In this document: in pieces, positions 1 through 46,590 of the stretch | How positions within the stretch are numbered: position 1 is the stretch's first letter | Layout of the letters: every line of letters begins with the position of its first letter | Source of the DNA: a virus | Virus record (IMG/VR): IMGVR_UViG_3300046809_000348 | Location: 1 to 46,590 of that record | Strand: one strand, 5' to 3' | Length of the DNA: 46,590 nucleotides | The notes under the pieces: model-generated | What the model was told of the DNA's origin: nothing | What the model saw: only the letters and a program-made list of their open reading frames with translations | Database searches by the model: none | Program-made: the position numbers and the translations under genes

Positions 1-2
1 CG

Positions 3-917
3 CAGCGTCAGCCGTTCCCGACCCAGCCCTCGGCTTGGGCGGCGTTAAAGCAGGCGGCGGCGCAGGACATGAACGCGACGACCGGCATCAGGTTCGACGC
101 GACATTGCAGGAAAAGACCTACGACGAAAGCGGGCGCGCGCTGCGCGAATTGCGCCGCGCCGGCGATGTCGGGTCGTTCCACTATACGGATAACTGCGCC
201 CGCTCGTTACGCCGGCAGGGCGAGATTTTCCTAGAGTTGATCCCAAAGCTGCTCGACACCAAGCAGATCATTACGATTCTCCGCGAGAATGGCGACGAGG
301 AGCAGGTCCAGGTCGACCCCGGCGCGCCGCAGGCTTATGGCGAAGGCCGCAACCCGGTGTCGCAGAAGGTAATGAAAATCTTTAATCCCGGCATCGGCCG
401 GTATGGCGTGACGGTGACGATCGGGCCGTCTTACGCGACAAAGCGGGTCGAGGCGGCCGAGAGCATGATGGATTTTGTCCGCGCCTTGCCGCAAGCCGGA
501 CAATTGGTAATGGACCTGATCGCCAAGAACCAGGATTGGCCCGACGCCGATCAGTTCGCAACGCGGCTCGCCAAGGCGTTGCCGCCGCAGGTGCTGAGCC
601 CCGAGGTCAAGGACGTGCCGCCGCAGGTGCAGGCGATGCTGCAGCAATTGCAGCAGCAGATCCAGCAAATGACGGCCGAGCGCGCCGCGATGATGCAGCA
701 ATTGACCGATCAAAGCGCCGACCGGCAGCAACGGCAGGACAAGATCGATAAGGATTTTGAGGCTAAATTACTCGGAATTGTGCAGAAAGCTGAGGACTCG
801 CACAACCAACAGGTGGCAACGGAGTTGAAAGCCTTGGCAGAAGGGGTCAATTTGTTACGCGAACAGCTGGCAACGCCGATGATGATGCCCGATGAACCGC
901 GCTCAGAGGTTCACTAA
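3..917 (+). CDS. Portal protein, C-terminal part (P22-like)
   Basis: The frame is open from the first bases of the window, so the N-terminus lies to the left; 304 residues are visible. In P22-like phages the portal is a twelve-subunit ring at one capsid vertex through which DNA is packaged and ejected, and on which the gp4 adaptor docks. The stretch around GRYGVTVTIGPSYATKR, followed by a helical segment (AAESMMDFVRALPQAG), is typical of the P22 portal family. The last 100 residues are Gln- and Glu-rich and predicted helical (QAMLQQLQQQIQQMTAE), like the coiled-coil barrel of that family. An internal ATG at 69 exists but lies within conserved portal sequence, so it is not the start. The stop overlaps the next start as TAATG. 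Family assignment is from memory of the motifs. Confidence 0.88.
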   Translation, partial: QRQPFPTQPSAWAALKQAAAQDMNATTGIRFDATLQEKTYDESGRALRELRRAGDVGSFHYTDNCARSLRRQGEIFLELIPKLLDTKQIITILRENGDEEQVQVDPGAPQAYGEGRNPVSQKVMKIFNPGIGRYGVTVTIGPSYATKRVEAAESMMDFVRALPQAGQLVMDLIAKNQDWPDADQFATRLAKALPPQVLSPEVKDVPPQVQAMLQQLQQQIQQMTAERAAMMQQLTDQSADRQQRQDKIDKDFEAKLLGIVQKAEDSHNQQVATELKALAEGVNLLREQLATPMMMPDEPRSEVH

Positions 918-1924
918 TGAGTGAACGTCAAGCTGACGTGCTGACGGGCCGGCCGGGGCCGGCATTGTCGGCGACGTCGGACGCGCCGGTAATCGACATT
1001 GCCGCGTCGATCCCCGTTGAGGGTGCTGTCGATCCGGTAGCGCCGGAAGTTCCGGCTCCGCAACCCACGGAACAGGGACCGGAGCCGGAGCTGCCGGAAG
1101 TTGCCGCCGAGGAGCAGGCGGCCGAGCCCGAGCCGGTAAAGCGGCGGGCGCAGACGCCAAACGAGAGAATTGCCGAGCAGCATCGCTATCGTCGTGAAGC
1201 CGAGAAGCGCGCCGACGAATTGGCGGGACGGCTGGCGAAGGCGCTTGAGACCGTCGAGCGGCTGACGACGGAGCGGGTTGCAGAACCCGCAACGCCGACG
1301 CCGCCACCGGTTCCCGATCGCCCGCACCGCGACGCCTTCGAGACGCCGGACGCGTACGAGGACGCGCTTCTCGAATGGTCGACGGCGCGCGCCACCCAGG
1401 CGGCGACGCAGGAATTTGAGCGCCGTGCCAGCGAGCGTGAGGAAGCGGCAAAGGCCGCGACGGCCGCGGCAGAGCAGCAGCGCCAGCAGGAGGCGATACA
1501 GGCCGAATGGCAGAAGAAGCGCGCTCAGGCGGTGACGCGGCACACCGATTACGCCGAAGTCGCGGAGCGTGCCGACCTGCCGATCACGATGGCGATGGCG
1601 CACGCCATCATGCAATCCGACGTCGGGCCGGAAATTGCCTACTGGCTCGGCGCGCACCCCGAGGAAGCGGCCCGGATATCCGGCTTTAGTGATAATCCGG
1701 TACGCACCGTTCTCGAAATCGGCCGCATCGAGGCGACGCTCGCTCAGCAGCCGCGGGTTGAGACCCCCAAGGCGCCGCCGCCGATCAACCCGCTGGTGCC
1801 GTCGAATGGCTCGGCTGTGGCGCGCGATATCAGCGAAATGACGACCGAAGAATACGCGGCCCACCGCGAAGAACAACTGTATGGCCGGCGTCGCGCCGGC
1901 TGGTCCGGGATGGGGCGCTCGTAG
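917..1924 (+). CDS. Scaffold-like capsid assembly protein
   Basis: 335 residues lying between portal and coat genes, the position of the scaffold in P22-like phages. The scaffold templates procapsid assembly and leaves before or during packaging. The protein is rich in Ala, Glu, Pro and Arg. It has a disordered acidic N-terminus (about residues 30-75), a long predicted coiled coil (about 85-125 and 160-200, e.g. RYRREAEKRADELAGRLAKA) and no cysteine. A C-terminal segment (AYWLGAHPEEAARISGFSD, then EIGRIEATLAQ) recurs in scaffold-like proteins of many such phages. The ATG overlaps the portal stop by one base, so translation is probably coupled. Function is inferred from position and composition. 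Confidence 0.75.
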   Translation: MSERQADVLTGRPGPALSATSDAPVIDIAASIPVEGAVDPVAPEVPAPQPTEQGPEPELPEVAAEEQAAEPEPVKRRAQTPNERIAEQHRYRREAEKRADELAGRLAKALETVERLTTERVAEPATPTPPPVPDRPHRDAFETPDAYEDALLEWSTARATQAATQEFERRASEREEAAKAATAAAEQQRQQEAIQAEWQKKRAQAVTRHTDYAEVAERADLPITMAMAHAIMQSDVGPEIAYWLGAHPEEAARISGFSDNPVRTVLEIGRIEATLAQQPRVETPKAPPPINPLVPSNGSAVARDISEMTTEEYAAHREEQLYGRRRAGWSGMGRS

Positions 1925-1949
1925 CGCCGTCCTAACGCGCCGTACGTTC

Positions 1950-1969
1950 GGGCGGATCGTAAACCGCCC
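1950..1969 (+). other. Hairpin between scaffold and coat genes
   Basis: GGGCGG (1950-1955) and CCGCCC (1964-1969) form a perfect six-pair stem with an eight-base loop, within the 129-base gap ahead of the coat gene. No T-run follows, so it is unlikely to be a simple terminator. It could mark an mRNA processing or stability element for the coat message. This is a weak call from base pairing alone. Confidence 0.3.
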
Positions 1970-2053
1970 ATCCGTCGAGGGACCGTAACCCCGCCGTATC
2001 CGGTCGGCTAACGCCGGAGAAAGGAGCGGATTACCCCTCAACGGAGAATCTTT

Positions 2054-3235
2054 GTGGCAACAAACTCACTTCTCACCCCCTCGGTCATCAGCAACGAAAC
2101 GCTGGTGATTCTTGCCAACAATCTGGTCGCGGCCGGTAAGGTCAATCGCCAGTTCGAGAACCAGTTCGTCAAGATCGGCACCACGCTTACGGTGCGCAAG
2201 CCGAACAAATTCACCGTGTCGTCGGGCCCCGGCCTGCAGATCCAGAACATTACCGAGCCGGCGACATCGATCACGATTTCCAACCAGAAGCACGTCGACT
2301 TTCTGTTCTCGTCGGCAGATTTGACGTTGGTGATCGAGGAGTTTTCCGAGCGTTATCTGAAGCCCGCCGCAGAACAGCTCGCCAATCAGGTCGACTACGA
2401 CGTGCTGGCGAATTGGAGCCAGGTCTTCAACGAAGTCGGGACGCCCGGCACGACGCCGAACAACTTCTCGTTTCTGGCCCAGGTCGGCCAACGCATGGAC
2501 GAGGGGGCCGTGCCGCAGGACGGACGCGTGCTGATCCTCAATCCGGCCGCAAACTGGGCGATGGCCTCCGCGCTATCGACGCTCTATGTCCGCTCAGTAG
2601 CGGAGCCGGCATTAAAGGGCTTCCTGGCCGCGATTGCCAATTTTGAAATCTATCTCGACCAGAACATCCAAGTGCAGACGGTCGGCGCCTATGCCGGGGC
2701 CGGCTACACGACGAACGCCGGCGAGACCGGATCGTCGATTGCGTCCTCGAACTGGACCGCATCCCCCGGCAACGCGCTCAATGCGGGCGATGTGATCACG
2801 TTTTATAACGTGCATTCGATCAACCCGCAAAACCGGCAATCAACCGGGCAATTGCAGAACTTTGTCCTGACCGCGGCGGCGGACCTGTCGAGCGGTGCTG
2901 CTAACCTGCAGATTTACCCGGCGATCACCACGAGCGGCGCCTACCAGACGGTTGACGCGGCGCCGATCAGCCACGCAACCATCACCGTCATCGGAACCGC
3001 CAGCACGGGTTACGCGCAGAATCTCGGCTTTGTCCGCGATGCGTTCGGCCTTGTGACGGTGCCGCTGGAGTTGCCCGACGGCGTCGACTTCAAGGCGCGG
3101 GAAATGTACAAAAACATCAGCCTGCGCATCGTCCGGCAATACGACATAAATAATGACGTGGTGCCGTGCCGGATCGATTGCCTCTACGGAACGGCAACGT
3201 TCTATCCCGAGCTGGCCGTAAGGCTCACCGGCTGA
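2054..3235 (+). CDS. Major coat protein (P22 gp5-like)
   Basis: 393 residues of the P22 coat protein family, the main shell protein of the icosahedral capsid. The N-terminus (SVISNETLVILANNLVAAGK, then NRQFENQF and TVRKPN) and the downstream FSERYLKPAAEQLANQVD segment are characteristic of that family. A Gly/Thr/Ser-rich region near residues 215-300 probably corresponds to the surface-exposed insertion domain. The start is GTG, about eight bases after ACGGAGAA (2041-2048), with a second purine-rich stretch upstream. A 129-base gap separates it from the scaffold gene, the longest gap in the head cluster, which would allow separate control of the most abundant protein. The stop overlaps the next gene as TGATG. 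Confidence 0.88.
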   Translation: MATNSLLTPSVISNETLVILANNLVAAGKVNRQFENQFVKIGTTLTVRKPNKFTVSSGPGLQIQNITEPATSITISNQKHVDFLFSSADLTLVIEEFSERYLKPAAEQLANQVDYDVLANWSQVFNEVGTPGTTPNNFSFLAQVGQRMDEGAVPQDGRVLILNPAANWAMASALSTLYVRSVAEPALKGFLAAIANFEIYLDQNIQVQTVGAYAGAGYTTNAGETGSSIASSNWTASPGNALNAGDVITFYNVHSINPQNRQSTGQLQNFVLTAAADLSSGAANLQIYPAITTSGAYQTVDAAPISHATITVIGTASTGYAQNLGFVRDAFGLVTVPLELPDGVDFKAREMYKNISLRIVRQYDINNDVVPCRIDCLYGTATFYPELAVRLTG

Positions 3236-3501
3236 TGTCTCAGATGGATTTGCCGGCGGATTTTCGGCCGCTCAATCCGTGGGGGCGGGCGATGCCGAAA
3301 TCGCCTCGCCCCGACAAGCACGATCTCTACCAGCTGATCGTGTGGGATATCTCGCGGCGGCAAGAGGTGCGGGTCGGCCCGCAGATGGCGCAAGAGTTTG
3401 TCGAAGGCTTGGCCGCCGCGATGCGGGCCGAAATCGCCGCCGGCAGGGAACAGCGCTGGTCCGATCCGACGGTAGTGTGCACACAGAAAGGAAATTTGTG
3501 A
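3235..3501 (+). CDS. Small hypothetical head-region protein
   Basis: 88 residues, not recognised as a named family. The segment DLYQLIVWDISRRQEVRVGP followed by a helix (AQEFVEGLAAAMRAEIAAG) gives a compact alpha/beta protein with no signal or membrane segment. The ATG at 3235 overlaps the coat stop, and the gene ends in a TGATG overlap with the next, so it sits inside the capsid operon. A minor capsid or head-completion role is inferred only from position. Confidence 0.6.
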   Translation: MSQMDLPADFRPLNPWGRAMPKSPRPDKHDLYQLIVWDISRRQEVRVGPQMAQEFVEGLAAAMRAEIAAGREQRWSDPTVVCTQKGNL

Positions 3502-3758
3502 TGGCGGTAGTGACGGCGGCAACAATTGCTCTCGATAAAACGACCCAGCAGGTCGACGCCGGAGACCCGACCGGCTCGGTTTTTGGGGCATCGACGACCA
3601 GCAAAATCGGCTTTTACGGCGTTGCGACGCCGGTCGCACAGCGCGCGGCCGGGAGCAACACGGCGCTGACGACTGCGTCGACGACAACCGTGTCGCTCGC
3701 GGTGCTGACCGAGATCCAGGAGACTTTGATAGCGCTCGGGCTGATGCCGGCGACATGA
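3501..3758 (+). CDS. Head fibre or decoration-like protein
   Basis: 85 residues. The pattern SKIGFYGVATPVAQRAAG, then a Thr/Ser-rich strand region and ending TEIQETLIALGL, matches a widespread short phage structural domain usually labelled head fibre protein. Such proteins sit on capsids or at fibre tips. This copy is only the conserved domain, without a long fibre extension. It overlaps both neighbours (TGATG upstream, ATGA downstream). The family label is from pattern memory; its exact location in the virion is unknown. Confidence 0.6.
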   Translation: MAVVTAATIALDKTTQQVDAGDPTGSVFGASTTSKIGFYGVATPVAQRAAGSNTALTTASTTTVSLAVLTEIQETLIALGLMPAT

Positions 3759-4441
3759 TCTACGACTGCGCGGCAGCGGAACACCTGCATGTTGCCATGC
3801 CATGTTATGGCAACCCCAGCCCGTGGACGATGCTGTCGGTGGTGATGGGGACGCACGCGCTGCGTTCGGTGGGGATCAAGTTTTCCTTGGCGGCGCAGCC
3901 GGGCAATCCGTACCTCGATTTCACCCGCGACATACTGGTCAAGCAATTCCTCGCCGGCGACGCGACGGATTTGCTGTTTGTCGATGCCGACGTTCACTTT
4001 CCGCCGGAGAATATGGTCAAGATCGCGCTGGCGACCAGGCCGCTTATCGGTGGCGTCTATCGCAAAAAGATGGACGACATCGCCTATCCGATACGCTTTG
4101 AGACCGAGCGGCTGTGGGGCGACGAAGACGGCAATCTCGAAGCCGCGTATGTGCCGACCGGATTTATGCGGATCAATCGGGCGGTTTTCGAGGCCATGCC
4201 GGCGCTAGAGTACCGCGACGACAACAATGACGTATGGTTGAATTACTTCAACTCGGGCGTGCGAGACATCGACGGCAGGATGACCTATGAGGGTGAGGAT
4301 ACCTATTTTTGTCGGCAGTGGCGCGCTCTTGGCGGCAAGGTGCATCTGATGCCGGATCTCAATTTTGGCCACGTCGGGACCAAGAGCTGGGACGGCAATT
4401 GGGGGCGGTGGGTTTTGCAACAGGCGACTAGAGATGAGTGA
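3755..4441 (+). CDS. GT-A type glycosyltransferase
   Basis: 228 residues. A DxD motif (D77-A-D79, in LLFVDADVHF) would bind the metal and nucleotide sugar. PTGFMRINRAVFEAMP and the acidic TYEGEDTYFCRQW segment followed by H206 (FGHVG) match GT-A fold enzymes in which a second acidic motif and a histidine complete the active site. No signal peptide is present, so it acts in the cytoplasm. It lies between the head-fibre-like gene and another structural gene and overlaps both, so it is co-expressed with capsid proteins. Its target could be DNA, a virion protein or a host surface precursor; the sequence does not decide. Confidence 0.75.
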   Translation: MIYDCAAAEHLHVAMPCYGNPSPWTMLSVVMGTHALRSVGIKFSLAAQPGNPYLDFTRDILVKQFLAGDATDLLFVDADVHFPPENMVKIALATRPLIGGVYRKKMDDIAYPIRFETERLWGDEDGNLEAAYVPTGFMRINRAVFEAMPALEYRDDNNDVWLNYFNSGVRDIDGRMTYEGEDTYFCRQWRALGGKVHLMPDLNFGHVGTKSWDGNWGRWVLQQATRDE

Positions 4442-5117
4442 GTTTCCGGTGTGGCTGCATCATCCGGGTTTTCGTCCCGCGGTGGTGGCGCAGGGAATGG
4501 CGGGCGAGCGCACGCCATCGCAGCCGATCCGCTTCCCGCCGGTGCTGGTTTATAATCGGGATAATTTCGAGGAATACCTGGCCAAGGGCTACGCGCCGGG
4601 ACCGGCAGCGCCTGCGCCTGCGCCTGTTGTGCGCCACGAGCCGATGTACCGCGGTCGCGAGAACATCCGTGCGCGGGACAAGAACGAAGACTTTATGCCG
4701 CCGCCGCCGCCGAGCGACTATCCGCGCTGGGTGTGCGGCGAGATTGCCAAGAATGCCATCGAGGAACGGGAGATCGAAGAGCGCGCAGCACTGGCGCGCC
4801 CGCCCGAACCTGATCCGCACTCGGCCGAACGCGCAGAACCTTTGGCCGAACTTGCCAGCCTGAGAGAGGAGTTGGCCGAGCTGAAAAAACTCCTATTGGC
4901 GAAAGCGGCCCCACCGCCGCTGCTGCCGCGCCGCGGCGGTTACAGGGTGGGTAATCCGCGCGAGATCGCCGCCGAGAAACGGGAGTTGATCAAGCTGGCG
5001 CAAGAGATCGGGATTAATGCGAGCCAACGCTGGACGCTATCGCAGATCAAAGATGCGCTAGAGTTGGCCACCAGCCCGAACAAGGAGAATGCCACAAATG
5101 AGGACGGAACGTCATGA
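4434..5117 (+). CDS. Structural-region protein with YPRWV motif and HeH-like C-terminus
   Basis: 227 residues. The start is ATG 4434 inside the end of the glycosyltransferase gene (eight-base overlap). Visible parts are a FPVWLHHPGFRPAVV N-terminus, a Pro-rich linker with a PPPPP run, the motif YPRWVCGEIAKNAIEE (about residues 96-111), a coiled coil (ASLREELAELKKLLLAKA), and a C-terminal HeH/LEM-like segment (ELIKLAQEIGINASQRWTLS). Such small C-terminal modules are common in phage head and tail proteins. The YPRWV motif recurs in the gene at 5272. No enzyme signature is seen. It is probably a minor virion or assembly protein. Confidence 0.6.
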   Translation: MSEFPVWLHHPGFRPAVVAQGMAGERTPSQPIRFPPVLVYNRDNFEEYLAKGYAPGPAAPAPAPVVRHEPMYRGRENIRARDKNEDFMPPPPPSDYPRWVCGEIAKNAIEEREIEERAALARPPEPDPHSAERAEPLAELASLREELAELKKLLLAKAAPPPLLPRRGGYRVGNPREIAAEKRELIKLAQEIGINASQRWTLSQIKDALELATSPNKENATNEDGTS

Positions 5118-5245
5118 AGACAAAAAAGCCGGGCTCGATGAAAGAAGAGATCAAGCCGGTCCGCATAAAGTCACCAAAGCTGTCGTCCTTGGGAAAGGGG
5201 ATGAGCAAAAAGTCGGGCATGAAGAAACAAAAGATGATGTTTTAA
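5114..5245 (+). CDS. Lysine-rich 43-residue protein
   Basis: Short ORF whose ATG overlaps the previous stop as ATGA. The product is strongly basic and Met-rich (e.g. KSPKLSSLGKGMSKKSGMKK) and ends in KKQKMMF. Third codon positions are mostly G or C in this frame and clearly not in the competing frame, which supports real coding. Near the start the message contains the in-frame heptamer A AAA AAG (5122-5128), a classical -1 slippery sequence. A -1 slip would lead into the frame of the gene at 5272. It may be a DNA- or scaffold-binding peptide; function is unknown. Confidence 0.5.
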   Translation: MKTKKPGSMKEEIKPVRIKSPKLSSLGKGMSKKSGMKKQKMMF

Positions 5246-5271
5246 AGCACAACTTTCACTTTATCGCGTCG

Positions 5272-5535
5272 ATGGACGGATCGAGCTATATGGTGATGGT
5301 TGATGATTCCCGTGATGTAAAGGCCGAAATCTCGGATCAGGAACTTGGTGAAATCTTTAGCGAGATGGGAAGCTCCGAACTGCAGCATCTCGCCTACATG
5401 CAATCGATGCCGGCGCAATATCCGCGCTGGGTTCGCGGCAAGGTGGCCCACGACGCCGAGGAAGAAGCCAAGCTTAACGGAGAGCTTCCGGACATAACAG
5501 ATGATCGAGTCGGCCAGAGATTGGATACAAGATAG
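5272..5535 (+). CDS. Small structural-region protein with YPRWV motif
   Basis: 87 residues from ATG 5272. No Shine-Dalgarno is visible ahead of this start, and the same frame stays open upstream past 5245, so the true N-terminus is uncertain. Frameshift entry from the preceding small gene is one alternative. The motif YPRWVRGKVAHDAEEEAK (about residues 50-67) matches the one in the gene at 4434, suggesting related partner-binding segments. The C-terminus overlaps the gp4-like gene by 35 bases. Head-completion context; function unknown. Confidence 0.55.
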   Translation: MDGSSYMVMVDDSRDVKAEISDQELGEIFSEMGSSELQHLAYMQSMPAQYPRWVRGKVAHDAEEEAKLNGELPDITDDRVGQRLDTR

Positions 5536-6280
5536 TCTCGAAAAAATCGGCGCTTTCGCACCGGGAGAACCGGTCGAGGGATCTGATTTGTGGCGAGCTA
5601 TGGCGGTTCTCAACGACATGCTCGACAGCTGGTCGAACGAAGCTCTGACGTGTTTTACAATTTTGCAGCAATCCGCGCCGATCGTCGCCGGTAAGAATCA
5701 ATACACGATCGGCGACCCGTCGCAAATCTATGGCGGCGAATGGTCGAATGTGCCGCCCCCGGATTTTCTGATGACGCGACCCCTGCGGCTGCGGCTCGGT
5801 CCTGGGGCGGCGTATCTGATGGACACCAACAACAACCGGTATCCGGTTGATGTGATCCAGCAGGACCGCTGGAATCTGATCTGGAATTTGCAGTCAACGA
5901 CCTCGAACCTGCCCGACACTCTGTTTTACGATCCGCAAGTGCCGTACGGCGTCTTGAATATTTGGCCGATGCCCAACACCGGAGGGATGGTTCTGTATTG
6001 GGATTCGTACGCTCAGCTCGGGCAGCTGCGCAATCCCTCGGATCAGCTGTTGCTGCCGCCCGGCTACACCAAGGCGATCAAGGACTGCCTGGCGATTGAG
6101 TTGTGGCCGTATTTCAAGCCCGATCAGGCGAATGTCCCGCCATTGTTGATGACACTCGCGAGCAAATCGAAAGGCAATATCAAGCGCACCAATCAGCGCG
6201 AGAACATCGCCTTTTTTGATCGCGAGCTGACCGCGGCGGCGCCGCGCCCGTACAATATTTACAGCGACACTTACCGTTGA
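5501..6280 (+). CDS. Head-to-tail adaptor (P22 gp4-like)
   Basis: 259 residues resembling the tail accessory factor gp4 of P22. This protein binds the portal ring, closes the filled head and provides the platform for the rest of the tail machine; P22 gp4 also has muramidase activity. Family features are the opening helix ESARDWIQDSLEKIGAFAPG, LNDMLDSWSNEALTCF, then YGVLNIWPMP and PPGYTKAIKDCLAIELWPYF. It begins inside the preceding gene and ends in a TTGA overlap with the gp10-like gene, the same order as in P22. Length is somewhat greater than P22 gp4. Confidence 0.85.
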   Translation: MIESARDWIQDSLEKIGAFAPGEPVEGSDLWRAMAVLNDMLDSWSNEALTCFTILQQSAPIVAGKNQYTIGDPSQIYGGEWSNVPPPDFLMTRPLRLRLGPGAAYLMDTNNNRYPVDVIQQDRWNLIWNLQSTTSNLPDTLFYDPQVPYGVLNIWPMPNTGGMVLYWDSYAQLGQLRNPSDQLLLPPGYTKAIKDCLAIELWPYFKPDQANVPPLLMTLASKSKGNIKRTNQRENIAFFDRELTAAAPRPYNIYSDTYR

Positions 6281-8016
6281 AAACGCCGATCTTTGGCCCG
6301 TACGCGCTGTCGCGCGCCCCCAATGTGGTCGATGCGCGCTGCGTCAATCTGATGCCGAGGGCGGTACAGACCAAAGAGGGCAAGGCGATCGGCGCCCTTT
6401 ATCTGACGCCGGGCCTGACCAAGCTGGCGACTGTCGGCGCCGGGCCAATCTGGGGATTGCACGTTTTCAACGGGTATCTTTACGTCATCTCGGGCAGCAG
6501 CGTGTATGTGCTCGATCAAAACTATGCCGCCACCAAGGTTGGCGAGGTGTCGTCGCCGGTCACACAGGTTCCGGCGATGGAAGACAACGGCAATCAGATG
6601 GGGATCTTTACCGACAAGGGCGGGTGGCTGCTCGGCAAAACCGCCGGTCAACCGCTGACCGGGGGGACCATCAGCAACCCCGGATATAATTACGCCTTAG
6701 CCGATTCGATTGTTTTGTCCGGCATGTCGGGGTCGGCGCCGATTGTCGGCGCGACGATTATGGTCAGCGCGGTTGACGGCTCCGGGGGAGTGACCGGGTT
6801 CACCGTGACCAACGGCGGTTCGTTTGCCGATCCTAAGCCGTTGAGCTTTAACCAGGGGACCACCACCGGCTCCGGACAGAATTTTTCCCTGGACAGCCCA
6901 ACCTTTGGCGCGTCCGCCAACCTTGTGCCGATCCAGTTGCCGTTTGCTGTTACCGGGCAGATCGGGGCGGCGCAGCAGGACGGGTTTCTCCTTCTCAGTC
7001 AGCCCGGCACCAACACGATCTATCAATCGGCGCTGCTCGACATGTCGACATGGCCGCCGCTGGCTTTTGCGGCGGCTGACGGCAACCCCGATCCGATCCT
7101 CGCGATGCAGGAGATCCATCGCGAGATTTTTGTCATCGAGACCTACGAGACCGAGGTTTGGGTCAACGCCGGAACGTCGCCCTTTGCCTTTGCTCGGTTG
7201 GACGGGGTCTATATCGAAGCCGGGACGCAGGCCCCGGCAACGGTGGTGCAGGTCGGCGAAGACTTGATGTGGCTGGCGCAGAACCGGGATGGGACGGCGA
7301 TCGTCATCCGGGTGCGGGGCTATAACCCGATCAATGTCACCGATCACTCGGTCGCGGCGATCTGGCAGAGCTATGACAAAACCAGCGACGCGGTTGCTTA
7401 TTGCTACCAGCAGGACAACCAAAGCTTTTATGTGATATCGTTCCCGTCCGCGAACGCGACCTGGGTTTACGACGTCACCGAGAGCGAACTGTTGGGCATT
7501 CCGTGCTGGCATCAGCGCGCCGCCCTCGATCCGCAGACCGGGGCCTTTATCCGTCATCCGGCCCAAGTGGCGCTGTCGTCGGTGCAGGGCGCTTTATTCA
7601 ACAACCAAATGGTTCTTGGGGCATGGGCCGACGCCAATATTTACGCGTACGATTTTGCCAGCCTGACCGATGACGGAGTGCCGCGCAAATGGCTGCGGTC
7701 GTGGCGCGCGCTGGCGCAGCCGGTGATGCAGCCGCAACGGTTCTCGCAACTCCAAGTCGATATGCAGACCGGCGCTTGGGTTGGCGATCCGCATCAGGTG
7801 GATGATCCCAAGGTCAGCCTGACGTGGTCAGATGATGGCGGGCACTCTTGGGCGCAGGGGCGCATCGGCGCCGCCGGCGCTACCGGCGAGACGGCGAAGC
7901 GAGTGATCTTTCGCCGGCTCGGCAGCACTCGGCGGAATTCCGGACTTGACCGGATCTTTGAACTGTCGTCGGCGGACCCGTTTCCGGTGGCGATCGTCGG
8001 CGCTGAGTTTGAGTGA
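6277..8016 (+). CDS. Packaged-DNA stabilisation protein (P22 gp10-like)
   Basis: 579 residues, TTG start overlapping the gp4-like stop. In P22, gp10 forms a ring of six below gp4 that plugs the tail and keeps DNA in the head. Recognisable parts are PNVVDARCVNLMPRAVQTKE near the N-terminus, the propeller-like repeats (VFNGYLYVISGSSVYVLD), EIHREIFVIETYETEVW, and the end FELSSADPFPVAIVGAEFE. Residues about 128-212 form a Gly/Ser/Thr-rich insert (ISNPGYNYA ... GVTGFTVTNGGSF) not expected in P22 gp10. It resembles a small beta repeat found in phage fibres and is probably a surface-exposed domain added to the plug. Confidence 0.85.
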   Translation: MKTPIFGPYALSRAPNVVDARCVNLMPRAVQTKEGKAIGALYLTPGLTKLATVGAGPIWGLHVFNGYLYVISGSSVYVLDQNYAATKVGEVSSPVTQVPAMEDNGNQMGIFTDKGGWLLGKTAGQPLTGGTISNPGYNYALADSIVLSGMSGSAPIVGATIMVSAVDGSGGVTGFTVTNGGSFADPKPLSFNQGTTTGSGQNFSLDSPTFGASANLVPIQLPFAVTGQIGAAQQDGFLLLSQPGTNTIYQSALLDMSTWPPLAFAAADGNPDPILAMQEIHREIFVIETYETEVWVNAGTSPFAFARLDGVYIEAGTQAPATVVQVGEDLMWLAQNRDGTAIVIRVRGYNPINVTDHSVAAIWQSYDKTSDAVAYCYQQDNQSFYVISFPSANATWVYDVTESELLGIPCWHQRAALDPQTGAFIRHPAQVALSSVQGALFNNQMVLGAWADANIYAYDFASLTDDGVPRKWLRSWRALAQPVMQPQRFSQLQVDMQTGAWVGDPHQVDDPKVSLTWSDDGGHSWAQGRIGAAGATGETAKRVIFRRLGSTRRNSGLDRIFELSSADPFPVAIVGAEFE

Positions 8017-8396
8017 TGCAATCGACGATCCCTCCGCCGCGTGAGGCTCCGATCCAAGGGCGGCAAGAATGGTTCACCCGGACGTGGTGGCGATTTTTTA
8101 GCCATAACGAGGCCACCGCCAACTCGGCGCAGGGCGCCGCGGAGGCGGCGAGCACCGCGGCGGCGGCGGCGCAGGCGAGCGCCGATAATGCCTCTGCGGC
8201 TGCAGCAGCGGCGCAAGTGAGCGCCGATAATGCTGCAGCTGCGGCGGTGGCGGCAGCGGCAGTTGCGGCGTCCGCGGCGGCAGCGGTTTCCGCCATCGAG
8301 GATGTCGGATCGCAAGCCTTGCTGCGGCCAATGCCGGTGGTTCCAAGTCAGGATCAGTTGGTCTGGATGGCGCTGATGGCGCGCGGCCCGTTATGA
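8016..8396 (+). CDS. Alanine-rich coiled tail protein
   Basis: 126 residues. After a conserved-looking N-terminus (EWFTRTWWRFF) comes a long Ala/Ser repeat with two near-copies of QASADNASAAAAAA and QVSADNAAAAA (about residues 45-95). This would form a thin helical coiled coil as in tail needles or fibre stalks. The C-terminus (DQLVWMALMARGPL) is short and hydrophobic. It lies directly after the gp10-like gene, where P22 has its needle gene, and overlaps both neighbours. A trimeric needle or stalk is inferred from composition and order, not from a recognised family. Confidence 0.6.
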   Translation: MQSTIPPPREAPIQGRQEWFTRTWWRFFSHNEATANSAQGAAEAASTAAAAAQASADNASAAAAAAQVSADNAAAAAVAAAAVAASAAAAVSAIEDVGSQALLRPMPVVPSQDQLVWMALMARGPL

Positions 8397-8737
8397 CGGT
8401 AACACCCGCCGCCCTATGGGGACCGCTGGCGCTCGGGACGAGCAATGCGGCGATCTATACGCAGGTCGCAGGGCTCGGCATCGTCACGGAGGCGTTGTTC
8501 GCCAATGTCGGGGCGCTGGCGGTTCACCTTAAGGTGTGGGTTGTACGGTCGGGGGGCTCCGCAGGCACCGCCAACCAGATAATCGGAGCCACGGCGACCG
8601 GCTTCGCGATCAGCTCGGGACAGTCCTATGTTTCCCCCGAGCTTGCCAATCTGGTGCTGGGCGCCGGCGACGCCATCTGGGCGGTGTGCGATACCGCGGC
8701 CAGTCTCAACACGGTTGGGTCGGGGTGGACGCAATGA
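8393..8737 (+). CDS. Small beta-rich virion protein
   Basis: 114 residues, mostly predicted strands. TSNAAIYTQVAG, VHLKVWVVRSGG and GAGDAIWAVCDTAASLN follow the pattern of small phage beta-sandwich proteins (often a fibre knob or decoration domain). It starts within the end of the Ala-rich gene (ATGA), so it may be the knob partner of that stalk. No signal peptide. Family not recognised with certainty. Confidence 0.55.
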   Translation: MTVTPAALWGPLALGTSNAAIYTQVAGLGIVTEALFANVGALAVHLKVWVVRSGGSAGTANQIIGATATGFAISSGQSYVSPELANLVLGAGDAIWAVCDTAASLNTVGSGWTQ

Positions 8738-9288
8738 ACTTTGGCAAGATGCCCTTTAGACTGCCCGTCGATCCGCTCTTGGCGCAGCTCGAGGCGCATG
8801 AGGAATTGTGGAACCAGCGACCCGAGCGCCGGCTGATGCCGAACTCGCCGCATTGCGAGACCGACGATATCTGGCTGCGCTACAAGGCCGAGATCCCGAC
8901 CAGCCATACTGAGCCGTTTTATAGCATCTGGTACCCCGAGGCCGCGTGTCTCAGCGAGGCTCGGGAATTGTCGATGATGCTGATGGCAAAGCTTGGCGCG
9001 ACGCATTTGGGCGGCGTCCTGATTACCCGCGTCCCGCCCGGCAAAAAGGTCTATCCGCACAACGACCGCGGCTCGTGGCATGCCGAGTTTCACTGGATCA
9101 AAGTCTATGTGGCGCTCGAAAGCAATGCCGGATGCCGAACTTGGTTTGCCAATGATCGCGGCGATTTCGACGGGTTTCGGATGCGCGCCGGCGAGGTGTG
9201 GCAATTTGACAATCAGGTCGATCATTTCTGCGAAAACCGGGGCAACACGCCGCGCACCAGCCTAATCGTGTCGATGAGCCGAAAATGA
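8734..9288 (+). CDS. Aspartyl/asparaginyl beta-hydroxylase-like 2OG-Fe(II) dioxygenase
   Basis: 184 residues of the aspartyl/asparaginyl beta-hydroxylase fold, which hydroxylates protein side chains using 2-oxoglutarate, oxygen and iron. The iron triad is intact: H109 and D111 in YPHNDRGSWH, and H164 in DNQVDHFCEN. R174 (NTPRTSLIV) fits the 2-oxoglutarate carboxylate binder. The start ATG 8734 overlaps the previous stop; a longer frame upstream is a shadow. No signal peptide, so it is cytoplasmic. The cupin gene follows with a four-base overlap. A substrate among virion proteins is likely from context but unproven. Confidence 0.75.
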   Translation: MNFGKMPFRLPVDPLLAQLEAHEELWNQRPERRLMPNSPHCETDDIWLRYKAEIPTSHTEPFYSIWYPEAACLSEARELSMMLMAKLGATHLGGVLITRVPPGKKVYPHNDRGSWHAEFHWIKVYVALESNAGCRTWFANDRGDFDGFRMRAGEVWQFDNQVDHFCENRGNTPRTSLIVSMSRK

Positions 9289-9650
9289 AAAAACCCTTGC
9301 CGGCTCACGGCCACGACATCGAGATCACCCAGCCGATCACGGTCGATATCACGACCGTTGACGGCGTCTTTATCCGTCAGATGGTGGTCCGGAATGCCGG
9401 GACTTTTTGTCCGCAGCATTCGCATGTCTTCGATCATACGACGATGCTCGCCAAAGGGCAGGTCTTTCTCTGGCGGGACGGCTGTCTCGATCAGCGTTAC
9501 GCCGCACCGGCGGCGATTGTCATAAAGGCCGGGGTCAAGCATCTGTTTCAGAGCCTGGTGGACGACACGATCCTCTACTGTATCCACAATCTGCACGGCG
9601 CAGAAATGGTCCAGCTGCTCGCCGAGCATGATATCGCGGAGTATGTCTGA
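9285..9650 (+). CDS. Small cupin-domain protein
   Basis: 121 residues forming a single cupin barrel. The first cupin motif contains H45, H47 and H51 (PQHSHVFDHT) before a Gly (AKGQVF); the second motif contains H86 (KAGVKHLFQSL). These residues could hold a metal. Cupins include isomerases, dioxygenases and non-enzymatic sugar binders, and small ones occur in podovirus structural clusters. It overlaps the hydroxylase gene by four bases and the ejection gene by one, so the three are co-translated. No assigned substrate. Confidence 0.7.
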   Translation: MKKPLPAHGHDIEITQPITVDITTVDGVFIRQMVVRNAGTFCPQHSHVFDHTTMLAKGQVFLWRDGCLDQRYAAPAAIVIKAGVKHLFQSLVDDTILYCIHNLHGAEMVQLLAEHDIAEYV

Positions 9651-10621
9651 TGCCGTTTGCGGTTGCGGCTGGCATCGGCGCTGTAGGGTCGATCGCTGGC
9701 GGTCTGCTATCGGGCGGGGCGGCCAAGAGTGCGGCCAACACCCAGGCGAATGCCGCCGACCAAGCGGCACAGACCCAACTACAGGCGCAGCAAGCGGCGA
9801 TCGCCGAACAGCAGCGGCAATTCGATGCGCTGCAACAGCAGCTGGCGCCGTTCTCCCAGGCGGCGTCGGGGTCGGGCGGCACCCTGTCGCAGCTGCAAAA
9901 CCTACTGAGGCCCGGTGGCGGCCTGGCCCCGTCAGCGCAGGATTTTGCCCAGCCTGGGCCGGTCCCGCAATACAACATGCCGGCGTTTACGGCGCAGCAA
10001 TTCAAGGCGTCGCCGGGCTACAATTATCAGCTGGGGCAGGCACAAAATTCGATCCAGAACAGTGCTGTCGGGCGCACCGGCGCGCTCTCCGGCAATATGC
10101 TGCAGGGTTTGCAGCAAAACGCAACCGGGCTGGCCTCACAGGATTGGTGGAGCGCCTACAACGCGTACGCGCAAAACTACCAGAACCAGTTCAACGCCAA
10201 CAACCAGAATTATTGGCTGGACACTCAGTCGCGCACCCAGTCGCTGAACAATTACTTTGCGATGTTGAACGCGCTGACCGGCCAGGGGCAGAGTGCTGCG
10301 GCCGGCCAGGGCGCCGCCGGGATTCAGACCGGGTCCAATATCGCCAATACCCTTTTGGGAACGGCCGGCAATATCGGCAACCTTCAGACTTCGGCGGGGG
10401 CGGCGCAGGCGGCCGGGCAGGTCGGGTCGGCCAACGCCTTTACGGGCGGGATAAATTCGCTATCGAACTTGTTGCTGTCACCTTATGGCGGGAGCGGCGG
10501 CGGGTTCAATCCGAGCCAGACATTGATCGGGCAATTGCTCGGCGGCGGCGGCGGGGCCGGCGGCGGTGGGGCCAATCAGAGTCCTGATTACTCCACATAC
10601 GCAATGGGCCTTCCATTTTAA
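9650..10621 (+). CDS. DNA ejection (internal virion) protein 1
   Basis: 323 residues with no cysteine. It opens with a Gly/Ala hydrophobic segment (AAGIGAVGSIAGGLLSGGAA), then a Gln/Ala coiled coil, then KASPGYNYQLGQAQNSIQNS ... SAYNAYAQNYQNQFNA, a pattern shared with the phage DNA-transfer protein family related to P22 gp7. These proteins leave the capsid with the DNA and build a conduit through the cell envelope. The C-terminus is Gly-rich. It is first of three large genes in the ejection position. Assignment rests on motif and order. Confidence 0.7.
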   Translation: MPFAVAAGIGAVGSIAGGLLSGGAAKSAANTQANAADQAAQTQLQAQQAAIAEQQRQFDALQQQLAPFSQAASGSGGTLSQLQNLLRPGGGLAPSAQDFAQPGPVPQYNMPAFTAQQFKASPGYNYQLGQAQNSIQNSAVGRTGALSGNMLQGLQQNATGLASQDWWSAYNAYAQNYQNQFNANNQNYWLDTQSRTQSLNNYFAMLNALTGQGQSAAAGQGAAGIQTGSNIANTLLGTAGNIGNLQTSAGAAQAAGQVGSANAFTGGINSLSNLLLSPYGGSGGGFNPSQTLIGQLLGGGGGAGGGGANQSPDYSTYAMGLPF

Positions 10622-10633
10622 TGAGATAGGCTG

Positions 10634-12301
10634 ATGCCGCTCGACCCGACGATATCGCTCGCTGCGGGCCAGCCCTCGGGACCGTTTGGTCCCGACATGA
10701 AAACGCTGCTGACCCTGCAGGATCTGGCGGTCAGAACCCAGATCAACCGCGACGCGCTGCAGGGGCAGAACGCGCTGCGCCAGCTCTACGGCAACCGGTC
10801 GAATATCGGGCCGAACGGCTTACCGACCCCCGATGCCATGAACCAGTTGATGCAGGCCAGCCCCGAGACCGGCATCAACTTTATGAAAACGATGGCCCAG
10901 ATGGGCCAGCAACAGATGCGCTCGCAATACCTCGGGACCGAGGTTGCGGAAAAGACGCGTGGGCGGTTGATCAATGAAATAGGCGCGCCGGCGGCGGCGG
11001 TCTGGGATGACACCTTCAAGAAAACCGGCAGCCGGCAGCAGGCCGACCAGGCCGCCCAGCAGGCTTTCACCGAGAACCGTAATCGGGTTAAGGCCGAAGG
11101 TTGGGCGGGGTCGGCAATCGATCAGGTGCCGAACGATTTCAACTATCAGCGCACCAAGGCCAATGTGCTGGGCTACAAACAGCTCCAGGGCGAGGCCCGT
11201 AAGGACCGCGAGGAGGCGCTGAGACAAGAAGAATTTTCTCAGAAAACCCAAAATGAGGCGCAACAGAGAGACACCGCCAAACAGAATCTGCTCTTAAATC
11301 AGCAGAAAGCCTTTGTCGAATATGGGATTCCGATTCCGGGTCAGCCAGCAGCCGCACCCGCAGCCGGCGCGGCGGGTGCTTTAGGTTCCGATGTCCACGG
11401 CGAAGAGTACCTGAAGACCCTCCCGGACGATGGCCGGCGGGCTCAGGTCAAGGCGCTTGCTGAGGGTCGGATGCCGTTTCCGACCGGATTTTCGATGCGC
11501 TCGCCGATGATGCAAACGCTTATCCGGGAGGTGAGTCAGTACGACCCCAGCTTTGATGCCGCTGATTACAAGCGCCGTTCCAATACCTACACGGCGTTTA
11601 CGACCGGCAAGCAGGGGCAGAACATTGCCTCGTTCAACACTGTTCTCGGTCATCTGGGTACTCTGCGCAATTCAGCCGATGAATTGCTGTCGCTGGAACC
11701 GTTCAAGGGTCGGTTTGGTGGGGCGAACTGGCTTAGCCAATCGGTGCTGAGCGGCACCAAGGGGGGGCTTACGCCTAGAGACAGCAAGGAATATGCTGCG
11801 ATGCAGCAATTTGCTCTCGATGCGCAGGGCGTGGCCTCCGAGATGGAGCGTGCGTTCCGCGGAACCGGCGGCAATGTGACGGAAATCGAGCAGTGGAAGC
11901 AGCGGCTCGACAGCGCCAACAACCCTGACGCGATGAGAAAAGTGATCGAGGAGGCCGGCAAGTTGCTGGGGTCTCGCATCGATGCGCTGAATGATTCGTA
12001 TCAGCGCGGCATGGGGCCGCGGCGTGAAGTTAGCGAATTGCTGTCGCCGCGCGCTCGGCGCGTTTATGAGGCAATTCAAGCGGGCGAGCCGCCCCCCAGC
12101 GAGCAGATTATTCCATCTGGGCGAAATCAGGCCGGCGCGGCGGTGCCGATCCCGCCGCAAACGGCTGGCGCCGCACAACCGCCGGCGCCGCAACCCCAGG
12201 CAGGGCAATCGCCAGCGGCGCCGGCGGTCGGTACGGTCATGCAGGGATATCGCTTCAAGGGCGGCGATCCCTCGCGGCCCGAGAGTTGGGAGCGACCGTA
12301 A
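10634..12301 (+). CDS. DNA ejection (internal virion) protein 2
   Basis: 555 residues, no cysteine, mainly predicted helical with Gln, Ala and Arg-rich stretches (e.g. QLQGEARKDREEALRQEEF) and a Pro/Ala-rich C-terminal tail. The middle region (SFNTVLGHLGTLRNSADELL, then EYAAMQQFALDAQGVASEME) recurs in internal virion proteins of podoviruses. It stands 12 bases after ejection protein 1 and directly before the lysozyme-containing protein. Its place and composition match the gp16/gp20 group of P22, but no specific homologue is recognised. Confidence 0.6.
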   Translation: MPLDPTISLAAGQPSGPFGPDMKTLLTLQDLAVRTQINRDALQGQNALRQLYGNRSNIGPNGLPTPDAMNQLMQASPETGINFMKTMAQMGQQQMRSQYLGTEVAEKTRGRLINEIGAPAAAVWDDTFKKTGSRQQADQAAQQAFTENRNRVKAEGWAGSAIDQVPNDFNYQRTKANVLGYKQLQGEARKDREEALRQEEFSQKTQNEAQQRDTAKQNLLLNQQKAFVEYGIPIPGQPAAAPAAGAAGALGSDVHGEEYLKTLPDDGRRAQVKALAEGRMPFPTGFSMRSPMMQTLIREVSQYDPSFDAADYKRRSNTYTAFTTGKQGQNIASFNTVLGHLGTLRNSADELLSLEPFKGRFGGANWLSQSVLSGTKGGLTPRDSKEYAAMQQFALDAQGVASEMERAFRGTGGNVTEIEQWKQRLDSANNPDAMRKVIEEAGKLLGSRIDALNDSYQRGMGPRREVSELLSPRARRVYEAIQAGEPPPSEQIIPSGRNQAGAAVPIPPQTAGAAQPPAPQPQAGQSPAAPAVGTVMQGYRFKGGDPSRPESWERP

Positions 12302-14764
12302 GTGTCCGGCGCTCCTTGGGAGCTTTTTGCGCCGCCCTCGCCCCAGCCGTATCAGTTTCCGGGGTTGGTGCCGCCGACGCCGCAGCCGCGCCCGACTCCT
12401 CCCGCCGCCGCCGAGCCGGCGGCTGATCCAAATGCGCCGGTGCCGCGTCAGAGGGTCGTCGATTACTGGCGGTCCAAGGGCGTGTCGGATCACGTCGCTG
12501 AAGGCATCGCCGACGCGCTGCATGGCGAAAGCGGTTTACGGCCGCTCGCGGTCAATCCAACCTCCGGGGCCACCGGCCTAGCGCAAGACCTGGGGCCGCG
12601 CAAGACTGCGCTTACAAGCCAGCCTGATTGGCAAAACCCGCAGGTGCAGCTTGATAACATGTATCGGGAGGTTACCGGCGGCGATCCCGAATCTACAGCG
12701 AACTGGGACAAGATAAAGAATGCGCCGACGCGGGAGGCGGCGAGACAGCTGTGGAGCCAGCATTTCGAGCGTCCGGGGCCGACGGGCGCTCCAAAGACTG
12801 AGGGGGCGGGATGGAGAATATCGCCCACGGCGCTTAGTTCCGCGCAAGCTACCCCGAACACTGATGTCCGATGGATGTCGCCGGCCGATTATCTGGCGCT
12901 GACGCCCGACCTCGATGAGACGGCCCCAACCGCGCAGCGGCGGTCGCTGAGCAAGAGTCTGGCGGCGGGCGAGGACATTCAGGAACTTCCGGCCCTCGAT
13001 GTCGCCGCGAAAGACGGCAAGTTGCGGGTGACCGATCAGGACGGGCGCAACCGCGCTCGCGCCGCGCAACAAGCCGGGGTCGACTTGATCCCGGTGGCGA
13101 TCAAGGGCGTCCCTCGAGGCGGACAGTTTAGCGAGATCGTCGGCATGCGGCCCGACGCCCAGCCGCGGAAGTATGATTTTGCGGTAGCGCCGGTGAGCCA
13201 CCCGTGGGAAGCCTACGCGCCGCCGCAATCGCCTGGAGCGTCCGAGACGCCGGGGTTCTGGGAGGGGGCGCGGTCGATCGTGGGCGGGGCCGCGAAATTA
13301 GCTGAACAGGCTCTGCCGACCGGGGTGTCGTCGGCGATCAACCGATTGAACAACACACTTTCCGAGGCGGGCCTGCCCCTTGCGCGCGTGCCCGAGGGCG
13401 GCGTTTCGCAGATGGAGGAGGAGCGTCAGCAGGCGCTGGAGCGGCAACGTGGCCCGCAGCCGACCTGGGGTGAGGTTGCCGGCGAGACCGCGGCGACATT
13501 GCCCTTGATGGCCTTGGGCGGAGGCATCCCCGGCGTAGTGGCGGCGGGCGCGTTGTCCGGGGCTGCGGCGCCAACCTCCGGGCCGGATTACTGGTCGCAG
13601 GTCGGCCAGAATGCATTAGTCGGGGCCGGTACGGCGTTGGGGCTGCGCCAGGTCGGCCAAGCGCTTGGGCGTGCCATTGCGCCGGAATTTCGCAAAGCGG
13701 TCGATACCCTGTTGCAGCACGGGGTCAATCTGACCCCCGGCATGCTGGGCGGACAGTTCGGGCGGGTTATGGAATCGGTCGGCCGTTCGATCCCGCCCCT
13801 CAGCTTGGCGATCGAGCATGGCCGCCGCCAGGCGATCGAGTCATTGAACCGGGCGGTGTGGAATCGGGTCTTGGAGCCGCTAGGGGAAAAATTGCCTGAT
13901 CATATCGCGGTTGGCCGCGACGCGGCCGATTGGGTCGGAAAAGTCATTCAGGATGGATACAGCAAGGTAATCCCGCATCTCAGTTGGGATAATGCCGCCC
14001 GAGACGCCAGGGTGTTTTTCAATGACGTCCATGACGTCGCCAGGAGGGCGCAGGCCAATTTGCCCGACCAGCAATTTAAAGTATTTGGCAACATCATCAA
14101 AGATCAAGTGGTCGGGAAATTGGCAAGGCCGAATGTCGACGGGGAAACTCTTAACGGCATCGATCAGATGCTGGGGAGCGAGGCGACGGGATATCGTCAT
14201 GACCCATCTTTCGACAATCGAAAGCTCGGCGTTCATTTGAACGAAGTGCAGCTTGGGTTTCGGACGGCGATTGAGAAAATGTCCGGCGAGGCGGGGCGGG
14301 GATTGCGTGATTTGCGCGGCGCGTACGCGAATTACGTGCGAGCCGCCCGCGCGTCGGCAGCGCCCGGCGCTAAAGAAGGGGTTTTTGGCCCCGGCCAACT
14401 AAAAACCGCTGTTCGACAATCCGACCCGTCTCTCCGTAAGATGGATTACGGGAAAGGCCATGCGCTTTTGCAGGATTTGTCCGATGCGGCGGATGCGGTC
14501 TTGCCGAGCGTTGTCCCGGACTCGGGAACGCCGCTGCGCGGGTTGGCTATCGGAACGTTAGCAGGAGGTCTAAAGGGTCTCTACGCCCCGCATGTGCTGG
14601 GGGCTGAGTTAGCAGCAATGCCGCTATATACGTCTCCGGGGATGAGTCTTCTGCGTAATTACGCGACCGTTGCCCCGGTGATCCGCAATCATCTCGCCCA
14701 AATCCCAAAGCTGGGGGCGCGCGCCGTGGCGCCGGGGCTGTCTTTTGAGATGGCGCGGCCATGA
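12302..14764 (+). CDS. Ejection protein with lysozyme and ParB-like domains
   Basis: 820 residues, GTG start, no cysteine. After a Pro-rich leader, residues about 50-100 form a phage tail-lysozyme domain: VVDYWRSKGVSDHVAEGIA, then E76 in HGESGLRPLAVNP and SGATGLAQ. E76 is the likely catalytic acid for cutting peptidoglycan at DNA entry. Residues about 188-270 look like a ParB/sulfiredoxin-type domain (VTDQDGRNRARAAQQAGVDL). The remaining 540 residues are helical with hydrophobic Gly/Ala segments (about 395-460) able to insert into membrane. This is the largest ejection protein and probably forms the envelope-spanning part of the channel. Confidence 0.7.
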   Translation: MSGAPWELFAPPSPQPYQFPGLVPPTPQPRPTPPAAAEPAADPNAPVPRQRVVDYWRSKGVSDHVAEGIADALHGESGLRPLAVNPTSGATGLAQDLGPRKTALTSQPDWQNPQVQLDNMYREVTGGDPESTANWDKIKNAPTREAARQLWSQHFERPGPTGAPKTEGAGWRISPTALSSAQATPNTDVRWMSPADYLALTPDLDETAPTAQRRSLSKSLAAGEDIQELPALDVAAKDGKLRVTDQDGRNRARAAQQAGVDLIPVAIKGVPRGGQFSEIVGMRPDAQPRKYDFAVAPVSHPWEAYAPPQSPGASETPGFWEGARSIVGGAAKLAEQALPTGVSSAINRLNNTLSEAGLPLARVPEGGVSQMEEERQQALERQRGPQPTWGEVAGETAATLPLMALGGGIPGVVAAGALSGAAAPTSGPDYWSQVGQNALVGAGTALGLRQVGQALGRAIAPEFRKAVDTLLQHGVNLTPGMLGGQFGRVMESVGRSIPPLSLAIEHGRRQAIESLNRAVWNRVLEPLGEKLPDHIAVGRDAADWVGKVIQDGYSKVIPHLSWDNAARDARVFFNDVHDVARRAQANLPDQQFKVFGNIIKDQVVGKLARPNVDGETLNGIDQMLGSEATGYRHDPSFDNRKLGVHLNEVQLGFRTAIEKMSGEAGRGLRDLRGAYANYVRAARASAAPGAKEGVFGPGQLKTAVRQSDPSLRKMDYGKGHALLQDLSDAADAVLPSVVPDSGTPLRGLAIGTLAGGLKGLYAPHVLGAELAAMPLYTSPGMSLLRNYATVAPVIRNHLAQIPKLGARAVAPGLSFEMARP

Positions 14765-14976
14765 TCTTGGCGAGCCGCAAGCCCCAGCCATATGCGCGGC
14801 CCGGCGGTTTTGGTTTGGGCGGGAAAATTTTACGTTTGCCTGACAGCAGCAGGTTGCCGATAGCAGGGCCGGCCCCCGCCGCCATCGCGTCTAAGAAGTG
14901 GGACATCTGCCCCTCCGGGAAATTTGGCGGGCGTTATGTGCTCGCCGAAAAGGCAAAGTCAACATGCGCGTTGTGA
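14761..14976 (+). CDS. Small hypothetical protein
   Basis: 71 residues, basic, starting at an ATG that overlaps the previous stop (ATGA) and ending 13 bases inside the next gene. It has a Gly/Pro-rich N-terminus (PYARPGGFGLGGKIL) and a C-terminal segment KKWDICPSGKFGGRYVLAEK. No family recognised. The coupling to the ejection operon supports expression; function unknown. Confidence 0.45.
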   Translation: MILASRKPQPYARPGGFGLGGKILRLPDSSRLPIAGPAPAAIASKKWDICPSGKFGGRYVLAEKAKSTCAL

Positions 14977-15320
14977 TTGAAACGATTCCGCACCGCGAGC
15001 AGCGCTACGATACCTGCGGCGACTGGCAGTTTGTCGACGGCGATCTGTTGATACGGGTCAGTGAGTTAGGCAATTGGCGGATGGAAATGCTGGTCGCGCG
15101 GCATGAGCTGGACGAGGCGCTGTTATGCAGGGCGCGCGGCATCGATCAGCAGTGGGTCGATGATTTTGATCAGAGGCATCCGGATCTCGATGAGCCGGGC
15201 GAAGACCCTGCCGCCCCGTATCATTGCGAGCACATGATCGCGTACGCGGCTGAGCTGACCTTGATGAGCCAGATTGGCGTCGATTTCGAGGAATATCGCG
15301 ATCGGCTGGCTGCCCTATGA
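14964..15320 (+). CDS. Conserved phage protein with HExxEA-like motif
   Basis: 118 residues of a type seen in many phages: an IPHREQRYDTCGDW opening, a basic-acidic strand region, ARHELDEALLCRARGI, then GEDPAAPYHCEHMIAYAAEL. The HELDEA helix with a later H-C-E-H is reminiscent of a metal site such as that of zincin-like peptidases, although a canonical HExxH is absent. Start ATG 14964 was chosen because the family begins near the IETIPH strand. It overlaps the ATP-grasp gene by four bases. No activity is known to me. Confidence 0.6.
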   Translation: MRVVIETIPHREQRYDTCGDWQFVDGDLLIRVSELGNWRMEMLVARHELDEALLCRARGIDQQWVDDFDQRHPDLDEPGEDPAAPYHCEHMIAYAAELTLMSQIGVDFEEYRDRLAAL

Positions 15321-16600
15321 ATGTTCTGATCGTCGACAGCGATCGGGTGGGGCTGGATTTCGCACTGCGCTGCGCGGCGGCCGGTCATGAGGTCCGCTGG
15401 TTTCGCTATTCGCGTGCTCCCGTGCATGACGGCGAGGGCTTTCCCGAGATCAAGATTGTCGACGATTGGCGCCCGCATATGGTTTGGGCCAAGGACGGCC
15501 TGATCCTTTTGACGAACAACAATCGGTTTCTCTATGAGATCGATCGCTATCGCGAGCACGGTTTCCGGATTTTTGGGCCGACCGTTGCGAGCGCCAATCT
15601 AGAGATCGATCGCGGCGCCGGTATGAAGGCGATGCAGGCCGCCGGCATTGAGGTGCCGCCCTACCACGAATTCGGCAGCTTTGAGGAAGCGTATCGGTTT
15701 GCCCGCAAGAGCAATGAGGCTTGGGTGTTCAAGCCGCTCGGCGACGAAAATGACAAGTCGCTGACTTATGTCTCGAGCTCGCCGGATGATTTGGTGGGGT
15801 GGCTCAAACACAAGATCGAGACTGGAAAGGTTCTAAAGGGCGCCGGCATATTGCAGCAGAAGATCGATGTTTTGGCGGAGGTCGGGGTTTCGGGCTGGGT
15901 TGGTCCGGAGGGTTTTTTGCCGGACAAGTGGCAGGTTTGTTTTGAACACAAGAAGCTGATGTCGGGCGAGGTTGGGCCGCAAACCGGCGAAATGGGCACG
16001 GTCTGCGGCTACGCCGAAGACGATCGCCTGGCTGACGAAATGTTACGGCCGATGGAACCGATTCTGCGCGCCATCGGCCATCGCGGCGATTTTGCGATTG
16101 GCGCGATCATTGACCGCTCCGGCAAGGCGTGGCCGTGCGAATTCACCGCGCGGTGTGGCTGGCCGACGTTTTGGATTCAGACCGCCTCGCATCGCGGCGA
16201 CCCGGCGAAATGGATGCGTGACCTGCTCGATGGGAAGGACAGCTTGCGGGTGTCTTACGATGTGGCGATCGGCGTCGTCTGTGCGCAGCCGCCCTTCCCG
16301 TACAACACCAATCCGACGATCAATACGGTGAGGAACCCCATTTTCTGCGAAGCGCCGGCCGATCAGGTGCACCCGGTATCGGTGATGCGCCGCGGCGGCG
16401 AATGGCAAACGACCGATTCTTATGTCTTGGTTGTGACCGCTCTCGGCAAGACGGTCGAGCGGGCGCGCGACAAGGTTTATCGCGCCGTTGAGCAAATCCA
16501 CTTTGCCGATATGATGTATCGTGACGATATCGGGGAGAAGCTTGAGTCGCCGCTACCCGCGCTGCATAAGGCAGGCTGGGCGAAGGAGATAGCATATTGA
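15317..16600 (+). CDS. PurD-like ATP-grasp ligase
   Basis: 427 residues with the layout of phosphoribosylamine-glycine ligase: an N-terminal Rossmann-like part (MNVLIVDSDRVGLDFALRCA), a loop into the ATP-grasp domain (GMKAMQAAGIEVPPYHEFGS), the ATP-binding lysine K139 (AWVFKPLGDEN), and the metal/nucleotide segment PCEFTARCGWPT (about 273-284), the counterpart of the EFNxRFGDPE signature of PurD. The altered signature suggests a different substrate from the housekeeping enzyme. ATP-grasp enzymes join a carboxylate to an amine. It is cytoplasmic and sits among virion genes, overlapping both neighbours. It may serve purine supply or a peptide or base modification; undecided. Confidence 0.75.
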   Translation: MNVLIVDSDRVGLDFALRCAAAGHEVRWFRYSRAPVHDGEGFPEIKIVDDWRPHMVWAKDGLILLTNNNRFLYEIDRYREHGFRIFGPTVASANLEIDRGAGMKAMQAAGIEVPPYHEFGSFEEAYRFARKSNEAWVFKPLGDENDKSLTYVSSSPDDLVGWLKHKIETGKVLKGAGILQQKIDVLAEVGVSGWVGPEGFLPDKWQVCFEHKKLMSGEVGPQTGEMGTVCGYAEDDRLADEMLRPMEPILRAIGHRGDFAIGAIIDRSGKAWPCEFTARCGWPTFWIQTASHRGDPAKWMRDLLDGKDSLRVSYDVAIGVVCAQPPFPYNTNPTINTVRNPIFCEAPADQVHPVSVMRRGGEWQTTDSYVLVVTALGKTVERARDKVYRAVEQIHFADMMYRDDIGEKLESPLPALHKAGWAKEIAY

Positions 16601-17604
16601 CGTATGGCGTGCCGATCCCGGCCGGCGAACTCCAGTTCTGCGATGGGAACGGTCATCCGATCGCCGGCGGCTACGTCTATATGTACGAGGCGGGCACGAC
16701 GGCCCCGGCGATAACGTGGCAGGACGCCAATCGGACGACGCCGAATACCAACCCCATTCTGCTTGATGGCGATGGCCGCTGCCGCATCTGGGGGGCGGGT
16801 CAAACCTTATATCGTCAGGTGGTGCAGGATCGCGACAGCAACCTTTTATTTGATCAGCTGATCGGCTTCCCGGCAACCGATATCGTCGCGACCAGTCTCA
16901 CGGTCACCGGGGCGACGCAATTGGGCGACCTGACGGTTACCGGAGCGACACAGCTGGCCGGCCTAACGGCCGGAGCGACACAGCTGGCCAGCCTCGCGGT
17001 TACCGGGGCGACGCAATTGGGTCCCGACCTGCATGTTGCGGGCAGCGTTTTCGCCGATGGCGAGCTGACGGCCGGCCCGGATTCTGCTCACAAGATCGAG
17101 CTCGGGTGGTTTGGCAATGCCGCCTTTGTGAAGTTCAGAAAGGAGACCGGGCCCGGCACCGGAGACGGCATTGTGTTCGACCCCGCCACCGATGAATTCA
17201 GGTTCTTCTCTCCGGAAGGGAATGATTTCTTTATCGTAAACCCGAGCATTACTAGGTTTTATGCGGGCCTCGTAAGGATTTTCCACGATCTTACGGTTGA
17301 TGGCAGAGTATCGATTGGCGGCACTTCGTCAGACTTTTTCCTGGATTATCCGGGCGGGTCGGCTGAGATCCATTTGAGCCCCCTCGCCTCCATCCGCGTG
17401 ACCGGCGATGGTAAACTGCAGCTTATATTTAACGCGCAATCCAAGATGATTGTCGACGACGCGGGGGTGGGGTTCAACAGTCATAACCCGCCTGGGATTC
17501 CAACAATCACCGGCAGCGTCAGCGGCGCCACCGCGTCAGTCCTGACTCAGGTATTACAAATTCTCGACCAGCTCGGGCTAATTGTGGATGGAACGACGGC
17601 ATGA
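16597..17604 (+). CDS. Tail fibre or tailspike with virion-type N-terminal domain
   Basis: 335 residues, TTG start with a good AAGGAG (16583-16588) eight bases upstream. The first 90 residues (PIPAGELQFCDGNGHPIAGG ... YVYMYEAGTTAPAITWQDAN ... NPILLDGDGRCRIW) match a common N-terminal domain of phage tail fibres and tailspikes. A four-unit repeat (VTGATQLGDL type, about residues 100-145) forms a shaft, followed by a beta-rich region and a short helical C-terminus (LTQVLQILDQLGLI). Unlike the next nine genes it has no signal peptide, so it is the best candidate for the fibre actually assembled on virions in the cytoplasm. Confidence 0.75.
   Translation: MTYGVPIPAGELQFCDGNGHPIAGGYVYMYEAGTTAPAITWQDANRTTPNTNPILLDGDGRCRIWGAGQTLYRQVVQDRDSNLLFDQLIGFPATDIVATSLTVTGATQLGDLTVTGATQLAGLTAGATQLASLAVTGATQLGPDLHVAGSVFADGELTAGPDSAHKIELGWFGNAAFVKFRKETGPGTGDGIVFDPATDEFRFFSPEGNDFFIVNPSITRFYAGLVRIFHDLTVDGRVSIGGTSSDFFLDYPGGSAEIHLSPLASIRVTGDGKLQLIFNAQSKMIVDDAGVGFNSHNPPGIPTITGSVSGATASVLTQVLQILDQLGLIVDGTTA
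16901..17031 (+). repeat. Degenerate tandem repeat in the fibre shaft
   Basis: Four imperfect units of about 30-33 bases encode VTGATQLGDL, VTGATQLAGL, AGATQLASL and VTGATQLGPDL. The central two share the exact 19-base stretch cggagcgacacagctggcc (16941-16959 and 16971-16989). The array codes for a regular beta-shaft and could change length by slippage. Confidence 0.75.
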
Positions 17605-19391
17605 GATGGATCGGGACCTTTCTATTTGTGGTGGCCGGAATGATGGCCGCCCCGGCTTTGGCGCAAAGCCCGCCGACGCAGTGCTTGTCGATCGTGCAGG
17701 CGGGCGGGACCGGGGACGCGATCCAATTCCCGAAATTGCCGTGCTGGCCGACCACGACCATGACGATGATGTATGTGACGGGGAACAATATGACGGATTC
17801 CCCGATGATTTCGGTGTTGAATGCAGGCCCGGCGCTGCCTTTGGTGAATTTTGACGGAACGCCGTTGGCGCCGGGCGATCTGCTGGCCGGCGAGCACATT
17901 CTGCTGGGGTTTGACGGGGCGAAGTGGTTCACCCTGACCGGCCCGGCGACGGCAAAGCTGCCGCCGACGACATGTCCCGTCATCGACAGCTACGGTGGGT
18001 CGGGGGACAACACCGTTGATAATGTGGCGGCATTTAACGCCGCACTGGCGGCGCAGCCGGCGCTAACGAAGTGTGTGACGTTGGGGCGCGGCACTTATTA
18101 CTTCGGCTCGACAATTTCCATATCCTTGGCGGCCGGAGAAGCGATAACCGTGCAGGGACAGGGGCAGCAGGTTTCGGCTATGCGATGGCACGGAATCGAC
18201 GGGTTCCATTTCTCGCAGGGCAATCAGCAATCAGTCATACATTTCCGCAGCCTTACCGCACTCACCGACGTTTCCGACGGCGGCACGTGGGTAACAATGA
18301 CCGGCGTCGGCAATCAGCACCAGCCAACCTATTCAGATTTTACGGACGTAACGATCGCCGGGGATGATTACCTGGGTCACTGGTGGACAATGGGCGTACT
18401 GTCGAATTCCTGGGGAAATCTTAATTTCATCAACTTTGAGTATTGGGGCGCGACGCCAAACGTCCCGTTGGGGTGGGGCAACGGCTACTTTACTACAGTA
18501 GGGAAAGCGGTGGACCTTGAGGCCGACGCCGACAAGGTGTCGGTTGACTACAATTTCTTTAACCCAAACCTTAATTACGTTGGAACCGCAATTACCTACG
18601 GCAACAATGTTCAGGGCGTCAATGTAGTTGGCGGCAATATCGTTGGCGGCGATTATGGTATCTTTGTGCCGTTTAATGCCGACACCGGGACAGATCAGCT
18701 TACCATTACCGGGATAACTATTAGTGTGCGGACAGCAGATGTTCAGACGCTGCAAGGAGTGTTCGGCACCACTATATCTAATTCGTTTCTTACTTGCGGT
18801 CCAGGAGGCCCAGCCACACCATCAAGTCCCGGCCTGGGTATTGACCTAGAGGGCGCGAACTCGTTTTCGATAACCGGAAACGTCATAGAATGCGGTGACG
18901 CCGGCGTGGGCTATGGGAATGATATTGTGGTGGCCAATGGTGGTGGCGGAACTATAGTGGGAAATACTTTAGGAAATTCAGCGACGGCCATATGGTTGAA
19001 GGCCGCATCCAGCAATGTCTATGTCGCGAACAATTACTCACAAAACGTAACGAACAAGGTGCTGAATGACGGCACCAACAACTCGATAGATTATGACCGT
19101 ATTGGCCTAACGTTCAACAACGGGATAGCATTATTTGGCCGGGATACATCTGGTAGCCCGCACCCATTGATTTACCTGGACGGCCTAAATAACCTTGGTT
19201 TGTATAATGGCAAGGTCCAAGTGTACGATACTGGCGATTTAGGTTCTTCTGGGTCATTGTTGTCTAACGGCAATATCGCGCTCGACGGGACAGGCGGAGA
19301 CTTTATCGCTCACGGGCATGCGGGCCTTGACTGTTCGGGCACTCCCACCAGTGGTTTCGCGACCTCCTCTGGAATTGTAACTCACTGCTGA
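17601..19391 (+). CDS. Secreted beta-helix tailspike-like protein
   Basis: 596 residues. It begins with a Sec signal peptide: MRW, a hydrophobic core (IGTFLFVVAGMMAAPA), and an ALA cleavage site before QSPPTQ. After a small N-terminal beta domain comes a pectate-lyase-like parallel beta-helix from about residue 130 (DSYGGSGDNTVDNVAAFNAAL), the classical entry of phage spike helices. It continues through repeated N/G/V/I rungs (NVVGGNIVGGDYGIF; SITGNVIECGDAGVG) to a short C-terminal cap. The mature part holds eight cysteines. It overlaps the fibre gene by four bases. Likely a polysaccharide-binding or depolymerising spike; the export signal on such a protein is unusual. Confidence 0.75.
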   Translation: MRWIGTFLFVVAGMMAAPALAQSPPTQCLSIVQAGGTGDAIQFPKLPCWPTTTMTMMYVTGNNMTDSPMISVLNAGPALPLVNFDGTPLAPGDLLAGEHILLGFDGAKWFTLTGPATAKLPPTTCPVIDSYGGSGDNTVDNVAAFNAALAAQPALTKCVTLGRGTYYFGSTISISLAAGEAITVQGQGQQVSAMRWHGIDGFHFSQGNQQSVIHFRSLTALTDVSDGGTWVTMTGVGNQHQPTYSDFTDVTIAGDDYLGHWWTMGVLSNSWGNLNFINFEYWGATPNVPLGWGNGYFTTVGKAVDLEADADKVSVDYNFFNPNLNYVGTAITYGNNVQGVNVVGGNIVGGDYGIFVPFNADTGTDQLTITGITISVRTADVQTLQGVFGTTISNSFLTCGPGGPATPSSPGLGIDLEGANSFSITGNVIECGDAGVGYGNDIVVANGGGGTIVGNTLGNSATAIWLKAASSNVYVANNYSQNVTNKVLNDGTNNSIDYDRIGLTFNNGIALFGRDTSGSPHPLIYLDGLNNLGLYNGKVQVYDTGDLGSSGSLLSNGNIALDGTGGDFIAHGHAGLDCSGTPTSGFATSSGIVTHC

Positions 19392-19416
19392 GCCATAACC
19401 TAAGAGAGATCGATCT

Positions 19417-19767
19417 ATGAGAATAGCCACCATTTGTTGTGTTGTCGTCGCGATGATGGCGTCGGCGCTACCGGCGCTCGCGCAAGTGCCGATGACCGAA
19501 GAGCAGGCGCAGATGCAGTTGCAGATGGCGACGATCAATTACCAGCGTGTGTTGATGGAAAAACAGCAACGCAGCATTGTGGATTGGCAGAAGACTTTTG
19601 CCGCGTGGTGCGGCGCGCGCCCCGCGTGTGGGCTCACGGCCTCGCCCGCGGCACAGTCGAAGCCGCCGCTCGCGCATTCCGCTCCAAATACGCAATCGAA
19701 GTTGCCGCTCGGGCATTCCGTTCCGAACGATGTGAAACCGCCGCCGGGGGTTTCCCCAAAGAGGTAG
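19417..19767 (+). CDS. Small secreted protein with 13-residue repeat
   Basis: 116 residues. The Sec signal peptide (MRIATICCVVVAMMASALP) ends at ALA before QVPMTEEQ. A helical stretch (AQMQLQMATINYQRVLMEKQ) is followed by a CxxxxxC pair (WCGARPAC) and two tandem 13-residue units, QSKPPLAHSAPNT and QSKLPLGHSVPND, in a Pro-rich tail. No enzyme motif. Its place between two secreted fibre genes suggests an accessory or chaperone-like periplasmic role, which is inference. Confidence 0.65.
   Translation: MRIATICCVVVAMMASALPALAQVPMTEEQAQMQLQMATINYQRVLMEKQQRSIVDWQKTFAAWCGARPACGLTASPAAQSKPPLAHSAPNTQSKLPLGHSVPNDVKPPPGVSPKR
19654..19731 (+). repeat. Two 39-base tandem units
   Basis: Two adjacent imperfect 39-base units encode the QSKxPLxHSxPN repeat at the C-terminus of the small secreted protein. 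Differences are mainly substitutions, so the duplication is not very recent. Confidence 0.7.
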
Positions 19768-19769
19768 AT

Positions 19770-20555
19770 TTGCAACGATTTTTTGGGCTCGCGCTAGTAC
19801 TTTTGCTGGTGGTTGTTGGGTCCGCGTCGTCGCGGGCACAGCAAGCCTATCCGTTGCAGCCGTTTAGTTGCCCGGTTGGGCAATTCGCCTACTCGTTCAA
19901 CCCAAATGCATTCGGCTTGCCGGGCTGGGTTTGCTCCACGCCGTCCGGCAGCGGTGGTGGTGGCGGCGGCGGTGATGTCCTGGGCCCCGGATCGTCGATT
20001 AACAGTTACGTCCCGATATGGGTCGGGAACGGGGGCACCCAATTAGGCACCGGCTTGCCGGCGTACGTCTCGGTAAACGGCCATACGCTAATGCTCGGCG
20101 GCGCGCTGTCGCTGCAATTCAACGATTTCTCCGGACAGATTTCCGGGACGCAGATGCCCGCGGCGAGCGGCGACATCAATCGATCGGCAGGAGCGGTAAA
20201 CGAGACGGTCATTGGCTTCCAAGCTCGGCCGCTATCGGCAGCCGTGCCCACGTCGGGGCAACTAATGGGCTGGAATGGGTCAACTTGGGGGCCGGTGAAT
20301 GCTCCGGTGTCGGGCATCAACGCCTTGACCCAGGATGTCAGCGCCACCGGCACAGGCTCGCAAGCCGCGACTGTGGTCGGCCTTCAGACCCGGCCGGTTG
20401 CGACAACGGCCCCGACGGTGGGGCAATGCTTGATATGGGACGGGTCGCAGTGGGCTCCGGGGAGTTGCGGCGCCGCCCCCACGACGGGCGCGCTGCTGAT
20501 CGACACGGGCTCGGCATTTTTGATTCAAGCTGGAAGCAAGCTGCTCATCCAATGA
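19770..20555 (+). CDS. Secreted short fibre protein
   Basis: 261 residues from TTG 19770, two bases after the previous stop and preceded by AAGAGG. That start gives a clean Sec signal peptide (QRFFGLALVLLLVVVGSASS, cleavage after SRA before QQAYP); a longer frame upstream is a shadow. Mature parts are a CPVGQFAYSF ... GWVC loop, a seven-Gly linker, and a fibre repeat seen twice (VIGFQARPLSAAVPTSGQLM and VVGLQTRPVATTAPTVGQCL, each followed by a W-x-G-S-x-W-x-P turn). It ends GSAFLIQAGSKLLIQ. Four cysteines in the mature part. This is a typical phage fibre module carrying an atypical export signal. Confidence 0.7.
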   Translation: MQRFFGLALVLLLVVVGSASSRAQQAYPLQPFSCPVGQFAYSFNPNAFGLPGWVCSTPSGSGGGGGGGDVLGPGSSINSYVPIWVGNGGTQLGTGLPAYVSVNGHTLMLGGALSLQFNDFSGQISGTQMPAASGDINRSAGAVNETVIGFQARPLSAAVPTSGQLMGWNGSTWGPVNAPVSGINALTQDVSATGTGSQAATVVGLQTRPVATTAPTVGQCLIWDGSQWAPGSCGAAPTTGALLIDTGSAFLIQAGSKLLIQ

Positions 20556-21880
20556 AGGCGATGAACATGTTCAGAAAACTTTGGCTTGCGTTCGCCTTTA
20601 TCGGGCTTGCGGTTCCGGCGTGGGCGGACGGCACGATCAATACCATCGGCGGCGGCAGCGCGCTATCGGGTTCAGAACTGATCCCGATGTTTCAGGGCTC
20701 CAATCCGGCGGTCAGCACGACACCGTCGGCGATCGGCACCTATTACGGCGCCCTGAGCATTACCGAGACGAACAAGACGCTTACCAACCCCACGATCAAC
20801 GCCGCCACTTTGTCAGGCACGATTGCGGGGACTCCAACCTATTCCGGCGTGCCTCTCTATAGCGGCATCATAAGCGGAACCGTGGTTTCCGGCGGGTTCC
20901 TCGGGCTGGACTCAGGAAACCATCTCGTCAAAGCGACCCCGGCCGGGTCGAGTGACCTGTCGGGAATGACGATCGGGCAAGTGCCTATCGCCGCCACCGC
21001 CTCCACAGTCACCTCAAGCAAACCACTTGCCGGGAACGGCGCAAATGTAGCGACAGCCGCAGGGACGCTGACAAACGGGCACTGCGTGTCGATCGACTCT
21101 AATAGCAACTTTGTCGACGCCGGCGGCGCTTGCACCGTCGGCGGTGGCGGCGGCACGGTAAATGCCGGCACTTCCGGGCAGGTGGCGTACTACGCGAGCA
21201 GCACCAATGCGGTCAGTGGTTCGTCTGGCCTTGGGTTGTCGAGCACGCAAGTCACTTCAATGGCCGTTGGTCTCGGTTCTGACGCGACGGGCGACGTTTA
21301 CTATCGGAGCAGCGGCGGCGTCCTGACCCGACTCGGGATTGGCTCTACGGGGAACGTGTTAACGGTTGCCGGCGGCCTTCCAAGTTGGGCAGCCCCGGCG
21401 GCCAGCGGCCTGACGGTCGGCACAACCGCGATCACCTCCGGCACCAACTACGGGGTGCTGTTCAACAATACCGGTTCGGTGCTGGGCAATACCGGTGTCG
21501 GCACATCCGGGCAGGTGCTGACATCAAATGGCGCGGGAGTGGCCCCGACTTTTCAGGCGGCGGCGGGCGGCAACGCGACGGTCGCGACCGGGATCTCGGC
21601 CGCCGGGTCGAGTTACAGCGACGCGACGCATTTGACGGCGGATTGGACCGAGGTATCGACGGTTGGCTCAGGTCAGGGCGTGGTGCAGGAAACTCCGGTC
21701 GCCGGGAAAAGCCAGTTGGTCGCCAACAACAGCGCCACGACGCTGCTGGTATATCCGGTAACGGGAGCCAATTTCGATGCGTTGGCGTCATCTCCGGCCG
21801 GGGGCTCAGCCGTATCGGTCGGAGCGGGGGCGCGCGTGCTGATATTCTGCTTCACGACGACACACTGCGATACGAAGTAG
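20552..21880 (+). CDS. Secreted fibre protein, Gly/Ser/Thr-rich
   Basis: 442 residues, ATG overlapping the previous stop. The signal peptide (MKAMNMFRKLWLAFAFIGLA) is cleaved after AWA before DGTINT. The mature chain is a low-complexity beta-fibre with phage-fibre signatures: GSELIPMFQGSNPAVSTTPS, TNPTINAATLSGTIAG, and GTSGQVLTSNGAGVAPTFQA. The C-terminal domain (HLTADWTEVSTVGSGQGV ... LLVYPVTGANFDALA) is a common fibre-tip domain. Four cysteines. No catalytic signature. Probably a trimeric shaft with receptor- or glycan-binding tip. Confidence 0.7.
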   Translation: MKAMNMFRKLWLAFAFIGLAVPAWADGTINTIGGGSALSGSELIPMFQGSNPAVSTTPSAIGTYYGALSITETNKTLTNPTINAATLSGTIAGTPTYSGVPLYSGIISGTVVSGGFLGLDSGNHLVKATPAGSSDLSGMTIGQVPIAATASTVTSSKPLAGNGANVATAAGTLTNGHCVSIDSNSNFVDAGGACTVGGGGGTVNAGTSGQVAYYASSTNAVSGSSGLGLSSTQVTSMAVGLGSDATGDVYYRSSGGVLTRLGIGSTGNVLTVAGGLPSWAAPAASGLTVGTTAITSGTNYGVLFNNTGSVLGNTGVGTSGQVLTSNGAGVAPTFQAAAGGNATVATGISAAGSSYSDATHLTADWTEVSTVGSGQGVVQETPVAGKSQLVANNSATTLLVYPVTGANFDALASSPAGGSAVSVGAGARVLIFCFTTTHCDTK

Positions 21881-21891
21881 CGCGCGCTTAC

Positions 21892-24741
21892 ATGAACGTT
21901 ATCGCAGCCCTTCTACTACTTCTGCTCGGGCTGAGTTCGGCTCAGGCGCAAACTGCGGTCGCGCCGTCGCCGAGGGCCTACGGGCCACCGGTGAGTACGG
22001 CGTGGGTCGTCCTGACGCCCTCGGGCGGGGATGATACAGCCGCGATCCAGGCGGCCGTGACCAACAATCCCAGCGTCTGGCTCCAGCCGACCGCGGCGAG
22101 CAACGCGTTTGACGTGCGGTCTCAGATCACGGTTCCGAACAATCACGTGATCCAGGGGCCGGGCAATTGGGTTACTGCCCTACCCGGCGGCGCCAACATA
22201 AGCGAAGCAACAGTCGTCGTGCATTGCACGACGGCCTGCAACTTCCCGACCCAGCCAAATGGGGAGCCCGCTGGGTTCTTCGCGTTACAGGATCGAAACG
22301 TCCTTCGAGGATTTACAATATACGGGAATCGTTTAACCGGGGGCACCGAGAACTGCATTACTGCGTATAATAGCTCGGCTCCCGAAATTGATCATATGAT
22401 GCTGTATAATTGCTCCGTGAACGGTGTCGACAATTTTGCAAATAGATCATTTCCGGGGCAATCCTTAGATTACTCGCAGTACATGTGGCTACATGATACC
22501 CATATCTATCAGCCGGGGAACCTCTGCTACAGAGCAGATGGGAGCAATGGCGGTTTCGTCTCGGATGTCATCATTCGAAATAACGACTTGGCGCTCTGTA
22601 CTTATGGGTCAATGTACCTGCACGGTAGTTTCTTTACATCCCACATCGACGGCAACCGGATGGAAGACTTCTTTCCAGGAGTCATCTTAAATGGTGCGTC
22701 TGACGTTAGCTTTACCGGCAATCTTTGTGACAAGACTACTGCGTGCTTCTCGCTTACAAATTCTCAGAATATCTCGATCTCGGGAGGCCGGCTGAACACT
22801 TGGGATGTCGGCCATACTGCCGTCCCTTCTGCCAATGTCGAATTTGCCGGGACCAATTACAACATCTCTATCGCAGGCGTTGACGCTGAGGGAGGCGACC
22901 TTGGCGTCTTCAAGGTGTATGCGGGCGGAACCTGCATTGGGTGCTCGCTCCCGGCAGCGCCTCCCGCCGGCGCTACTTGGTATGCCGACGACTACACCCG
23001 CGACATCTTGGCTCCGCAATCGACCCCGCTGACCGGCGGACAGACTGTCGCGCCCACGGGCCTGACCCTGACGGGAACGAGCTTCAATGCCCCCGACCTG
23101 TCTGGGTACACGAACTTTAACATTTCCTTACTGGCGTCATCGTGCGTCAGCGGCGGCTGCACGCTGCCGGGACCGACCCAGCTCGGGATCGGGATTGGTC
23201 AAAAGTTTCGGCTGACATTTATCCAAGACCCGACGACTGGCGGCTCGACAATCAATTGGGGGCCGGAATACCTGAACACACCGACCCTATCGAGCGTCGC
23301 CGAGACCTTCGATACCGTGGACGCCACGGTCCTGGCTGGGGGCACCGTCCAGCTTGGCAACAGCGTCACATTTACCCAACCCAACGCTAACGAGTTGACC
23401 GGCGGCTCGGGGATGACGAGCGGCTGGGTCGGCTCGAACGCGACCCTGACCACCGGAACCGGGACTAACGCAAGCGGAGCGGCGTCGGCGGCGACTACGC
23501 TGATCGAAGATGCGACCGCGAATGTTTTGCACCGTATCGTCCAGACGAACACGACGGCAAATGGGGTGCGCACGCTCAGCGTCTATGTGGCGCCGCTTGG
23601 GGCCGGAGCGACACGTTACGTCAACTTAGGCGTGACTGATTCGGTCGTCGGTCAGTACGCCGCAGTAACGATAGCCCCGGATGGTTCTGGGATTGGTCCC
23701 AATATTCTTAACGCGGAGATACTTGCGCAGGGTGTTCAGCAGAGCAACCTAGGATGGACCCGCTATTACATGACATACAAGCTGAACAGCAGCTCCGGGC
23801 ATTCCCAGATTGTCGGTCTGTACAATCCGCAGCAGTCGAATACCCAATACAACGGTGATGGCGTCTCGGGGCTGAGGCTGTGGCAACCTGAGGACCGCGC
23901 CGGGACTTTCCCCGGCGCCGCCACGGTCAATGGCCTAGCGCCAGCCAATCCTACCGCGACCGCAGGGGCCGCGGCGGTTAACGGAACGGCGCTGACCTAC
24001 ATGCGCGCGGATGCGGCGCCTGCCGTCGCCAAGGCCGGACCCAGCACATTCGGCATCATGGAGCCGGACGGCTCGACGATAACCTGTCCGGCGGGGGTCT
24101 GTACCTCGATTGGCGGCGCGGCAACTAGCGTTGTCCAGGGCGTTACCACCGTAGGAGGCACCTGCCCATCGGGATACAACCTGTACAACAACAGCGGCAT
24201 CGTCGACTGCCAGAAGAATAGCGGGCTCATCGTAACCAAGACCGCCGTTTCCGGCGTCGACTCGGCGCTGACCTTCAACAGTACGGATTTCCCGGCCAGC
24301 AGTTACAATTCTTTGGAGTTTAGATGTGTCGGCATTGTCCCGTCGGCGGCAGGCACCTCGTTCGTTGCCGAGGTCGAGACCGGCGGCAGCACGTGGCAGG
24401 CCACCTCCTATTCGGTCGCAGGACAGTATGCAGGCTCGTCTTCCCCCAACTCGGGTTCCTTTGGAACCGCGGCGGCGACCGACATTATGGATGGGCAGAT
24501 GGGAACTCTCGGCACCTCGGCCTACGCCTCCCTTATGCTGACAATCGATTTCCCGAACGGGTCTGCGGCGCATAAGACGATATCCTGGAAGACAAACAAT
24601 GTCTTTAATACAGACGGGCTGCTCTACTATTACACAGGATTAAGCTCCTGGACGGGCAGCAATGCTGCGCTGACCGGTTTTCGGCTGCGGTCAACAACAA
24701 ACACCTTCGCCGGCGTTTGTTCAGAATCGGGATCAAACTGA
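21892..24741 (+). CDS. Secreted beta-helix spike with carbohydrate-binding region
   Basis: 949 residues. The Sec signal peptide (NVIAALLLLLLGLSSAQA) is followed by QTAVAPSPRAYGPPVST. Residues about 40-380 form a pectate-lyase-like beta-helix (SGGDDTAAIQAAVTNN entry, then rungs such as ISGGRLNTWDV). About 490-680 is a jelly-roll region resembling fibre carbohydrate-binding modules (ELTGGSGMTSGWVGSNATLT ... GLRLWQPE). Then follows the fibre repeat ANPTATAGAAAVNGTALTYM and a C-terminal tip domain. Eighteen cysteines, many in short pairs (HCTTAC, CIGC, CVSGGC, CPAGVC), which fits oxidative folding outside the cytoplasm. Probable polysaccharide lyase or hydrolase spike. Confidence 0.72.
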   Translation: MNVIAALLLLLLGLSSAQAQTAVAPSPRAYGPPVSTAWVVLTPSGGDDTAAIQAAVTNNPSVWLQPTAASNAFDVRSQITVPNNHVIQGPGNWVTALPGGANISEATVVVHCTTACNFPTQPNGEPAGFFALQDRNVLRGFTIYGNRLTGGTENCITAYNSSAPEIDHMMLYNCSVNGVDNFANRSFPGQSLDYSQYMWLHDTHIYQPGNLCYRADGSNGGFVSDVIIRNNDLALCTYGSMYLHGSFFTSHIDGNRMEDFFPGVILNGASDVSFTGNLCDKTTACFSLTNSQNISISGGRLNTWDVGHTAVPSANVEFAGTNYNISIAGVDAEGGDLGVFKVYAGGTCIGCSLPAAPPAGATWYADDYTRDILAPQSTPLTGGQTVAPTGLTLTGTSFNAPDLSGYTNFNISLLASSCVSGGCTLPGPTQLGIGIGQKFRLTFIQDPTTGGSTINWGPEYLNTPTLSSVAETFDTVDATVLAGGTVQLGNSVTFTQPNANELTGGSGMTSGWVGSNATLTTGTGTNASGAASAATTLIEDATANVLHRIVQTNTTANGVRTLSVYVAPLGAGATRYVNLGVTDSVVGQYAAVTIAPDGSGIGPNILNAEILAQGVQQSNLGWTRYYMTYKLNSSSGHSQIVGLYNPQQSNTQYNGDGVSGLRLWQPEDRAGTFPGAATVNGLAPANPTATAGAAAVNGTALTYMRADAAPAVAKAGPSTFGIMEPDGSTITCPAGVCTSIGGAATSVVQGVTTVGGTCPSGYNLYNNSGIVDCQKNSGLIVTKTAVSGVDSALTFNSTDFPASSYNSLEFRCVGIVPSAAGTSFVAEVETGGSTWQATSYSVAGQYAGSSSPNSGSFGTAAATDIMDGQMGTLGTSAYASLMLTIDFPNGSAAHKTISWKTNNVFNTDGLLYYYTGLSSWTGSNAALTGFRLRSTTNTFAGVCSESGSN

Positions 24742-26126
24742 TGAACAAAGGATTGCTCGGCGGCATCACCGTCTGCGTCTTGTTTTGGGCGCTGGTTTTC
24801 CTTTGCGTCCACCTCGCCTTTGCTCAGACCGTCGCGCCGGCGCCGGGAACCTATGGCCCCGGTGTTTCGACAACCACTACGGTCAACGGCACCGCCTGTG
24901 CCCTTGGCGGCTCGTGCTCACCAAGTGGCTCGACCTTCGCAAATCCGTCGGCGGTCGCAAGCGACACGGCCAATAACGGTAGCGCTACAACGGCGATGCG
25001 CTCGGATGCCTCGCCTGCCGTGCAGAAAGCATCGAACGCGCAGTTCGGGCTTGCCAAGGGCGACGGGGTGACGATTGACTGCGGAACTGTTGCCGGGACT
25101 TGCGCCAGCGCTGCAGGCGTAACCAATGCGACGACCAGCACGGCGGGGACCGGGGCATCGCCGACCATCGCGCAATTCGACGCCGGCTGGTACAAGAATC
25201 TTCTCGCTGGCAGCCTGACGGCAACAATCCCTGTTTCGACATCGCTGTCGATCTATGGTGGCGTGTTCGTCGCCGGCATTAACGCGGGAACGATCGCAGC
25301 GACTTCGCCAGATACGATTACATCGGCTGCGGGAACAACCGGCCCGGGCGGGAATATTGCCGTTGATGCCGGTTGCAACGCGACAGTTACGACCAACGGA
25401 GCTGGCAATCTGTACGTCGCGGGCAATCTATGCAATGCGACAGGGGCTGCCTTTAGCGCTCTGACTTCTGGCACGAACACGATCGCCGCGATGGTCCTCG
25501 GCACCGGGGCATCGATGTCGTTTGCCGGGGCGACTCTGCCAACTCCAGGGGCTGGCGTCCTTGGCATCGCAGGCGAAGCCACAAAGCCGACCCTCGCAGC
25601 TAACGGTGAGGGCGCCGTTTGGCTGGATTCAACAACTGGCGGGCTGGGGCTGATCGGCAAAGGTTCCGGCAGCGACGTCTCGATGTACAACAGTGCTGGT
25701 ACGCTTGGTTGCGCGATAGCGACAGGAACCACGACCCTCTCTTGTGTCGGGCTTCAGGGCGGCACTTTGACGGCGACGGGGGTCACGACAGTAGCTACCG
25801 TCGAGGGCGCAGAGCGCACGGTGACGGCGGGCTCGACCGACACCTTGCTCTCGACCGATTGCGGCAAGACAGTTCTTTACAACAATGCGGCCTATACGGT
25901 GACGATCCCGGCCGCGATTGTGCCGCCAGCAGGGACGAGCTGCCAGATCGATATTGTGACCGATACCGCCAACAAGGTGACGGTTACGGGAACGGCGGTC
26001 AGCGCGGCGACTTTGGTCAGCGCCGATAGCTACACCGGGACGCGAAACCTGGCTGGGGCGGGGATTTCTCTAAAGCTGATTAACGATGGCGCAGCCAAAG
26101 CATATCTGTTTGGGTTCGGCTCATGA
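24741..26126 (+). CDS. Secreted fibre protein with shared mature N-terminus
   Basis: 461 residues from ATG 24741, overlapping the previous stop (TGATG). The signal peptide (ITVCVLFWALVFLCVHLAFA) is followed by QTVAPAPGTYGPGVST, nearly the mature N-terminus of the preceding spike. The repeat SDTANNGSATTAMRSDASPA and QKASNAQFGLAKGDGVTIDC is a well-known fibre module. The C-terminal domain (ERTVTAGSTDTLLSTDCGKT ... YTVTIPA ... TVTGTAV) is a common fibre tip. Ten cysteines in the mature part. No catalytic motif seen. Confidence 0.7.
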   Translation: MNKGLLGGITVCVLFWALVFLCVHLAFAQTVAPAPGTYGPGVSTTTTVNGTACALGGSCSPSGSTFANPSAVASDTANNGSATTAMRSDASPAVQKASNAQFGLAKGDGVTIDCGTVAGTCASAAGVTNATTSTAGTGASPTIAQFDAGWYKNLLAGSLTATIPVSTSLSIYGGVFVAGINAGTIAATSPDTITSAAGTTGPGGNIAVDAGCNATVTTNGAGNLYVAGNLCNATGAAFSALTSGTNTIAAMVLGTGASMSFAGATLPTPGAGVLGIAGEATKPTLAANGEGAVWLDSTTGGLGLIGKGSGSDVSMYNSAGTLGCAIATGTTTLSCVGLQGGTLTATGVTTVATVEGAERTVTAGSTDTLLSTDCGKTVLYNNAAYTVTIPAAIVPPAGTSCQIDIVTDTANKVTVTGTAVSAATLVSADSYTGTRNLAGAGISLKLINDGAAKAYLFGFGS

Positions 26127-27400
26127 TCTGGCGCGTTTTGGCACTCTCGTTACTATTGGGAGCGCAGGTCGCATCTGCTCAAGTCGGCAATGTCGGGGGG
26201 CCTTCGTATGGCTTTAATGCTGTCCCGAACACGATTACGGGGATCAACCTCAGCGCCTCAACCTTCACAAGCGCGGCAGCCAGCGGCACTGTGATCGGGA
26301 TGCCCTCGGCGACGGTCTCGGGCGGGTCGTTTACGGGGACGATCACGGTTGCTGCAAGCCGCACGACATGTAGTCCGGCGTCGCAATCGAATACATCATA
26401 TTTTCAGAAGCCGTCCACTTCGCTTGAGACGAACGGCATCCTCTATGCGGGCACCTATCACGTCTGCCTGACCGCAACCGATGCGGCCTTCACTAATTCG
26501 CCAGCTTCGTTCTTGGTCGCGGTGACGGGGACCGGAACGGCGTGCTCGCAGGCCGTGGCATTTTTGGGCCGGAGCGATGTCACCGCTCTCTCGCTCGACG
26601 AGGTTCACACCAACGGCTACGTCAACCTGATCTGCAACATGGTGACGCACGGCCTGATCAACGCCAGCGCCACGATGATCAGCACCGGCGGCACGCACGC
26701 CTATTGCGGCCTGCCAACCGGGGGAGCTGCCGAGTTCGATTTCTTGCACATCGAGGCGACGCAGACAGCGGCTGCGGCGCTGATCGATATTTGCAATCAC
26801 TATCCGCTGACTGCGCACGGCTCGCCCACCTTCACGGCGGATTCGGGGTATCTCGGCGTTGATGCAAGCGCGACGGTCTATCTGGACCCCGTCTATGCTG
26901 CGAATACTGCCGGCGGCTGGTACCTAAAGGATGACGCGCATCTTGCGGCGTGGTCATTCACAAACGCTCTCTCCGGCGTCTCCGGGGGCGTCGTGATTGG
27001 TGGAGCGGCCAACACCGGCGCCGGCAGCTCGGGCATCACGCCTCGATACAATGACGGAACCGCGCAATGTCAGATAAATTCTCTTGGTGCTGCGTCGGTC
27101 AATATAACCCAAGCAGACAGCTTGGGATTTTACCTCTGTACGCGCGTAGCCGCATCCGGCGCGGGGGCTGTCGTTTCTTACCGCGCCGCCGCATCGATCG
27201 GCTCGGGTACGGGGTCAAGCAACACCGTCATGGGGGCGGCCGCGGTTTTGGTCATTCATGAAGCCTCGGGGGTAGATAGCGGCGGCGCCTACGTCATCGG
27301 CCTGGACAGCGCTGGAGCGAGCTTTACCTCAACCGACGAGGGGCATTACTATAACGACGTTTGCAGCTACTGGATGACGCCCGTTCATGGGTCATGCTGA
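26123..27400 (+). CDS. Secreted beta-sandwich protein
   Basis: 425 residues, start overlapping the previous stop by four bases. Signal peptide MIWRVLALSLLLGAQVASA, then QVGNVGGPSYGF. The N-terminal 130 residues look like an immunoglobulin-type or cadherin-like domain (YAGTYHVCLTATDAAFTNSP). The remainder resembles a lectin- or laminin-G-like jelly roll (GGWYLKDDAHLAAWSFTNAL; GFYLCTRVAASG). Ten cysteines in the mature part, ending in a C-terminal Cys. Carbohydrate binding is plausible but not shown. Confidence 0.62.
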   Translation: MIWRVLALSLLLGAQVASAQVGNVGGPSYGFNAVPNTITGINLSASTFTSAAASGTVIGMPSATVSGGSFTGTITVAASRTTCSPASQSNTSYFQKPSTSLETNGILYAGTYHVCLTATDAAFTNSPASFLVAVTGTGTACSQAVAFLGRSDVTALSLDEVHTNGYVNLICNMVTHGLINASATMISTGGTHAYCGLPTGGAAEFDFLHIEATQTAAAALIDICNHYPLTAHGSPTFTADSGYLGVDASATVYLDPVYAANTAGGWYLKDDAHLAAWSFTNALSGVSGGVVIGGAANTGAGSSGITPRYNDGTAQCQINSLGAASVNITQADSLGFYLCTRVAASGAGAVVSYRAAASIGSGTGSSNTVMGAAAVLVIHEASGVDSGGAYVIGLDSAGASFTSTDEGHYYNDVCSYWMTPVHGSC

Positions 27401-27407
27401 TTACCGC

Positions 27408-29417
27408 ATGGCAAAGTACCTCGCTCTCGCCATTGGGATCACACTTGCGCTCTGCGGCTTTAGTGTTTTCAGGGGCGGCACCGCACCGCCGCCTATCGTC
27501 TTTTCGCTCGCAACGAATAGCCCGGCCGGCAACGACAGCAACGCGGGGACGGCGGCGAGCCCGTTTCTGACTCCTGCCAGGGCGCAGACCGCGGCACGAG
27601 CGGCGATCACCGCCGGGCGCTGCCCGATTGTCGAGGCACGCGGCGGGGCTACACCTTACTTCATGAGCGCGGCCCTCGCGTTAACCTCAGCCGACAGCGG
27701 CAGCGGATGCACGATCAGGTGGCAAACCTACCCCGGCGACAGTCCGGCAGAGCTGTCGGGCGGCAAGCTCGTTACGTCGAGTTTTGTGCTCTGCACCACG
27801 GCAAGCGTACCATGCCAGGCCGGGGCCGCGGGGATCTACCAAACCGACTTGACCAGCCAGAGCCTGACGCCGGTACTTGACATATATGTCAACGGGACGC
27901 GCTACGAGCCGGCGGCGAGCCCGCTGTTCCCGGCCGGGTGGACACTCAACACGAACGTCAATCTGACCGCCCCCGGTAGCTCGGGGTGCTCGGGAACCTC
28001 GCTCGCCGGCTGCACCAACCAGAGCGAAATCCACATCCGCGCCTCGACCGATTTCACGTATGGGGATTTCAAGGTCGCCTCGGTTGCGGGAACCGCCATT
28101 ACGCCAGCCGGAACCGGCTTTGCAAACTTTCAGGCCGTTGAAAGTTTCGGCAACTTCCATCCGCGCGTCATCCAGGTCTACAACGCATTTGAGCTGCTGA
28201 CGGCGGCGAATTGTCAGGCTATAGGCGCTACGCCCTCGTCGACCGGCGGATGCTTCTATTGGAATCGCTCGACGAATCTCCTGTACGTGCTGCCGATATC
28301 AGGCGTCAATATGGCGACCGCGACGGTGATCATTCCGCAGCTTACCACGCTGATGACGGGGACCGGTGCGCACCACATCGCCTTTTCGAATCTTATTCTT
28401 GAACATGAGGCGTCGACGCAGTTCGACAGCAGCTATGGGTTTGCTACGGCGTTCGTGAACGCGCTGTGCGGGCCGGTCCCAAATTGCACCAGCATCACCG
28501 ATGCGGGCAATCCGAATATGCCGGCGGCCATCACCTTCGATGGCGCATCGCACGACATCAGCTTCACGAACACGGCGATCTCCCACAATGCCGATCGCGG
28601 GCTGTGGTTCAAAGAGGGGTTTCAGCACGCGTCGGTAACGCTAAACCAGTTTCTTGATAATGGCGGCGGCGCCTGGCAATTCGGCGGGCGCAACGACGGA
28701 AACCAATCGAACGCTGCGTTACAGACTTGCTGCGGGGACTTTGAGAATAACCAAGTAGACGGAGAATATCAGTTTCACGGCGTCGCGCCCGTTGCCGCAG
28801 GCTATTACCGCGACACGGTGATTTCGCACAACGCTTTACTCGGTTACGGTGTGCTTGGTACGGGCTTCGGTTTTTATTACATACCAGTACATATCGGCTG
28901 GATCGGAGCGGCGAGCGATACGCCCGGCTATACCGCCAATAACACGACCAATTACAACCAGGTGCTGGGAGCTTGCCAGGGATCGAACCAGGGAGCCTCG
29001 CCCAATACCGCGACCGACTGCGCTGCCTTTCATTCCAATGGCGCAGAATTGAACAGTTTTGCTGAATTTAACGACTTCCAGCACATGGGGACCAGTCTGC
29101 AAACCTGCCTTTATCTTGACAACGCAACGAGCAATCTTACTGCAGAGTTCAACGATTGCGCGTACGGTGGCGGCACAAGTGGGTGGGCCTTTATCAACAG
29201 CACGAACGGTGGACCGCTTCTCGCCACAGGCAACACGGTAACAAACAACTGCAATGGCCTTACCTCTACTGGATTTACAGATTTTGGGACCAGCAATACT
29301 ACGAGTCCAAACTACAATTACACGAGCGGCAGCCCGCCTTCCACGCATCCGCCAACACCATCGTGTACCGAAATCATCGCTGGGGCGGGGGTTGTTGGCT
29401 CGCCCGGCCCGCACTGA
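27408..29417 (+). CDS. Exported right-handed beta-helix protein
   Basis: 669 residues from ATG 27408; ATG 27387 in the same frame is possible but would bury the hydrophobic N-terminus MAKYLALAIGITLALCGF. This could be a Sec signal, an anchor, or a lipoprotein signal with an imperfect lipobox (LALC). Next comes SLATNSPAGNDSNAGTAASP, the usual opening of right-handed beta-helix lyases. Rungs run through AITFDGASHDISFTNTAISH and ENNQVDGEYQFHGV. A Pro/Ser/Thr-rich tail ends the chain. Eighteen cysteines follow the hydrophobic segment. Probable polysaccharide-degrading spike. Confidence 0.68.
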   Translation: MAKYLALAIGITLALCGFSVFRGGTAPPPIVFSLATNSPAGNDSNAGTAASPFLTPARAQTAARAAITAGRCPIVEARGGATPYFMSAALALTSADSGSGCTIRWQTYPGDSPAELSGGKLVTSSFVLCTTASVPCQAGAAGIYQTDLTSQSLTPVLDIYVNGTRYEPAASPLFPAGWTLNTNVNLTAPGSSGCSGTSLAGCTNQSEIHIRASTDFTYGDFKVASVAGTAITPAGTGFANFQAVESFGNFHPRVIQVYNAFELLTAANCQAIGATPSSTGGCFYWNRSTNLLYVLPISGVNMATATVIIPQLTTLMTGTGAHHIAFSNLILEHEASTQFDSSYGFATAFVNALCGPVPNCTSITDAGNPNMPAAITFDGASHDISFTNTAISHNADRGLWFKEGFQHASVTLNQFLDNGGGAWQFGGRNDGNQSNAALQTCCGDFENNQVDGEYQFHGVAPVAAGYYRDTVISHNALLGYGVLGTGFGFYYIPVHIGWIGAASDTPGYTANNTTNYNQVLGACQGSNQGASPNTATDCAAFHSNGAELNSFAEFNDFQHMGTSLQTCLYLDNATSNLTAEFNDCAYGGGTSGWAFINSTNGGPLLATGNTVTNNCNGLTSTGFTDFGTSNTTSPNYNYTSGSPPSTHPPTPSCTEIIAGAGVVGSPGPH

Positions 29418-29435
29418 TGCCTATGGAACGCCCTG

Positions 29436-32400
29436 ATGACTGATCTCACCCGCCGACAACTGCTGCAGACGACCGCAGCCGGAGCGGTCCTGGCGATGCT
29501 GCCCGAGACGGCCGAGGCGGGGTTCGGGCTCTTTCGGGGTGGCGCTGCGGTCTCGACAACCAACGGCACGACCGCGCAGGCGGCGGAGATGGTCTCCGAT
29601 ATGAACCACCGCATCTCCTTCGATGGGTTCTCGACCCTGTTCCTGCCGCCGTGGAACCAAGGGGCGAGCCAGGGCGACAACCCCGGCGCGCAGTATTCGT
29701 CGCAGGACACGCTGGCGGCAGGCTCGTTCCCGACGACGATGACCTTAGTGCAGGACGGCACGATCGCCGGCGGGGTGCCGACGCAGAGCTTTGGCTGGGT
29801 GTTCCGTCCCGGCGACATCCCGGCCGGCAATGTCCCGGTCTTTACCGGGCCGGGGGCGATCGTCTGGGGCTTCTCGGCAGGGCTGTGGGTCTATTGGCCG
29901 GACGGCTCGCTCAGATGGGCCGCGTTCGCATTGATGCCGCCGACGGGCTTTGCTCCGGCGCTCAACTCAACGACCACGATTGCGATCTCGAATGGCGGAG
30001 CTGGAACCTGGCCGGCCTCCTCGCGCACCCTCAGCGAGGTGTACGCCCAAAACCTGGCCGTCAACGGGTTGGCCCCGGTATCGTTCACCGTTCCGCACAA
30101 CGCGCGCTCGGCGAGCATGTACGCGCTGCTGAACGGCGACTCGAACCAATATTATGCCGTCAAGGACCTCGATGGGGCGGCTGGGGCGCGCTGGACGATC
30201 AAGACCAAGATGCAGGCGACCACGACGGCGAACGGGACGCCCGACCCGCAATTTGTCGTCACGCATCGCATCTTTGCGCTGAACACCCCGTCGGGAGCGC
30301 TCGCCGGGTTCCGCTGGTTTGGGGAAATCCGCAACCCGTTTTACAACGACTCGACGGGCGCCAAGCTCTATCAGGTGTTCGAACCGCCGAACAGCGGGAC
30401 GCCATCAGCCGGCCTCAACTGGCAGACGGTCGGACCTGGCGGCAGCGGGACAGTGAACAATCGGCCAATCGTTCCAGGCGATGCGCCCGCACCGTTCTTT
30501 AATGGCGCAAAAGACTTCACGGGGTCGATCAGCGGCAGCGTCTTGACCGTCACCGGCGGTTCAGTGCCGACCGGGTTCCTGACGGTCGGAGCGGTCGTCA
30601 CCGCCCAGTGGACCGGTTCGCAGCCGCTGGTCGTCACCGGGTGGGACTCATCGATGCCATCGATGACGAAGGCGCTGTTCCTCTTCCCTGATGGAACGGT
30701 CACATACTGCGTCCCGGACACGGCGCCGCCCGACGGCGGGAATGGCAATTGGTCTCCCTATATCGCGCCGGCGCCTTTTGGGCCATCTCAGATCGTGGTC
30801 AGCAACACGATCGCTACCGCCGGCACGGGCGGGGGCCTGTTCGACGGCGGCGCCCTCACGGGACAATACCAGATCGACTACCAGTTGACGGTTGCGGGCG
30901 GGGATCTGCCGGGGCAGCGCGGCACCTATCAACTCTCGGGAACGGGACCAACGTCAATATCCGCGCGGGCAATGACCTATTGGTCAGGATACTACGTATA
31001 TAGTCGGACGACCCCATCGGGCTATTATAGCGGCGGCAAGCAGGGCAATGTAGTGCCCTGCGTTTTAACTGGCACTCTACCGTCGACAAGCTTCTACGGC
31101 GGCACCAGTCCATGTGACGGGACTAATGGTAGTGTTGTCTGGCCCGTCTTTGGGGGAATTCAGTATAGACTAATGCCGGCCACATACATTCCGCCCAACG
31201 GCATAGTCTATAACGATGTTGCGATCGGGACGCTGACGCCCGTTCCGGCCTTCGCGCCATTTACCCGCTTCAACATGGCGACGGCTGAAGGCAAGTATAA
31301 CTTTTTCCAAGGCGCTGGCTCGGTCGCGGCCGACACGACCTTGCGGGTTCAGATCAACCAGACCTATTGGAACTCGACCGGCACCTTTATGCCGATGGAT
31401 ATGAGCGTGATCGGCGGCCCGATGTGGCCGTTGCCCGACACGCCGTGGCAATATCCGTGGAATCCTTACACGGTGACGGATGTCAGAACAGCCGACATCG
31501 GCACGGGCGGCCCGCCGGTCGAGGTCGGCCTGATGTGCAACGTTGCCGGCTGGGACTTCTACATCCAGACCAAGCAATCCGACATCTGGAACCGCGCGTT
31601 TGGGCTGTCGCCGGGGACGATGTACTGCGACTTCAAGGACGGAACGGCTGGGAGCTACTTTGATCGCCTGCTGGTCATGAACGGCCCCGGCGGCAGTTAT
31701 GCAAACATGCCGCCATTCCGCGACTCGCCTTACATTGCGTGTCCCAATGGGCCTAGCGGCGGGCCGGGCAACGGCCTCGGTTTTTCCAATCAGCCGCCGC
31801 CAGGCTGCTCGACGAGCGGCCTATGTGAGCCGTCGCACGAACCTGACCTGTGTCAGTGGGCTTACATGCGTTTTGGCGAGGTGCAGTATTTTGACTACAT
31901 GTGCGAGTGGGCGCAGACAAGCACCCAAACGGTGTTCAATTCAAGCAACGAGCTTTCATCGCCACCCTATCCATACCCAACTTGGGCAAGCTCAATCTAT
32001 GCAGGTCAGTACCGGGCAACCGGCTGGGCGACGCGCGATGTTTGCCAGGCCGCGTTTTGGTGCTCGCACGATCCGAGCGGAAATGTCAGTAACCCCGTGT
32101 TCTCGGATGGCAGCGAGTTGCAGAAGTACCTCCTTGACCAAGCCAACGCCCAAACGGCATTCGCTATTGCGATGATGGACAGCGCCAGTGCGACGCTGTG
32201 GGGCAGCCAAGAAGGGGCCGACTATATCAAGGCGTCCGGTATGTGGGCGCCAAAATATACCGCCTCAAACCCCGCCGGCATCGCCGGTATGCAGATGTGG
32301 CAGTCAGCCTATACTGCGGGCGGGATAATGCCGTCGGCGTTGCGCGGGGACCCCAACGCGATCGATTTTATCAAGCGCTGGATGGGCTTCCTCGATCGTA

Positions 32401-33074
32401 TCGGCAACAACACGATGCTGAAGGGCAACAGCGCAAATGCCTATGTCTATCATTTTTGCCTTGGCGAAACGATTGTTATTCAACCGCCCGGCACCAACAA
32501 TCAGTTTACTGGCCAAGGAGCATACCCGCCAATCACGCGAGACGAGCAGTACGGCGGCCTCGGCTCATGTTTTTCCACGAATACCAATGCGATCATATCT
32601 TACGTTCCCAACGTAAACTTGCCCGACACGACGACGGTCGTGCGCAACGCCTTCACAATGACGATTAATCCCGGCGGTGTTGGCGCCCCGACCCTCGGCA
32701 ACGGCGACTTTTTCTTTGCCTACGCCAGCGAGTATGTGACTGGTCCGGTTCACCCCGGCCTCATCCCCTCGGCCATGACGCAGTGTACCGTGCCGTACTT
32801 TGTTCGCGATTGGACGAATGTGGGCGGGAACACCTACAGCTTCAACGTCGCGACCTCGCCCGGTGGCGCGGCTATTCCGATCGTCGACACCAGCGCCGGC
32901 GGCTTGGGGCCAATGGATGGACTTTGGCATTGCGCAACGCCAGGGGTCGACAACGGCGTGAGCAACGCTTTCATCTGCCAGGTCCGCAACACGGTCTGCT
33001 GGATACACGCGATCGGTTCGGGACAGGCGACCAACCCCGGCCACAACGCCAACCAGTTCGCGGGCTTCACGTAA
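29436..33074 (+). CDS. Giant Tat-signal protein, lyase-like
   Basis: 1,212 residues, the largest gene here. The N-terminus MTDLTRRQLLQTTAAGAVLA followed by an AEA cleavage site before GFGLFRGG is a twin-arginine (Tat) signal. Residues about 75-160 contain WVFRPGDIPAGNVPVF and YWPDGSLRWAAFALM, reminiscent of the N-terminal domain of PL26/YetA-like rhamnogalacturonan lyases; this link is tentative. A fibre-type segment (FTGSISGSVLTVTGGSVP) lies near 360. The last 400 residues are helix-rich with many aromatics (QWAYMRFGEVQYFDYMCEWA) and could form an alpha/alpha barrel. Eighteen cysteines, all after residue 400. A Tat signal on a phage gene is highly unusual. Confidence 0.65.
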   Translation: MTDLTRRQLLQTTAAGAVLAMLPETAEAGFGLFRGGAAVSTTNGTTAQAAEMVSDMNHRISFDGFSTLFLPPWNQGASQGDNPGAQYSSQDTLAAGSFPTTMTLVQDGTIAGGVPTQSFGWVFRPGDIPAGNVPVFTGPGAIVWGFSAGLWVYWPDGSLRWAAFALMPPTGFAPALNSTTTIAISNGGAGTWPASSRTLSEVYAQNLAVNGLAPVSFTVPHNARSASMYALLNGDSNQYYAVKDLDGAAGARWTIKTKMQATTTANGTPDPQFVVTHRIFALNTPSGALAGFRWFGEIRNPFYNDSTGAKLYQVFEPPNSGTPSAGLNWQTVGPGGSGTVNNRPIVPGDAPAPFFNGAKDFTGSISGSVLTVTGGSVPTGFLTVGAVVTAQWTGSQPLVVTGWDSSMPSMTKALFLFPDGTVTYCVPDTAPPDGGNGNWSPYIAPAPFGPSQIVVSNTIATAGTGGGLFDGGALTGQYQIDYQLTVAGGDLPGQRGTYQLSGTGPTSISARAMTYWSGYYVYSRTTPSGYYSGGKQGNVVPCVLTGTLPSTSFYGGTSPCDGTNGSVVWPVFGGIQYRLMPATYIPPNGIVYNDVAIGTLTPVPAFAPFTRFNMATAEGKYNFFQGAGSVAADTTLRVQINQTYWNSTGTFMPMDMSVIGGPMWPLPDTPWQYPWNPYTVTDVRTADIGTGGPPVEVGLMCNVAGWDFYIQTKQSDIWNRAFGLSPGTMYCDFKDGTAGSYFDRLLVMNGPGGSYANMPPFRDSPYIACPNGPSGGPGNGLGFSNQPPPGCSTSGLCEPSHEPDLCQWAYMRFGEVQYFDYMCEWAQTSTQTVFNSSNELSSPPYPYPTWASSIYAGQYRATGWATRDVCQAAFWCSHDPSGNVSNPVFSDGSELQKYLLDQANAQTAFAIAMMDSASATLWGSQEGADYIKASGMWAPKYTASNPAGIAGMQMWQSAYTAGGIMPSALRGDPNAIDFIKRWMGFLDRIGNNTMLKGNSANAYVYHFCLGETIVIQPPGTNNQFTGQGAYPPITRDEQYGGLGSCFSTNTNAIISYVPNVNLPDTTTVVRNAFTMTINPGGVGAPTLGNGDFFFAYASEYVTGPVHPGLIPSAMTQCTVPYFVRDWTNVGGNTYSFNVATSPGGAAIPIVDTSAGGLGPMDGLWHCATPGVDNGVSNAFICQVRNTVCWIHAIGSGQATNPGHNANQFAGFT

Positions 33075-33156
33075 ACCTCGGGCGTTTGTCAAGCGGCAAA
33101 ATTAGCGGCCGGCCCAAAAGTATGGTAAACTACACCGAATATTTGGGAGATGTGCC

Positions 33157-33411
33157 GTGCGAATACAGCAGCACGATTACCCCGAGGATGCCGGCGATGA
33201 TTGCCCGTGCGCGGTCCCGCATTGCCCGGTGCTGAAGCGAGACAGCGCTCGGCTTACCTGTATCTTTCGCGAGGCTCCGGCGTCGTCGCTTGTCCGCCCG
33301 AACCCCAGCCCGGTCTTTGGCTATCCCAACATCGATCTCGATAGCTTCAAGAAGATCCTCGAGGAGGGCGACGCGGCGTTGAATCACGTTGACCCCGAGT
33401 TGGCAAGTTAA
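33157..33411 (+). CDS. Small hypothetical protein, Cys-rich N-terminus
   Basis: 84 residues, GTG start with GGGAG (33144-33148) at good spacing. The N-terminal third has four Cys (CPCAVPHCPV, then LTCIF) and no hydrophobic signal; the rest is acidic (DSFKKILEEGDAALNHVDPE). The 82-base gap before it is the first real break after the secreted block. No family recognised. It could bind a metal. Confidence 0.5.
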   Translation: MRIQQHDYPEDAGDDCPCAVPHCPVLKRDSARLTCIFREAPASSLVRPNPSPVFGYPNIDLDSFKKILEEGDAALNHVDPELAS

Positions 33412-33422
33412 AGGGCAGCCGA

Positions 33423-33602
33423 ATGGAATTGATCGTAATCATCCTCGTCATCCTAGTGCTGTGCGGCGGCTTGGGCGGTTGGGGCTACCGCGCCGGCTAC
33501 GGTCCCGCCTACGGGCTCGGCGGCATCCTCGGGCTGATCCTCGTTGTGCTGCTGATTTTCTGGCTGCTGGGCGGAATTCACGGCATCCACTTCGGGCGGT
33601 AA
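33423..33602 (+). CDS. DUF3309-like two-helix membrane peptide
   Basis: 59 residues. Two hydrophobic helices (ELIVIILVILVLCGGLGG and LGGILGLILVVLLIFWLLGG) flank a Gly/Tyr turn (WGYRAGYGPAYG). This layout matches DUF3309-type peptides common in alphaproteobacteria. It lies 11 bases after the previous gene and abuts the next GTG, in the region where lysis genes are expected. A holin-like role is possible, but DUF3309 proteins also occur in bacterial genomes outside phages. Confidence 0.65.
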   Translation: MELIVIILVILVLCGGLGGWGYRAGYGPAYGLGGILGLILVVLLIFWLLGGIHGIHFGR

Positions 33603-34073
33603 GTGACCGCGCCGGTTCCGCCCTCGGTCGAAACGCTGGCGGTTCAGTTGGCGGCGCTGAGGGACAAGCTAAATGACGCGCTTATCTATCGCGACCGCGA
33701 GGAGAAGATTAGAGTCGAGGAGCTAAGTGCGTGGCGTCACTCGCATAACGAAATCCTCGCCAGCGCCGATAAGACCAATACCCTCATGCTGCCAAAAACC
33801 GAGTATGCCGAACGGCACAGGGCGCTTGAGCAAAAAATCGAAGCCACAACTAAGGCGTTAGCTGACAAGATGGAGGCGGAGAGCAAGTTTCTATTGTCGC
33901 GGCTCGACCGGATGGACATGGCGCGCAATGAAATCAAAGAAGATGTCGTCAAATTGACGGCGCGCGCCGGCTACGTAAGCATAGGCTTGATTGTGTCGAT
34001 TGGGGCTGCCCTAATTTCTCTTTTCGGCATTTGGATGGATTTTATACACTCGCTGGTGACGATAAAGCCGTGA
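33603..34073 (+). CDS. Coiled-coil protein with C-terminal membrane anchor
   Basis: 156 residues, GTG start directly after the previous stop. A long heptad region (HRALEQKIEATTKALADKME ... LSRLDRMDMARNEIKEDVVK) is followed by one membrane helix near the C-terminus (YVSIGLIVSIGAALISLFGI). This is the topology of XhlA-like phage proteins, which work beside holins. Placement next to the DUF3309-like peptide supports a lysis-associated role. No signal peptide; family not certain. Confidence 0.55.
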   Translation: MTAPVPPSVETLAVQLAALRDKLNDALIYRDREEKIRVEELSAWRHSHNEILASADKTNTLMLPKTEYAERHRALEQKIEATTKALADKMEAESKFLLSRLDRMDMARNEIKEDVVKLTARAGYVSIGLIVSIGAALISLFGIWMDFIHSLVTIKP

Positions 34074-34103
34074 GCGCAGCCGTAGTGCATTCGTAACAAA
34101 CAT

Positions 34104-34838
34104 GTGATAAAAGGACGCATGGGAATATTTGACCGCCGCGATGTTGCTGACCTGAGGCAGCGCATCGACAAGCCGGGCTGGCTTACGAAGCCCGCGGCGG
34201 TGGTGATGGCCGGAGTTCGCAGTCTTATCGGCGGTCAGGACATCCCGCCGACGCCGCCCCCTGCTGGTATCGTCATTGATACCAACGGCCAGATATATCT
34301 AATTCTCTATGCGATCATCGGCCTGTGTCAGCAGATCCAAGCCAAACAGGATGCCCTGGGCAATAATCAGACGGCATTTCTCAACAATCAGGCAACGGCG
34401 CTAAATCAACTTCAGGCGATCGTGTCGGCGCAAGCCGCGAATCAATCGACCGTCATTCAGTTGTTTGGCGCAGTTGAGGCTACGTTGGCGGCAGTGCTTC
34501 AGCGGGTGCCGACAACACTCGCTCCAGCTATTGGCGGCGTGGTAACTACTCTCGAAACTCTATCGACTAAGATTGGAATGATCATGGCTACTCAAGCCGA
34601 AGTACAGGCCGCCGCGGACGCGATCAAGGACGCGATGGCAACGTTGCAGACCGAAGTTGCCGCCGAAGATGCGGCAATCGGGCAGATCCTTGCTTGGGTT
34701 CAGGCAAATCCGGGAACGGTCCCTGATGCGCTAGTGCAAGAGCTAAAAGACGCCCAGACGGCGGCGGCGGGCGTTGTGACCGATGTCCAGGCACAGACGG
34801 CCAGCCTTACGGCCGGCACTCCAGCCCCGGCGCCTTAA
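34104..34838 (+). CDS. Helical hypothetical protein, last of late operon
   Basis: 244 residues from GTG 34104; ATG 34119 (MGIFDRRDVADLRQ) is an alternative preceded closely by AAAAGGA. The N-terminal part is basic with a short hydrophobic segment (GQIYLILYAIIGLCQQI). The middle and C-terminal parts are coiled coils rich in Ala, Gln and Thr (ATQAEVQAAADAIKDAMATL), ending in a Pro-rich tail. The C-terminal module resembles small helical phage proteins often found near lysis or tail genes. It is followed by a strong terminator. Function unknown. Confidence 0.55.
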   Translation: MIKGRMGIFDRRDVADLRQRIDKPGWLTKPAAVVMAGVRSLIGGQDIPPTPPPAGIVIDTNGQIYLILYAIIGLCQQIQAKQDALGNNQTAFLNNQATALNQLQAIVSAQAANQSTVIQLFGAVEATLAAVLQRVPTTLAPAIGGVVTTLETLSTKIGMIMATQAEVQAAADAIKDAMATLQTEVAAEDAAIGQILAWVQANPGTVPDALVQELKDAQTAAAGVVTDVQAQTASLTAGTPAPAP

Positions 34839-34912
34839 AGGTCATTGCCAAAAGCGCGGTTGCGGCGTACCAAAAGGCGCGTTATTTCGTTGTCTCCCTG
34901 GTAGCGCACAAC

Positions 34913-34943
34913 TGGCGCGGTCTTCGGATCGCGCCATCTTTTT
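34913..34943 (+). terminator. Intrinsic terminator with UUCG loop
   Basis: TGGCGCGGTC (34913-34922) pairs with GATCGCGCCA (34927-34936) as a ten-pair stem with one G-U wobble, capped by a TTCG tetraloop (34923-34926) and followed by TCTTTTT (34937-34943). This is a textbook rho-independent terminator. It closes the late operon after the helical protein and stands only four bases before the first possible start of the next gene, so expression of that gene needs readthrough or antitermination. Confidence 0.85.
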
Positions 34944-34947
34944 AAAG

Positions 34948-35805
34948 ATGAGCGGCCCCATGAGACTCAAGCTGGCGGCGGGCTGCGCGGTCGTGGTCGC
35001 GGGACTTTGCGCCCACGCTCAAGCAGGAACACACACCCTCGATATCTCTCTGTCGGAGGACGCTTATCAGGGCGACGCAAACGCGGCAATCTCGCTTGAT
35101 GGCGCTGCTGCGACGAACGTAATCGTAAAGACTCTCCATTCGAGCGGCGCGTGGCAGCACTATACGGCAACGATCGCCGACGACCTGACGCACGCGCTAA
35201 AGATTACATTCACCAATGACGTGTACGGCGGATCGTCGGCCACAGATCGCAATCTCTATGTCGGCCCGATTCTCTACGATGGCGTAGCAGCTACGGCAGT
35301 CGTCAGTACGTGTGTCGCGGGTAAGCTTGCCTGCACCGGGGATAACGCTGCGGCCACGCTGAAGCCGGTTGCTGGCGGCGGTGGTGGCGTACCTGGCCCC
35401 GCCGGTCCTCCCGGTTCCGCCGGTCCTGCGGGCGCTACGGGCCCGATGGGTCCCGCTGGCCCTGCGGGACCTATGTACATGGTCCCCACAGTCGCGTTAC
35501 ACGCCGGCAGCTACACGATTAAGGCATCTGATGCCCAGACGATCATTCCCTTTACCGGGTCAGGACCCGTGACCGTGCCGGCTGGAGTATTGGTAGGGAA
35601 CCAAGCGGTAGGCATCCGCAACTACAATCCAACCGGCGGCAGCGCTATCCAGGTGATTGTGCCTGGCTCATCTAAGCCTATGGCGTCAATGCCGGGGGCG
35701 ATTGTAGGAAACGCAATCATAACCATACCCCTTCAGCCGGGGGCGATGGTCGTTGTTCAGGCCAACCAAGCGGACGCAAACTACAACGTAGACGTGGGGC
35801 CGTAA
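34948..35805 (+). CDS. Secreted xylan-binding-module and collagen-like protein
   Basis: 285 residues from ATG 34948; ATG 34960 (MRLKLAAGCAVVV) gives the tidier signal peptide, cleaved after AQA before GTHTLD. The first domain (about residues 30-115) has the pattern of calcium-dependent xylan-binding modules of the CBM60/CBM36 type: HSSGAWQHYTATIADDL and LKITFTNDVYGG followed by DRNLYVGPILYDG. A Gly-rich linker leads to about nine Gly-x-y collagen triplets (GPAGPPGSAGPAGATGPMGP), then a beta-rich C-terminal domain. One Cys pair (CVAGKLAC). Collagen-like stalks occur in phage fibres, but here the whole is exported. Plant-polymer binding is inference. Confidence 0.72.
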   Translation: MSGPMRLKLAAGCAVVVAGLCAHAQAGTHTLDISLSEDAYQGDANAAISLDGAAATNVIVKTLHSSGAWQHYTATIADDLTHALKITFTNDVYGGSSATDRNLYVGPILYDGVAATAVVSTCVAGKLACTGDNAAATLKPVAGGGGGVPGPAGPPGSAGPAGATGPMGPAGPAGPMYMVPTVALHAGSYTIKASDAQTIIPFTGSGPVTVPAGVLVGNQAVGIRNYNPTGGSAIQVIVPGSSKPMASMPGAIVGNAIITIPLQPGAMVVVQANQADANYNVDVGP

Positions 35806-35975
35806 TGGCCGGTAAGCGTTTTGACTCTCAGCAACAGGTCGCCATGTTCAGCGCAGCGCTCGATGCGCTGATGGCAAAGACGCTGCCCCCGCCGCCGATC
35901 GGCAATCGTCTTGCGCGGCCGGATTGGTTTAAAAACGAACCGGAGATCAAATCGCGCCTCACGCAGCGGCGTTGA
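35805..35975 (+). CDS. Small hypothetical protein
   Basis: 56 residues, ATG overlapping the previous stop (TAATG). A helical N-terminus (DSQQQVAMFSAALDALMAKT), a PPPP turn and a basic C-terminus. No signal peptide, no family recognised. Coupled to the secreted xylan-binding-type gene. Confidence 0.5.
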   Translation: MAGKRFDSQQQVAMFSAALDALMAKTLPPPPIGNRLARPDWFKNEPEIKSRLTQRR

Positions 35976-35994
35976 ACCTACAAGGAGATTGAAA

Positions 35995-36249
35995 ATGAAA
36001 TCACTCGCAGCACTAGCTTTAGTAATAGCTCTAGCGTCAACCGGAGCGGCGCAGGCGGCAACGATGCTCAGCGATCGACAGATGGACACCGTCACCGCCG
36101 GTGACTTTACGGCGGATGCGACAGCCCAAGCATTCGGCGCCGTCACCGCCACGTCGACGCTAACATCGATTTTTCCTTCGACGCTCAACGGCAACCCGGT
36201 GACGGGCTCGATGTCAACGGCCTCGGCGTCGAGTTATTCGCCTCCCTAA
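35995..36249 (+). CDS. Small secreted peptide with LSDxQMDxVTAG motif
   Basis: 84 residues with AAGGAG (35982-35987) eight bases before ATG. Sec signal peptide MKSLAALALVIALASTGAAQ, cleaved after AQA. The mature start carries LSDRQMDTVTAG, a motif I know from small exported proteins of unknown function in alphaproteobacteria such as Bradyrhizobium relatives. The rest is Ala/Thr/Ser-rich. This is likely host-derived cargo. Upstream in-frame codons are noise, since the ribosome site and signal peptide fix the start. Confidence 0.65.
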   Translation: MKSLAALALVIALASTGAAQAATMLSDRQMDTVTAGDFTADATAQAFGAVTATSTLTSIFPSTLNGNPVTGSMSTASASSYSPP

Positions 36250-36260
36250 GGAGTCGGCAT

Positions 36261-36500
36261 TTGACTAGGGTAACTATGGGCCTGACGGACGCAGATATTG
36301 AAAATGCCAATCATATCTTTGCGTCTACGCCATCATCCATAACAAGAGCGCAAGCCGTATCATTCGCGCTTGCATTGACACGCTTCCTGTTGGATCAACG
36401 CCGCAGTGGAGCAAATCTCCTCCTCGAACGAGATGGGGAAACCGAGAGGGTGGTTATGTCAGAGCTTGAACTTGACGGCACGCTGACGATAGGCGCATAA
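36261..36500 (+). CDS. Small protein, possibly ribbon-helix-helix related
   Basis: 79 residues from TTG 36261, seven bases after AAGGAG (36248-36253); ATG 36276 is an alternative. The sequence SITRAQAVSFALALTRFLLD followed by a strand-rich acidic end (LLLERDGETERVVMSELEL) resembles small phage or plasmid proteins that keep a residual ribbon-helix-helix layout. No direct evidence of DNA binding. Confidence 0.45.
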   Translation: MTRVTMGLTDADIENANHIFASTPSSITRAQAVSFALALTRFLLDQRRSGANLLLERDGETERVVMSELELDGTLTIGA

Positions 36501-36534
36501 AGCTTTAGCGGAATCAGCGCATCGGCCAGAAGAA

Positions 36535-36720
36535 ATGACCCCCGAGGACTTTCAAGCCCGTGCGCAAGCCCTGCTGGATAGCTGGACCAGCACGGGGTCG
36601 GAGATGCGCAACACCATCGATTGGCGCGACGCGGTGGCAGCCGCGTTGGAGCAGGCGTTCGCTGACGGGCAAGAGGACGCGGGCAAGCGGATCGAAGCCG
36701 CTATCGCCGCGATCCCATGA
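36535..36720 (+). CDS. Small helical hypothetical protein
   Basis: 61 residues. FQARAQALLDSWTSTGSEMR, then WRDAVAAALEQAFADGQEDA and a final helix. This helical pattern with an AFADGxEDAGKRIEAAI end is frequent among small phage proteins of unknown role. Ends one base before the ATG of the holin candidate. Confidence 0.5.
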   Translation: MTPEDFQARAQALLDSWTSTGSEMRNTIDWRDAVAAALEQAFADGQEDAGKRIEAAIAAIP

Positions 36721-36721
36721 A

Positions 36722-36964
36722 ATGGCCCAGGTAACGGGCACGCACGTAGCGGTTGGCACAGTCAGCATCGGCGGCACGAGCGCTCTTACGGTCCTCCTGA
36801 CCGGCTGGCATGGGTTCGACGTCGCGCATGCCAGCGCGGCGGCGGCCCTTGTGAGCATGATTATCGGCGGCGCCTATGCGGGGATCGTCTGGTTTGTTGA
36901 GTGGAAATACCCGAGCGTACCGCCTTTGCCGCCATTGCCTGGCCAGCGGATTATCACGCCATGA
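36722..36964 (+). CDS. Holin candidate with two membrane segments
   Basis: 80 residues from ATG 36722; a longer frame upstream is a shadow of the preceding gene. Two hydrophobic stretches (TVSIGGTSALTVLLTGWHGF and ASAAAALVSMIIGGAYAGIV) are separated by a short DVAHAS turn and followed by WFVEWKYPS and a Pro-rich tail. Size and topology fit a class II holin. It sits beside small genes and a lipoprotein gene, and starts an ATGA-coupled run of three genes. No endolysin gene is adjacent, so the assignment rests on topology only. Confidence 0.5.
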   Translation: MAQVTGTHVAVGTVSIGGTSALTVLLTGWHGFDVAHASAAAALVSMIIGGAYAGIVWFVEWKYPSVPPLPPLPGQRIITP

Positions 36965-37149
36965 GCATTTTCCCTGATCTCGACTCGATCGCCAGCAGAC
37001 AGCTCGAGCAAGGCCGCTACGTCGAGAACGGAGCCGAGCCGGTCTGGTGGTGCGAGCACGAGCACGCGACGCCGGCCGATGCTTTTGCGTGTCCGCTGTG
37101 GCGAGTGTTATTTCGGGCACGACACGGGTTTGGTTGGCCCACGCCATGA
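36961..37149 (+). CDS. Small hypothetical protein
   Basis: 62 residues, ATG overlapping the holin candidate stop (ATGA) and stop overlapping the lipoprotein start. Aromatic and His/Cys-containing centre (VWWCEHEHATPADAFACPLW) that could bind a metal. No family recognised. Confidence 0.5.
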   Translation: MSIFPDLDSIASRQLEQGRYVENGAEPVWWCEHEHATPADAFACPLWRVLFRARHGFGWPTP

Positions 37150-37505
37150 AGTTTCCGCAGCGGAGACCCAGGGGGGCCGCAGACGTGCGGGGTTATCGCC
37201 TCCCTGCCTCCGCTCTTGGGATCGTCCTGCTGGCGCTCTGCGGCTGCGCTCAGGTGCAGCAGGCGGTCAATATGGACACGAGCGGGGCCATCATCAGGGC
37301 GAAGGCTTACGGCTCTCCGGCGGCTCTACGGCGGGTCGAGTGCTACGAGCAGATCGGGCCGCTGTTCGTTCCGTCAGCCGGCGCAGTCGATGTCTATGAG
37401 CAGGTGGCGGAATCGCAGGAACTGGCGCAGGGACCGTGCGCACCGATCGTCGCCGGGATCACATTGATGGTGGCGCGAAAGGTGCCTTTTTCACCGATAC
37501 CCTGA
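37146..37505 (+). CDS. Lipoprotein, possible outer spanin-like role
   Basis: 119 residues from ATG 37146. A basic N-terminus leads to a hydrophobic segment with a lipobox (SALGIVLLALCGCAQVQQAV), where the second Cys is the likely lipidation site, so the mature protein would sit in an envelope membrane. Two further Cys follow (VECYEQ, GPCAPI). Lipoproteins beside holins in phages of Gram-negative hosts are often outer-membrane spanin subunits. The gene at 33603 or the holin candidate could be partners, but typical spanin coiled coil is not seen here. Confidence 0.5.
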   Translation: MKFPQRRPRGAADVRGYRLPASALGIVLLALCGCAQVQQAVNMDTSGAIIRAKAYGSPAALRRVECYEQIGPLFVPSAGAVDVYEQVAESQELAQGPCAPIVAGITLMVARKVPFSPIP

Positions 37506-37618
37506 CGCTAATCCCTTCCGCCTGTGCCACGTATGTTTCCCACAATGTCGGCACGATGACCCGTGGCGGTACGTGGGCAGCCACTCATGGCGGCAGAATA
37601 GGCGGCGTAGGTAGCTGG

Positions 37619-37861
37619 TCACGTCGCATCTCCAACGCCGGTCACGCGGAACAGGGCGGCGATGATCGCCTTGGTGACGGGGAGGGTCAGCGCATAGCCG
37701 GGGAAAATCGCGGCCGTCCCCCTGAAGACCTTCTCGACCACCTCGGGCTCCTGCGCCGCCCGCGCGAACTCGGCAAAGGCGAGCGTCAGCGCATGCTCTA
37801 GATTAAACTCTGTCGCATGCTGGCGCGCATATGCGGCGCATCGCTCAATGACTTCGCTCAT
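37619..37861 (-). CDS. Hypothetical protein, last gene of leftward early operon
   Basis: 80 residues from ATG at 37861, which overlaps the RecT-like stop as ATGA; a longer upstream frame is ignored for that reason. Helical, with [20 protein letters not shown] and [16 protein letters not shown]. No family recognised. Position after recT suggests a minor recombination or regulatory role. It converges on the rightward lipoprotein gene across 113 bases in which I see no clear terminator. Confidence 0.5.
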
Positions 37862-39141
37862 GTCAGCCCCCGCGCCTGCCAGTGCTGGTCGCTCCACGAT
37901 CGCCATTCCTCTGCTTCGGAGTCGTCAAGCGACTGCATCTCCCGCGAATAGAAGCGGTCGAACTTCAAGCGGTCATCGGACGTGATGCACGCCGCCGCCG
38001 CGCGCTTCAACACGGTTAGGAGATCCTCGTCCGGGAGGCTGTGCTCAGCCGCCGCCCGCTGCTGCTCGCGGAGAACAGATTCAGCAGCGGTCGCTTTGGC
38101 GCCGGCGGCCAGCGCCTCCACGAGCGTCTCGTACGTCGCGGCCTTGTGCTCGCCGACAATCTCTTGCGGGGCGCGCTCCCCGGCCCGCGCTCGCGTGGGG
38201 GTAACGCGGGGGGAACGCGCGGGCCGGGGCTCCGGCTCGGGGGCCGGGTTCTGTTCTGGCGGCAGATCCGCTTGGTCGAGCTTTGGGCCATGAAATCGAA
38301 ACCTGGTTTCCCAATGCCCCCCTGTTTCCGGGACCGTGACTTCGTATTCCTGGGTTTCTCCGGCCAGCTCGGGCGTCTCTGCTGCGAAGTGGGCATCAAC
38401 CGCTTTAGCGCGGGCAACCAGCTCATCAAGCTCGCTTTCAAGCAGATCTTTGTTGGTTTGCGTCAGCGATCGCCACCACACGCGGAATCGTCCGTAGCCT
38501 TGATCGGCGGCCCGTTTCGCAGTCGCGAGAAATTCGGGATCTATCGGCGGCGCTGCGCTCGCGGCGAAGCTGTCCAGCTCGGCCTTTGGCGTAATGTCCT
38601 TCGGCGCCGTCGTGGGATAATCCTGCGCTTCCTCAATCGTAATCAGGCCCTTAAGGACATCGGGGAAGGCGTCGCGCAAAGCGAAACTGCGAGCGCGCAT
38701 CATTAGCATGCGCTTCGGATACTGCTGCCACGGCCCTTGCTTGTTCCACAGGCTTGCCTTCTTGGCGTCCGCGACCGAGAACCTGCCGACACACTCGGAA
38801 GCTCCCCGACGTTTGGCGCGACAGATCGCCACCATCTGGTCGCCCTCGCCCTCAACCGTCTCGACCACGTCCTCGCAGCCGTGGAATGCGCGCACGAGAC
38901 CAATCACGGCGTCGCCATACACGCTAGGCTTGCCATTGATGCACGCGATGTTTTGCAAGGATTGCATCGGGGCCAACCCGAGTTCCGCGCCCATCTGGAC
39001 GGCTAGCAGGATATCGGCCGGCTTCCCCTTGTAGGCGGCCGGGATCATGCTCGACTTAGCAATCAGGTTAGCAAAATCCATCGCTTCGGCGAGCGATGTT
39101 GGGCGCAGTATGGTTCCACGTGAAACAATATCTTGAGTCAC
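37858..39141 (-). CDS. recT: RecT-family single-strand annealing protein
   Basis: 427 residues, GTG start (39141-39139) overlapping the exonuclease stop. The N-terminal 160 residues carry the RecT-family pattern: [57 protein letters not shown] and [17 protein letters not shown]. Such proteins anneal complementary strands during phage recombination and pair with an exonuclease, here the YqaJ gene next to it. The C-terminal half is a variable linker rich in Pro and Glu, with a helical end ([20 protein letters not shown]), longer than minimal RecT. Cytoplasmic. Confidence 0.8.
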
Positions 39142-39998
39142 TATTCCTCCTCCGCTTTCGATACCGTCAGCCGCCGATAATCGCCCTCGGCGACGCTGTA
39201 TGCTTTCCGATGGATTGTCGGATAGCTGATGCGCCAGCCGGGGAGATACCCGAGCCGCGCTTTCCCCATCTTCTCCTTAACCTCTTCGTCGATCCTTTTT
39301 ATCCGCGCCGCCAAGCCCGCTAGCGTCTCGCGCTCAGCGAGCAGCGCTGGCAGCGCGTTGTCGGCAGACAAATCGATTGACGATCCATCGTCGAAGATTT
39401 CGGCCAGCCCCTCGGCGTTGGCCGGCCAGTGCAAGATGGAGTCTGGCCACGTCTTCCACCATTGAGTGACCGCATCGATTATGCGGCGCTCTGCGGCTTC
39501 GTGGCGCGGAATGTCCCAGGTAAAGACAGGATAGGAGCGCGACCGGATCATGACCGCCAGCACGCCGCGCGTGCGCCCGGTGACGAGCATTTCCGTCAGG
39601 GTCTGCAATGAGTACGCAAGCGGAGGCTTGCCTTGCCACTTATCCCATTCTTCGGGCGAGACCGTCTTGCACTGGATTAGGCCGTCATCGTCCAAAAAGT
39701 AATCGGGAGTCGCGCCCAGCCGAATGTCGGGCAACCGGTGATAGGTCGTCGCCTTGGTGATCTGCCAATCGGGGTTTTCTTCCTGTAGCGCGACGATGAC
39801 GCCCGGCTCCAAAATGCGGCCGGCCCGCATCGCCGGCGAGTCGCCTTGGCTGGCCCCGCGGAGATTGTCGGCGAGCTGTTCGCGGGTCAGGTACGGATGC
39901 GCATCAAACAGCGCCGCAACCCGACTCGCCGTGATGTCTTGCTGACGCCACAGCAGCCAATCGCCTCGGCTCGTGATTTCGCGAACTTCGGCTTCCAT
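39141..39998 (-). CDS. YqaJ-type viral exonuclease
   Basis: 285 residues from ATG 39998; GTG one codon upstream is possible. The YqaJ/lambda-Exo fold is visible in [20 protein letters not shown], the acidic residues in [17 protein letters not shown], and [18 protein letters not shown], where D and Q-x-K complete the PD-(D/E)xK site. These enzymes resect double-stranded ends 5' to 3' and hand single strands to the annealase encoded next. The stop TAG overlaps the recT GTG. A C-terminal coiled coil ([20 protein letters not shown]) is usual in this family. Confidence 0.82.
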
Positions 39999-40204
39999 CA
40001 CAGCTTGATCCGCTCGCCGATCGCCTCGTCGGGCAGGTCATCGACTGTCGTAGAGGCAACGCCACCGCCAAAACGCGACTTGTGTAAAACCGTCCAACTT
40101 TCATACGTCTCAGTCACGCCATCGATGAACCGCCTATGCCCGATGCAGCGCTCGCCCTCGAAGGTGATCCTGTAGAACCCGTCAACCCGGTCAGACGCGC
40201 TCAT
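39998..40204 (-). CDS. Small hypothetical protein upstream of exonuclease
   Basis: 68 residues, with AGGAG ahead of ATG 40204. Strand-rich N-terminal half (VDGFYRITFEGERCIGHRRF, then TETYESWTVLHKSR). The stop overlaps the exonuclease start as TGATG. Possibly an exonuclease inhibitor or accessory by position; no family recognised. Confidence 0.5.
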   Translation of the reverse strand: MSASDRVDGFYRITFEGERCIGHRRFIDGVTETYESWTVLHKSRFGGGVASTTVDDLPDEAIGERIKL

Positions 40205-40224
40205 TCCCCGCTCCTAATGCGCCG

Positions 40225-40449
40225 CTAAATTTCCGAGCATGCCAATCGCCATACCCCAGCAGCGGCACCATCTTCCGCTGGTTCCTCCCGCACGTCGTCC
40301 GCAATTCTGGCGCAGCGCTCGATCTCCTCAGCGCGGGCCTCGGCGATAACTTCTGCGAGGGACGGCACAACTTCCTCCCGGAGGTCCTTGGTCATTACTA
40401 ACCATTCGAGCCAGGCTGTCGCTTTTCCCAAGTCCCGAGCGCTCGTCAT
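40225..40449 (-). CDS. Small hypothetical early protein
   Basis: 74 residues, overlapping the preceding gene's stop (ATGA). The helix SLAEVIAEARAEEIERCARI followed by ADDVREEP matches a recurrent phage motif (ERCAxIA) in small early proteins of unknown role; the neighbour at 40446 carries the same motif. Confidence 0.5.
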   Translation of the reverse strand: MTSARDLGKATAWLEWLVMTKDLREEVVPSLAEVIAEARAEEIERCARIADDVREEPAEDGAAAGVWRLACSEI

Positions 40450-40706
40450 TTCCCGATCCTGATTTGCCCGGCTATATTTTTGCAGCAGCCCCGAAGCAGT
40501 TCACGGTCGTAAATACTCTCTGCGTACACCGTCTCTAAATGCCGCTCGGCGATCTTAGCGCAGCGCTCCCTCTCCGCTGAGCGGATCGAGGCTATTGCGT
40601 GAGCGATGCGCTGGGTTTGCGGCTCGCGGCCCATATAGATTTCGCGCCAGATCTCCTCGGCAAGCTCCACATCGGCGTCGGTTGCCACGCGGTCGCCGAT
40701 TTTCAT
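40446..40706 (-). CDS. Small early protein with MKIGDRV leader
   Basis: 86 residues from ATG 40706; the longer frame upstream is a shadow of the next gene. Begins MKIGDRVATDADVELAEEIW. Contains the ERERCAKIAERHLE motif of small phage early proteins and ends CCKNIAGQIRIGK. The first seven residues and the DNA around them are identical to the start of the gene at 41044. Confidence 0.55.
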   Translation of the reverse strand: MKIGDRVATDADVELAEEIWREIYMGREPQTQRIAHAIASIRSAERERCAKIAERHLETVYAESIYDRELLRGCCKNIAGQIRIGK

Positions 40707-41044
40707 TTCCCGTGCTCCTGCAATCGCAGCATCAGGGGCCGCACGTGATCCATCTCCCACACGACCATTTGCCCCACCCACTCGTCTACCTCTTCGTAGA
40801 AGGCGGCGTCGGTTCGCATCATGTGGGTTAGGTGGTTCCAGGGGTCGGGCTCAAGCGGGCAATCACGCCAGCCGGGCGGGCACGGCACCCACTTCCAAAC
40901 AGGAAGCTCAGCCTTAGCCGGCGCCCGGTTTTCCACAAGCCACGGCTCGCGATACTCGGCCGTGACGATCTGGCCTTTGAAGCCCGTCACCGTCCACGCC
41001 ACCGACATGTCATCGATCCACAGCACGCGGTCGCCGATTTTCAT
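40703..41044 (-). CDS. Early protein with KOW/Tudor-like N-terminus
   Basis: 113 residues from ATG 41044, which overlaps the upstream stop (ATGA). MKIGDRVLWIDDMSVAWTVT and GFKGQIVTAEYREPW look like a small five-strand SH3/KOW-type barrel. A Trp/Pro-rich middle (WKWVPCPPGWRDCPLEPDPW) and an acidic helical end (YEEVDEWVGQMVVWEMDHVR) follow. No specific family recognised. Confidence 0.55.
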   Translation of the reverse strand: MKIGDRVLWIDDMSVAWTVTGFKGQIVTAEYREPWLVENRAPAKAELPVWKWVPCPPGWRDCPLEPDPWNHLTHMMRTDAAFYEEVDEWVGQMVVWEMDHVRPLMLRLQEHGK

Positions 41045-41208
41045 TCCCAACCTCCACAGAGCGCGAGCAGCATCACGAGCAACGACACGAGCGAGAGCCA
41101 CATGCCGATCCGTAGTTCGATCAGGTCGCGCTTCATCGGGGTTGATACCGCCTCCGACAGCGCCAGCCGCTCGGGGTGCGTGATGAAACTGTAGGGGTTG
41201 TCGCTCAT
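41041..41208 (-). CDS. Small membrane protein, 55 residues
   Basis: A soluble N-terminal part (NPYSFITHPERLALSEAVST), then RDLIELRIGM and a C-terminal membrane helix (WLSLVSLLVMLLALCGGW). The start is ATG 41208 and the stop overlaps the next gene's ATG. The overlap and clean topology support it as a real gene. Function unknown. Confidence 0.6.
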   Translation of the reverse strand: MSDNPYSFITHPERLALSEAVSTPMKRDLIELRIGMWLSLVSLLVMLLALCGGWE

Positions 41209-41213
41209 CGGGA

Positions 41214-41306
41214 TCACCCAAACGCCTTAAATGCGGCATACGCGACCCAAGGGACTGCGCCCGCAGCGATGTACCAGAAGAGGATCAGAGGCCAGATATC
41301 GCTCAT
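41214..41306 (-). CDS. 30-residue single-helix membrane peptide
   Basis: ATG 41306 overlaps the stop of the upstream gene (ATGA). The product is MSDIWPLILFWYIAAGAVPW plus ten residues and is almost entirely a membrane helix. Its existence rests on the ATGA coupling and its hydrophobic pattern. Function unknown. Confidence 0.45.
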   Translation of the reverse strand: MSDIWPLILFWYIAAGAVPWVAYAAFKAFG

Positions 41307-41494
41307 CGGTCGTCCCATCCTCGTGTTAAGACAAACACCGATATCCAGACAATGATAGCCGTACCGATCGCAATCGAAATAAAGACGGGCACTGAGAAAA
41401 CGCGGGAGAGCACGGGAATGGTTGGTAGCCACAAAAGATTGATCACAATCATAGCAAGGTTGGCTAACGTAATTCGTTGCCATATACTAATCAT
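41303..41494 (-). CDS. Small two-helix membrane protein
   Basis: 63 residues. Two hydrophobic helices (LANLAMIVINLLWLPTIPVL and VPVFISIAIGTAIIVWISVF) with a basic N-terminus and a charged tail. Start and stop overlap neighbouring small membrane genes. Could be a holin-like or exclusion protein; expression from the early leftward promoter argues against a lysis role. Confidence 0.55.
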   Translation of the reverse strand: MISIWQRITLANLAMIVINLLWLPTIPVLSRVFSVPVFISIAIGTAIIVWISVFVLTRGWDDR

Positions 41495-41607
41495 AGCTCA
41501 GTCTCCGTCCTCTTTTCGAGGCGCGATATTCGCCAGTGGAGCATCAAAGCAAACGCCCACAGCATTAGTATTGAGACGGCAGAGGCAAGCTCACTTGGCC
41601 AACTCAT
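41491..41607 (-). CDS. 38-residue membrane peptide
   Basis: One membrane helix (ELASAVSILMLWAFALMLHW) followed by a basic-acidic tail (RISRLEKRTETEL). ATG 41607 overlaps the upstream stop and the TGA overlaps the next ATG. Coupling on both sides supports translation. Confidence 0.5.
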   Translation of the reverse strand: MSWPSELASAVSILMLWAFALMLHWRISRLEKRTETEL

Positions 41608-41801
41608 GCGTCACCTTTCGCGGCGGCGAGCGCAGCCCGCACGATCTCTAGTGTGGCTACCGCGTCCACCTTCGAGGGGTTCTCGCTGTTGAGAAATTCC
41701 AGCAAAAAACGCTGCGTCCGCATGAGCGCGACAAGGACAACATGCCCGCCATCACGGCGCGTATAAATCCACTCGCCGGCCTCGCGTCGCGGCTCGCTCA
41801 T
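41604..41801 (-). CDS. Small hypothetical early protein
   Basis: 65 residues from ATG 41801, which overlaps the previous stop. EWIYTRRDGGHVVLVALMRT forms strands, and a helix (VDAVATLEIVRAALAAAKGD) ends the chain. No family recognised. Confidence 0.5.
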   Translation of the reverse strand: MSEPRREAGEWIYTRRDGGHVVLVALMRTQRFLLEFLNSENPSKVDAVATLEIVRAALAAAKGDA

Positions 41802-41998
41802 GGCTCGCGCCTCCAATAGCCGATCGTCCTACCCTTTGAATCAATTAATTTAACCGCGCGTTCACTCAGATTTGTCCCCCAGATTGGGCTATGGACCGCC
41901 CGACTTGCCTCTGGGGTCAAAAAGAGCGCAGCTGCGATTCCCCAATTAATCTTTTCGGTCGGGAATCTACTGGCCTGGTCGGCGCGCTTGACGATCAT
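41798..41998 (-). CDS. First gene of leftward early operon
   Basis: 66 residues, with CCGGAG about seven bases before ATG 41998. Sequence IVKRADQASRFPTEKINWGI ... AALFLTPEASRAVHSPIWG. No family recognised. Being directly behind the leftward promoter, it is the earliest product of this operon. Confidence 0.5.
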   Translation of the reverse strand: MIVKRADQASRFPTEKINWGIAAALFLTPEASRAVHSPIWGTNLSERAVKLIDSKGRTIGYWRREP

Positions 41999-42022
41999 GG
42001 GTGTCTCCGGTTGTGTTGGCGT

Positions 42023-42050
42023 AGGATACGGGCAACAAAACGGTTGTCAA
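42023..42050 (-). promoter_or_regulatory. Leftward early promoter
   Basis: On the minus strand a perfect TTGACA (42050-42045) is followed after 16 bases by TATCCT (42028-42023). It points at the small-gene and recombination operon starting at 41998. The -35 box lies inside the palindrome at 42041-42053, so a repressor bound there would block it. Confidence 0.65.
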
Positions 42051-42053
42051 CCG
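42041..42053. promoter_or_regulatory. Operator-like palindrome
   Basis: CGGTTG-T-CAACCG is a perfect inverted repeat of six bases with a one-base centre, covering the -35 boxes of both divergent promoters. A further half-site CCGGTTGT occurs at 42007-42014. The XRE-type repressor encoded 26 bases away is the natural candidate to bind. Binding is inferred. Confidence 0.6.
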
Positions 42054-42072
42054 GAAAAGTTACCGCTACATA
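42044..42072 (+). promoter_or_regulatory. Rightward promoter, possibly leaderless
   Basis: TTGTCA (42044-42049), 17 bases, then TACATA (42067-42072), a weak -10. The predicted start of transcription falls at or next to the ATG at 42079, and no Shine-Dalgarno precedes that ATG, so the repressor message may be leaderless. The inverted repeat CCGCT/AGCGG (42063-42067, 42074-42078) overlaps the -10 and may be a second operator. Confidence 0.45.
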
Positions 42073-42078
42073 CAGCGG

Positions 42079-42324
42079 ATGGAAATGCGCACCCTTCAAT
42101 TCAAAACCGTTGGCCCGGCCATTGCACAAGCGCGGCTTGATGCGGGAATACCTCTGCACGAGCTGGCTACAGGGTTGGGCGTTTCATCGTCATTCGTCTC
42201 GCAGGTCGAGAGCGGTCATAAGCAGATGACTGTCGCTATGCTGAGAAACCTACCGCGCCCGTTGCGGCGCCGCGTGCGCGAGACGATGATTAAAGAGATC
42301 GAGAGCGAGCTGCGCGATGAGTGA
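42079..42324 (+). CDS. XRE/Cro-type transcription regulator
   Basis: 81 residues. A helix-turn-helix of the XRE family spans about residues 12-58: AIAQARLDAGIPLHELATGL, GVSSSFVSQVESGHKQM, then VAMLRNLPRPL. The recognition helix contains SSSFVSQVES. There is no C-terminal cleavage or oligomerisation domain, so it resembles Cro or a minimal C repressor. ATG 42085 is an alternative start. It is expressed divergently from the recombination operon across an 80-base control region and overlaps rusA by eight bases. Confidence 0.78.
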   Translation: MEMRTLQFKTVGPAIAQARLDAGIPLHELATGLGVSSSFVSQVESGHKQMTVAMLRNLPRPLRRRVRETMIKEIESELRDE

Positions 42325-42784
42325 GGTGGCTGAGCCGGTCACTATAACGATGCTCGGTGAGCCGGTGCCATTCGCGCGAACGCGGCCAGGACACGGAACC
42401 GGAATCTTGTTTACGCCAAAAAAACAGCGCAATGCCGGCGCCGCATTTCGTGTGCTGGCGCAGCAGGCAATGGCGAACCGCACCATGTTTGATTGCGCGC
42501 TCCGCGTCGAAATTCTCGCGGAGTTCCCAATTCCGATAAGTTGGTCAAAAAAACGCCAAGCCGCCGCTCTTCTGCACGGAACCTGGCCCGCGAAGAAGCC
42601 GGATTGGGACAATTGTGCGAAACTCGTCACAGACGCCTGTAACCAGATCGTTTGGCGCGATGACGCGTTGATCGTGGATTGCTGGGTCCGCAAAACCTAC
42701 AGCGATCAGCCAAAAATTACGCTGACCGCCTACGCGATGGAAGCGATCGTTCAAACCCCGTTCGAAAGCGCACAAAGAGTTTGA
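42317..42784 (+). CDS. rusA: RusA-type Holliday junction resolvase
   Basis: 155 residues. RusA enzymes are dimers that cut four-way DNA junctions symmetrically. The family block is clear: PKKPDWDNCAKLVTDAC-type sequence (here PAKKPDWDNCAKLVTDACNQ), then IVWRDDALIVDCWVRKTYSD. The aspartates in DWDN, TDA and DDA correspond to the catalytic metal ligands. FARTRPGHGTGILFTPKKQR near the N-terminus is the usual DNA-contact region. It is co-expressed with the XRE regulator and complements RecT and the exonuclease on the other strand. Confidence 0.85.
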   Translation: MSEVAEPVTITMLGEPVPFARTRPGHGTGILFTPKKQRNAGAAFRVLAQQAMANRTMFDCALRVEILAEFPIPISWSKKRQAAALLHGTWPAKKPDWDNCAKLVTDACNQIVWRDDALIVDCWVRKTYSDQPKITLTAYAMEAIVQTPFESAQRV

Positions 42785-42826
42785 CATGACGATTTGGGGC
42801 GAGCCTGATTATTGCCCCGAATAAAA

Positions 42827-42858
42827 GCCCCCGCCACGGCGGCAACCGAAGCGGGGGC
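42827..42858. other. GC-rich stem-loop in intergenic region
   Basis: GCCCCCGC (42827-42834) and GCGGGGGC (42851-42858) form a perfect eight-pair stem with a 16-base loop. AAAA precedes it, so on the minus strand the stem is followed by TTTTAT and reads like an intrinsic terminator for leftward transcripts. On the plus strand no T-run follows, so it may instead control or protect the message for the gene at 42891. Confidence 0.5.
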
Positions 42859-42890
42859 GATAGAAACACCGATCCTTGGCGGAGGACACG

Positions 42891-43124
42891 ATGTCGTTTG
42901 CAAATACGCAAATACAGCAACACGATCAAGAGCCTAATCGCAAGGCTGATCTGACGCGCCACGTCCGCGAGCTGGATTTTGAAATTGCGGCAATGAGGGC
43001 TGGCGATGCCCTCGCCGCCGACTTGCCGGGCTTGCGGGCGATCGGTCGCTGGCTCGATACGGTCCATTTGCGGACACTGCAAAAACGGCGCGAGTTGACG
43101 AACGCGCTGGCGAAGGCAGCGTAA
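42891..43124 (+). CDS. Small helical early protein
   Basis: 77 residues; GGAGG (42881-42885) five bases before ATG 42891 fixes the start. Helical and charged: NRKADLTRHVRELDFEIAAM, then GRWLDTVHLRTLQKRRELTN. No family recognised. First gene after the stem-loop. Confidence 0.55.
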   Translation: MSFANTQIQQHDQEPNRKADLTRHVRELDFEIAAMRAGDALAADLPGLRAIGRWLDTVHLRTLQKRRELTNALAKAA

Positions 43125-43126
43125 CC

Positions 43127-43393
43127 GTGGAGCACAGGCTTAAGACGCTCCCGCCCTATTGGGACGCCGTCGCGTCGGGCGACAAGACGTTTGAGGTCCG
43201 TCGCGACGACCGCGGCTTCAAAAAAGGCGATGTCGTGATCCTGCAAAGGCTGCGGTCGTTTCTGTCGTTCGATGCGAGTCGATCTTTCGATGGGCAAATC
43301 CTGCGGAAACGCATCCGCTACGTGCTGACCGGCGGTCAGTTCGGGATCGAGGCCGGCTATGTCGTGCTCGGGCTCGAAGACGAGGACGCCTGA
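43127..43393 (+). CDS. DUF3850 (ASCH/PUA-like) protein
   Basis: 88 residues, GTG start two bases after the previous stop. EHRLKTLPPYWDAVASGDKT, FEVRRDDRGFKKGDVVIL and GIEAGYVVLGLEDE match DUF3850, a small beta-barrel of the ASCH/PUA group that is thought to bind RNA or modified nucleotides. Common in phage early regions. No catalytic assignment. Confidence 0.78.
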   Translation: MEHRLKTLPPYWDAVASGDKTFEVRRDDRGFKKGDVVILQRLRSFLSFDASRSFDGQILRKRIRYVLTGGQFGIEAGYVVLGLEDEDA

Positions 43394-43403
43394 CGTGGAG
43401 GGG

Positions 43404-43697
43404 ATGGCGCACTTCTCCGAAGCCGGAGCGCCGGAATGCGGGACCTGCGCCAATCTAATCGGTGCCTCCGATCCCCAAAAGGGCCGCTGCCTGCGGTGGG
43501 CAGAATTTACCGGCAAACTCTATCGCCTGCAGCTCCACGCCGATGGCGAGCGAAATTGGTGGCGCGGCTGGCCGACCATTAATGTCCATACCACAGGCTG
43601 CAAATACTATGAAGCAACGTCGGCCTTCAGAGGAGCAAAGCCGAGTTCTGCGGCGGATAGCGCAGACGGGAGGCATGATCTTGACCCATCATCCTGA
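43404..43697 (+). CDS. Small Cys-containing early protein
   Basis: 97 residues from ATG 43404; GTG 43395 is also possible. CGTCANL with later GRCLRW and TTGCKYYE gives four cysteines spaced as in a small zinc-binding fold. The last 30 residues (SSAADSADGRHDLDPSS) overlap the next gene by 89 bases and look unlike protein sequence, so the real C-terminus may be shorter or altered. Confidence 0.5.
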   Translation: MAHFSEAGAPECGTCANLIGASDPQKGRCLRWAEFTGKLYRLQLHADGERNWWRGWPTINVHTTGCKYYEATSAFRGAKPSSAADSADGRHDLDPSS

Positions 43698-43842
43698 AGA
43701 CGGGGACCAATATTCAGATGCGTCAGGCCGACCCATTAAAGAGCGAATAGCAAAGGCGGTTATCTTAAATAATTTTGTTGTTGCGGAAAGGGACTCTCTC
43801 TTTGACCTGACGCCGCAAAGCTGGCGGGCGCGCAAGCCGTGA
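43609..43842 (+). CDS. Small hypothetical early protein
   Basis: 77 residues from ATG 43609. QRRPSEEQSRVLRRIAQTGG suggests a helix-turn-helix-like N-terminus; ERIAKAVILNNFVVAERDSL follows. The start lies within the preceding gene and the stop overlaps the next start (GTGA). Possibly DNA-binding; unproven. Confidence 0.5.
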   Translation: MKQRRPSEEQSRVLRRIAQTGGMILTHHPEDGDQYSDASGRPIKERIAKAVILNNFVVAERDSLFDLTPQSWRARKP

Positions 43843-44072
43843 GAAACGACCGCGAGGCCCTCCACGGCATCGATCTTATAGCACGGCTTCACTCGTGGCG
43901 CGAGACGCGTCGGCCGACCGAATGCCAGGGACAGGCGCCGTGCTGGGTCGACGAGCCGTACGGAGCGATGCCGGGGGGGCGTGGCGGGATGACGAGTTGC
44001 ATTAGTTGCGACGGAATTCCCAGGTTCGACGGCTGGGCTTTCATCGCATGGAAAAGCGAGCAGGCCGGTTGA
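43839..44072 (+). CDS. Small Cys-containing early protein
   Basis: 77 residues, GTG start overlapping the previous stop. The C-terminal half has TSCISCDGIPRFDGWAFIAW with a CxxC, and CQGQAPCW precedes it, together forming a possible zinc site. No family recognised. Confidence 0.5.
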   Translation: MRNDREALHGIDLIARLHSWRETRRPTECQGQAPCWVDEPYGAMPGGRGGMTSCISCDGIPRFDGWAFIAWKSEQAG

Positions 44073-44073
44073 G

Positions 44074-44223
44074 ATGAAGCACCATTATCATTGCCCGCGT
44101 GGTTGCGAAAATCCGCAACCCTTCCGAAAGCATGCAAGAGGCTGGCTACTCTGTGGATTGTGTTACTTCTTCCGAGGGCGGACCTCACGCATGATGCTGT
44201 GTAATCCGAAACTATGCGATTGA
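44074..44223 (+). CDS. 49-residue zinc-ribbon-like protein
   Basis: ATG 44074 directly after the previous stop. The product has HHYHCPRGCENP, then WLLCGLCYFF and later Cys (LCNPKLCD): a CxxxC and a CxxC spaced as in small phage zinc ribbons. The end overlaps the next gene by ten bases. Probably nucleic-acid or protein binding. Confidence 0.6.
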   Translation: MKHHYHCPRGCENPQPFRKHARGWLLCGLCYFFRGRTSRMMLCNPKLCD

Positions 44224-44468
44224 TTCGACGCATGGCTGAGATCGAGGATTGGCGCCTGCAAGACGCGCACGACAGCTATTTCGTGGGGATTCAAGAAGTC
44301 CGCCGCCGCGTGCAGGCGGGCGAGGAGGTGCCCAGACACGGGGCCTATTTCCAGCGGGTCAACTGCGCAAGTGGCCCGGCTCCCGCTGAGGCGGCGAGCG
44401 AAGAACACGCAGCGCCGGCAGAGGGGATTTCTCGGCTTCCTCCGCCCCTCGTGGTCGGCAAATTATGA
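44214..44468 (+). CDS. Small hypothetical early protein
   Basis: 84 residues. Helical N-terminus (RLIRRMAEIEDWRLQDAHDS) and charged centre (GIQEVRRRVQAGEEVPRHGA), then a Pro/Ala-rich tail. Overlaps the zinc-ribbon gene and the next gene. No family recognised. Confidence 0.5.
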   Translation: MRLIRRMAEIEDWRLQDAHDSYFVGIQEVRRRVQAGEEVPRHGAYFQRVNCASGPAPAEAASEEHAAPAEGISRLPPPLVVGKL

Positions 44469-44704
44469 GCAGGGACCGCAAGTCAGACGGCTTCTACGGC
44501 AAGGATAAGCGCAAGGACGCCGAACTGGTCACGCTGGCCGAGCAGATCGAGGCGGTGCAGTACGCCACGCGACTCCAGCGAGAGATATTCAGACTGTGGA
44601 TCGCTTGCGGCAAGGCCAGGCAAGCGGATGCAAACCTGCATATCGTCCGAATGGAAGCGGCAATCGAGACGCTGGAAGTGGACCGCATGGGACGCGGGTC
44701 GTGA
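44465..44704 (+). CDS. Small helical early protein
   Basis: 79 residues, ATGA overlap with the previous stop. Basic N-terminus (DRKSDGFYGKDKRKDAELVT) followed by helices (LAEQIEAVQYATRLQREIFR). Ends in a GTGA overlap. No family recognised. Confidence 0.5.
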   Translation: MSRDRKSDGFYGKDKRKDAELVTLAEQIEAVQYATRLQREIFRLWIACGKARQADANLHIVRMEAAIETLEVDRMGRGS

Positions 44705-44913
44705 TTGAGTCCGAACTTCTGGCGGAGAACATCTACCTGCGCGACGCCATGCGGGTAGCGATCCAGATACTTGGCTGGGGCGGCGGATTCTCGTTTCAGG
44801 AGGCTAACCGGCAAGCGCGCGCGACGCTGGAATTTGGGCTGGCGCGCGCCGCTACCTCGCAACCACAAGACGAAAAGGTCGGTATCCCGACCGCAACCAG
44901 ACAAACCATTTAG
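44701..44913 (+). CDS. Small hypothetical early protein
   Basis: 70 residues from GTG 44701, chosen because it overlaps the preceding stop. ESELLAENIYLRDAMRVAIQ, then a Gly-rich turn (GWGGGFSFQEANRQA) and a helix. No family recognised. Confidence 0.5.
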   Translation: MIESELLAENIYLRDAMRVAIQILGWGGGFSFQEANRQARATLEFGLARAATSQPQDEKVGIPTATRQTI

Positions 44914-44926
44914 TTGAGGCGATGAC

Positions 44927-45757
44927 ATGTCACAGGCTCCTGCAATGCCGCTATTTTGCGATGCGTATCTTGGTGATACCACGCATCTATCTTTAGAGGA
45001 GCATGGGGCATATTTAAAATTACTTATGGTTACGTGGCGTAATAATGGGATTCCTTTGCCGGACGACGATGTGCGTATCGCGCGTATTTTGGGGGTGTCT
45101 GTGAGGCGCTGGCGGACCCGGTTGCGGCCGGTGATCGCGCCTTTTTTTGACCTAAGCGAATCGACGTTCCGTCAAAAAAGGCTCGACAAAGTTTGGAATT
45201 TTGTTGCAAAACGCTCGGCGATTTGCCGCATCAACGGAGAGCGTGGCGGCAGACCTAAGTCCATGATAAACAAAGATTCCGAAAACCCAGCGGGTTTGCC
45301 AAACGAAACCCAGAAGGAAAGCATCCGAATCCGAATCCAAGAAAGAGAAGAATCCCCTGAGATGACTAACGTCATCTCATCCCCTTTGGGGAATGACGAC
45401 AGAAAACCAGCGAAAAGGATTACCCATGCCGAGAAGCGAGGATCACGGCTTTCGCCCGATTGGGAACCCGACGAAACAAATCGCAAGTTCGCTGAGCAAT
45501 GGGGGCATGACCCCGACGAATTGCTTGCCGAGTTCCGAGACTACTGGCTCGGCGAGCCCGGTGCGCACGCGATTAAGCTCGATTGGTCGCGCACTTGGCG
45601 AAACCGCTGCCGGCAACGTCGTGGGGCTCCGGCAAATGGTTGCTACCGGACATCAGCCGCGACAAACGGATCTAGCCCTACTGGCGTCATTAGCGCCGCT
45701 CGTCGCGTTATCGAGCAAATGCGATTGGCTAACGGAGGATCTGTCGCGCATCGGTGA
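44927..45757 (+). CDS. DUF1376 replication-type protein
   Basis: 276 residues. The N-terminal 90 residues are a DUF1376 domain: MPLFCDAYLGDTTHLSLEEH, GAYLKLLMVTWRNNGIPLP, then DVRIARILGVSVRRWRTRLR, a winged-helix-like unit found in phage replication initiators. A low-complexity linker rich in Lys, Glu and Arg follows. The C-terminal segment (KFAEQWGHDPDELLAEFRDY ... LDWSRTWRNRCRQR) is the DnaT-like piece usual in such proteins. It overlaps the next gene by 122 bases. Role: probable replication initiation or helicase loading. Confidence 0.78.
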   Translation: MSQAPAMPLFCDAYLGDTTHLSLEEHGAYLKLLMVTWRNNGIPLPDDDVRIARILGVSVRRWRTRLRPVIAPFFDLSESTFRQKRLDKVWNFVAKRSAICRINGERGGRPKSMINKDSENPAGLPNETQKESIRIRIQEREESPEMTNVISSPLGNDDRKPAKRITHAEKRGSRLSPDWEPDETNRKFAEQWGHDPDELLAEFRDYWLGEPGAHAIKLDWSRTWRNRCRQRRGAPANGCYRTSAATNGSSPTGVISAARRVIEQMRLANGGSVAHR

Positions 45758-46229
45758 GATTATCGGCTATGGCGTCACAGACGAATTGGTTGATGGCGGC
45801 TTGTGTCTCGCTCGCGAATGCGTTGAGGCGGCATTTCAGCCGATGCCGGTCGAGGATTTGGTCAGCGAGCTTGCCAGGCTGCGGACGTTGACGATTTCGC
45901 GCAACATGGACGGCGAGGACATGACGGCCATGCTGAGCGCCTACGCTGACGCGCTGTCTTGCCACCCAGCCGATTGTGTGCGCTCGGTTCTGCGCGGCTG
46001 GGGTCGAAGCAACAAATTCTGGCCGGCACTCGCGGAGCTTGAAAACGCGATTGGCGCGGCGTGTAGCGAGCGACGGATGATTGGGCGGGCAGTTGATCAA
46101 GCGCGGCGTGGGAACTTCGCAGAGCGCGAGCGCGGCCAGTGGCCATCATGGCTTGAGTCAATCTGGGGACCAACGCCTGACGGCCCTAGAGCGCGTCAGG
46201 AAGCGTTTGGTGGGGCGGGCGGCGTTTGA
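45636..46229 (+). CDS. Replication-associated loader-like protein
   Basis: 197 residues from ATG 45636; the frame is open further upstream but only as a shadow of the DUF1376 gene. LRTLTISRNMDGEDMTAMLS, AYADALSCHPADCVRSVLRG and WGRSNKFWPALAELENAIGA follow the pattern of small phage proteins beside replication initiators, probably helicase-loading partners. No P-loop is seen, so it is not an ATPase loader of the DnaC type. Overlaps its upstream partner extensively. Confidence 0.6.
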   Translation: MVATGHQPRQTDLALLASLAPLVALSSKCDWLTEDLSRIGEIIGYGVTDELVDGGLCLARECVEAAFQPMPVEDLVSELARLRTLTISRNMDGEDMTAMLSAYADALSCHPADCVRSVLRGWGRSNKFWPALAELENAIGAACSERRMIGRAVDQARRGNFAERERGQWPSWLESIWGPTPDGPRARQEAFGGAGGV

Positions 46230-46420
46230 TGACGAAAGTGAATTTTAATATGATATCAACCATCACTATGGCGCCGATGCCTAATTATCCCTCGGGTCCC
46301 GCTTCGGGCTGGGTAATACCCTTTCTCGTCTTGATCGATCAATCTAGATGCGGGTCACGCCCTTGTTTGGTTGCGCCCAACTCCTCTGACTCTGCGCCGG
46401 GCAGCCGTGGCGATGATTGA
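46229..46420 (+). CDS. Doubtful small ORF
   Basis: 63 residues from ATG 46229, overlapping the previous stop (TGATG). It lacks a convincing fold: TKVNFNMISTITMAPMPNYP, one short hydrophobic stretch (GWVIPFLVLI) and a Ser/Pro-rich end. The underlying DNA is locally AT-rich and could be regulatory instead. Kept because of the coupled start and because the next gene begins inside its end. Confidence 0.3.
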   Translation: MTKVNFNMISTITMAPMPNYPSGPASGWVIPFLVLIDQSRCGSRPCLVAPNSSDSAPGSRGDD

Positions 46421-46590
46421 GCCCACGCCCTCGCTTATTGACTACGCGCAAATTGCCCGCGAGGCGGTACCGACGCTGGGCGGATGCTTCGATTGCGACT
46501 CGGCCTTTACGGGCGCGCTAATTCGCGAGGAAGCGTATGCGCACGCCAAAGCTCGACGCCATATGGTTTGGTTGGAGTGCAGGCCGGCAT
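46413..46590 (+). CDS. Small early protein, cut by window end
   Basis: At least 59 residues from ATG 46413; the gene runs off the right edge. IEPTPSLIDYAQIAREAVPT, then GCFDCDSAFTGALIREEAYA and HAKARRHMVWLECRPA. A CxxC is present. Family not recognised. Confidence 0.5.
   Translation, partial: MIEPTPSLIDYAQIAREAVPTLGGCFDCDSAFTGALIREEAYAHAKARRHMVWLECRPA

Follow-up and report, generated by a model that had tools for sequence, protein, structure and literature searches.

A block of nine consecutive genes lying directly behind the tail module of the window (the whole stretch analysed here, a 46.6-kb virus record) encodes proteins that begin with export signals. We propose, with moderate confidence and from sequence evidence, that these are fibre- or tailspike-like proteins which would be exported through Sec or Tat, folded with disulfide bonds in the periplasm, and docked on spike-less particles when the cell lyses. 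The parts of this proposal differ in strength: that the proteins are exported and carry disulfides appears very likely from their sequences, while the chance that such proteins in general join virions at lysis seems to us about even.

The gene content of the window is that of a P22-like podovirus, including portal (PF16510, 1e-49), coat (PF11651, 4e-46), head closure (phrog_578, 3e-78) and DNA-ejection (phrog_598) genes. Its virion module closes with an ATP-grasp-like gene and then a fibre gene at 16597, whose product has the only match in the window to a P22-type head-binding domain; none of the nine exported proteins has one. Many viral contigs have a GARS-like ATP-grasp protein next to the fibre region (309 confirmed stretches), and this protein served as the query for finding related loci. 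The nine genes listed by the first-pass annotation do exist, all on the + strand between 17601 and 33074 and tightly packed, neighbouring genes being separated by -4 to +25 nt (Table 1).

Table 1. Predicted exported proteins of the window and the two genes in front of them (score, rule-based Sec score; Cys, cysteines after the signal).
Feature	Position	Strand	Signal (score)	Cys	Other properties
ATP-grasp/GARS-like gene	15317..16600	+			PF02843 1.5e-13; conserved, precedes fibre region
Fibre with tailspike head-binding domain	16597..17604	+	no signal peptide		TTG start; head-binding profile 7e-15; PDB 9vyg 0.002
Exported protein 1	17601..19391	+	Sec, MRWIGTFLFVVAGMMAAPALA, cleavage predicted before Q (7.64)	8	no family match
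Exported protein 2	19417..19767	+	Sec (7.83)	2	small, coiled-coil-like; positional counterpart in G008
Exported protein 3	19770..20555	+	Sec	4	TTG start; phrog_9627 (3e-8) and a tail-fibre phrog (0.006)
Exported protein 4	20552..21880	+	Sec (8.42)	4	post-signal motif DGTINT..GSELIPMFQG
Exported protein 5	21892..24741	+	Sec (7.61)	18	beta-helix-like; orthologue in L218
Exported protein 6	24741..26126	+	Sec	10	both ends conserved, middle swapped
Exported protein 7	26123..27400	+	Sec	10	post-signal motif QVGNVGGPSYGF
Exported protein 8	27408..29417	+	weak Sec or anchored start (5.64)	18	start at 27387 or 27408; FxxFRGGTA after signal
Exported protein 9	29436..33074	+	Tat-type, LTRRQLLQTTAA..AEA	18	1,212 aa; Tat start kept in L218 orthologue
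Further exported protein	34960..35805	+	Sec (8.33)	2	CBM60 (PF16841 1.6e-12) and collagen-like repeat
Further small exported protein	35995..36249	+	Sec (8.63)		

Sec signals were scored by a rule-based score devised for this analysis, in which values of 7 or more count as strong. As had been claimed from the first inspection of the sequence, the first seven of the nine products reach this value and display the Sec hallmarks (basic n-region, hydrophobic core, A-x-A site). Control rates were far lower, with such values for 0.5% of shuffled N-termini, 0 of 4055 internal positions and none of the 21 upstream virion-core genes (7/9 vs. 0/21, Fisher p = 2e-5). The start at 27408 had been described as of Sec or lipoprotein type: it is indeed hydrophobic and scores as a weak Sec signal, but we reject the lipoprotein assignment, as a leucine before Cys16 means that the standard lipobox is not matched. 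Its positional counterpart in contig L218 has a clear Sec signal (score 7.6). The Tat-type start ascribed to 29436 is probable, with a TRRQLLQ...AEA pattern that recurs in the L218 orthologue; the matches of the two starts to PF10518 (E = 0.015 and 0.003, respectively) lie below the cut-off. Sec and Tat-type starts occur side by side within one block, and the limit of nine proved too narrow, as two genes further downstream also encode signalled proteins. A short motif, FxxF(R)GG(A/T)A, stands directly behind the signal of 27408 and 29436 and of L218:7869 and L218:9608, on unrelated bodies and after either kind of signal, Sec or Tat; it may be a shared docking or anchoring peptide.

An even cysteine count has been used as a criterion for exported disulfide proteins (PMC7678975). 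All 10 window proteins counted have an even number, and across the window and its relatives mature exported proteins are even in 38 cases and odd in three, compared with 64 and 93 among unsignalled neighbours (p = 4e-10). Restricting the comparison to proteins with at least two cysteines leaves 38:2 against 64:47 (p = 3e-6), and cysteine density is 15.7 per 1000 aa in the exported set versus 5.4 in the unsignalled one. Nine of 10 proteins were even in a contig fetched after the parity test, and in one of the odd-count cases, the L028 spike described below, the odd cysteine falls in a C-terminal hydrophobic segment. The parity test uses N-termini solely to choose the set and to place the cleavage point, which was set by hand for 27408, 29436 and 19770. 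Together with the head-binding domain found behind a signal in relatives, even parity supports export by evidence that is independent of the N-termini.

The bodies of these proteins had been called ordinary fibre, beta-helix and tip modules, which was an overstatement. Pfam, PHROGs and NCBIfam revealed little about them: the fibre description stands for 19770 (Table 1), 21892 has a sub-threshold Beta_helix match, and apart from 19770 none of the nine reaches a family above the cut-off. The C-terminus of 19770 also resembles that of an exported G008 gene, which there has an ATG start. Tat protein 29436 has a weak PcRGLX-like domain (PF19501, 0.005, below the cut-off). A single-sequence AlphaFold model of mature 17601 had a pLDDT of 35, and we claim no fold for it. 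Searches of the same three databases found neither a lysozyme or amidase domain nor a spanin architecture among the nine.

The ATP-grasp query retrieved 80 viral loci and one locus in an alphaproteobacterial MAG. Around the ATP-grasp gene, in the relatives and the window together, Sec scores of at least 7 are concentrated downstream (31/475, compared with 3/536 upstream; p = 5e-8). Contigs L010, L028, L013, L011 and L009, as well as G006, G008 and G005, have exported genes or runs of their own, while in many other related contigs the fibre has no signal. The run in contig L189 (G008) starts with a head-binding adaptor; then come a small protein, a protein with a 19770-like ending and a fibre with the DGTINT..GSELIPMFQG motif of 20552 behind its signal, all four of them signalled, and after these two proteins with twin-arginine starts, an order much like that of window genes 19417–21880 plus 29436. 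In contig L218 (G397) the block is collinear with that of the window: 21892, 24741, 26123, 29436 and the downstream gene 34960 have orthologues there, and 27408 has a positional counterpart. Between the two 21892 proteins identity is 71%, and 16 of 18 cysteines are kept; their signals are identical at just six of 22 positions yet remain signals. In the 29436 pair the Tat start is retained, although identity over the matched body is about 26%. Throughout the block, the signal and a short post-signal motif are conserved and the body is exchangeable; receptor-binding proteins are usually organised in this way, with a conserved start and a body that can be exchanged. The G397 block lies beside another virion module, with an LPD38 protein and with neither a head-binding gene nor an ATP-grasp relative, both of which could fall outside this contig, cut as it is at its ends.

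Recurrence of this kind, together with signals retained despite divergence, even cysteine parity and the presence of Sec beside Tat, gives good support to the earlier claim that the set as a whole is exported. The signal-plus-fibre arrangement, for which a search of phage genomes had been proposed, recurs in IMG/VR contigs; no cultured relative carries it, and searches of cultured phages found no relatives of 21892, 24741, 29436 or the exported virion gene of G006. IMG/VR scans returned no relatives of 17601 or 29436; the L218 orthologue of the latter was found separately.

Several other genes in these contigs deserve mention. Directly after the major capsid gene, L186:315-1118 (G006) and L190:15019-15825 (G009) encode a product that has four cysteines and a Sec signal and may be an exported head decoration protein; the positional counterpart L188:2373-3197 has two cysteines and no signal. 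L191:11898-13286 (G005), signalled and with eight mature cysteines, lies within the virion module, with adaptor-like genes on one side and head genes on the other. The exported block of L010 contains an Acyl_transf_3 gene (16865-17791; PF01757, 8e-20), and enzymes of this type can alter surface glycans. Finally, the terminase-like gene L219:541-2970 (G397) is split at the Walker A motif by an insert that resembles an intein and weakly matches LAGLIDADG (0.001).

In many relatives the N-terminal domain of the first fibre follows the pattern LxPxPVQxFxDNNGxPLxGGKLFTYAAGTTTK, and in L013, L028, L030, L031, L010 and L094 this same domain stands directly behind a Sec signal. Compared with PDB sequences, the exported domain matches 7eeq (5e-11) and Pan3 9vyg (1e-11). 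An AlphaFold (AF2) model of the L013 copy (pLDDT 94.8) is matched by Foldseek to the head-binding domains of Pan3, Pam1 and P22, with 9vyg, 7eeq and 1lkt among the matches. By sequence and by predicted fold, then, the signalled domain of these relatives is a tailspike head-binding domain. Whole-contig searches found one head-binding gene per contig, so that, as far as the contigs reach, no unexported copy accompanies the exported spike.

The signalled copies also differ within the domain. Their xxGG turn becomes CxGC in four of six cases, versus none of 97 unsignalled copies (Fisher p = 3e-6, a value to be read with relatedness in mind, as a tree-corrected sign test falls short of significance because the supported changes are few). 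On the tree the signal requires seven changes, at least three of them on supported branches, and CxGC travels with the signal. A blind IMG/VR-wide search for CxGC yielded five new contigs, four with clear signals (scores 8.96 for two identical ones, 8.95 and 7.92) and a fifth, L167, with a hydrophobic start and a weak cleavage site (5.86). All 13 head-binding copies examined in cultured-phage records are without signal and without CxGC, and in 385 bacterial genomes of a single class the domain was matched eight times, never with a signal. Another motif, CxLGGSC, was dropped as a general mark of export, its search having given just two distinct proteins. The exported tailspike L028:11369-12778 carries a Peptidase_S74 domain (2.5e-8) near its end; the C-terminal hydrophobic segment and RRRR behind this domain may be a releasable membrane tether, which self-cleavage would remove.

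The idea that the exported proteins are virion parts accordingly fares well in the relatives, where the signal precedes the contig's sole head-binding domain, and less well in the window, where the head-binding fibre 16597 has no signal. Signals, cysteine parity, the head-binding domain behind a signal and recurrence can all be read directly in these genomes; from them we infer cleavage, late timing, periplasmic oxidation and docking. Late in infection, the fibre- and tailspike-like proteins would leave the cytoplasm through Sec, and one of them through Tat; their signals would be removed, and disulfide bonds would form as the proteins fold in the oxidising environment of the periplasm. Once lysis opens the inner membrane, exported spikes would meet spike-less particles assembled in the cytoplasm and dock. 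This last step is suggested by the relatives, where the P22-type tailspike of the virion is itself the exported protein. P22 spikes attach last and add to spike-less heads in vitro, which makes late docking from the periplasm feasible. In L028, S74 self-cleavage could release the finished spike from the inner membrane. The window's nine proteins would have to dock through some other partner, as 16597 stays unexported. More tentatively, these contigs may belong to a class of phages that finish their virions outside the cytoplasm, with spikes exported through Sec or Tat, oxidised and trimerised in the periplasm, and docking only at lysis.

The most serious alternative, which we regard as less probable though well within reach, is that the exported set never forms part of the virion and is instead secreted or held at the surface, where it binds or cuts glycans and so frees progeny from slime, strips receptors or masks the cell against superinfection. 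The occurrence of the sister block in G397 beside different virion genes raises this possibility for the window set, as does the unexported state of 16597. The exported CBM60 protein just downstream, with its G397 orthologue, and the weak PcRGLX-like domain of 29436 fit secreted glycan-binding or -cutting tools, and the acyltransferase gene inside the L010 block is of a kind that alters surface glycans. Such a role leaves unexplained, however, why the sole head-binding domain on the relatives' contigs bears a signal and why 19770 matches a fibre module.

That the block is host-type cargo of a temperate phage, encoding lysogen surface proteins (lysogenic conversion), is improbable: exported adhesin-like proteins are known prophage cargo, but these genes follow the tail genes directly and are so tightly packed that they overlap by up to 4 nt, and the head-binding domain is scarce and always unsignalled in the bacterial genomes searched. 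Slightly more improbable still is that the hydrophobic starts are uncleaved virion peptides, such as membrane-insertion tips. Hydrophobic segments do occur in some virion proteins, and signal cleavage is a prediction here, but the basic n-regions, the A-x-A sites, a Tat start among Sec starts, signals that diverge in their letters while keeping their type, and even cysteine counts all speak against it. Chance or wrong gene starts, to which the TTG start of 19770 and the weak score of 27408 might point, are in the main refuted by the shuffled and internal controls and by recurrence in independent contigs.

If export followed by docking at lysis is correct, these phages would form a recurrent class with exported, disulfide-bonded spikes and a two-compartment assembly route. 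Before docking, their disulfide-stabilised spikes might also occupy or trim the surface of the host, and they would offer a source of stable receptor-binding proteins. A signal with an even number of cysteines, or CxGC in the head-binding domain, would mark such phages in genome data, and the role of spikes in the envelope before lysis would become directly testable.

The usual view is that the tail fibres of tailed phages are assembled in the cytoplasm, and in the literature searched, which is a part of what exists, we found no description of exported tail fibres or of tailed-phage spikes exported in series. The closest comparison is with the tailspikes of P22 (gp9) and of cyanophages Pam1 and Pan3, which share the head-binding domain of the relatives' exported copies in sequence and fold; the position after the ejection-protein module is the same, and the window has a P22-type portal and coat. 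While known P22-type tailspikes begin directly with this domain and have no signal, as in the 13 cultured-phage copies, the exported copies have a Sec signal in front and usually a CxGC turn. SAR endolysins, spanins and other exported lysis proteins likewise use host Sec before lysis, but those are lysis proteins, whereas here fibre- and tailspike-like proteins of up to 1,200 aa occur in series and no lysis domain was found in them. The L028 spike shares Peptidase_S74 near its end with endosialidase-type tail fibres, in which it acts as an intramolecular chaperone, and differs from them in its Sec signal in front and its hydrophobic segment and RRRR behind. In branched podovirus receptor-binding systems, a short head-binding adaptor precedes fibres whose short starts are conserved and whose bodies are exchangeable; the adaptor-plus-fibres layout would be alike, the difference being that all or most members are exported here. 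P22-type tailspikes, Sec and Tat signals and S74 domains are thus all familiar constituents, and the new element, as far as can be judged from sequence, would be the export of spikes in series.
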